This document shows, piece after piece, positions 1-35,818 of a stretch of DNA of 35,818 nucleotides. A program made the position numbers and the translations under genes. Under the pieces are notes generated by a model, which did not search any database, had not been told where the DNA came from, and was given only the letters and a program-made list of their open reading frames with translations. The number at the start of each line of letters is the position of its first letter. The stretch's first letter is position 1. The stretch comes from an uncultured Oscillospiraceae bacterium (GTDB lineage: Bacteria; Bacillota; Clostridia; Oscillospirales; Oscillospiraceae), in the NCBI GenBank assembly GCA_947624385.1, contig CANQJZ010000027.1:1-35818 (forward strand), in the 5' to 3' direction.

Positions 1-639
1 TAGACGGTCTGGGTGTGGCTGTGGTCATTTTTGCAGGCGATGGTCAGGGTGGTGTAGTTCCCGTCCACGCCGGGCATCAGAGGCACCTCGTCACCCTCGG
101 CGTCCCAGGCGTGGCCCAGGGCGGGAACGGCCTCCGTGACGGTGAACACACCGGTCTCGCAGCCCAGCTCCTTGGCCTTCTCCGACGCGTCCGCCGTGCA
201 GGTCATATAGCCGATAGAGCCGCAGGTGGGCTTCATCGTCATTTCCGACGTAGTATCCACCGTCACCGACTGCTGGTGGGACTCGTCATGGGCGCAGGTG
301 AAGGTCACCGTGGCCTGGGAATAATCCTCCGACCAGGTTGCCGAGCCGCGCCAGGCGTGGCCCACCGGGGCCACGGAGAAGCTATGGCTGTCGGAGAGCG
401 TCTGGCCGTTTATGGTCACCGTGGCGGTATAGATCCGGGCGCCTTCCTCCGTACACTTGGGCGGCGTCTCGCCCGTCAGGGTCGCCGTCACCGTCTCCGT
501 CACAGGCGCGCCGCCGGGTACAGGCAGATGCAGGGTGGCGACGGGCGGCTCGCCGGCCGTCAGATCATCGGGCCAGGTCCAGGTGACGCTGCTCGGGTCA
601 ATGTCGCTCACCGCCGTGAAGGTGTTGTCCCGGATGACG

Positions 640-3215
640 TACAGCGTCTCTAACCCGTCCATTTTGACCCAGAGCGCGCCGCTTTCATCGGCCAGGGCCT
701 TGGACACGTAGGCGTACACAGATTCGTGTCATTGTCCAAAGCTGCGTGGTTCCGGGGCTGCCATTGTTTATCGCCGATGGTCACGGCCATGCCGTTGGGA
801 TTGGAAACGGTCAGCAGGTAGGCCGGGTTGCCGTTACCGTCCCCGGGCTGGACGCCGACGCTGCCCTTCACCGAGCCGCCGGTGATGGTCACATAGATGT
901 TGGTGCCGCTGCCGTACCCGTTGCCGATATCCGCGCAGGACTCGCCGCCGGTGGCCGTTACGGTGCCGCCGTAGATGGCTATATAGCCGCTGGTTCCCCA
1001 GCTGCCCGAAGTCCCGGCGCCGATACCCGCGGCGTGATAGCCGCCCCGGGCCGTCACCACGCCGCCGTTGATGTCCATCGTGAAGTTGGTGGTGCCGCTC
1101 CCGCCGCCGATGCCCGCGCCGCCTGCGCCGCCGACAGCCGTGATCACACCGCCGTTGATGACCACCCGGGAGTGGTCGTGCCAGTCGCCGTGGGTGCCGA
1201 TGCCCACCGCTCCATAGGTGCCGCTGGACGTCAGAACGCCGTCCTTTGTATAGTCCGCGTTCTGGCCCCAGATGGTCAGATGCGAGCCCTCTTGGACATT
1301 GATGCCGCGTTTGCACGTCAGGCTTGCGCCGTTGGCCAGGATCAGATTCACATCGCCGCTGACGGTGACCTGCCTCGTGGTCACAGTGCCGAGCGCTATA
1401 TACCAGCCGCCCGTACCGTTGTCCGGGCTCCAGCTCGTCGTGCCATTCACGAGCGGCTCCGCCGAGTCGCGTGTCTGGACCTGTCCGGCCACCGGGTCAT
1501 AGTAGTTCACGGTCGTGACCGCCTCGTAAAGGCCCTTATCCGCGTTCAGCACGTACCAGACTGGCGTTTCGCTCCCCACCGCCACGCGCACGGCAGACTC
1601 GGACCGATACATATACAGGTCCGTGTCGCCCTCGCCCGACGCCGCGTGGTTGTTGATGTTCCAAGCCGCGCCGTTTATGGTGACGGTCTCGCCGTTGGGG
1701 TTGGCCACCTGCAGCAGATATACCGGCTGGCCGCCGGCGTTCACCGGCCGGGGCGTGACGCCGCCCTTCACCGAGCCGCCGCTGATGGTCACCGGGCCAT
1801 TTTCCGCTTTGATATCGCCCTGGGCCATCACAATGCCGCTGCGGATGGTCACAGCGGGCACGGCGACAGCCGCGCCGGCCGTTACGACGCCGCCGTTGAC
1901 GGTCACCGCGCCGCTGCCGGTGACGCCGCCCTGGATCGCCAGCGCACGTCCTTGATATAGTCGCTCTGATCGCCCCAGACGGTCAGGCTCCCGCCGTCCT
2001 GGACGGTGATGCTCTGGCTGACCGTCAAGCTCGTCCCTTTGGGCAGGATCAGGTTCACATCGCCGCTGACGGTCACCGCGTCCAGGCCCACCGCGCCGCT
2101 GGCCACATACCAGCCGTTTTCCCACGCGGTCACGCCGTCCTTCACGATGACGACGTTCTCCGCCTGCTTTTTCGCACCCGTGCCGGGGTCGTAGTATCCC
2201 GCCGTGCCGTCCTCGACGATGCCCGCGCTCTCAAACTGGTTCGTCTGCGTATTCAGACGATACCTCTCCGTCGGCTTGCTCCCGACGGCCACGCCCGCCT
2301 CCGCGTCCGTCTCGGACAGATACATATAAAGGGTCTCGTCGCTGTCCGCTGCCGCGTGATTGACGCCGCTCCAGGTCCTTCCGTTCACGGTGACGGTCTT
2401 GCCACCCGGGTTGGAAAGCGGCAAAAGATAGACCGGCTCGCCGTTTCCGTTCACGCTCTGGGGCGCAACGCCGCCCTTCACCGAGCCGCCGTTGATGGTC
2501 AGACTGGCCTGGTTGCCGCCGACCCCTGCGCCGCCGCTGCCGGTGGCCGACACCACGCCGCCGTTGATGATGACCGTCGCGTCGTCGGTCTCATATCTGC
2601 TGCCGATGCCCGCGGATCCCCTGCCGCCTGTGGCGTTGACCACGCCGCCGTCGATGGTCACCGTGGACGTGGACAGCATGCCTGAGCCGACCCCTGCGCC
2701 GCCGCTGCCGCCGGTGGCCGTCACGTCGCCGCCGGTGATGGTCACCGTGCCGCCGGTGATGCCGCCGCTTGCCGTCACCACGCCATTGTCGATGGTCACC
2801 GTGCCGCCCTCGCCGGCGTCGATGCCGCCCTGGGCCGTCACCACGCCGCCGTTGATGGTCAGACTGGCCTTGCGGCCCACATTCAGGCCGCCGCTCTGGA
2901 TCGTCAGCGTGCCGTCCTGGCTATAGTCGCTCTGATCGCCCCAGATGGTCAGGCTGCAGTAATTGTTGATGTGGATGCCATTGGTGACCGTCAGGCGCGC
3001 CCCCCTGGGGCAGGATCAGGTTCACATTGCTCCCCGTGACATCGACCTGCTCAAGGCTCATCACGCTGTGTAACAGCCTGCCGTCGCTCGTTCTTTCTCC
3101 GACCACGTACCAGCCGCTCGAGATCTGGTTCTTTGTCCACTCCTGGAACTCCTACGTGACAAGCGTGACGCGGCGCGCCTGCTGCTCCGACTGTGTGTTG
3201 GGGTCGTAGTATGCC
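640..3215 (-). repeat. Three tandem beta-repeat modules in the surface protein
   Basis: Each module starts with a YYDP motif (near 3211, 2196 and 1506). It continues with a VTVSGDVNLIL segment, then LTIWGxxxDYxKDG, a variable number of TINGGVVTAxGG turns, a SVKGGV segment, and an NPxGxTVT...NHAAxDxDTxLYMY segment. Module lengths are about 1.0, 0.7 and 0.9 kb, and most of the difference lies in the number of glycine-rich turns. The internal similarity let me place the frameshifts by comparing copies. Confidence 0.75.
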
Positions 3216-3241
3216 ACGGTCGCAACGGTCACGGCGGCCGT

Positions 3242-3511
3242 CTCAGCCTCCGGCTCCTCTGTGACCTCAGGCTCCTCCGTGACCTCAGGCTCCTCCGTGA
3301 CCTCGGGTTCTTCCGTAACTTCCGGTTCGACCGTGACCTCGGGCTCCGCCGTGACCTCGGGCTCGACCGTGACCTCGGGTTCCGCCGTAGCCTCGGGTTC
3401 CTCCGTGGCCTCTGGTTCCTCCGTGGCCTCCGGTTCCGCCGTAGCCTCAGGCTCCTCCGCAACCTCGGGTTCAGCTGTAACTTCCGGCTCGACCGTAGCC
3501 TCCGGCTCGTC
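3242..3511 (-). repeat. Tandem 18-bp repeat encoding E-P-E-[VA]-T-x hexapeptides
   Basis: About 15 consecutive hexapeptide units EPEVTx or EPEATx (x = E, A or V) follow directly after the signal peptide. The tract is strongly acidic and proline-rich, like wall-spanning stalks of Gram-positive surface proteins. The DNA unit (GACCTCGGGTTC-like on the plus strand) is imperfect, and copies near 3260-3310 are the most alike. The tract creates long open frames in other phases, which are shadows. Confidence 0.85.
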
Positions 3512-3759
3512 CGCCGCGAACGCCGTCGTCGCCAGACTGCCAAAGGCAAGGATGACCGCCAGAAGCACCGCTATGCTCCGTTTTGCCATACGCATTCCAG
3601 TTACCTCCTTGCGCCAGGTTGAAAGTGTATTATACAACCAATTCTGGAAGCAACATGATAAAATGTCGCGCCAAATGTCAATGCCTTTGTCCTGAAATGC
3701 AGAAATTCCGACCTGAATTGCATCTTGACGGGCATTATCTGGCTTTATCGATCGCATTG

Positions 3760-3768
3760 TGCTATACT
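3760..3768 (+). promoter_or_regulatory. Extended -10 promoter element before the aldo/keto reductase
   Basis: TGCTATACT is an extended -10 element 34 bases before the reductase start. No convincing -35 lies 17 bases upstream, which fits an extended -10 promoter. The same nonamer recurs at 32066-32074 (minus) and 32634-32642. Confidence 0.45.
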
Positions 3769-3801
3769 GGTTCCGTTAAAAACTACAAGGAGGAGCACCC
3801 C

Positions 3802-4917
3802 ATGTCTGACTATTTCGGAAAAGAGACGCCCAAGCTGGGCTTCGGCCTGATGCGCCTGCCCAAAAAGGGCATCAAGACGGACATCGAGCAGGTCAAGCAA
3901 ATGGCGGACCTGTTTCTGGCGGCGGGCTTTACGTACTTTGACACCGCCTACGTGTACGGCACGTCGGAATCGGATATCAAAAAAGCCCTGGTGGACCGCT
4001 ATCCCAGGGACAGCTACACCCTGGCGACCAAGCTGAACGCCATGGTGGCCCCCACGGAGAAGATGGCGAAAAAGCAATTCGAGACAAGCCTGTCCCGCAC
4101 CGGCGCGGGGTATTTCGACTATTACCTGCTCCATGCCATGATGGAGAATAACCACGCCAAATATGACAAGTTCCACCTGTGGGACTATGCGGCCCAGAAG
4201 AAGGCCGATGGGCTGATAAAGCACCTGGGCTTCTCCTTCCACGCAGGGCCGAAGCTGCTGGACAAGCTGCTCACCGACCACCCGGAGGTGGATTTCGTGC
4301 AGCTGCAGATAAACTACGCCGACTGGGAGAACCCGGACGTGACATCCCGGGCCAACTATGAGATGGCAAGGTCCCACGGCAAGAGCATCGTGGTTATGGA
4401 GCCGGTGAAGGGCGGCAATCTGGCGGACCCGCCCGCGGCGGTGAAAAAGCTGTTCACAGATTACGCCCCCGACGCATCCCCGGCCTCCTGGGCCATCCGG
4501 TTCGTGGCCAGTCTGGACGGGATCATCACGGTGCTGTCCGGCATGAGCAGCGTGGCGCAGATGGAGGATAACCTCTCCTACATGAAGGACTTCAAGCCGC
4601 TCAACGAGGACGAGCAGGGTATCATCCGGGAGGCGCAGCGTATCTTGGGCCATTCGGCGGCCATCCCCTGCACGGCCTGTCACTACTGCACAGACGGCTG
4701 CCCCCGCGAGATACCCATCCCGGACATCTTCGCCGCCGCCAATAAGCAGCTGGGCAACGGTCAAATGGAACAGGCGAGGGAAGCGTACGCCGCCGTGACC
4801 GGGGAGGGTCACCGGGCCTCGGACTGCATCGGCTGCAAACAGTGCGAGCGGGCGTGCCCTCAGCATTTGCCCATAACCAGGTATCTCGGGCAGTGCGCCG
4901 AAATGCTGGAAAAGTAG
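3802..4917 (+). CDS. Aldo/keto reductase with C-terminal 4Fe-4S domain
   Basis: Predicted cytoplasmic NAD(P)H-dependent oxidoreductase of 371 aa. The start at 3802 is chosen for its AAGGAGG site at 3787-3793; the frame is open further upstream without a ribosome site. The AKR barrel shows the catalytic tetrad: D47 and Y52 in FDTAYVYG, K77 in ATKLN, and H111 in YYLLHAM. A C-terminal region adds two cysteine clusters, CTACHYCTDGCP near residue 290 and CIGCKQCERACP near 342, each of the 4Fe-4S type. This two-part layout is a known family in anaerobic Firmicutes ('aldo/keto reductase, 4Fe-4S-containing'), whose physiological substrates are mostly unknown. Length is normal for the family. The gene stands alone, transcribed away from the surface-protein pseudogene and followed by a strong terminator. 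Confidence 0.93.
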   Translation: MSDYFGKETPKLGFGLMRLPKKGIKTDIEQVKQMADLFLAAGFTYFDTAYVYGTSESDIKKALVDRYPRDSYTLATKLNAMVAPTEKMAKKQFETSLSRTGAGYFDYYLLHAMMENNHAKYDKFHLWDYAAQKKADGLIKHLGFSFHAGPKLLDKLLTDHPEVDFVQLQINYADWENPDVTSRANYEMARSHGKSIVVMEPVKGGNLADPPAAVKKLFTDYAPDASPASWAIRFVASLDGIITVLSGMSSVAQMEDNLSYMKDFKPLNEDEQGIIREAQRILGHSAAIPCTACHYCTDGCPREIPIPDIFAAANKQLGNGQMEQAREAYAAVTGEGHRASDCIGCKQCERACPQHLPITRYLGQCAEMLEK

Positions 4918-4946
4918 GGGAGAGCCGTCTTACAAAACTGTCACAT

Positions 4947-4995
4947 CCGGGGGCCGAAATGTCACCTGATTCGATTTCGGCTCCCGGAGGTTTTT
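4947..4995 (+). terminator. Rho-independent terminator after the aldo/keto reductase
   Basis: The arm CCGGGGGCCGAAAT (4947-4960) pairs with ATTTCGGCTCCCGG (4974-4987) in a 14-bp stem with one G-U wobble. After AGG comes a TTTTTG tail. It lies between the reductase stop and the ABC transporter start and could also act as an attenuator for the latter. Confidence 0.8.
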
Positions 4996-5026
4996 GTTAT
5001 CATGGGCCCGTAAGGAGGGCATGACG

Positions 5027-5794
5027 ATGACGATGCTTGAAGTACAAAGTCTTGGCAAAATTTACACGGGCCGGTTCGGCGGCAATCAGGTGCGGGCGCT
5101 TTCCAACGTGTCGTTCACGGTGGAAAAGGGCGAATACGTGGCCATCATGGGCGAGTCCGGCTCCGGCAAGACGACGCTGCTCAATATCCTCGCGGCGCTG
5201 GACAAGCCCACCAGCGGCAAGGTGCTGTTGGAGGGCCGGGACCTGTCCACCATTAAGGAGGACGAGCTGGCGGCCTTCCGGCGGGACAGCCTGGGGTTCG
5301 TGTTTCAGGACTTTAACCTGCTGGACACGTTCAATCTGCGGGACAACATCTTCCTGCCGCTGGTGCTGGCGGGGAAGGGCTATGGGGAGATGGCCGAGCG
5401 GTTGCAGCCCATCGCCCAAAAGATGGGCATCACGGAGGTGCTGACCAAGTACCCCTACGAGTGCTCCGGCGGACAGAAGCAGCGGGCGGCGGTGGCCCGG
5501 GCGGTCATCACGGACCCGAAGATATTACTGGCTGACGAACCCACGGGGGCGCTGGACTCCAAGTCCTCCGACGGGCTGCTGGACCTGTTTGCCAGTCTGA
5601 ACCGGGAGGGGCAGACCATTTTGATGGTCACCCACTCCGTCAAGGCGGCCAGCCACGCGGGGCGGGTGCTGTTCATCAAAGACGGAGAGCTGTTCCATCA
5701 AATTTACCGGGGGGACAGCACCAACGAGCAGCTTTACCAGAAGATCGCCGAGACCCTGACGCTGCTGGCCACGGGAGGGCGCGGGCATGAATAA
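5027..5794 (+). CDS. ABC transporter ATP-binding protein (BceA/MacB type)
   Basis: ATPase of 255 aa that would power the permease encoded next. Visible motifs are Walker A GESGSGKTT near residue 43, Q-loop FQDFNLL, signature CSGGQKQR, Walker B ILLADEPTGALDS, and the switch VTHS. The family exports or senses antimicrobial peptides, lipoproteins or cell-wall intermediates from the inner face of the membrane. ATG codons at 5021, 5027 and 5033 are in frame. 5027 has the best spacing (about 8 bases) from AAGGAGG at 5012-5018. The stop overlaps the permease start by 8 bases, so the two are probably translationally coupled. No two-component system is adjacent, unlike most bacitracin-type BceAB operons, so the substrate cannot be named. 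Confidence 0.93.
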   Translation: MTMLEVQSLGKIYTGRFGGNQVRALSNVSFTVEKGEYVAIMGESGSGKTTLLNILAALDKPTSGKVLLEGRDLSTIKEDELAAFRRDSLGFVFQDFNLLDTFNLRDNIFLPLVLAGKGYGEMAERLQPIAQKMGITEVLTKYPYECSGGQKQRAAVARAVITDPKILLADEPTGALDSKSSDGLLDLFASLNREGQTILMVTHSVKAASHAGRVLFIKDGELFHQIYRGDSTNEQLYQKIAETLTLLATGGRGHE

Positions 5795-7817
5795 GCATCT
5801 TTACGCCCGGCTGGCCGCCCGGAACCTGCGGAAAAACGCCCGCAGCTACGGCCCGTTCATTCTGGCGGGCGCGCTGACGGTGGCGATGTTTTACATCATT
5901 TTGGCCCTGTCCGTGGACGAGGGGCTGCAGAGCATGACCGGGGCGGTCACGATACAGCTCGTCATGCGCTACGGCGTGGTCGTGGTGGGCCTGTTCGCGG
6001 TCATCTTTCTCTTTTACACCAACAGCTTTCTCATCAAGCGGCGCAAGCGGGAGTTCGGCCTATATAACGTGCTGGGGCTGGAGAAAAAGCACCTGGCGAA
6101 GGTCATCACCTTCGAGACGGCATACGTGGCGGCGCTCAGTGTGGCGCTGGGGCTGGTGCTGGGGCTGGCGCTCAACAAGCTGATGATGCTGCTGGTGGCG
6201 CGGATACTGGGCGTGGAGGCGCCGCTGGGCTTTACCATCGGTCCACGGACGCTCCTTTGGGTGCTGGGCGTCACGGCGGCGCTGTTCGGGGCCATATTTC
6301 TGGCCATCTTTCTCTACAGCGTCCGGCAGGTGTACGTGGCGAGGCCGGTGGAGCTTTTGCTCTCGGAGCACGCCGGGGAGCGGGAGCCCAGGGCCAAGTG
6401 GCTCATGGCGCTCATAGGGCTGGCCTGTCTGGGTGCGGGGTATTATATCTCCGTCACCACAACGGACGTGCTACAGGCCATCTTCCTGTTTTTCGTGGCG
6501 GTGGTGCTGGTCATCATCGGGACATACCTGCTCTTCACCGCCGGGAGCGTCGCCCTTTTGAAGCTGCTGCGGAACAACAAACGCTATTACTACAAAACAC
6601 GGCACTTCACCGCCGTCAGCGGCATGATGTACCGGATGAAGCAAAACGCCGTGGGGCTGGCCAACATCTGCATCTTGTCCACCATGGTGCTGGTGATGAT
6701 CTCCGGCACAAGCTGCCTCATGCTGGGCATGGAGCAGAGCATGCGGACGGGGTATCCCTTCGATGTGAACATCCCCCGCAGCAATCCCGCGACCATCGCC
6801 ATGGTCAAAAATGCCGTGGCGGACGCGGGCATCACGGCGGAGAACGAGACGGAGTACGACTACATCACCTTCACAGCCTATCAACGGCCCGACGGGCTGG
6901 AGATGACCAGGGACTATGCCCTGGACACGAGCGCTTCCCTGTGCGACGTGCTGGTGGTGGACCTGGACGATTATAACCGGTGCACCGGCCAGGACTATAC
7001 CCTGGGTCCGGACGAGATACTGCTCAAGACCGAGCGGGCGGACTATGCCGGGGATACGGTGGAGCTGCTGGGCAAGACGTACACCGTCAAAGAACGGGTG
7101 GAGCCCAGGGTGAAGAGCGGCGAGCTGACCTTCAATCTGACAAGCTCCTGGTACATCGTGGTGTCGGACAAGGCAGAACTGGAGCGGCTGGTGCGGGCGG
7201 ACTTCGACACGCTGAACGCCGTGCAAGGCGGCGATATGACCGTGGGCGAGGCGCAGCATTTGTTGGGCCGGTATTACGGCTTTGACGTGCCCGGTCACGA
7301 TGACGACACGGCCCTGCGGGCACGATTGGCTATCCGGCAGGCGTGGAATGCGGCGTCGGAGGACGGGTCCGTGGACCTGGCGGGGACCTATGAGATACGG
7401 GCCTGGGAGCGGCAGGACTTCGTGAGCCTCTACGGGAGCCTTTTCTTCCTGGGGATGTTTTTGGGCCTTCTCTTCACCATGGCGGCCATCCTCATCATCT
7501 ACTACAAGCAGATCAGCGAGGGCCGGGACGACCGGGAGCGGTTTCAGATCATGCAAAAGGTGGGCATGAGCCGGTCGGAGGTCAAAAAAACCATTCACGC
7601 CCAGGTGCTGATCGTGTTCTTCCTGCCCCTGGTCACGGCGGGGGTGCACACGGGCTTTGCCTTCCCCATCCTGAACCGGGTGCTGGCGCTGTTCAACCTG
7701 GCGGGCACCAACTTTTACATCTGGTGCGTGCTGGGCACCTTCGGGGCGTTCACGGCGCTGTACGCGGTGGTGTACGCCCTCACCGCAAGGACGTATTATA
7801 AGCTGGTCAGCACATGA
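5787..7817 (+). CDS. ABC transporter permease, FtsX-like (BceB type)
   Basis: Integral membrane protein of 676 aa. The order of hydrophobic segments matches BceB-type permeases: one N-terminal helix near residues 23-45, FtsX-like helices between about 55 and 180, three more between about 205 and 310, a long extracytoplasmic domain of roughly 220 residues (about 320-545), and three C-terminal helices. YKQISEGRDDRERFQIMQKVGMSRSEV is the conserved cytoplasmic loop before the last helices. In characterised relatives the large outer domain recognises peptide antibiotics or their lipid-linked targets. Coupled to the upstream ATPase and followed by a strong terminator, so the two genes form a complete unit. 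Substrate unknown. Confidence 0.9.
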   Translation: MNKHLYARLAARNLRKNARSYGPFILAGALTVAMFYIILALSVDEGLQSMTGAVTIQLVMRYGVVVVGLFAVIFLFYTNSFLIKRRKREFGLYNVLGLEKKHLAKVITFETAYVAALSVALGLVLGLALNKLMMLLVARILGVEAPLGFTIGPRTLLWVLGVTAALFGAIFLAIFLYSVRQVYVARPVELLLSEHAGEREPRAKWLMALIGLACLGAGYYISVTTTDVLQAIFLFFVAVVLVIIGTYLLFTAGSVALLKLLRNNKRYYYKTRHFTAVSGMMYRMKQNAVGLANICILSTMVLVMISGTSCLMLGMEQSMRTGYPFDVNIPRSNPATIAMVKNAVADAGITAENETEYDYITFTAYQRPDGLEMTRDYALDTSASLCDVLVVDLDDYNRCTGQDYTLGPDEILLKTERADYAGDTVELLGKTYTVKERVEPRVKSGELTFNLTSSWYIVVSDKAELERLVRADFDTLNAVQGGDMTVGEAQHLLGRYYGFDVPGHDDDTALRARLAIRQAWNAASEDGSVDLAGTYEIRAWERQDFVSLYGSLFFLGMFLGLLFTMAAILIIYYKQISEGRDDRERFQIMQKVGMSRSEVKKTIHAQVLIVFFLPLVTAGVHTGFAFPILNRVLALFNLAGTNFYIWCVLGTFGAFTALYAVVYALTARTYYKLVST

Positions 7818-7834
7818 GACGACTGTCAAAGGCA

Positions 7835-7865
7835 AAAAGCGCCCTCATGGGAGGGCGCTTTTTTG
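7835..7865 (+). terminator. Rho-independent terminator after the ABC transporter
   Basis: A perfect 12-bp stem joins AAAAGCGCCCTC (7835-7846) and GAGGGCGCTTTT (7851-7862) with an ATGG loop and an uninterrupted T run. It separates the transporter operon from the glycan operon. Confidence 0.9.
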
Positions 7866-7882
7866 TCGCGGGAGGCATTTGA

Positions 7883-7911
7883 TTGACAGAGAAGGTAAAT
7901 AATATTATAAT
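7883..7911 (+). promoter_or_regulatory. Consensus sigma-A promoter of the glycan operon
   Basis: TTGACA (7883-7888), a 17-base spacer, and TATAAT (7906-7911) match the vegetative consensus exactly, 35 bases before the LCP start. It is the strongest promoter in the window. No terminator was seen before 26800, so it may drive much of the cluster. Confidence 0.9.
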
Positions 7912-7945
7912 GTCGTATCTCTAAAATTAACAAAGAGGTTATGTT

Positions 7946-9562
7946 ATGAGCGATCAGACGACCGGAAGACATTTGAGCAAGGCGGAGCCGGAGAGGAAGA
8001 GCGCGCCGGCCCCGGAGCGGGTGGAGACCGTTCGGGTCCAGCGGGAGCCGGAGCGGAAAAGGCCGGCGCTGGACCTGTTCGTCCGCTGGTTCCTGCTGGC
8101 GCTGCTGCTGGCGGCGACGGTGGCCCTTGTGGTGATGATCGTCCGGACAAAGATGATAAGCACAAAGTTCCTGATCGCCATCTGCGTGCTGTTGGGGGCG
8201 CTGTTCGCGCTGACGGCTTTGCTGATGCTGGCCTTCGGGAAAAAACACCGGCCCTGGGGCGGGATAGTACTGTCCGTGGTGCTGACGGCCGTGATGGCCG
8301 CCGGGTGCTATTATGGCTTCCAGGGGACCCAGACCCTGCAGAACATCACCAGTAACAGCACTACATACACCGCCTCCCACGTGGGCGTGTATGTGCGTCA
8401 GGACGACCCGGCCCAGTCCATGGACCAGGTGGCGGACTATACCATCGGCGTCATGGAGAGCATGGGCCGGGAGGCCGTGGACAAGGCCGTGGCGGAGCTG
8501 GGCAGCCAACTGGGGACCAGTCTGCAGACCACCGGCTTTGCCACGCCCACGCAGCTTGTGAACGCGCTGTTCGACGGCAGCGTCAACGCGGTGATCGCTG
8601 ACACGGCCTATCTGGAGGGTCTGCGGGAGATGGAGGACTACACCGGGCTCATCGACCAGATGCGGGAAGTGACGAAGATGCGCGTGCAGCTGGCCAAGCC
8701 CACGGAGGCGCCGGAGGAGGAGAAGGAAGAGGATGAGGAGCAGGAAACGCCCATGACGGAGCACGTGTACACGGTCCTCATCACCGGCATCGACAGCCGC
8801 TACGGCCTTGTCCCCAGCAGTCTCAGCGACGTGAATATACTGGTGACGGTGAACACGGATACCCGCCAGGCGCTGCTTGTCTCCACCCCCAGGGATTACA
8901 AGGTGAACTTCCCCAGCGTGGGCTACGAGGACAAGCTGACCCACGCCGGCTGGTTCGGCGAGCAGGAATGCATGGACGCCATCGGCGAGCTGTACGACGT
9001 GGACGTGGACTACTATTTCCGGATAAACTTTGAGGGATTCGTGAACATCATCGACGCCCTGGGCGGCGTGACGGTCAACTCCCCCATGACCTTTGACTCG
9101 AAGAACGTCCCCGGTTATCACTACGAGGAAGGTCCCAATGAGATGGACGGCGCCAGCGCCCTGGCCTTCGTGCGGGAGCGGTTCGTGTTTGAGGACGGCG
9201 ACGCCCAGCGGGGCAGAAACCAGCTCGAGATGATCCGGGGCATCATCCATAAGGTCATGAGCCCGGAGCTGCTGGCCCGGTATTCCTCACTGATGACGGC
9301 GGTGGAGGGCAGCTTTGAGATGACGATCCCCTACGATCTGATCGCGTCCCTGATCCGCCGGCAGCTGGACGAGGGCGGCGACTGGAACATCGTCAGCTAC
9401 AGCGTGGGCGGCGAGGGGACCCATGAGATATCCCCCACCCTTGGCACGGAGGTCTATATGACCATCCCCGACGAGACAACGGTCCAGACCGCCAAGGACA
9501 TGATGGCCCAGGTGTTCTCCGGCCAAAAACTGACCGCGGAGGGCGAGACGGTCGGCACGTGA
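7946..9562 (+). CDS. LytR-CpsA-Psr (LCP) family glycopolymer transferase
   Basis: Membrane protein of 538 aa. The family transfers lipid-linked glycopolymers (teichoic acids, capsule, wall polysaccharide) to peptidoglycan outside the cell. It has a charged cytoplasmic N-terminus, then three hydrophobic helices near residues 46-68, 77-99 and 107-128. An acidic EEEKEEDEEQE linker precedes the LCP domain, which starts near residue 272 (VYTVLITGIDSR). Conserved features are SDVNILVTVN, the arginine of STPRDYKV, and the RERFVFEDGDAQRGRNQ segment that contacts the pyrophosphate lipid. A C-terminal extension of about 90 residues has no motif I recognise. It is first in the operon behind a consensus promoter and overlaps the possible GTG start of the next gene, so it probably attaches the glycan made by this cluster. 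Confidence 0.92.
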   Translation: MSDQTTGRHLSKAEPERKSAPAPERVETVRVQREPERKRPALDLFVRWFLLALLLAATVALVVMIVRTKMISTKFLIAICVLLGALFALTALLMLAFGKKHRPWGGIVLSVVLTAVMAAGCYYGFQGTQTLQNITSNSTTYTASHVGVYVRQDDPAQSMDQVADYTIGVMESMGREAVDKAVAELGSQLGTSLQTTGFATPTQLVNALFDGSVNAVIADTAYLEGLREMEDYTGLIDQMREVTKMRVQLAKPTEAPEEEKEEDEEQETPMTEHVYTVLITGIDSRYGLVPSSLSDVNILVTVNTDTRQALLVSTPRDYKVNFPSVGYEDKLTHAGWFGEQECMDAIGELYDVDVDYYFRINFEGFVNIIDALGGVTVNSPMTFDSKNVPGYHYEEGPNEMDGASALAFVRERFVFEDGDAQRGRNQLEMIRGIIHKVMSPELLARYSSLMTAVEGSFEMTIPYDLIASLIRRQLDEGGDWNIVSYSVGGEGTHEISPTLGTEVYMTIPDETTVQTAKDMMAQVFSGQKLTAEGETVGT

Positions 9563-9591
9563 GCGCCGACGCGTCGGAAGGGAGCGCCGTG

Positions 9592-10227
9592 ATGGCCCGT
9601 GGGGAGGAAAGGACGTACGCGCTGTCCGCCGGGCAGGAGCGGTATCTGGCCGTGAAATACGCGCTGGACCGGGTGCTGGCCGCGCTGCTGGCGGCGGTGC
9701 TGGCCGTGCCCATGGGGGTTATCGCGCTGGGGCTGAAGATCACGTCCCCCGGCGAGCCCGTGCTGTTCCGGCACCAGCGTATCGGCCAGGGCGGACGGCC
9801 CTTCCAGCTCGTCAAATTCCGCACCATGGGAGCCGATGCGTCCCAATACGTGGCCTCGGCGGACATGCCGGACGACCGTGCGCATACCACGGGCTTCGGC
9901 CGGTTCCTGCGCAGCACCAGCCTGGACGAGCTTCCCCAGCTCTATCTTGTGCTGACGGGAAAAATGTCCCTGATCGGGCCACGTCCGCTGATACCCCAGG
10001 AGCGGGAGATCCACGCGCTGCGCCAAGAAAGCGGCGTTTACCGCCTGCGGCCGGGGCTGACCGGCTGGGCCCAGGTCAACGGCCGGGACAAATTATCCGG
10101 CCCGGAAAAGGCCGCGCTGGACAGGGAATATCTGGAAAATGTCGGCTTTGCGCTGGACTGGAAGATATTCTGGATGACCGTCTGGAAGGTGCTGGCCCGC
10201 AGCGACGTGCAGACAGAAGCGAAGTAG
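9592..10227 (+). CDS. Polyprenyl-phosphate sugar-1-phosphate transferase (initiating)
   Basis: Phosphoglycosyl transferase of the short WcaJ/PglC-like (bacterial sugar transferase) type, 211 aa from this start. Such enzymes put the first sugar phosphate onto undecaprenyl phosphate. One hydrophobic re-entrant segment near the N-terminus is followed by LFRHQRIGQGGRPFQLVKFRTM, then RSTSLDELPQL, GKMSLIGPRP and RLRPGLTGWAQVNGRD, all family hallmarks. ATG at 9592 has AAGGGAG seven bases upstream. An alternative GTG at 9559 would overlap the LCP stop by 4 bases and add 11 residues. The sugar cannot be deduced. Confidence 0.93.
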   Translation: MARGEERTYALSAGQERYLAVKYALDRVLAALLAAVLAVPMGVIALGLKITSPGEPVLFRHQRIGQGGRPFQLVKFRTMGADASQYVASADMPDDRAHTTGFGRFLRSTSLDELPQLYLVLTGKMSLIGPRPLIPQEREIHALRQESGVYRLRPGLTGWAQVNGRDKLSGPEKAALDREYLENVGFALDWKIFWMTVWKVLARSDVQTEAK

Positions 10228-10241
10228 ATGGGAGCGCGGAT

Positions 10242-11357
10242 GTGAGATACGATTACCTGATCGTCGGCGCCGGGCTGTATGGCGCGGTATTTGCCCGCCA
10301 GGTTGCCGACCGGGGCGGACGCGTGCTGGTGGTGGACAAGCGGTCCCATGTGGCCGGCAACGTCTACACCCGGCGGATAGAGGGCGTCGATGTACACGTA
10401 TACGGCGCGCACATTTTTCACACCAACGATGAGCGGGTCTGGACGTATCTGAACCGGTTCGCCGCGTTCAACCGCTTCACCAATTCCCCCGTGGCAAATT
10501 ACAGGGGCGAGCTCTATTCCCTGCCCTTCAACATGTATACGTTCAACCGCATGTGGGGGGTCACAACGCCCGCCGAGGCCGCCGCCGAGATCGAAAGGCA
10601 GCGCCGGGCGGCGGGTATCACGGAGCCGAAAAACCTGGAGGAACAGGCCATCGCTCTGGTGGGGCGGGATATCTATGAGAAGCTGGTCAAGGGCTACACG
10701 GAAAAGCAGTGGGGCCGGCCGTGCCGCGAGCTGCCGGCGTTCATCATCCGGCGGCTGCCCGTGCGGCTGACCTTTGACAACAACTATTTCGACGCCCGCT
10801 GGCAGGGCGTGCCCATCGGCGGCTACACGGCCATGGTGGAGTGCATGCTGGATGGGGCGGAGGTCCGGCTGGACACGGACTATCTGGCCCATAAGGCGGA
10901 GCTGGACGCGCTGGCGGACCGGGTGGTGTACACGGGGCCCATCGACGCCTATTTCGGCTACCGGCTGGGGGCGCTTTCTTACCGGTCCGTGCGATTTGAG
11001 ACCGAGGTGCTGGACACGCCCAATTTCCAGGGAAATGCGGCCGTGAATTACACGGACAGCGAAACGCCCTGGACCCGTATCATCGAGCACAAGTGGTTCC
11101 AGTTCGGGAAGGACGAGGCGGGCCGGGACCTGCCCAAAACGGTCATCAGCCGGGAGTACAGCGCCGAGTGGAGGCCCGGTGACGAGCCATATTATCCGGT
11201 GAACGACCAGGCCAACAACGCCCTGTATGCCAGGTACAAAGCCTTGGCGGAGGGGGAGGAAAAGGTGCTGTTCGGCGGACGGCTGGGACAATATAAGTAT
11301 TACGACATGGACCAGGTGGTCGCCGCGGCGCTCAATGCCGCGGAGCGCACCCTGTGA
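10242..11357 (+). CDS. glf: UDP-galactopyranose mutase
   Basis: Flavoenzyme of 371 aa that converts UDP-galactopyranose to UDP-galactofuranose. The N-terminal FAD motif is YLIVGAGLYGAVFA. Family blocks include YGAHIFHTNDERVW, KGYTEKQWGRPCRELPA, RLPVRLTFDNNYF, VPIGGYTAM and FGGRLGQYKYYDMDQV. Length is normal. The start is GTG; the ATG two bases upstream is followed at once by a stop. A GGGAG lies about 8 bases before. Its presence implies galactofuranose in the surface polymer. Confidence 0.96.
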   Translation: MRYDYLIVGAGLYGAVFARQVADRGGRVLVVDKRSHVAGNVYTRRIEGVDVHVYGAHIFHTNDERVWTYLNRFAAFNRFTNSPVANYRGELYSLPFNMYTFNRMWGVTTPAEAAAEIERQRRAAGITEPKNLEEQAIALVGRDIYEKLVKGYTEKQWGRPCRELPAFIIRRLPVRLTFDNNYFDARWQGVPIGGYTAMVECMLDGAEVRLDTDYLAHKAELDALADRVVYTGPIDAYFGYRLGALSYRSVRFETEVLDTPNFQGNAAVNYTDSETPWTRIIEHKWFQFGKDEAGRDLPKTVISREYSAEWRPGDEPYYPVNDQANNALYARYKALAEGEEKVLFGGRLGQYKYYDMDQVVAAALNAAERTL

Positions 11358-11384
11358 TGTCCGCCCCCGGTGGAATAATTGGGG

Positions 11385-11413
11385 TTGCAATCAGGTATTA
11401 ATTGTGTTAATAT
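11385..11413 (+). promoter_or_regulatory. Possible internal promoter before rfbF
   Basis: TTGCAA (11385-11390) and TAATAT (11408-11413) are spaced by 17 bases in the only long gap (201 bases) of the early glycan cluster, where base composition becomes AT-richer. Each hexamer matches the consensus at four positions. The rest of the gap shows no gene or strong hairpin. Confidence 0.4.
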
Positions 11414-11558
11414 GTATCGTCAGTGCAGAATATCCGGTTTTCCGACGATTTGAGGGCCCTTTTCCCCGACGATCGGCAGGTCGTGTTTTTTGCGGCAATG
11501 GGGGCTCAGGTGGCCGTAGACGGCAGAAGAAATATAGAAACGAGGACAATGTCTGGAT

Positions 11559-12338
11559 ATGAAAGTGGTCATTCTGGCAGGCGGTTTGGGAACGCGATTC
11601 AGCGAGGAGAGCCAGTTCAAGCCCAAGCCCATGATCGAGATCGGCGGCATGCCGATCTTATGGCACATCATGAAGGAGTACTCCTATTACGGGTTCAACG
11701 AGTTCGTGATCTGCGCGGGCTATAAGCAGGACATCATCAAAAACTGGTTCGCCAACTACAACCTGCGCAAGAATGACATCACCTTCGACTTCCGCAGCGG
11801 CATCAACCAGCCCATGATCCACTACCAGCACAGCGAGCCATGGGTGGTCACCATCGTGGACACGGGCCTGCATACCATGACGGGCGGTCGTATCAAGCGG
11901 ATACAGCCGTACATCGGCGACGAGCCGTTCATGATGACCTACGGCGACGGCGTGTGCGACGTGGACATCGCCAAGCTGGTGGAGTTCCACAAGAGCCACG
12001 GCAAGCTGGCGACGCTGACGGCCGTGACGCTGGCGCAGGAAAAGGGCGTGCTGGTGCTGGAGAACAATACGGTCCGGGCCTTCCGGGAAAAGCGGCGGGC
12101 GGACGGCACCACCATCAACGCCGGTTATATGGTCCTCCAGCCGGAGATCTTCGACTATCTGGACGGGGACGACACGGTGTTTGAACAGGGTCCCATGGAG
12201 CGGCTTGCCGCCGAGGGACAGCTGATGAGCTACAGGCACAACGGGTATTGGCAGTGCATGGACACCAAGCACGAGCGGGATATCCTGGACGAGCTGTTGG
12301 CGCGGGGCATCGCGCCGTGGAAGAAATGGAGAGACTGA
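11559..12338 (+). CDS. rfbF: Glucose-1-phosphate cytidylyltransferase
   Basis: Makes CDP-D-glucose from glucose 1-phosphate and CTP, the entry step to CDP-3,6-dideoxyhexoses. The 259-aa protein begins MKVVILAGGLGTRFSEES and has KPKPMIEIGGMPILWHIM, the nucleotide and metal site YGDGVCDVD, and GYWQCMDTKHERD, all close to the RfbF/DdhA family. Length matches it. The upstream GAGGAC is a weak ribosome site. rfbG follows after 18 bases. Confidence 0.95.
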   Translation: MKVVILAGGLGTRFSEESQFKPKPMIEIGGMPILWHIMKEYSYYGFNEFVICAGYKQDIIKNWFANYNLRKNDITFDFRSGINQPMIHYQHSEPWVVTIVDTGLHTMTGGRIKRIQPYIGDEPFMMTYGDGVCDVDIAKLVEFHKSHGKLATLTAVTLAQEKGVLVLENNTVRAFREKRRADGTTINAGYMVLQPEIFDYLDGDDTVFEQGPMERLAAEGQLMSYRHNGYWQCMDTKHERDILDELLARGIAPWKKWRD

Positions 12339-12356
12339 GCCGGGGGGGTAAGCTTT

Positions 12357-13409
12357 ATGGACCTCTCGTTTTATCGAGACAGGCGGGTGCTGCTCACCGG
12401 CCATACCGGATTCAAGGGGTCATGGATGAGTCAAATACTCGTGGGCGCCGGCGCGCAGCTCACGGGCTATTCCCGTGGCTCGGAAAAAGAGGTCAGCCTG
12501 TTTGACCTGGCCGGTCTGCGGGGAAAGCTCGACCACGTGACGGGCGACGTGCGGGACCTGGAGCATTTGAAGCAGGTCTTCGCCGACACGCAGCCGGAGA
12601 TCGTCATCCATATGGCGGCACAGCCTATCGTCCGGGACAGCTATGCCGACCCGGTGTATACGTATGAGACGAACGTGATGGGCACGGTGAACGTGCTGGA
12701 ATGCGTGCGTCTGAATCCGTGCGTGAAGAGCGTGGTCAACGTGACCACGGACAAGGTATATCGGAACAACGAGTGGGTCTGGGGCTACCGGGAGAATGAG
12801 CCGTTGGATGGGTACGATCCCTATTCCAACAGCAAAAGCTGCTCGGAGCTCGTGACCCACAGTTATTGTTGCAGCCTTTTGTCCGACCGGGACATCGCGG
12901 TGTCTACGGCCCGGGCGGGCAACGTCATCGGCGGCGGGGACTTTGCCCACGACCGGATCATCCCGGACTGCGTGCGCTCGGTGATGGCCAATAAGCCGCT
13001 GGCGGTGCGCAATCCCCATTCCACCCGGCCTTACCAGCACGTGCTGGAGCCGGTGATGGCCTACCTGATGATCGCCGCCAAACAGATGGACGACAAGAGC
13101 CTCGCCGGGTGGTACAATGTGGGCCCGGACGAGTGCGACTGCGTGGACACGGGCCGGCTGGTGGAGCTGTTCGCCCAAAAGTGGGGCGAGGGCTTTGCCT
13201 GGGAAGATAAGGCGGAGCCGGGCGCGCCCCATGAGGCGAACTTTTTGAAGCTGGACTGCGCAAAGGTCAAGAGCGTGTTCGGCTGGCATCCCCGGTGGCA
13301 TATCGACCAGGCGGTGGAAAAGACCGTGGCGTGGACCCGGACCTGGCTGGCCGGGGGCGACGTAGCCGGAGAGATGGACCGGCAGATCAGAGAATATCTG
13401 GAGGGATAA
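12357..13409 (+). CDS. rfbG: CDP-glucose 4,6-dehydratase
   Basis: Short-chain dehydrogenase-type enzyme of 350 aa that turns CDP-glucose into CDP-4-keto-6-deoxyglucose. Visible are the NAD motif TGHTGFKGSWM, HMAAQPIVRDSYADPVYTYE, the catalytic TTDKVY, and YDPYSNSKSCSE with the YxxxK pair. ARAGNVIGGGDFAHDRIIPD is typical of the RfbG/DdhB group. It sits between rfbF and rfbH with gaps of 18 and 4 bases. Confidence 0.95.
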   Translation: MDLSFYRDRRVLLTGHTGFKGSWMSQILVGAGAQLTGYSRGSEKEVSLFDLAGLRGKLDHVTGDVRDLEHLKQVFADTQPEIVIHMAAQPIVRDSYADPVYTYETNVMGTVNVLECVRLNPCVKSVVNVTTDKVYRNNEWVWGYRENEPLDGYDPYSNSKSCSELVTHSYCCSLLSDRDIAVSTARAGNVIGGGDFAHDRIIPDCVRSVMANKPLAVRNPHSTRPYQHVLEPVMAYLMIAAKQMDDKSLAGWYNVGPDECDCVDTGRLVELFAQKWGEGFAWEDKAEPGAPHEANFLKLDCAKVKSVFGWHPRWHIDQAVEKTVAWTRTWLAGGDVAGEMDRQIREYLEG

Positions 13410-13413
13410 CGAT

Positions 13414-14760
13414 ATGGGACCCTGGAAGACGGAGGCCGAGGCGCGGGAACAGATCAAGGCGCTGGTGGCGGAATATTACCACGACTTCAAGCAGCCGAAG
13501 CCCTTTGCGCCCGGCGACAGGATCAACTACGCCGGACGGGTATTCGACGAAAAAGAGATGTGCGCCCTGACGGACGCGACGCTGGATTTCTGGCTGACCA
13601 CGGGCCGGTTCGCGGAGCAGTTCGAGCGGGAGTTCGCCCAGTGGATCGGCGTGAAATACGCCCACCTGGTCAACAGCGGCTCCTCCGCCAATCTCATCGC
13701 CTTTTCCGCCCTGACGGCTCCGGAGCTGGGCCGGCGGCAGATCAAAAAGGGCGACGAGGTCATCACCGTGGCCTGCGGCTTTCCCACCACGGTGGCGCCG
13801 GTGCTGCAATACGGCGCGGTGCCCGTATTCGTGGACGTGACGGTGCCTCAGTATAACATCGACGTGACAAAGCTGGAGGCCGCCCTGAGCGAGAAGACGA
13901 AGGCGGTCATGGTGGCCCATACCCTGGGCAATCCCTTCGACCTGGCGGCGGCGAAGGCCTTCTGCGACGCGCATGAGCTGTGGCTGGTGGAGGACAACTG
14001 CGACGCGCTGGGCTCTCAGTACACCATCGGCGGCGAGACCCGCTATACCGGCGCCTGGGGCGACATCGGCACCAGCAGCTTCTATCCGCCTCACCACCTG
14101 ACCATGGGCGAGGGCGGGTGCGTGTACACCAACGACCCGCTGCTGAGCAAGCTCATATTGTCCTATCGGGACTGGGGACGGGACTGCGTGTGCCCCTCCG
14201 GGCGGGACAATTTCTGCGGTCACCGGTTCGACGGCCAGCACGGCGAACTGCCCGCGGGCTATGACCACAAGTATGTGTACAGCCATTTGGGGTATAACCT
14301 GAAGGTGACGGATATGCAGGCGGCCATCGGGTGCGAGCAGCTGAAAAAGTTCCCGTCGTTCATCGAGCGGCGGCGGCACAACTGGCAGCGGCTGTATGAC
14401 GCGCTGGCGGCCAGTCCCGCGGCGGACAAGCTCATATTGCCGGAGCCGGCGGCGAACAGCCGTCCCAGCTGGTTCGGGTTCCTGCTGTCCCTGCGGCCGG
14501 AGTGCGGCCTGGACAGGAGCGAGGTCATCCGGAAGATCGAGGCCGACCATGTGCAGACCAGGCTGCTGTTTTCCGGCAACATCGTCCGCCAGCCCTGCTT
14601 TGACGAGCTGCGGGGTACGGGCGCGTACCGCGTGGCGGGAGAGCTGAAAAACACGGACTTCATCGTGGCCAACACCTTCTGGGTGGGCGTGTACCCCGGC
14701 ATGACCGACGAGATGATCGACTATATGGCGGCCGCCATCGAGAAAGCCGTCAGGGGATGA
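13414..14760 (+). CDS. rfbH: CDP-4-keto-6-deoxyglucose 3-dehydrase (E1)
   Basis: PMP- and [2Fe-2S]-dependent dehydrase of 448 aa that removes the C3 hydroxyl, committing the sugar to the 3,6-dideoxy series. The aminotransferase fold is clear (VNSGSSANLIAF, EDNCDALGS). The usual PLP-binding lysine is replaced by histidine in SFYPPHHLTMGEGG, the diagnostic E1 feature. Cysteines in RDCVCPSGRDNFCGH fit the iron-sulfur ligands. The E3 reductase that normally feeds E1 electrons (RfbI/AscD) is not in the window. Confidence 0.95.
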   Translation: MGPWKTEAEAREQIKALVAEYYHDFKQPKPFAPGDRINYAGRVFDEKEMCALTDATLDFWLTTGRFAEQFEREFAQWIGVKYAHLVNSGSSANLIAFSALTAPELGRRQIKKGDEVITVACGFPTTVAPVLQYGAVPVFVDVTVPQYNIDVTKLEAALSEKTKAVMVAHTLGNPFDLAAAKAFCDAHELWLVEDNCDALGSQYTIGGETRYTGAWGDIGTSSFYPPHHLTMGEGGCVYTNDPLLSKLILSYRDWGRDCVCPSGRDNFCGHRFDGQHGELPAGYDHKYVYSHLGYNLKVTDMQAAIGCEQLKKFPSFIERRRHNWQRLYDALAASPAADKLILPEPAANSRPSWFGFLLSLRPECGLDRSEVIRKIEADHVQTRLLFSGNIVRQPCFDELRGTGAYRVAGELKNTDFIVANTFWVGVYPGMTDEMIDYMAAAIEKAVRG

Positions 14761-14770
14761 GGACTTGTCC

Positions 14771-16021
14771 ATGAAGGAGAAGATATTGGGCATATGCCGC
14801 AATAAGGCGGCCCTGCTGGTGATCGTGCTGGTCATCGGCTTTATGGGCATGGGCGCCAGCATGATCATGACCCGCGGAGCAAGCAGCTCCAATGTCCTGT
14901 TTCAGGTGAATAACGATACCTTCATGGACTTTTTCAACAGCATATGCGACGTTCAGCAGGAAAACCCCTATCGGGACAGGGGCGTCATTTATCCGGCGCT
15001 TTCATACGTATTCTATACAGCAGTGAAGCACTGTCTCCCGGTCAAGCTCATGAAGACGGACTCTGTTACGATAGCCCAGTCACAAAACGGGAAAATGCTG
15101 CTGTTGTACTTTACGCTGGCGGGCACGCTCATCCTGCTGTGCGGGCTGATATCCCTGGGGAAGAGCTATACGCTGCCGATAGCGCTGTTGGTATCCGCGC
15201 CATTTCTCTATTTGGCGGAGCGCGGGAATATGCTGCTGATAACGGTCGCGTGCGTGGCCATTTTCCTGGCGTTTTACAGGGACGAGCGCTGGTTTGTGCG
15301 GGAGATCGCCTATGTCTCCCTGGCGGTCGCGGCGGCCACAAAGATCTACCCGGCGCTTTTCGGGCTCCTGCTGCTGCGGGAGAAGGACTGGAAGGGCACG
15401 GTCCACTGCGTTATCTGGGGAGCGCTTTTGTTTTTTGTTCCCTTCTTTAAGTGGGGCGGGTTCGAGGATATCGGCATCATGCTGAATAATATCCTGCATA
15501 ACGATGTGCATACCGGCTCGAAGATGGGGTTCGGAGAAAAGCTGAATTTCAGCAATACGTTCCGGATGCTGGACGCCTATACGGGCTGGAGCGGGTTCGG
15601 CGTGCTGGCGAAACATTCGTCCATTATCTGTATCGTCCTGCTGGCGCCCGCCATGCTGGTCTGTAAAGAAAGATGGAAAACCGTGCTGGCGATCGCCGTT
15701 TTCAGCGTCGCCTTCCCGGATTTCAGCTACATGTATTCGTCCGTTCTTTTGCTGCCGGCCGCGGTCATGTTCGCAAGAGCGAAGCTGCAAAAGAGCGATT
15801 ACGTGTATTTATTCTTATTCGCTGTCCTGCTTGTTCCGTGGGTGTTCGACCTGTCCAGCGTGCTTCCGCGGCTGGCCGCCCTGGACGCAAGTCAGTATTA
15901 TCATCTGTCGGTAGATTCCCTGTTTGGAAGCTTCGCGCTGCTCGGGCTTGCGGTCTGCCTGGAGATCGACGCTGTGGTGCGGATCGTCCGGAGGATCAGA
16001 GGCCGGAGAGCCGCCGGCTGA
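14771..16021 (+). CDS. Polytopic membrane protein, probable GT87-like glycosyltransferase
   Basis: The 416-aa protein has about nine to ten hydrophobic segments. The start is ATG 14771 with a TGAGGA site ending 7 bases before; a TTG six bases upstream is less likely. An acidic first outer loop (NNDTFMDFFNSICD) and a later AAATKIYPALFGLLLL segment resemble the GT87 (DUF2029) family of GT-C enzymes, which use polyprenyl-phosphate sugars outside the membrane. Assignment is by topology and these two blocks only; a Wzy-like polymerase is an alternative. It directly follows rfbH. Confidence 0.6.
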   Translation: MKEKILGICRNKAALLVIVLVIGFMGMGASMIMTRGASSSNVLFQVNNDTFMDFFNSICDVQQENPYRDRGVIYPALSYVFYTAVKHCLPVKLMKTDSVTIAQSQNGKMLLLYFTLAGTLILLCGLISLGKSYTLPIALLVSAPFLYLAERGNMLLITVACVAIFLAFYRDERWFVREIAYVSLAVAAATKIYPALFGLLLLREKDWKGTVHCVIWGALLFFVPFFKWGGFEDIGIMLNNILHNDVHTGSKMGFGEKLNFSNTFRMLDAYTGWSGFGVLAKHSSIICIVLLAPAMLVCKERWKTVLAIAVFSVAFPDFSYMYSSVLLLPAAVMFARAKLQKSDYVYLFLFAVLLVPWVFDLSSVLPRLAALDASQYYHLSVDSLFGSFALLGLAVCLEIDAVVRIVRRIRGRRAAG

Positions 16022-16053
16022 GCGGACGGGAAAACGATCGGGAGCGGTAGATC

Positions 16054-16515
16054 ATGTTGGATAAATTGAAGGACCTGCGCGGCGGCGGCCTGTGGAATAC
16101 GCTGGTGCAGTTCATCAAATTTGGCCTGGTGGGCGTGTCCAATACGGCCATATCCTACGGCATCGAGATGCTGTGCTATTACGTGCTGCTGGTCAACGCG
16201 CCGATGAGCGAGGGCGTGCGGGTCGTCGTGACATCGGCGCTGGCGTTCATCGTGAGCGTGACCAACTCGTATTATTGGAACAGCCGCTATGTCTTCAAAA
16301 GCGGCGGCGAGAAAAAGACGCTTTCCCAGCATCTGCGGGCCTACGCGAAGACGGTGGCCAGCTACGGCGTGACGGGTCTGCTGCTGGCCCCGGCGCTGAA
16401 GCTGCTGCTGGGCCGGTGGGGCGTCCCCTATTGGGCGGCAAGCCTGGGCTCGCTGGTGGTAACGATCCCGCTGAACTTTGTGCTCAATAAGTTTTGGGCC
16501 TTCCGGAAGAATTGA
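16054..16515 (+). CDS. GtrA-like family membrane protein
   Basis: Small membrane protein of 153 aa with four predicted helices. The opening LVQFIKFGLVGVSNTAISYGI and the central FIVSVTNSYYWNSRYVFK are GtrA family hallmarks, and the end LNFVLNKFWAFR is also typical. GtrA-like proteins are thought to flip polyprenyl-phosphate sugars across the membrane. A GtrB-like synthase (25828) and GT-C enzymes (14771, 16537) occur in the same cluster, which supports this role. Confidence 0.88.
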   Translation: MLDKLKDLRGGGLWNTLVQFIKFGLVGVSNTAISYGIEMLCYYVLLVNAPMSEGVRVVVTSALAFIVSVTNSYYWNSRYVFKSGGEKKTLSQHLRAYAKTVASYGVTGLLLAPALKLLLGRWGVPYWAASLGSLVVTIPLNFVLNKFWAFRKN

Positions 16516-16536
16516 AGTCAGAAAAAGGTGTGTGCG

Positions 16537-18570
16537 ATGGGCAGAGAGATAAGGCTGCCGGAGAATAAAAAGCGCGGGCTGCAGGGCTGGGTGTTGTCGC
16601 TCCTGCTGATGGCCGCGGTGGTGGCTTATTCTCTGCTGTATTTTAACAACACATATCCCATCAGCGAGGGCTGGGGCGTCAACTACGCGGAGCTGATGTT
16701 CCGCGGGAAGTTCCCGTACCGGGACTTTTATTATTATCTGCCGCCGCTGAACCTGTGGATCGATGAACTGTTTTGGAAGCTGTCTTTCGGCTCGCTTTTG
16801 GCGTTCCGGATCTGGTATCTGGCCCAGCGGCTGGTGCTATGGGTGCTTATCTTCCGGCTGCTCCGCCGGTTTTTTGACCAGTACTATGCCTTTTTGGCCT
16901 GCGTGCTGGCGGCCATCATCAGCACGGGCGACGTGTACGATCTGTTCGGGGATTACAACCAGACCACGGACCTTGTGGCCGTGCTGCTGTCTTACTGCGC
17001 GGCGGATTTCGCGATGGCGGAGACAAAGCGGAAGAAGCTGGCGTATATGGGGCTGGCCGGCGTGACGCTGGGCGCCGCCTTTTTGAACAAGCAGACGATC
17101 TTTGTCGCCTGCTTTATCGTGTTTTTCCTGGCGCTCACCGCGCTGTGCATCCTGAAAAAGGACAAGGGCTATTGGGGATACTGTCTGGCCGTGGCGGGGG
17201 GGTTATTACTGCCGGTGGCCGGTACGGCCATATATCTGGCGGCCAACGGGGCGCTGGTCCCCTTCATTGAGCAGGTCTATGTCAATGTGGACGGCAAGGG
17301 CACTCTGTTCCACATTTTGGTCTATTCCATCATAAGCCGGCTGTGGAAGCCGGCTGTCTGGAGCGCGATCTTCCTGTTGTTTGGACTGGTGACGCTGGAG
17401 GACGCGAGAAACGATGTAGACAGAAAGAAAGCCGCACTGGCCGCCGGGCTGCTGCTGTGCGGTCTGGTGCTTTGCGTCTATAGTCAGTTCGCTCCGCAGA
17501 TCACGGACTTTGCGCGCATCGTCTCCCACCACCGCTCGGCGATGGCGTCGGCGCTGCTGTGCTTTGTCCTGTTCGCGGCATCGCTGTACGGCGCTCGCCG
17601 GGATCGGGAGAGACTGTCCCGGGAGACGATCGTCCGGCTGGAAACGCTGGCCGTCCTGGCGGGAACGATGGCCATGATCGGCATCAACCTGTACACCTCC
17701 GTTTTTGCGAAGGAGCTGTACTCTGAGAGCGCCATTTTCCATATGGGAGACGGCGCCCTGAGCTCCTTTGTCCTGTTGGCGTCCATCGCGCTTATAGCGG
17801 CATGGTTTTATAAGTGGCGACGCGCCGATGTGGAAGATAAACCGCGGTACGAGGCCATGCTGTTCGTGATATGCGGCGGCTTTTGCCTGGAATATGCCGG
17901 CGTGATGGCCGCGGGCGATCAGGGCTTTGCGTGCCGAGCGCTGAAAATACTGCTGCCGTTTATGGTCTGCGCGCTCCTGTCTGTCAGGATGAGACACCCG
18001 ATCGTATCCCGGGCGCTCAAGGGCGGGGCCATCGCGGTGTGCATCGTGCTGGCCACGGCGTGCGTGGCCGAGAAGATCGCGTGCTCTTACGAATGGTGGG
18101 GTTCCCATATGGCGCCGCGGGAGGAAAAGGTTTATTCCGTGGATATCCCGGCTATGAAGGGCATCAAGGTCTCGGCGGACCAGAAGGAGCTGTACGAGAC
18201 GGTAACGGCTATCATCGAGGAGAATACGGACGAGGACGCGGTGATCTGGGGCTACCCCCATATCAAGCTGTTCAACGTCCTGACGGACCGGTACAACATG
18301 GACACGTTCGTGCCGGTGCTGTTTTACGATGTGGTATCGGACGTCTATGTGGAGCAGGAGAGGGACCTGCTGGCGGAAAATTTGCCGGACGTGGTCATTT
18401 GGGAGCAGATCGACGGGGTCCTTGAGGCCCATGAGAACGTATACCGGCATGGAGAGCCGTTGAAGCAGCGGGAGATCGAGGCGCTGTTTGCCCAGGTCCT
18501 GCCGGAAAAATATGAACTGAAAGCCCAGGTGGGCAACGTGTCCGTCTACTTGTTAAAGGACCATGCCTAG
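16537..18570 (+). CDS. Polytopic glycosyltransferase, GT39/ArnT-like
   Basis: The 677-aa membrane protein starts at ATG 16537, eight bases after AAAAAGG; a GTG nine bases upstream is in frame. After the first helix comes an outer loop with the acidic YPISEGWGVNYAELMFRGKFPYRDFYYYLPPLN, resembling the first loop of protein-mannosyltransferase-like GT-C enzymes. About eleven further hydrophobic segments follow. A soluble C-terminal part of about 150 residues (NMDTFVPVLFYDVVSD...) lies outside the membrane. Likely role: extracytoplasmic sugar transfer from a polyprenyl-phosphate donor. Sugar and acceptor unknown. Confidence 0.68.
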   Translation: MGREIRLPENKKRGLQGWVLSLLLMAAVVAYSLLYFNNTYPISEGWGVNYAELMFRGKFPYRDFYYYLPPLNLWIDELFWKLSFGSLLAFRIWYLAQRLVLWVLIFRLLRRFFDQYYAFLACVLAAIISTGDVYDLFGDYNQTTDLVAVLLSYCAADFAMAETKRKKLAYMGLAGVTLGAAFLNKQTIFVACFIVFFLALTALCILKKDKGYWGYCLAVAGGLLLPVAGTAIYLAANGALVPFIEQVYVNVDGKGTLFHILVYSIISRLWKPAVWSAIFLLFGLVTLEDARNDVDRKKAALAAGLLLCGLVLCVYSQFAPQITDFARIVSHHRSAMASALLCFVLFAASLYGARRDRERLSRETIVRLETLAVLAGTMAMIGINLYTSVFAKELYSESAIFHMGDGALSSFVLLASIALIAAWFYKWRRADVEDKPRYEAMLFVICGGFCLEYAGVMAAGDQGFACRALKILLPFMVCALLSVRMRHPIVSRALKGGAIAVCIVLATACVAEKIACSYEWWGSHMAPREEKVYSVDIPAMKGIKVSADQKELYETVTAIIEENTDEDAVIWGYPHIKLFNVLTDRYNMDTFVPVLFYDVVSDVYVEQERDLLAENLPDVVIWEQIDGVLEAHENVYRHGEPLKQREIEALFAQVLPEKYELKAQVGNVSVYLLKDHA

Positions 18571-18621
18571 GACAGAGCCGCGACAAAAAATGGAAGTTCG
18601 TGTTGGAGGAAGGGTGATAGA

Positions 18622-20259
18622 ATGAGTACGAATATCAAGCTGCTGGACTGTACGCTCCGAGACGGGGGCTATATAAACGACTGGAAATTCGGCCGGGATA
18701 ATTTGAGCAGCATATACGAGCGCCTGGCGGATTCCGGCGTGGATGTGGTCGAGATCGGCTTTCTGGACGACCGGCGGCCTTTCGACGCGGACCGCAGCAT
18801 CATGCCGGATACGTCCTGCGTGGAGAAGATCTACGGCGCGGCCCGCAAGCGCCCGCCCATGACGGTGGGGATGATCGACTACGGCACATGCGACATCTCG
18901 AATCTGCAGCCATGCAGCGAGAGCATGCTCGACGGCATCCGGGTCATCTTCAAAAAGCACCGTATGTACGAGGCCATGGATTACTGCGCCCAGGTGAAAA
19001 AGCTGGGCTATCAGGTGTTCGCCCAGCTTGTGTCCATCACCAGCTACAACGACGACGAATTGCGGGAGGTCATCGGCCTTGCCAATCAGGTAAAGCCCTG
19101 CACGCTGTCCATCGTGGACACCTACGGCCTGCTGGACCCGACCAGGGTGCGCCATATCGCCCATATCATGGACGAGCATCTGGACCGGGACATCGCCATC
19201 GGCTTCCATGGGCACAATAACAAGCAGCTGGCCTTCGCCAATACGCTCACGTTCCTGGAGGAAGTGGCGCAAAAGCGGGACGTGGTGGCCGACGGGTCCC
19301 TGCACGGCATGGGCAAGAGCGCCGGCAACGCGCCGGTGGAGCTGCTGGCGGAGCAGATGAATGATAAGTACGGCAAAGCGTATAATATCGGGCCGCTGCT
19401 GGAGGCCATCGACGAGAGCGTTCTGGATATTTACAAAAAGACACCCTGGGGCTATAAGATCTATTTCTATCTCTGCGCCCACAACGAGGTCCATCCGGAC
19501 TACGTCAAGCAGATGCAGAGCAAACCAAACCTGTCTGTGAGCGGGCTGAACGAGATATTGGGTCAGATCGAGCCGGAGGAACAAAAGCTCCTGTACAGCA
19601 AGGACGCGGGGGAGCGGGCATGGTCCGCCTATGAGCGGGAACACTATGACGACGAGGAGAATATGCGCCGCCTGCGTCAGGCGCTGCTGGACAAGCCCGC
19701 TATCCTGCTCCTGGGACCGGGCCGGAGCATTTCTCTGCAGCGCGACCGGGTGCTGGCGTATATCCAGCGGGAAAAGCCCGTGATCGTGTCCATCAACTAT
19801 ATCCCGGACGAGCTGCCGGTGGACTATGTTTTTGCCACCAAGCCCAACCGGTATCTGGAAATGGCCAATAAGCTGCTGACCCGGACGGACCGGCCCGTCC
19901 AGATCATCGCCACTTCCAATCTCACGCCGCGGGACACGGCCTTTTCCTATGTGTTCACCCGTGCGCCGCTGCTGGAGGAAAAAGAGAGCATCGCCGACAA
20001 TTCGCTGCTGATGCTTTTGCGCATTTTGAAGCGCTGCGGGGTGAAGGAACTGTCCCTGGCCGGGGTGGACGGATATTCCGACCGAGACGAGAACTATTTC
20101 GACCCGAAGATGGAGTACACGTTCATCCGTGAGCAGGCGATGAATCTGAACCGCCACGTGCGCGATGTGCTCCAAAGCGAATATGCCGATATGAAAATGA
20201 ATTTCCTGACATTCTCCCGTTATACTGACGTGCAGGAGAGCTATGACGCGGCGCTTTGA
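18622..20259 (+). CDS. HMGL-type aldolase fused to an unknown C-terminal domain
   Basis: 545 aa. Residues 1 to about 300 form a DRE-TIM (HMG-CoA lyase/4-hydroxy-2-oxovalerate aldolase-like) barrel. LLDCTLRDGG at 7-16 carries the R13-D14 catalytic pair, and GFHGHNN near 195 carries the metal-binding histidines. This class makes or breaks carbon bonds using pyruvate-like substrates. From about residue 355 a second domain begins with LLLGPGRS, a glycine-rich Rossmann-like loop, and continues to ATSNLTPRDTAF and LAGVDGYSD. It faintly recalls DUF115/MptE-like domains, but I cannot assign it. The start has GGAGG about 12 bases upstream. The ThDP enzyme follows after 34 bases and a HAD phosphatase overlaps that, suggesting a three-step unit. 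Confidence 0.82.
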   Translation: MSTNIKLLDCTLRDGGYINDWKFGRDNLSSIYERLADSGVDVVEIGFLDDRRPFDADRSIMPDTSCVEKIYGAARKRPPMTVGMIDYGTCDISNLQPCSESMLDGIRVIFKKHRMYEAMDYCAQVKKLGYQVFAQLVSITSYNDDELREVIGLANQVKPCTLSIVDTYGLLDPTRVRHIAHIMDEHLDRDIAIGFHGHNNKQLAFANTLTFLEEVAQKRDVVADGSLHGMGKSAGNAPVELLAEQMNDKYGKAYNIGPLLEAIDESVLDIYKKTPWGYKIYFYLCAHNEVHPDYVKQMQSKPNLSVSGLNEILGQIEPEEQKLLYSKDAGERAWSAYEREHYDDEENMRRLRQALLDKPAILLLGPGRSISLQRDRVLAYIQREKPVIVSINYIPDELPVDYVFATKPNRYLEMANKLLTRTDRPVQIIATSNLTPRDTAFSYVFTRAPLLEEKESIADNSLLMLLRILKRCGVKELSLAGVDGYSDRDENYFDPKMEYTFIREQAMNLNRHVRDVLQSEYADMKMNFLTFSRYTDVQESYDAAL

Positions 20260-20293
20260 GCGGGCGTGACAGAACGGAAGGAGGCGCGTATAT

Positions 20294-22105
20294 ATGATGA
20301 TGCGGCTGGCCGATTATATTGCTGACTTTCTGGTGGAGCATGGCGTGACGCACAATTTTATGGTCACCGGCGGCGGCGCCATGCAGTTGGACGACGCGCT
20401 GGGCCACCATGAGGGCCTTAAAAATATCTTCAACCACAACGAACAGGGCTGTGCCATCGCCGCGGAGGCCTACGCACGGGTCACGGGGCGCATTGCCAGC
20501 GTGTGCGTGACCAGCGGCCCGGGGGGAACGAATGCGATAACCGGCGTCATGGGCGGGTGGCTTGACAGCATCCCCATGTTCGTCCTTTCCGGCCAGGTGA
20601 AGCGGGAGACGACGCTCTGGGCGGTGCCGGAGCTGCGCCTGCGCCAGCTTGGCGACCAGGAATTTGATATCACCCACTCCGTCGCGAACATGACCAAATA
20701 CTGCGTCATGGTCACCGAGCCGGAAAAAATAGCCTATCACCTGGAAAAGGCCTGGTACCTGGCCACGACGGGCCGTCCCGGTCCGGTCTGGCTGGACATC
20801 CCCCTGGATGTGCAGGGCGCGAAGATCGACGCCGACGCGCTAGCGCACTTTGACCCCGAGCAGGAGCATGCTCTGGCAAAAACGCCGTCTGTGTCGCCTG
20901 ACACGGCGGACGCCATCCTGGAAAAGATCGCCGCGGCGAAAGCGCCGCTGGTTTTCGCCGGGTACGGCGTGCGTCTTGCCCAGGCGGACGAGCTTCTTCT
21001 GCAGCTGGTGGAAAAGCTGCACATTCCCGTGGCGGTGGCCTGGAACTCCGGCGATTTAGTGGCCTATGACAACCCCTATTACGCCGGTTCTCCCAGCCGG
21101 GAGGGTACCCGTGGCAGCAGCTTCATCGTGCAAAACTGCGACCTGCTGCTGGTGCTGGGCAGCCGCATGAACATACGGACCATCACCTATAACAAACATG
21201 ACTTCGCCAGAAATGCCTATAAGATCATGGTGGACATCGACGAGCAGGAGCTGAAAAAGCCCACCTTCGTGCCGGAACTGCCCGTCCACGCCGACGTGCG
21301 GGAAATGCTGGAGGCGCTTCTGGCGCGGCCTTACGCGCCGCAGGCGGCCCATGAGCCGTGGGTGCGCTGGTGCCGCATGATGGTGGAAAAATACCCGGCG
21401 GTGCTGCCAGAGTATCATAAAGGCGCGGGGGAGCCGCTCAACCCATACGTGTTTGTGGACACACTGTTTTCCAAAATGCGTGCGGACGACGTGCTGACCC
21501 TTGGAAACGGCAGCGCGTGCGTCATGACATTCCAGGCGTGCAAGATCAAGCAGGGCCAGCGCATGTTCACAAACTCCGGCTGCGCGGCCATGGGCTATGG
21601 CCTGCCCGCGGCCCTGGGCGCCGCCGTGGCGCGGCAGGGGGAGAACGGCCGTGTCCTTTGCCTGGACGGAGACGGCAGTCTCATGATGAACGTGCAGGAA
21701 CTGGCCACGATCGCCTATAACAAGCTCGGCGTGAAGCTGTTCGTGCTGAACAACAACGGCTATCACTCCATTCGCCAGACCCAGCGGAACCTGTTCAAAC
21801 CCCCGCTGATCGGCCTGGACCCGGACACCGGCGTGGGCTTCCCGGACTTTGAGAAATTGGCGCAGGCGTTTGGGTTTTCCTACTACTGCATCGACGAGGA
21901 GCCTGGCGCCGCGGAGACGGTCGAAAAGGCTCTGGCGACGCCGGGTCCCGTGCTGTGCAATGTGATCGTGGACCCGGAGCAGAACTTTGTGCCGAAGCTG
22001 TCGTCCAAGGTGCTGCCCGACGGGCAGATCGTCTCGCCGTCCATGGACGATATGTTCCCCTTCCTGCCGCGGGAGGAATACGAGTCGAACCGCTATATGA
22101 GATGA
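20294..22105 (+). CDS. ThDP-dependent acetolactate synthase-like enzyme (candidate sugar carboligase)
   Basis: 603 aa with the three-domain layout of acetohydroxyacid synthases and relatives. HNEQGCAIAAEAYARV has the catalytic glutamate near residue 50, followed by SGPGGTNAITG. A middle domain includes LVLGSRMNIRT. The ThDP/Mg motif GDGSLMMN near 459 ends with NNNGY about 26 residues later. No regulatory subunit gene and no branched-chain amino acid genes are nearby. Within an rfbFGH cluster the closest functional model is YerE of Yersinia, which adds a two-carbon unit from pyruvate to a CDP-4-keto-3,6-dideoxy sugar. A sulfopyruvate or phosphonopyruvate decarboxylase-type role is an alternative. 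The start is the first of three ATG codons after AAGGAGG. Confidence 0.85.
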   Translation: MMMRLADYIADFLVEHGVTHNFMVTGGGAMQLDDALGHHEGLKNIFNHNEQGCAIAAEAYARVTGRIASVCVTSGPGGTNAITGVMGGWLDSIPMFVLSGQVKRETTLWAVPELRLRQLGDQEFDITHSVANMTKYCVMVTEPEKIAYHLEKAWYLATTGRPGPVWLDIPLDVQGAKIDADALAHFDPEQEHALAKTPSVSPDTADAILEKIAAAKAPLVFAGYGVRLAQADELLLQLVEKLHIPVAVAWNSGDLVAYDNPYYAGSPSREGTRGSSFIVQNCDLLLVLGSRMNIRTITYNKHDFARNAYKIMVDIDEQELKKPTFVPELPVHADVREMLEALLARPYAPQAAHEPWVRWCRMMVEKYPAVLPEYHKGAGEPLNPYVFVDTLFSKMRADDVLTLGNGSACVMTFQACKIKQGQRMFTNSGCAAMGYGLPAALGAAVARQGENGRVLCLDGDGSLMMNVQELATIAYNKLGVKLFVLNNNGYHSIRQTQRNLFKPPLIGLDPDTGVGFPDFEKLAQAFGFSYYCIDEEPGAAETVEKALATPGPVLCNVIVDPEQNFVPKLSSKVLPDGQIVSPSMDDMFPFLPREEYESNRYMR

Positions 22106-22755
22106 GAACGCTGGTCATATTCGATTTTGACGGTACGCTGGTCAATACGATAACGGACGTGGCGCTGTGCTTCAACGAGGCACTGCGCCAGTGCGGCTAT
22201 CCCACCCACCCGCTGGAGCGCTTTGGCCGCTTTGTGGGCGGCGATCTGGAGACGGTCGTGTCCCGCATGCTCCCGCCGGAGGAGCGCCGAGAGAGCGCGA
22301 TAGACGCCGTGAAAACCCTCTACCGTCAGCTATACCTGCAAAGCGAAAAGCCCAACACCAAGCCCTATCCCGGCGTTATGGAGCTTTTGCGGGAGATGAA
22401 AGCGCGGGGATATAAGCTGGCGGTCAACTCCAATAAGGGCCAGGTTTTGCTGGACGACATGGTGAATAAGATGTTCCCGACGGCGTTTTTTGACGCGGTC
22501 GTGGGCTATCAGGAGGGCAAACCCTCCAAGCCGGAACCGTACGGCGTGGACGAGATATGCCGCTTGTGCGGCTGCACCCGCGCTGACGCGGTCTATGTGG
22601 GGGACGGTGACAGCGATGTTGCCACCGCCGTCCGGGCGGAGATACCCTGTGTGTTCGTGACATGGGGGCAAGGCGCGAACAAAAAGCGGACGGAGCCAAA
22701 TGTTCTGGCGTGTGTGGACAGCGCGGAGGAACTGAAGCGGGTCCTGTTTTGCTGA
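22102..22755 (+). CDS. HAD-superfamily phosphatase (phosphoglycolate phosphatase-like)
   Basis: Hydrolase of 217 aa. Motif I is FDFDGTLVNT at residues 7-16 with the nucleophilic aspartate. The cap domain follows, then motif II VNSNKG, the motif III lysine in GKPSKPEPYGV, and motif IV VYVGDGDSDVATA. The start ATG overlaps the stop of the ThDP enzyme gene (ATGA), so the two are co-translated. This suggests its substrate is an intermediate of the sugar pathway rather than phosphoglycolate. The HAD subfamily is certain; the substrate is inferred. Confidence 0.9.
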   Translation: MRTLVIFDFDGTLVNTITDVALCFNEALRQCGYPTHPLERFGRFVGGDLETVVSRMLPPEERRESAIDAVKTLYRQLYLQSEKPNTKPYPGVMELLREMKARGYKLAVNSNKGQVLLDDMVNKMFPTAFFDAVVGYQEGKPSKPEPYGVDEICRLCGCTRADAVYVGDGDSDVATAVRAEIPCVFVTWGQGANKKRTEPNVLACVDSAEELKRVLFC

Positions 22756-22801
22756 CTGGTTTTGAAATTAGCTGCGCCGCCGGCAGGAAGGACAGAGCAC
22801 A

Positions 22802-23926
22802 GTGGAGAACAAAAGAGCTGATATATTGAATGTCATACGCACAGCCGCGCTTATGATGGTCTTTCTGCTCCATGGGCGCGGATGGGTACCTGGACCTTCT
22901 TTGACCGCTGGGCCCTTTTTGATCTTTACGACTTTCCCTGCGTGGGCAGGGGTATGGATCCTACTGTTCCTTTCGAGCTATCTTCTCGGAATGAATTTTC
23001 TGTCCGGGAAATATGTCCTTGTGGAGGATGGCCGTTTCAGTTTTCGCGGACTGTGGCGGTTCTACCGCAGCCGGTTTTTGAGGGTCGCGCCGCTATACTA
23101 CTTTTACTGTTTTATGTTTGAACTGCTGAGCGGCAGCCGTTTTTTGTTGAACGGCGGATGGATCACGGTGAAAATATTGACGTTCACGTTCAACGGCAAC
23201 GGCGGCATCGACGGCATCGGTCATTTGTGGTACTTGTCTACCGCTATGCAGATTTATTTGCTGGCGCCTTTCGCGTTTCTGCTGGTGCGGCGGTTCCGCT
23301 CTCCGGGAGCATGTCTGACGGCATTTTTTGCTTGCCTTTTGCTTGGACTTGGCGCCAGGTACAGCCTATATACCGCCGGAGCCGATTGGTATACCTGGAT
23401 ATATACATTCTCGTTGGCCAACCTGGATTTTGTGCTGTGCGGTCTGCTCCTTGCGCGTATCAGCCAGATGCTGTATACGGCGCGGGCCGGGGGGGTATTT
23501 ACAAAGATCTTTTCCTCCCTGGCGGCTTTCTTTCTGATCGGCTACAACTGCTATATCTACTATTACGGCGGAAGCGTCAATTTTTTCCTGTACCAAATCG
23601 TTCTGCCCTCGATATACATCCTCTGCTGCTCTCTTTTGATCATCGCCTGGCTGCCGAGGCGTGACTCCGTGCCGGTCTATGGCGGGATATGGGGGTGTGT
23701 CAACGGATTCGCAAAATACTCATACGCTTTCTATATATTGCATATATCGGTCTTGCTTTATGTGGCCGATCTCATCACAAAGCTGTCTCTTGTAAGCGGG
23801 CATGCAGTCGTCAACTATTTCGTGTATTTTGGGATCAGCTTTGCGCTGACATTGGGTTTAGCGGTCATGATGACGAATGTAGGCCGGGGACGCAGGACAA
23901 GAGGAAGGGGCGGGAGTATTTCGTGA
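22802..23926 (+). CDS. Acyltransferase 3 family membrane O-acyltransferase
   Basis: Polytopic protein of 374 aa with about ten helices. The start is GTG with GGAAGG upstream. The first helix carries the catalytic-type histidine (VFLLHGRGW), followed by YRSRFLRVAPLYYFY with the conserved arginines, as in OafA-like enzymes that O-acetylate surface sugars. IGHLWYLSTAMQIYLLAPF is also typical. The region is visibly richer in A and T than flanking glycan genes, hinting at separate acquisition. The stop overlaps the next start (TGATG). Confidence 0.85.
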   Translation: MENKRADILNVIRTAALMMVFLLHGRGWVPGPSLTAGPFLIFTTFPAWAGVWILLFLSSYLLGMNFLSGKYVLVEDGRFSFRGLWRFYRSRFLRVAPLYYFYCFMFELLSGSRFLLNGGWITVKILTFTFNGNGGIDGIGHLWYLSTAMQIYLLAPFAFLLVRRFRSPGACLTAFFACLLLGLGARYSLYTAGADWYTWIYTFSLANLDFVLCGLLLARISQMLYTARAGGVFTKIFSSLAAFFLIGYNCYIYYYGGSVNFFLYQIVLPSIYILCCSLLIIAWLPRRDSVPVYGGIWGCVNGFAKYSYAFYILHISVLLYVADLITKLSLVSGHAVVNYFVYFGISFALTLGLAVMMTNVGRGRRTRGRGGSIS

Positions 23927-24813
23927 TGAAAAAGCTCTTGTGCATATGGCTCGTTTTTCTGTTTTGCGCCGCGCCGGCATATGCCGCTTCGGAACCGATG
24001 CCGTTTGCCGGGGAGGGGACAAAAGCCGCGCCCTATGTCGTATCGTCCGCGGAGGACCTTACCGCCCTTGCCGAGCTGGTCAACAGCGGAGAGCACTTTG
24101 AAGATACGTTCTTTTTGCAGAAGGCGGACATCGACCTGGCGGGGATCGAATGGACACCGATCGGCGAGTTTGAGACAGAGAACCATTTCGACGGGCGCTA
24201 CGACGGCGACGGTCACTGTATAGAGAACATGACGATAACGCAGGGGGGCAACTGCGCTCTCTTTGGTCAGCTGGGCGGGACCGTGATGAACCTGGGAATC
24301 GAGAGCGGAGAGATCAACGGCGCCTGCGTCGGCAGCATAAGCAGTCATGCCGGGACGATCAATGCGCGGATCATTAACTGCTATAACAAGGCGTCTATCC
24401 AAGGTTTCCGCGCTGGTGGGATCGCAGACAACTTCAACGGCAAGATCGTCGGCTGCTGGAACGCCGGCGCGCTGAGCGGGGACCAAACCGGCCAGATCGT
24501 CTCCTATGGGGCCACATACGTGGGCTACTGTTATGAAGATGTCCCTTCGGCAGAAGAGCTGAACCGCCATCTGGGCTCTGTCGCGGTCAGAGCCAATGTG
24601 CGCTGCAAGGATCTGAATATGTGGATAGAAACGGAAGACGGTCCCGCGTTTTCCACGGAAAAGAGGGGCTTCGCTATTCGTGACATTCCTGCGGTATTCG
24701 TGGTCAGACTGCCATTGATCATCCCGGCTGTGCTCGCGCTGAGCGTATCCGCCTGCATGATCGCGGCCGTCGTTGGGGCCGGGCGGCAGAGACGCAGAGA
24801 GAAGACAGTATAG
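23926..24813 (+). CDS. Secreted, membrane-anchored GLUG-like repeat protein
   Basis: 295 aa. A signal peptide (MKKLLCIWLVFLFCAAPAYA) precedes SAEDLTALAELVNSG and KADIDLAGIEWTPIG. GLUG-like turns follow: GDGHCIENMTI, FGQLGGTVMNLGIESGEI, ACVGSISSHAG and AGGIADNFNGKIVGCWNAG. One C-terminal helix near residues 260-282 and a basic tail (RQRRREKTV) anchor it without an LPXTG motif. GLUG-type domains occur in surface proteins and are usually much larger. The start overlaps the acyltransferase stop by one base, so the two are coupled; it may be an outer-face partner of the modification machinery. Function unknown. Confidence 0.75.
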   Translation: MKKLLCIWLVFLFCAAPAYAASEPMPFAGEGTKAAPYVVSSAEDLTALAELVNSGEHFEDTFFLQKADIDLAGIEWTPIGEFETENHFDGRYDGDGHCIENMTITQGGNCALFGQLGGTVMNLGIESGEINGACVGSISSHAGTINARIINCYNKASIQGFRAGGIADNFNGKIVGCWNAGALSGDQTGQIVSYGATYVGYCYEDVPSAEELNRHLGSVAVRANVRCKDLNMWIETEDGPAFSTEKRGFAIRDIPAVFVVRLPLIIPAVLALSVSACMIAAVVGAGRQRRREKTV

Positions 24814-24866
24814 GGAACGTTTTTTCGCATCGGAAGATATGATCACTGACAGGAGGACGATACTTT

Positions 24867-25811
24867 ATGCCAGACAAGCTGCGCGAGATCAAGACTGCTG
24901 TGATCACCGGCCCCACGGGGGCCATTGGCACGGCGCTGATTCGCCGTATGGCCGAAGAAGACGTACAGGTCTATGCCGTTGTCCGGCCGGACAGCCGGCG
25001 TCTGGCGGCTATACCGGCGCCCCCGAACGTACACGTGGTGAAGCTGGACGTGTCGGAGCTTTCCCGGCTGCCGGAGCTTATTCCCGGCGGGGCGGACGCG
25101 TTTTATCACTTTGCCTGGGGCAGCACCGTGGGCGCGGGCAGGAATGACATGCCCGTGCAGATACAGAACATCCGCTGGACCATCGAGGCGGCGCGGACCG
25201 CGGCGGCCCTGGGCTGCCAGGTGTTCATCGGCTCGGGCAGTCAGGCGGAGTACGGTCGGGTAGACGGCGTTCTGACGCCGGAGACGGCGTGCTTCCCGGA
25301 AAACGGCTACGGCATGGCCAAGCTCTGCGCCGGGCAGATGAGCCGGGTGGAGTGCGAAAAGCTGGGCATCGGCCATATCTGGACCCGGATACTCAGCGTG
25401 TACGGTCCGGGCGACGGGACCGGCAGCATGATATCCTCCGTGATACGCCAGCTTTTGGCCGGGGAAAAACCGGCGCTGACGGCGGGGGAGCAGGTCTGGG
25501 ACTATCTCTATTCCGAGGACGCGGCTATGGCGTTTTACCTGCTGGGTAAGCATGGGGTGAGCGGCAGGACTTATGTGCTGGGAAACGGTTCGTCCCGGCC
25601 TTTGAAGGAGTATATCGAAGTTTTGCGGGACGCCATCGACCCGGCGCTGGCCCTTGGTCTGGGCGAGGTACCTTACGGGCCCAGGCAGGTCATGCGCCTG
25701 CAGGCGGATATATCCGCGCTGACGGCCGACACGGGCTTTGCGCCCAGGTATACGTTTGAAGAGGGCATACGCCGCACGATCCAGTGGGCCAAAACGGCCG
25801 GGAAACAGTGA
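24867..25811 (+). CDS. NAD-dependent epimerase/dehydratase (extended SDR)
   Basis: 314 aa. The nucleotide loop TGPTGAIG is at residues 14-21, the catalytic serine lies in IGSGSQAEYG, and the Y-x-x-x-K pair is in YGMAK. RILSVYGPGDGTGSMI and AGEQVWDYLYSEDAA are standard for sugar-nucleotide SDRs. The order of motifs resembles CDP-abequose or paratose synthases and could equally fit a YerF-type side-chain reductase, so it is the best candidate for the final reduction of the RfbH product. Start supported by AGGAGG 11 bases upstream. Confidence 0.87.
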   Translation: MPDKLREIKTAVITGPTGAIGTALIRRMAEEDVQVYAVVRPDSRRLAAIPAPPNVHVVKLDVSELSRLPELIPGGADAFYHFAWGSTVGAGRNDMPVQIQNIRWTIEAARTAAALGCQVFIGSGSQAEYGRVDGVLTPETACFPENGYGMAKLCAGQMSRVECEKLGIGHIWTRILSVYGPGDGTGSMISSVIRQLLAGEKPALTAGEQVWDYLYSEDAAMAFYLLGKHGVSGRTYVLGNGSSRPLKEYIEVLRDAIDPALALGLGEVPYGPRQVMRLQADISALTADTGFAPRYTFEEGIRRTIQWAKTAGKQ

Positions 25812-25827
25812 GAAAGGGGGAGAGGCA

Positions 25828-26778
25828 ATGGAGAGCGCAAAAAAGACGATATCGGTGATGATCCCCTGCTACAACGAGGTGGAAAACGCACGGGCCATTT
25901 ACGAGGCCGTGCGGGACACGCTGAAAAAGGACTGCTCCGCCTACGATTACGAGATACTGTTCATCGACAACAAGTCCACCGACGGTACCCGTGACATCAT
26001 CCGGAAGATATGCGCCGAGGACAAGCATGTCAGGGCCATCTTCAACATGAAGAATTTCGGCCAGTTCAACAGCCCTGTCTACGGCATGATCCACACCAGC
26101 GGGGACTGCACCATCACCATGTGCGCGGACTTCCAGGACCCGGTGGAGCTGATACCCAAATTCGTGGAGAAGTGGGAGAGCGGCTATAAGATCGTCATCG
26201 GCCGGAAGACAAGGAGCAAGGAAAATTCCCTCATCTACTTTTTGCGGGGGTGCTATTACAAGCTCATCCGCAAGATGAGCTCCGTGGAGATGATCGAGCA
26301 GTTCACCGGCTTCGGGCTCTATGACAAGTGCTTCATCCAGACCCTGCGGGACCTGCGCGACCCCACCCCGTTCATCCGGGGCATCGTGGCCGAGCTGGGG
26401 CCGGAGCGGGCGGAGATCGAGTACGAACAGCCCCGCCGCCGGGCCGGGAAGACGCACAACAATTTCTTCACCCTCTTTGACGCCGCCATGCTCAGCTTCA
26501 CCAGCTACACAAAGTTCGGCATGCGTATAGCCGAGTTCCTCGGCTTTGGCATGTCCTTCGTCAGCTTCCTGGTGGCCATCGGCTTTTTGATCGCCAAGCT
26601 GATCGCCTGGAAAACCTTCGCCGCCGGGTACGCGCCCATCATCCTCGCGCTGGTCTTCCTGTCCGGCTTGCAGCTGGCCTTTCTGGGCTTTTTGGGCGAG
26701 TACGTCATGAGCATGAACACCCGCATCATGAACCGGCCCCTGGTGGTCGAGGAGGAGCGGCTCAATTTCGACGAATGA
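25828..26778 (+). CDS. GtrB/DPM1-like polyprenyl-phosphate glycosyltransferase (GT2)
   Basis: 316 aa. The GT-A domain shows VMIPCYNEVENA, FIDNKSTDGTRD and the DxD-like CADFQDP. Later blocks GFGLYDK and RRRAGKTHNNFF are typical of ArnC/GtrB enzymes. Two C-terminal helices (about residues 245-270 and 275-300) complete the architecture. The reaction moves a sugar from a nucleotide donor to undecaprenyl phosphate on the inner face. It is the last gene of the glycan run and forms a logical set with GtrA and the GT-C enzymes. ATG 25828 is chosen because a purine-rich AAAGGGGGAGAGG precedes it. Confidence 0.9.
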   Translation: MESAKKTISVMIPCYNEVENARAIYEAVRDTLKKDCSAYDYEILFIDNKSTDGTRDIIRKICAEDKHVRAIFNMKNFGQFNSPVYGMIHTSGDCTITMCADFQDPVELIPKFVEKWESGYKIVIGRKTRSKENSLIYFLRGCYYKLIRKMSSVEMIEQFTGFGLYDKCFIQTLRDLRDPTPFIRGIVAELGPERAEIEYEQPRRRAGKTHNNFFTLFDAAMLSFTSYTKFGMRIAEFLGFGMSFVSFLVAIGFLIAKLIAWKTFAAGYAPIILALVFLSGLQLAFLGFLGEYVMSMNTRIMNRPLVVEEERLNFDE

Positions 26779-26798
26779 GCCTAAAAGTACATAAAAAA

Positions 26799-26836
26799 CC
26801 CGTCCGAACGATTGTCGTCCGGACGGATAATTTTTT
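26799..26836. terminator. Bidirectional terminator between glycan operon and phosphohexomutase
   Basis: CCGTCCGAACGA (26800-26811) faces TCGTCCGGACGG (26815-26826) with one mismatch and a TTG loop. T runs lie on both sides (AAAAAAC before, ATAATTTTTT after), so it can stop the plus-strand glycan operon and the minus-strand operon that ends at 26845. Confidence 0.85.
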
Positions 26837-26844
26837 GTCATGCT

Positions 26845-28581
26845 TTATTGATTCCCCAGCGTCTGCGCCGCGGTGACGCAGGCGTCCACGCGGGCCTGAC
26901 AGACGGCCTTGTCCGTGCCGTGGGTCAGGATATAGATCTTGATCTTGGGCTCGGTGCCGGAGGGGCGGATGATGAAGCTGGTGTCCTGCTCCAGCTCAAA
27001 GTACAGCACGTTGGACCCGGCAATGGGGGTGCGCTCCACCGCGCCCAGACCGGGCACGGTGACGGTGCCGTCCTTGTAATCCCGGACCCGGACCACCCGC
27101 TGGCCGGCCAGCTCCATGGGCGGATCGGTCCGCAGACTGGTCATTAACGCGGCCATCCGGTCGGGCCCGTCCACGCCCTCCATGTACACGTTCACGGTGT
27201 GCTCCACGAACGTGCCGTATTTGGCGTACAGGGCGTCCAACGCGTCCAGCAGGGTCATACCCTCGCGGTAATAGTGGGCGGCCATCTCCGCGATCATCAT
27301 GGAGGCGGTGACGGCGTCCTTGTCCCGCACGTAGTCGCCCAGCATGTAGCCATAGCTCTCCTCAAAGGCCATCAGGTACTGCTCGCCGGTACCCTCGGCG
27401 GCGTATGTCGCCAGCCGCTCAGCCATGAATTTGAAGCCGGTGAAGGTCTCGCCGTAGGCCACGTGGTTGGCCTCGCATATGGTGCGGGTCATGCCGGTGG
27501 ACACGATGGTGGAGAGGATGACGGGCTTCGCCGGCATGGCGCCCTTTTTCTGCCGGGCGGTGATGACATAATCGGCCAGCAACGAACCCATCTGGTTGCC
27601 GGTGATGGTGTGAAATTCCCCGTCCTTGCCACGGGCCATAACGCCCACCCGGTCGGAGTCCGGGTCGGTGCCGATGATCAGGTCGCTCTTGACCTTCTTG
27701 GCCAGGTCCACCGCCAGATAGAAGCCCTCGGGATTTTCCGGGTTGGGGCTCTCCACCGTGGGGAAGTGGCCGTCGATGACCATCTGCTCGGGCACGGGAT
27801 GGATGTGCTTCAGGCCCAGGCGCTTCAGCGCCTCGGGGACCAGCAGGTGACCGGCCCCGTGGAAGGGGGTGTACACGATCTGGAACTCGTCGGCCACGGC
27901 CTTCACCGCGTCGGGGTCGATGGCCTGCCCCAGGACGTTTTGCAGGAACAGCTCGTCCGTCTCAGCGCCGATGATCTCGATGAGGCCTTTTTGGACCGCC
28001 TCGTCGTAGTCCATGGCTTTGACGCCGGTGAAGATGTCGATCTTCTCCATATTTTTCGCCACCACCTCGGCGTGGTGGGGCGGCAGCTGTGCGCCGTCGG
28101 ACCAGTAGACCTTATAGCCGTTGTAGGTCGCGGGGTTGTGGCTGGCGGTGATGTTGATGCCCGCCGTGGCGCCATAGTGGATGATGCCGAAGCTCAGTTC
28201 CGGCGTGGGGCGCAGGGACTCGAACAGGCGCACGTGGATGCCGCTGGCCGCGCACACGCACGCCGCCTCCCGGGCAAACTCCGGGCTGTTGATACGGCAG
28301 TCGTAGCCGATGACCACGCCCTTGTGCCGGGCCTCGTCCCCCTCGGCCACCACCAGATCGGCGAAAGCCTGGGTGGCCCAGCGGATGACGTGGATGTTCA
28401 TCCGGGCCAGACCCGCGCCCATCACGCCCCGCAGACCGGCCGTGCCGAACTCCAACGGGCCGCGGAAGCGGCTCTTGATCTCATCGTCATTGTCCCGGAT
28501 GGCGTCCAGCTCGTGCCATTCCTCGTCCGAGAGGGCGGGGCTGTCCAGCCAACGCTCATACTCCTTCCTGTAGCTCGTCAT
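26845..28581 (-). CDS. Phosphoglucomutase/phosphomannomutase
   Basis: Phosphohexomutase of 578 aa, interconverting hexose 6- and 1-phosphates. The phosphoserine loop is ITASHNPATYNGYKVYW, the metal loop GTDPDSDRVG, the sugar-binding loop FEESYGYM, and the C-terminal phosphate site RPSGTEPKIKIY. Length and sequence style match the B. subtilis PgcA group, which makes glucose 1-phosphate, the substrate of RfbF. The start has AAAGGAG upstream. It overlaps the small upstream gene by 26 bases and ends at the shared terminator. Confidence 0.95.
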   Translation of the reverse strand: MTSYRKEYERWLDSPALSDEEWHELDAIRDNDDEIKSRFRGPLEFGTAGLRGVMGAGLARMNIHVIRWATQAFADLVVAEGDEARHKGVVIGYDCRINSPEFAREAACVCAASGIHVRLFESLRPTPELSFGIIHYGATAGINITASHNPATYNGYKVYWSDGAQLPPHHAEVVAKNMEKIDIFTGVKAMDYDEAVQKGLIEIIGAETDELFLQNVLGQAIDPDAVKAVADEFQIVYTPFHGAGHLLVPEALKRLGLKHIHPVPEQMVIDGHFPTVESPNPENPEGFYLAVDLAKKVKSDLIIGTDPDSDRVGVMARGKDGEFHTITGNQMGSLLADYVITARQKKGAMPAKPVILSTIVSTGMTRTICEANHVAYGETFTGFKFMAERLATYAAEGTGEQYLMAFEESYGYMLGDYVRDKDAVTASMMIAEMAAHYYREGMTLLDALDALYAKYGTFVEHTVNVYMEGVDGPDRMAALMTSLRTDPPMELAGQRVVRVRDYKDGTVTVPGLGAVERTPIAGSNVLYFELEQDTSFIIRPSGTEPKIKIYILTHGTDKAVCQARVDACVTAAQTLGNQ

Positions 28582-28870
28582 GTTCCGGCTCTCCTTTCAA
28601 AAGTTCCTGGGCGTCCGCCAGGGCGCTCTTTGGTACATAGATGTCCACGCCGCTGCCACTCATCCCGATCACGACCTTGCCAAAGGCCCCGTCGCCGGGA
28701 TAGCGCTCCACGGAGGGGATGCCGTAAGCCTCCAGCATGGAGCGGGTCATGTCCGCCGCCATATCCAGGGGAGAACAGCTCACGAGAAACGCCGGTTCCT
28801 CCGGCTCGCCGTCAGGCCCCTTGGGCCAGGCGTCGTAGGTTTTTCCGAATTGGTGCAGTCCCCAGCTCAT
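28556..28870 (-). CDS. DUF2007-like small protein
   Basis: 104 aa. FLVSCSPLDMAADMTRSMLEAYGIPSVE followed by GSGVDIYVPKSALADAQELL has the pattern of DUF2007 ('putative signal transducing protein'), a small ferredoxin-like domain of unknown role. No membrane segment. The start is preceded by GAGGGG. It overlaps the phosphohexomutase start by 26 bases and lies 9 bases after rlmH. Confidence 0.75.
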   Translation of the reverse strand: MSWGLHQFGKTYDAWPKGPDGEPEEPAFLVSCSPLDMAADMTRSMLEAYGIPSVERYPGDGAFGKVVIGMSGSGVDIYVPKSALADAQELLKGEPEHDELQEGV

Positions 28871-28879
28871 GATAGCCCC

Positions 28880-29305
28880 TCACTTGTGGTATTTCGACCC
28901 GGCGTTGATGGAAAACGCCCGGTACAGCTGTTCCAAAAGCATCACCCGCGCCAGATGGTGCGGGAACGTCATGTCCGACATGGAGAGGGAGAAGTCCGCC
29001 CGGTCCTTGACCGCCTGTGGCAGCCCCTCGGACCCGCCGATAAGGAAGCAGATACGGCTGACGCCCTGGCCCGCCAGACGGTCCAGCAGCGCCGCCAGGT
29101 CCGGGCTGGAGAGCTTCTTTCCCTCGATGCACAGGGCGATAACATAGGCACCCTTGGGGATACGGGCAGCGATATCGGCGTCCTCAGGAAGCTCTGTGAC
29201 CTCGACCTTGCAGTACGCGCCCAGACGTTTACAGTATTCCCGGCAGGCGTCGGCGTAATAGGGCTCCTTGAGCCGGCCCAGGCAGAGCACGTTCACCCGA
29301 AGCAT
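28880..29305 (-). CDS. rlmH: 23S rRNA (pseudouridine1915-N3)-methyltransferase
   Basis: SPOUT methyltransferase that modifies helix 69 of 23S rRNA. Family signs are the opening VNVLCLGRLKEPYYADACREYCKRL, YVIALCIEGKKLSSP, the SAM knot FLIGGSEGLP, and the end YRAFSINAGSKYHK. At 141 aa it is shorter than the usual ~159. The missing part is the segment between the first strand pair and AYVIAL, where TELPEDADIAARIPKG replaces a longer acidic stretch. Catalytic parts are present. The start overlaps the MBL gene by 13 bases. Confidence 0.92.
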   Translation of the reverse strand: MLRVNVLCLGRLKEPYYADACREYCKRLGAYCKVEVTELPEDADIAARIPKGAYVIALCIEGKKLSSPDLAALLDRLAGQGVSRICFLIGGSEGLPQAVKDRADFSLSMSDMTFPHHLARVMLLEQLYRAFSINAGSKYHK

Positions 29306-30072
29306 GCCGTTACCTCCACCTCAAGACAGCCGGCCTCCGGCGCCAGATAGAGCTCCGTGGCCCGGCCCTCCAGCGCCCGGCACACGGTACGCCGGGCCAG
29401 TCCGGGTACGTTGTTGTTTTTGGAGATGTGCCCCAGAACGATCTTGCCTGTGCCCTGACCGGCCAGCACCGCCGCCAGCCACGTACACTCGGCGTTGGAG
29501 AGATGGCCCCGGTCGGACAAAATGCGCGCCTTTAAATAGGCCGGGTAGGGGCCGTTGCGCAGCATGGTCACGTCGTGGTTGGCCTCGATGAGGGCAGCGT
29601 CCGCCCGGTCAAAATACCGCAGCATATCGTCCGTGACGCAGCCGGTGTCCGTGGCGGAGACGAATACGGTCCCGTCCGCCTGGAACCGGTAGCCCACGCT
29701 GCCCGCCGCGTCGTGGGGCGTGGGGAAACAGGTGACCGTCATGCAGCCCAGGGATAAGGGCCGCTCCGGTTCGATCTCCCGCAGAAATTTGTCCAACTCC
29801 GGCACGCTCCGGCGCAGCGCCGCCGCCACAGGGCCGGGGGCGTATACCGGGGTGGGGAACTGCTTTGTGAACACCCGCAGGCCGGACACGTGGTCCGCGT
29901 GCTCGTGGGTGACGAAGATGCCGTCCAGCGCGGCGGGGTCAACGTCCACGCTCTCCAGCGAGGCGCGGATGCGCTTGGCGGAGATACCGGCGTCCAGCAG
30001 CACGCTCCTGCCGCCGCCTCTCACAAGCGCGCAGTTGCCGGTGGAGCCGCTGGCGAATACGGCCAGACGCAT
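29293..30072 (-). CDS. MBL-fold metallohydrolase, YycJ/WalJ-like
   Basis: 259 aa. The metallo-beta-lactamase motif THEHADH near residue 57 binds two metals, and FASGSTGNCALV at the N-terminus and HLSNAECTWLAAVL near the end are typical of the YycJ/WalJ group. Characterised relatives are implicated in coordinating wall synthesis or DNA repair. The ATG at 30072 shares one base with the murA stop (TGATG), so it is co-translated with murA. An upstream frame extension to 30384 runs inside murA and is rejected. Confidence 0.9.
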   Translation of the reverse strand: MRLAVFASGSTGNCALVRGGGRSVLLDAGISAKRIRASLESVDVDPAALDGIFVTHEHADHVSGLRVFTKQFPTPVYAPGPVAAALRRSVPELDKFLREIEPERPLSLGCMTVTCFPTPHDAAGSVGYRFQADGTVFVSATDTGCVTDDMLRYFDRADAALIEANHDVTMLRNGPYPAYLKARILSDRGHLSNAECTWLAAVLAGQGTGKIVLGHISKNNNVPGLARRTVCRALEGRATELYLAPEAGCLEVEVTACFG

Positions 30073-31379
30073 CAGCCCGCGTTCCAGCCCCGGGCCGGTT
30101 CCTCCGGCTCGTCGATACAGCGGATGTCCGCGCCCAGAGCCCGGAATTTGCCCACGATGTCCTGATAGCCCCGCTCGATGTAGAGCACGTCCTCGATCTC
30201 GGTGACGCCCTGGGCGGCCAGACCCGCTATCACCATGGCCGCGCCGGCACGCAGGTCGCATGCCCGGACCGTGGCGCCGGTCAGACTGTCCACGCCCTGA
30301 ATGAAGGCGGACTGGTCCTCCACCTCGATATGGGCGCCCATTTTGTTGAGCTCGGCCACGTATTTGAACCGGCCGCTGCTCCAAACCGCCTCCGTCACCA
30401 CGCTGACGCCGGGGGCGCAGCAGAGCACGGCGGTCATCTGCGGCTGCATATCCGTGGGAAAGCCGGGGTAGGGCTTTGTCTTGATGTTGGCGTTGTGCAG
30501 GGGACCATCCCGGCGGACAAGGACGTAATCGTCGCCCTCCTCCACCTCCACGTTCATCTCCTGCAGCTTGGAGGAGATGCCCTCCAAATGCTTGGGGATG
30601 ATGTTGGACACCCGGATGGACCCGCCGGTGGCGGCCACGGCCGCCATATAGGTCCCGGCCTCGATCTGGTCGGGAATGAGGGCGTAGGAGCCGCCGTGCA
30701 ACTGCTTCACGCCCCGAATTTTAATGACGTCGGTGCCCGCGCCGCGCACGTCCGCGCCCATGGAGTTGAGGAAGTTGGCCAGGTCCACGATGTGGGGCTC
30801 GCGGGCCACGTTCTCGATGATAGTCCGGCCCTCGGCCGTGACGGCGGCGATCATGATGTTGATGGTCGCGCCAACGGAGACCTTGTCCAGATAGATGGTC
30901 CGGCCGTGCAGGCGGCCGTCCCGTGCGTTGGCGCAGATAAAGCCGCCGGACAGCGTCACGTCCGCGCCAAGGGCGGTCAGGCCCTTGATGTGCTGGTCGA
31001 TGGGGCGGATGCCGAAGTTGCAGCCGCCGGGCATCGTTGTACGTGCGCGGCCAAAGCGGCCAAGCATCGCGCCAATGAGATAATAGCTGGCCCGGATGCG
31101 CCGGGTCATGTCCCACATCTGGTCCGGGATCAGGTCCATCTGCACATGGGTGCAGTCCAGCTCCACGGTACTGCGGTTTATCATGTACACCTTCGCGCCC
31201 AGATAGGTCAGGATGCGCAAAAGGGTATCCGTATCGCTGATCTCAGGCAGGTTTTCCAGCCGACACACGCCGTGGACCATAAGGGCCGCCGGGATGATGG
31301 CCACCGCCGCGTTTTTCGCGCCGGATATCTCCACCTCGCCGTGCAGCGGCTTCCCGCCGTGAATAACGTACTTTTCCAT
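30072..31379 (-). CDS. murA: UDP-N-acetylglucosamine 1-carboxyvinyltransferase
   Basis: First committed step of peptidoglycan synthesis: transfers enolpyruvate from PEP to UDP-GlcNAc. Of 435 aa. The N-terminal ISGAKNAAVAIIPAAL contains the substrate-binding Lys-Asn pair. The catalytic cysteine is in MPGGCNFGIRPIDQH near residue 120, which is the fosfomycin target and predicts sensitivity at this site. DLRAGAAMVIAGL is also conserved. GGAG sits 6 bases before the start. A promoter candidate overlaps the end of the NUDIX gene upstream. Confidence 0.96.
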   Translation of the reverse strand: MEKYVIHGGKPLHGEVEISGAKNAAVAIIPAALMVHGVCRLENLPEISDTDTLLRILTYLGAKVYMINRSTVELDCTHVQMDLIPDQMWDMTRRIRASYYLIGAMLGRFGRARTTMPGGCNFGIRPIDQHIKGLTALGADVTLSGGFICANARDGRLHGRTIYLDKVSVGATINIMIAAVTAEGRTIIENVAREPHIVDLANFLNSMGADVRGAGTDVIKIRGVKQLHGGSYALIPDQIEAGTYMAAVAATGGSIRVSNIIPKHLEGISSKLQEMNVEVEEGDDYVLVRRDGPLHNANIKTKPYPGFPTDMQPQMTAVLCCAPGVSVVTEAVWSSGRFKYVAELNKMGAHIEVEDQSAFIQGVDSLTGATVRACDLRAGAAMVIAGLAAQGVTEIEDVLYIERGYQDIVGKFRALGADIRCIDEPEEPARGWNAG

Positions 31380-31406
31380 AGGAACTCCAAACTATGTAGT
31401 GTCAGG

Positions 31407-31426
31407 CCGGCGCACACACACGCCGG
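31407..31426 (-). promoter_or_regulatory. Hairpin in the murA leader
   Basis: CCGGCG (31407-31412) and CGCCGG (31421-31426) form a 6-bp stem around an alternating CA loop, in the untranslated leader of murA. No T run follows on the minus strand, so it is not a normal terminator. A role in mRNA stability or attenuation is possible but unproven. Confidence 0.3.
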
Positions 31427-31449
31427 TTCAATATGGCAGAACACCCATA

Positions 31450-31478
31450 AGTGTACCACACCGTGGGGGAAAAATCAA
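31450..31478 (-). promoter_or_regulatory. Probable murA promoter
   Basis: On the minus strand TTGATT (31478-31473), a 17-base spacer and an extended -10 TGGTACACT (-10 hexamer 31455-31450) lie 70 bases before murA. The -35 overlaps the stop codon of the NUDIX gene. Confidence 0.5.
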
Positions 31479-32014
31479 TTCCCGCCAAGAATTGCCAGGG
31501 CCTTCAGCGCAGCCACGACCGTTTTCGCGTCGTGTATCCGGCCGTCCATCGCCATCCGCGCCAGCTCCGCCAGGGGCATTTTCTCCACGTCCAGAAACTC
31601 GTTGGGGTCCGGGTGAGCCCTGCCCTGGCGCAGGTCCGTCGCCAGATAGAGATAGAGCTTCTCCGTGGAAATGCCGGGGGAGACGTAGATGAAGCCCAGG
31701 TCCCGCCAGGTGCCGGCCTCCAACCCGGTCTCCTCGCTCAGCTCCCGCTTCACCGCGTCGAAGGGGTCCTCGTCCTTTTCCAGCTTTCCGGCGGGCAGCT
31801 CCAGCAGGACCTGGCCGAAGGGGTAGCGGTACTGCCGTACCACGGCCACATTGCCGTCGCCGTCCACCGCCGCCACGCATACCCCGCCGGGGTGGTGTAC
31901 CACCTCCCGCACGCTGGTGGCGCCGTTGGGCAGGGCTACGATGTCCTCCGTTACCTCCACCACCGGCCCGCGGTTGGCGCAGACGCGCCGCAGTGGCCGC
32001 TCCGTATAGTCCAT
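31475..32014 (-). CDS. NUDIX hydrolase, ADP-ribose pyrophosphatase-like
   Basis: 179 aa. The Nudix box reads GKLEKDEDPFDAVKRELSEETGLE, matching GX5EX7REUXEEXGU. Upstream VVRQYRYPFGQVLLELPAG is the usual ADP-ribose pyrophosphatase lead-in (NudF/YqkG type), and GISTEKLYLYLATDL follows. It probably clears ADP-ribose or related nucleotide sugars. The ATG at 32014 has GGAGGT seven bases upstream; an upstream in-frame start has no such site. First gene of the minus-strand housekeeping run. Confidence 0.9.
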   Translation of the reverse strand: MDYTERPLRRVCANRGPVVEVTEDIVALPNGATSVREVVHHPGGVCVAAVDGDGNVAVVRQYRYPFGQVLLELPAGKLEKDEDPFDAVKRELSEETGLEAGTWRDLGFIYVSPGISTEKLYLYLATDLRQGRAHPDPNEFLDVEKMPLAELARMAMDGRIHDAKTVVAALKALAILGGN

Positions 32015-32065
32015 GGGAAACACCTCCGGTCTTTCCAACAGGTTACATAATATCGCCTACCGCCC

Positions 32066-32074
32066 AGTATAGCA
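32066..32074 (-). promoter_or_regulatory. Extended -10 promoter element of the NUDIX gene
   Basis: On the minus strand TGCTATACT, 52 bases before the NUDIX start, is an extended -10 identical to that at 3760-3768. No clear -35. Confidence 0.45.
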
Positions 32075-32129
32075 CATTCCTGTACAAATTTCCACATTTT
32101 TATGCTATGCAGGTCAAGAATATTTGCAC

Positions 32130-32135
32130 TATAAT
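32130..32135 (+). promoter_or_regulatory. -10 element of the MecA-like gene
   Basis: TATAAT, 37 bases before the MecA-like start. The -35 region (TATGCA, 18-base spacing) is weak. It is divergent from the NUDIX promoter within the same 158-base gap. Confidence 0.45.
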
Positions 32136-32172
32136 GGTCCCATGGACTTTATTGCGCGGGAGGACCTCCATC

Positions 32173-32628
32173 ATGAAAACGGTACAGGCAACACAGACGG
32201 CAGTATCCATCTGGATCAGCCGGGAGCAGGCCCCCAGCCGGGCGCAGATGCTGGCGCTGATACGCCAGGCGCTGGCGGAGCGAGGGCTGACCCCCTGGCC
32301 GGAGACTGAGGCGGAGTGCTTCGCCGCGGGGGAGGATACGCTGGTCATCGCCCGGCCGGGCCATGCACGGCGGACGGCCTGGTATTTCGCCGACCTGGAA
32401 GCGCTGCTGGCGGGGGCTTTGGCCTGTCCCGGCGGGGACAGCGACCTGTACGCCGTGCCGGAGGGCTATGTGCTCACGCTCGCGCCGGAGGCGGCGGGTC
32501 CGGCCCTGGGGGAGTTCGGTGAGAGCTTCCCGGTGGCGCCTGAGTGGGAGATACACGCCCGGGAGCAGGGCATGTGCCTGATGCGCGAAAGCGCCATCGA
32601 CGACCTGCGCCGCTATTTTTCGCGGTGA
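32173..32628 (+). CDS. MecA-like adaptor protein (short)
   Basis: 151 aa, soluble. The second half parallels the C-terminal domain of MecA adaptors that deliver substrates to ClpCP: AWYFADLEALLAGAL, then DSDLYAVPEGYVLTLAPE, LGEFGESF, and the end IHAREQGMCLMRESAIDDLRRYF. The N-terminal part (about 60 aa) is shorter than in B. subtilis MecA, so target recognition may differ. GGGAGGA lies 8 bases before the start. Assignment rests on pattern, not strong identity. Confidence 0.6.
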   Translation: MKTVQATQTAVSIWISREQAPSRAQMLALIRQALAERGLTPWPETEAECFAAGEDTLVIARPGHARRTAWYFADLEALLAGALACPGGDSDLYAVPEGYVLTLAPEAAGPALGEFGESFPVAPEWEIHAREQGMCLMRESAIDDLRRYFSR

Positions 32629-32682
32629 GTACATGCTATACTGCCGTTCTGTAAACTTTTTTCAAACAGTTTCCCGTTCCAT

Positions 32683-32732
32683 TTGCTAAATCGTAAGAAA
32701 TACGCTATAATAGCGCCGTTAGCGCTATTATA
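32683..32732 (+). promoter_or_regulatory. Promoter with overlapping perfect palindrome, upstream of smpB
   Basis: TTGCTA (32683-32688), a 17-base spacer, and TATAAT (32706-32711) form a good promoter. The -10 is also the left end of a perfect inverted repeat: TATAATAGCGC (32706-32716), loop CGTTA, GCGCTATTATA (32722-32732). A run of A rather than T follows, so it is not a plus-strand terminator. It could be an operator, or a hairpin at the mRNA 5' end. Confidence 0.6.
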
Positions 32733-32744
32733 AAAAAGATACCG

Positions 32745-32778
32745 GTCGCGCTCCCGGCAAATGCCGGAACCGCGCGAC
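32745..32778 (+). promoter_or_regulatory. GC-rich nested hairpin in the smpB leader
   Basis: GTCGCGC (32745-32751) pairs with GCGCGAC (32772-32778). Inside, CCGGC (32754-32758) pairs with GCCGG (32763-32767) around AAAT. It lies between the palindromic promoter and a second extended -10 (TGGTACAAT, 32780-32788). Confidence 0.4.
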
Positions 32779-32779
32779 A

Positions 32780-32788
32780 TGGTACAAT
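32780..32788 (+). promoter_or_regulatory. Second, extended -10 element before smpB
   Basis: TGGTACAAT lies 36 bases before the smpB start and closely matches the murA element TGGTACACT. No -35 is evident. Confidence 0.4.
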
Positions 32789-32824
32789 ATATTTCCCAGC
32801 ACAGCAACAGGGGAGGTGTACGCT

Positions 32825-33295
32825 ATGCCGGTCCGGGGAAAGGGTACCAAGCTGATCGTGGAAAACCGCAAGGCCCGCCACGACTACTTCATCCTGGACC
32901 GCTACGAGGCGGGCATCGAGCTGACCGGCACGGAGGTCAAGTCCGTCCGGGCCGGTACGGTGAATCTCAAGGACTGCTACGCCCGCGTGAAAAACGGGGA
33001 GCTGTGGGTCCGGGGGATGCACATCAGCCCTTATAAGCAGGGCAGCTACTTCAACGCGGACCCGGACCGGGACCGGCGCCTTCTCATGCACCGGCGGGAG
33101 ATCGTCCGCCTGGGCGCGAAGGTCCAGCAGGAAGGGCTGGCGCTGGTGCCCCTGAGCCTTTACTTCAAGGACAGCCTGGTGAAGGTGGAGCTGGGGCTTT
33201 GCAAGGGCAAGAAGCTCTATGACAAGCGGGACGACGCGGCGGTGAAAAGCGCCCGCCGCGAGATGGACAGGAAATTCAAGGAGGCAAACGCATGA
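32825..33295 (+). CDS. smpB: SsrA-binding protein SmpB
   Basis: 156 aa. Binds tmRNA and brings it to stalled ribosomes for trans-translation. Family blocks: [56 protein letters not shown], and [14 protein letters not shown] before a basic tail. GGGGAGG (32810-32816) is 8 bases before ATG 32825; an in-frame GTG at 32816 lies inside that site and is rejected. The tmRNA itself is encoded about 700 bases downstream. Confidence 0.96.
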
Positions 33296-33810
33296 AAAAT
33301 CCAATCGTGACCATCCGCATGCACGACGGCGGCGTCATCAAGGCGGAGCTGTACCCCGAGATCGCGCCCAACACGGTCGATAACTTCATCTCCCTTGCGA
33401 GCAAGGGGTTCTATAACGGCCTGATCTTCCACCGGGTCATCCCCGGCTTCATGATCCAGGGCGGAGACCCGGACGGCAACGGCACCGGCGGCCCCGGCTA
33501 TTCCATCCCCGGTGAATTTGCCGCCAACGGGTACACCAACGACCTGCGCCACACACGGGGCGTGCTGAGTATGGCACGGGCCATGGACCCGGACAGCGCC
33601 GGCAGCCAGTTCTTCATCATGCACGAGGACGCGCCCCATCTGGACGGCCAGTACGCCGCCTTCGGCCAGGTGCTGGAGGGCATGGATGTGGTCGATAAGA
33701 TCGCCGCCACCAAGACCGGCTGGGGTGACAAGCCCCTGACCCCCCAGGTGATGCAGAAGGTCACGGTGGAGACATTCGGCCAGGACTACCCCGCGCCGAA
33801 AAAGGCATAA
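33292..33810 (+). CDS. Peptidyl-prolyl cis-trans isomerase, cyclophilin type
   Basis: 172 aa, no signal peptide, so cytoplasmic. Core motifs are [22 protein letters not shown] and [21 protein letters not shown], including the catalytic arginine in FHRV. Length is typical of bacterial cyclophilins. Its ATG overlaps the smpB stop (ATGA), so the two are co-translated; GGAGG lies just upstream inside smpB. Confidence 0.95.
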
Positions 33811-33994
33811 TTTAAAGTAACACAAGTTCGTTCTCATACTTTCCTCCGAAGTGCAAATCGACGCTTCGACCCGGTCACGGGCCCCCCGAGCGAACCAAGC
33901 AAAGCTGTTCGCGAGGGGAGAGGAGGAGCCGCAAAATATTCGAGCCTTGCCGCTTGCGGCAAGGGGAGACCTATTTCGCGTGCTCCGACGACGT
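33811..33994. other. Hairpin-rich non-coding spacer before ssrA
   Basis: No credible gene. Inverted repeats include CCTTGCCG (33945-33952) with CGGCAAGG (33957-33964), a perfect 8-bp stem with a CTTG loop, and GCGAAC (33890-33895) with GTTCGC (33907-33912). CCCG and CGGG near 33870-33880 also pair. No T-run terminator follows the cyclophilin gene and no clear promoter precedes ssrA. It may be an RNA leader or an intergenic repeat family member. Confidence 0.5.
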
Positions 33995-34356
33995 GGGGCT
34001 GCAATGGTTTCGACGGGGGTGTGGGGGCGGAATAAGCGGGCGGATGACCCGGACATCCTAAAAACCGGGAACCTTTCAAATCAACTGAGAACGACAATAC
34101 CGTTCTGGCCGCCGCTTAAGGCAGGCCCGTCCAGCCCGGGAACGCTGCGGCCCGGGACCTGGGCGTCGATCAGCAGCGTCCGTGCGTGCGCAAAGCTTTG
34201 CGCGCACCATGCATCATGAAGCTACCTGACCCGTCATGCGTGACGGCTTGCACCGGGAAGGGGAACGGCGCGTAAGCGCAAAATAACCGTCTGCGCCCGG
34301 AGAAGGTTCCGTTGAAACGCTTTCGGACAGGGGTTCGATCCCCCTCAGCTCCACCA
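33995..34356 (+). ncRNA. ssrA: Transfer-messenger RNA (tmRNA)
   Basis: The one-piece tmRNA begins GGGGCTGCAATGGTTTCGAC and ends with a T-arm GGGTTCGATCCCCC, AGCTCC and an encoded CCA. The 5' GGGGCT pairs with the 3' AGCTCC (one G-U), forming the tRNA-like acceptor. The likely tag frame is 34087-34119: Glu-Asn-Asp-Asn-Thr-Val-Leu-Ala-Ala-Ala then TAA, ending in the hydrophobic Leu-Ala-Ala type signal for ClpXP. A perfect 16-base palindrome at 34188-34203 lies in the pseudoknot region. Its partner gene smpB is just upstream. Confidence 0.96.
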
Positions 34357-34368
34357 AATTTACGCTAT

Positions 34369-34412
34369 ACGAACACCGGGGCGGCCATCTATGTGACCGT
34401 TTCCGGGTTCGT
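34369..34412 (+). other. Hairpin immediately 3' of ssrA
   Basis: ACGAACACCGG (34369-34379) pairs with CCGGGTTCGT (34403-34412), ten pairs with one bulged A. It lies 12 bases after the tmRNA CCA end and lacks a T run. It may help 3' processing or be part of the adjoining inserted DNA. Confidence 0.35.
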
Positions 34413-34457
34413 ACTAGTGTGTCCTATCGAGTTCCCGCGCACGCCGGGGAAATAAAC

Positions 34458-34498
34458 AAGACCTCTGGACAGTACCATGTTGTCCAGAGGTCTTTTGC
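34458..34498 (+). terminator. Rho-independent terminator downstream of ssrA
   Basis: AAGACCTCTGGACA (34458-34471) and TGTCCAGAGGTCTT (34481-34494) form a perfect 14-bp stem with a 9-base loop, followed by TTGCT. It is the first strong terminator after the tmRNA. Confidence 0.85.
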
Positions 34499-34570
34499 TA
34501 CTCTGACGATATTTGATATATCATATCGCCATTTGTTTTTACATGACAAAAACGAGGAAAAACTGCACAC

Positions 34571-34591
34571 TTACGTTACATTATGACGTAA
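34571..34591 (+). promoter_or_regulatory. Dyad next to the HTH gene ribosome site (possible operator)
   Basis: TTACGT (34571-34576) and ACGTAA (34586-34591) form an inverted repeat with 9 bases between. The right arm touches the AAGGAG site of the regulator gene. Its position fits self-regulation by the encoded HTH protein. Confidence 0.4.
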
Positions 34592-34605
34592 AGGAGAATG
34601 CGGCC

Positions 34606-34857
34606 ATGATAAAGATTTTGCTATCCACCCGACTTGGCGAAAGAAGGTGGACCCAGGCTGACCTGGCCCGTATGACCGGAATCCGCCCAGGAACCATCAA
34701 CGACCTTTACAACGAGATGGCAGAGCGGGTGAACCTTGAACACCTGGATTTGATTTGCGACGCGCTTGACTGTGACCTTTCAGATCTACTTATCCGCATT
34801 CCCACCAGCGACCCGCAAATCAAATTCCGCACAGGAGCGGAACGGCCAGACAAATAG
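34606..34857 (+). CDS. Small Cro/CI-family HTH regulator
   Basis: 83 aa. The helix-turn-helix spans about residues 15-40 (WTQADLARMTGIRPGTINDLYNEMA) and is followed by NLEHLDLICDALDCDLSDLLI, the usual XRE-type end helices. There is almost no other domain, so it is a stand-alone DNA-binding protein of the type common in conjugative and phage-like elements of Clostridia. ATG 34606 has AAGGAG 9 bases upstream; in-frame starts further upstream lack one. Codon use is AT-richer than that of the smpB operon. Confidence 0.85.
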   Translation: MIKILLSTRLGERRWTQADLARMTGIRPGTINDLYNEMAERVNLEHLDLICDALDCDLSDLLIRIPTSDPQIKFRTGAERPDK

Positions 34858-34869
34858 GTCACCACTGCA

Positions 34870-34901
34870 CCCCCGGACGATCATTCGTCCGGGGGATTCT
34901 T
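34870..34901. terminator. Convergent terminator between the two HTH genes
   Basis: CCCCCGGACGA (34870-34880) and TCGTCCGGGGG (34885-34895) form a perfect 11-bp stem with a TCAT loop, followed by ATTCTTT. The last codons of the minus-strand HTH gene lie inside the hairpin. The tail is T-rich only on the plus strand. Confidence 0.7.
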
Positions 34902-35132
34902 TACGCTCTCGCGGATATCCGATTCGTCCAGGAAGATATGTTCCCCGTCCGGGAGGACGAATCCCACCCGGCAGCCGGTAAAGGCTGCAATCCGTATGAG
35001 ATCGTCTGCGGAGAATCTGCTGTTGGACATCTTGTTATTCATGCTCTGCTTTGTCACCCCGTAGAGGTTGGCCAGGTCAATCACCTTTTTGCCGGACAGA
35101 GAGAGCACAGCCCGAACCTTGTCGCTCACCAT
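34881..35132 (-). CDS. Small HTH (XRE-like) repressor
   Basis: 83 aa. VIDLANLYGVTKQSMNNKMSNSRFSADDLIRIAAFTG is a clear helix-turn-helix of the Cro/CI class, followed by a short acidic tail (DESDIRESVKNPPDE). ATG 35132 is chosen because AAGGAGG lies 8 bases upstream; the in-frame ATG at 35150 has none. The gene is transcribed divergently from the small unknown gene at 35297, and the two promoters share a repeated sequence it may bind. Confidence 0.8.
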   Translation of the reverse strand: MVSDKVRAVLSLSGKKVIDLANLYGVTKQSMNNKMSNSRFSADDLIRIAAFTGCRVGFVLPDGEHIFLDESDIRESVKNPPDE

Positions 35133-35155
35133 AGCGACCACCTCCTTCACACAGC

Positions 35156-35185
35156 ACTATAACACGATTTTTATTTACAAGTCAA
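35156..35185 (-). promoter_or_regulatory. Promoter of the minus-strand HTH gene
   Basis: On the minus strand TTGACT (35185-35180), an 18-base spacer and TATAGT (35161-35156). The -35 and following bases, TTGACTTGTAAATAAAA, closely match the divergent promoter at 35217. Confidence 0.7.
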
Positions 35186-35216
35186 CAAAAATTTTTTACT
35201 TTTTCGCAATTTCCTA

Positions 35217-35245
35217 TTGACAAGTAAATAAAATTAGTGTACTAT
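35217..35245 (+). promoter_or_regulatory. Divergent promoter of the small unknown genes
   Basis: TTGACA (35217-35222), a 17-base spacer and TACTAT (35240-35245), overlapped by TATATA. The sequence TTGACAAGTAAATAAAA is repeated, in opposite orientation, in the HTH promoter. Confidence 0.7.
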
Positions 35246-35296
35246 ATACCCAGAAAGCGACAGGAACGCCGCCAAACAATAAGGAGGACACACGAA

Positions 35297-35497
35297 ATGA
35301 CGAACAAGAAGAACTTCGGAATCAGCGACAAGACCATGAACCTGTGGTACGCGGTCAACCGGAAGTACGGACAACACGCTTACGTCATCGGCGTAACTGG
35401 ACAGGGCAAGCTGGTGTTAAGCAAAGGATACATCGACCGCATAGCCGAGGGAACGCAGAACGTCACCGCGAAGCTCAACGAGCTTCTGAACAAATAA
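35297..35497 (+). CDS. Small protein of unknown function
   Basis: 66 aa, basic, no membrane segment: begins MTNKKNFGISDKTMNLWYAV and includes GQHAYVIGVTGQGKLVLSKGYIDRI. I do not recognise a family. A strong AAGGAGG site 9 bases before the ATG, a promoter upstream and a second gene with the same ribosome site 10 bases after its stop argue that it is real. Its place opposite a small repressor is like early genes of phages or conjugative elements. Confidence 0.6.
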   Translation: MTNKKNFGISDKTMNLWYAVNRKYGQHAYVIGVTGQGKLVLSKGYIDRIAEGTQNVTAKLNELLNK

Positions 35498-35507
35498 GGA
35501 GGACATA

Positions 35508-35818
35508 ATGATGAAGATCATTGAGACCCGCCACTGGCACGTCGTTGATGTTCACGAGATGTGCGTCCGCGAGAACCTGTACACCTGCGGGCACCAAGAG
35601 CAGTACGACGCGATGTTCCAAATGGTAGCCTGCCTTACCCCGACGGTCGAGAACATCTACAAGGTGGCGGAGGACATCAACCGTCACAGCGTGGGCCAGA
35701 CCGTCACCAACATCATGTACATGCTGGCCAACGACGTGATTAAAAGGTTTGTTTCCTCAACGGTCAGTGTATTCATGCTCATACCTCCAATTCGTGATTT
35801 TTTGATTTTGCCGCCGCC
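35508..35818 (+). CDS. Unknown small protein, runs off the right edge
   Basis: Starts ATG-ATG at 35508 after AAGGAGG, 10 bases behind the previous stop. Reads MMKIIETRHWHVVDVHEMCV, then CGHQEQYDAMFQMVACLTPTVENIYKVAEDINRHS and VGQTVTNIMYMLANDVIKR. From about 35748 the frame stays open but changes character (VFMLIPPIRDFLILPP). The DNA there reads on the other strand like the start of a different gene, so the true C-terminus is uncertain. No family recognised. Confidence 0.5.
   Translation, partial: MMKIIETRHWHVVDVHEMCVRENLYTCGHQEQYDAMFQMVACLTPTVENIYKVAEDINRHSVGQTVTNIMYMLANDVIKRFVSSTVSVFMLIPPIRDFLILPP
35687..35790 (-). pseudogene. Possible 5' fragment of a transposon-transfer-assisting gene
   Basis: On the minus strand TTGGAGGT (35790-35783) precedes ATG 35776 at good spacing. 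The reading MNTLTVEETNLL resembles, from memory, the N-terminus of small transposon-transfer-assisting proteins of Clostridia conjugative elements. After about 12 codons it runs antisense to the plus-strand gene and stops near codon 31. It may be a truncated fragment or an assembly join. Confidence 0.3.

Follow-up and report, generated by a model that had tools for sequence, protein, structure and literature searches.

A YerE-like carboligase and an HMGL-fold aldolase in an Oscillospiraceae gene cluster predicted to make a C4-branched 3,6-dideoxyhexose

A gene cluster from an uncultured gut Oscillospiraceae bacterium probably encodes a five-step pathway to a C4-branched 3,6-dideoxyhexose, in which the branch would come from a donor made by an aldolase. 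The window, that is, the whole stretch of DNA analyzed, is 35,818 nt in length (GCA_947624385.1, contig CANQJZ010000027.1, positions 1–35,818, forward strand), and the host genome is 93.4% complete. A preliminary description of positions 11559..25811 had reported RfbF, RfbG, and RfbH, an acetolactate synthase-like ThDP protein, and an extended SDR, and all of these are present. The HMGL-fold aldolase, the HAD phosphatase, GtrA, the GT-C enzymes, the acyltransferase, and GT2 were missing from that list. The cluster, in window numbering, is as follows.

11559..12338, + strand: RfbF, glucose-1-phosphate cytidylyltransferase (TIGR02623, 355.7 bits; cut-off 300.25)
12357..13409, + strand: RfbG, CDP-glucose 4,6-dehydratase (TIGR02622, 431 bits; cut-off 278.45)
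13414..14760, + strand: RfbH, CDP-4-keto-6-deoxyglucose 3-dehydrase, E1 (NF011936, 704.5 bits; cut-off 423; alignment to 3bcx)
14765..16021, + strand: GT87 membrane glycosyltransferase (PF09594, 30.2 bits)
16054..16515, + strand: GtrA-type membrane protein, putative lipid-sugar flippase (PF04138)
16528..18570, + strand: PMT_2-type GT-C membrane glycosyltransferase (PF13231)
18622..19656, + strand: HMGL/DmpG-fold pyruvate aldolase part, residues 1–345, proposed maker of the 2-keto-3-deoxy acid donor
19657..20259, + strand: C-terminal part of the aldolase protein, residues 346–545, sialyltransferase/Maf-like fold
20294..22105, + strand: YerE-like ThDP carboligase, 603 amino acids, proposed branching enzyme (JanthE match, trees, diagnostic residues)
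22102..22755, + strand: HAD phosphatase, proposed to dephosphorylate the aldolase product (PF13419; gene overlap; HADs beside relatives)
22802..23926, + strand: acyltransferase-3, probable sugar O-acyltransferase (PF01757)
23926..24813, + strand: protein with a signal-peptide-like start, outside Pfam families (counterpart in locus L045)
24867..25811, + strand: extended SDR, proposed branch-ketone reductase in the YerF role (PF01370)
25828..26778, + strand: GT2, possibly an ArnC/PgfS-like polyprenyl-phosphate sugar transferase (PF00535; PgfS model 173 bits, below its cut-off of 500)

The RfbF, RfbG, and RfbH genes are contiguous (11559–14760), and all three products score above their NCBIfam cut-offs. 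In RfbH, which aligns with the E1 enzyme 3bcx (511 bits), a histidine replaces the PLP lysine (FYPPHH), and Cys196, Cys258, Cys260, and Cys268, which we take to have an Fe-S role, are kept. The gene set for a CDP-4-keto-3,6-dideoxy sugar, as would belong with a YerE-like lyase, is present in the same cluster as the ThDP gene.

The ThDP protein contains all three TPP domains, with E50 as the catalytic glutamate and a canonical GDG-X25-N motif (GDG459–461 and N487). By sequence, the closest solved structure is JanthE (PDB 8rph), at 419 bits versus 252 bits for the top AHAS. The window protein and JanthE share a clade of 90 that has zero AHAS references inside (support 0.964; IQ-TREE 100/99). In these trees JanthE was the reference for the YerE-like class and AHAS the contrasting group, and kinship to the class rests on JanthE rather than on Yersinia pseudotuberculosis YerE (YpYerE), ErwE, or MMAR_2332. 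A named YerE relative was sought among plasmid records, and the seven records found were all AHAS-like (30.6–32.6% identity). ThDP ORFs shorter than 480 amino acids (L099, in two pieces, and L102) and ten ORFs without a match to the ThDP query were excluded from the tree, as was L012 (one TGA) from A1; two proteins were entered twice (L014 = L043, L015 = L044), and loci L033–L124 number 92, of which L043 and L044 scored below 300 bits and fall outside the 90.

The residues agree with the trees. The column of JanthE V121 holds Phe in 19/19 AHAS (three named and 16 from the order) and in 0/90 clade members, the window having Asp, while the K567 column holds Lys or Arg in 89 of the 90 and Met in every AHAS. 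Residue 121 is no clean marker, because L043, which lies outside the clade and has RfbFGH, ThDP, SDR, and GT2 genes in one run, has Phe there. The window protein has in common with JanthE Lys567, an aromatic residue at 297, and a C-terminal 'DG..VSP..D..P' motif. The two differ at positions 121 and 295, Asp and Arg in the window protein against Val and Pro in JanthE, Arg295 being found in AHAS as well, and in the GDG motif of the window protein, which is CDG in JanthE; a JanthE-like CDG motif was thus rejected for it.

A genome-wide profile search returned a single PF02776 match, that is, the ThDP protein is alone of its family, and neither KARI nor ILVD/EDD (DHAD) was found in this 93.4% complete genome, as compared to 14/14 control genomes; KARI is also missing from 18 of the 41 family genomes searched, the window genome included. 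The earlier observation that the ThDP protein lacks an amino acid biosynthesis context hence extends to the whole genome, and the suggested comparison with AHAS placed the protein elsewhere. The assignment of the ThDP protein as YerE-like in kind, apart from AHAS, is supported by these sequence comparisons, and its grouping with JanthE, together with the lack of a second family member, KARI, or DHAD, supports the branching of CDP-4-keto-3,6-dideoxyglucose.

The ThDP gene starts 34 bp 3' of the HMGL aldolase gene (18622–20259) and overlaps the HAD phosphatase gene by 4 bp. Of the 90 YerE-like loci, 24 have an HMGL gene no more than 3.5 kb from the ThDP gene; in the subclade to which the window protein belongs, it is upstream in 13 of 14 members, the contig of the 14th beginning inside the ThDP gene. 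HMGL presence is clustered on the ThDP tree (7 changes versus a shuffled mean of 19.7), and sites correlating with it, being confounded by kinship, were left out of the argument. A NeuB-family synthase is near the YerE-like gene in 11/90 loci (weak NeuB-like ORFs of 49–64 bits in L040, L041, and L042 excluded), ten of which have no cytidylyltransferase on that contig, and in one locus, L036, the genes immediately following the ThDP gene encode a KDPG aldolase and a KDG-kinase-like protein. A HAD is present in 10/26 loci with HMGL or NeuB versus 5/41 without, a modest difference in counts uncorrected for kinship. In 32/73 loci, an SDR gene lies at most 3.5 kb from the ThDP gene.

The DmpG-type fold covers the full length of the aldolase part, which scores 80.6 bits against the DmpG model TIGR03217, far below the cut-off of 286. 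D14, H196, and H198, an Asp and HxH presumed to be metal ligands, are kept in 25/25 ThDP-linked and 11/11 CMP-linked HMGL proteins, whereas residue 86 is Asp in 25/25 of the former and 1/11 of the latter. The fold and metal-site pattern are common to the putative aldolase BVU_2661 (3dxi) and to DmpG-type 4-hydroxy-2-oxovalerate aldolases. The window protein differs from the DmpG type in having Tyr17 in place of the His after LRDG, which we presume to be catalytic in DmpG, and in its additional sialyltransferase/Maf-like domain, and the cluster proteins scanned do not include an acylating aldehyde dehydrogenase. Profile and Pfam searches with the C-terminal part gave weak matches only (MptE-like, E 0.018 in 1/21; SteA, E 0.039; sialyltransferase 9c08, E 0.17).

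Paralogues of the aldolase occur elsewhere. Of 36 HMGL places, 13 were examined (G236 and 12 others that score high and have no ThDP gene close by), short low-scoring HMGL proteins (~106–130 bits) being excluded. In 11 of 12 other loci the paralogue directly adjoins a CTP_transf_3-like gene (KdsB/NeuA-like cytidylyltransferase); a HAD is present in 8/12, and one paralogue adjoins a KDG-kinase-like gene. KdsA was above cut-off in 0/13 HMGL genomes searched, 11 of them with a CMP-type locus examined (the G122 and G082 loci excluded). NeuB exceeds the lenient Pfam cut-off in 10/13, with matches (30–38 bits) that fall on the same ORFs as sub-cut-off KdsA matches. Taken together, the placement of the aldolase, its paralogues beside cytidylyltransferases in genomes without KdsA above cut-off, and the NeuB and KDPG aldolase pairings indicate that the donor is most likely not pyruvate but a 2-keto-3-deoxy acid from the aldolase, which would give a longer branch of the erwiniose/caryophyllose type.

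In the proposed pathway, RfbF, RfbG, and RfbH would, by strong homology, form CDP-4-keto-3,6-dideoxy-D-glucose (step 1). The aldolase would couple pyruvate with an aldehyde, probably phosphorylated, to yield a 4-hydroxy-2-oxo (2-keto-3-deoxy, ulosonic) acid (step 2), which the HAD phosphatase would free of phosphate (step 3). The ThDP enzyme, its class assigned by tree and residues and its donor by prediction, would then decarboxylate the ulosonic acid, and the acyl carbanion would attack the C4 ketone to form a tertiary alcohol bearing a branch of three carbons or more (step 4). Reduction of the branch ketone by the SDR (step 5) would produce a 3,6-dideoxy-4-C-(1,3-dihydroxyalkyl)-hexose, a sugar of the erwiniose/caryophyllose type. 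GT2 would load this sugar onto undecaprenyl phosphate, and with GtrA and the GT-C enzymes may transfer it to a wall polysaccharide.

The preliminary description had proposed a yersiniose-like pathway. The cluster does share with the YerE/YerF yersiniose A pathway of Yersinia pseudotuberculosis an RfbFGH-type supply of CDP-4-keto-3,6-dideoxyglucose, a YerE-like ThDP enzyme, and a candidate reductase, and to this extent the proposal stands. Compared by gene set rather than by YerE or YerF sequence, the window adds the operon aldolase and phosphatase, a Bacillota host, and a predicted non-pyruvate donor. We consider it unlikely that pyruvate is the donor and that the ThDP enzyme attaches a two-carbon acetyl branch, with the HMGL and HAD proteins serving another sugar of the same polysaccharide. 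Seven named loci do have this simpler set of RfbFGH, ThDP, and SDR genes without HMGL, but a pyruvate-using YerE would have no need of an aldolase or phosphatase, and the two-carbon branch is probably unsupported. The constancy of the upstream HMGL gene and the ThDP–HAD overlap also argue against it, as does the finding that the cluster proteins scanned include no cytidylyltransferase of the CTP_transf_3 type that could serve a free ulosonic acid. HMGL–ThDP pairs further occur in L047, L071, and L111 without RfbF/G/H within the stretch examined, and the acceptor therefore need not always be a CDP sugar.

A pathway to abequose or paratose, unbranched 3,6-dideoxyhexoses that the SDR would make, with the HMGL, HAD, and ThDP proteins making an unrelated small molecule, appears improbable. 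At least one of RfbF/G/H occurs in 37/54 YerE-like loci flanked by 7 kb on either side, across several phyla, and all three in 28/54; the same co-occurrence is described for yersiniose and erwiniose in the review PMC12247030. On the other hand, 17 of the 54 have none of the three, and in the window 2.8 kb separate the SDR and ThDP genes.

Although ilvB and leuA are frequently neighbors and AHAS models are the top NCBIfam matches of the ThDP protein, an ilv-leu style operon of acetolactate synthase and isopropylmalate synthase is hardly credible and was rejected, as these models (PRK08978, 330 versus 738 bits; TIGR00118, 324 versus 538) and that for isopropylmalate synthase (56.9 versus 517) fall below cut-off, KARI and DHAD were not found in the genome, the trees and diagnostic residues point elsewhere, and genome G036 has a YerE-like gene plus a separate AHAS-like gene near KARI.

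Precedents exist for a 4-hydroxy-2-oxo acid donor. According to the review PMC12247030, ErwE (erwiniose, Pectobacterium) acts on the same CDP-4-keto sugar with 4-hydroxy-2-oxo acids rather than pyruvate as donors, and MMAR_2332 (caryophyllose, Mycobacterium marinum) takes 4-hydroxy-functionalized 2-oxo acids. The likeness of the window to these two enzymes lies in the predicted donor, derived on the window side from gene context. A search of the open-licence PMC literature found no paper on an aldolase of the caryophyllose or erwiniose pathways.

More tentatively, and as a proposal somewhat less likely than not, YerE-like enzymes could act as general couplers: a whole ulosonic (2-keto-3-deoxy) acid would be decarboxylated and the sugar-like chain left over would be joined to CDP-4-keto-3,6-dideoxyglucose. 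The acids would come from interchangeable, unrelated makers: an HMGL aldolase, chiefly in Bacillota; a NeuB-family synthase in Proteobacteria, Acidobacteria, Verrucomicrobia, and other groups; and, once, a KDPG aldolase. The HMGL–Maf-like fusion would then be a ulosonic acid synthase of a new kind, independent of PEP, also feeding CMP-activated capsule sugars where KdsA and NeuB are lacking. The cluster and its relatives themselves suggest a rule by which the neighboring gene predicts the donor, could supply natural carboligases for hydroxylated donors, and point to an aldolase that may stand in for KdsA or NeuB in some capsule pathways.

The branched sugars that YerE-like enzymes are known to make come from a small number of O-antigens and from glycolipids of mycobacteria. 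In open-licence PMC, outside of which most subscription literature lies, no paper was found on an HMGL ulosonic route or on Bacillota with yersiniose or other branched sugars. The expectation that a branched sugar of this kind would be unusual in a Firmicute did not hold at the level of the genes. By sequence, related gene sets are widespread and such genes are common in Bacillota; judging by this cluster and those related to it, many members of the phylum may make branched sugars, some with longer polyhydroxy branches. Bacillota lineages are named in 39/80 record titles among the best 80 of at least 589 relatives, a count that leans to Bacillota because similarity to the window set the ranking, and 11/295 genomes of the order, that of the window included, have a match of at least 364 bits.

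In order, the gene cluster encodes an LCP protein, a sugar transferase of the initiating type, UDP-galactopyranose mutase, RfbF, RfbG, RfbH, GT87, GtrA and PMT_2, then an HMGL aldolase, a ThDP enzyme, a HAD phosphatase, an acyltransferase, a protein whose start resembles a signal peptide, an SDR and a GT2 glycosyltransferase. Three of these genes are central to what follows:

18622–20259, HMGL/DmpG-fold aldolase fused to a sialyltransferase/Maf-like part (HMGL)
20294–22105, ThDP enzyme
22102–22755, HAD phosphatase (HAD)

Between RfbF and the acyltransferase, neighboring genes are only −4 to 51 bp apart and therefore likely form a single operon. The contig (35.8 kb) belongs to a 2.18-Mb genome assembly of 65 contigs that is 93.4% complete. 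The nearest named ThDP match among the matches listed, from another uncultured Oscillospiraceae MAG (L045, 92% identity), keeps the window order of aldolase, HAD, acyltransferase, secreted protein and SDR. Elsewhere, at 650–3757, the minus strand carries long ORFs that are repetitive, with GGVVTA.GG and TVEPEVTAEPEV as repeats, and have a surface-protein-like appearance.

The preliminary description had proposed a yersiniose-like pathway to a branched CDP-3,6-dideoxy sugar from RfbF, RfbG, RfbH, the ThDP enzyme and the SDR. This cluster is real, and the supply of its acceptor sugar holds up. RfbF, RfbG and RfbH each score above the cut-offs of curated models, and alignment of RfbH with the E1 enzyme 3bcx shows a His in place of the PLP lysine, together with Cys196, 258, 260 and 268, which we take to be the Fe-S ligands. 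Because of these matches, CDP-4-keto-3,6-dideoxyglucose is the expected product of the three enzymes. The SDR is a candidate for the YerF role, assigned from gene company only.

The ThDP enzyme is related to YerE-like enzymes rather than to acetolactate synthase (AHAS), the alternative raised earlier. Its best solved relative is JanthE (PDB 8rph; 419 bits by phmmer), followed by AHAS (252 bits). JanthE is described as a YerE-like enzyme in passages of PMC12188165 and PMC12247030. In a tree of 118 sequences, a clade of 90 (support 0.964) unites the window protein with JanthE and 88 further sequences and excludes E. coli IlvB and IlvI, a Bacillota IlvB and AHAS-like proteins of the order. An IQ-TREE analysis of 38 sequences recovers the group with JanthE (100/99) and sets a wider group apart from AHAS (100/100). 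Kinship with the YerE-like enzymes is measured in these trees against JanthE. Three columns named as JanthE hot spots in a passage of PMC12188165 (V121, Y297 and K567) separate the 90 clade members from 19 AHAS sequences (three named and 16 from the order). The V121 column is Phe in 19/19 AHAS and 0/90 clade members, the Y297 column is a gap in all 19 AHAS and aromatic in all 90 clade members, and the K567 column is Met in 19/19 AHAS and K/R in 89/90. A more distant ThDP protein outside the clade (L043, 277 bits) has Phe at the 121 column and lies in an RfbF-RfbG-RfbH-GtrA-ThDP-SDR-GT2 locus; it is possibly a second lineage of branching enzymes.

In the window's genome, a PF02776 search found no match besides the ThDP enzyme, and no separate AHAS, KARI or DHAD was found. 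On these grounds the organism is likely a branched-chain amino acid auxotroph. KARI is missing from 18 of 41 genomes of the family, the window's own included, and its lack here therefore need not reflect an assembly gap.

Neighbors were compared across the 90 YerE-like loci, 54 of which have 7 kb on both sides; the relatives kept were the best 80 of 589 ranked by likeness to the window, and counts over them lean to Bacillota. Among the 54, at least one of RfbF, RfbG and RfbH is nearby in 37, all three in 28 and none in 17. HMGL lies within 3.5 kb in 24/90 loci. RfbF/G/H, HMGL, HAD, ThDP and SDR genes are all present in Bacterium C-53 (L051). In L047, L071 and L111, by contrast, HMGL-ThDP pairs occur with none of RfbF/G/H in the stretch examined, which counts against a CDP sugar being the acceptor in every case. 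The window's ThDP subclade (support 0.863) has 14 members, the inner 10 of which group with support 1.0. HMGL lies upstream of the ThDP gene in 13 of the 14, and the contig of the fourteenth (L053) starts within the ThDP gene. In 10 of these 13, a HAD gene adjoins either HMGL or the ThDP gene. Across 73 loci flanked on either side by 1.5 kb or more, HMGL presence requires seven changes on the ThDP tree; 1000 shuffles required 19.7 on average and never fewer than 12. The HAD link is modest overall, with HAD in 10/26 well-flanked loci with HMGL or NeuB versus 5/41 without (p 0.017, kinship ignored).

Paralogs of HMGL give the strongest clue to its role. Within the order, HMGL is matched at 1e-30 in 31 of 295 genomes. 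Thirteen of 36 HMGL places were inspected, comprising 12 loci without a close YerE-like neighbor and that of genome G236. In 11 of the 12, a CTP_transf_3-like gene directly adjoins HMGL (called by Pfam for L160, L163, L165 and L167 and by phmmer for the others), and the L160 cytidylyltransferase exceeds the KdsB cut-off. Eight of the 12 loci contain a HAD gene, directly adjoining HMGL in four, and eight a polysialyltransferase-like gene; in L163, a KDG-kinase-like gene adjoins HMGL. KdsA exceeded its cut-off in none of 13 HMGL genomes searched. NeuB (PF03102) exceeded a lenient cut-off in 10, at 30–38 bits, each time in the same ORF (284–378 amino acids) as a sub-cut-off KdsA match, presumably a DAHP synthase; the remaining three had neither match. 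The HMGL family most likely makes 2-keto-3-deoxy acids, a prediction made because its paralogs adjoin cytidylyltransferases while KdsA over cut-off is absent and NeuB is weak. Loci L160–L170 from genomes of the order pair the HMGL-Maf-like fusion with KdsB/NeuA-like cytidylyltransferases, frequently accompanied by HAD and polysialyltransferase-like genes; with KdsA below cut-off and NeuB weak in these genomes, they are candidates for a capsule pathway that makes its ulosonic acid independently of PEP. A tree of HMGL proteins places 18 ThDP-linked copies, the window's included, in a clade (0.967) without CMP-linked copies; the other seven fall outside it, L105 and L124 grouping with a CMP-linked copy. 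Residue 86 is Asp in 25/25 ThDP-linked and 1/11 CMP-linked copies.

Other YerE-like genes have different companions. A NeuB-family protein (PF03102, 119–137 bits) is encoded within 3.7 kb in 11/90 loci, none with HMGL. CTP_transf_3 had no match on the contig in 10 of these 11, some contigs being short, and lies 110 kb off in the eleventh. At L036 (9108–12729), the ThDP gene is directly followed by genes for a KDPG aldolase (TIGR01182 and NF005119, above cut-off) and a KDG-kinase-like protein; no glycan genes were recognized in the surroundings. A shared role in donor supply would fit HMGL, NeuB-family protein and KDPG aldolase alike, because three unrelated makers of 2-keto-3-deoxy acids accompany one enzyme family. 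According to the review PMC12247030, the preferred donors of ErwE are 4-hydroxy-2-oxo acids rather than pyruvate, and MMAR_2332 is similar. The caryophyllose branch, given as 1,3,4,5-tetrahydroxyhexyl in a passage of PMC5706390, is what a pyruvate aldol product would give.

The proposal of a yersiniose-like pathway is thus borne out for the pathway class, by the JanthE grouping and RfbF/G/H, but not for yersiniose as product, given the upstream HMGL; judged from these genes, the product is probably not yersiniose. This kind of pathway is already known, and the window holds a variant common in its bacterial group.

A DHQ-synthase-like gene occurs in YerE-like loci L055–L058, L061, L066, L099, L101, L105, L108, L112, L118 and L124, and these genes possibly lead to carbocyclic branched sugars. 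The L118 copy matches TIGR04425 (AroB-related cyclizing phospholyase) above cut-off. L057 is from Bradyrhizobium, and a link of these loci to bradyrhizose is only a guess.
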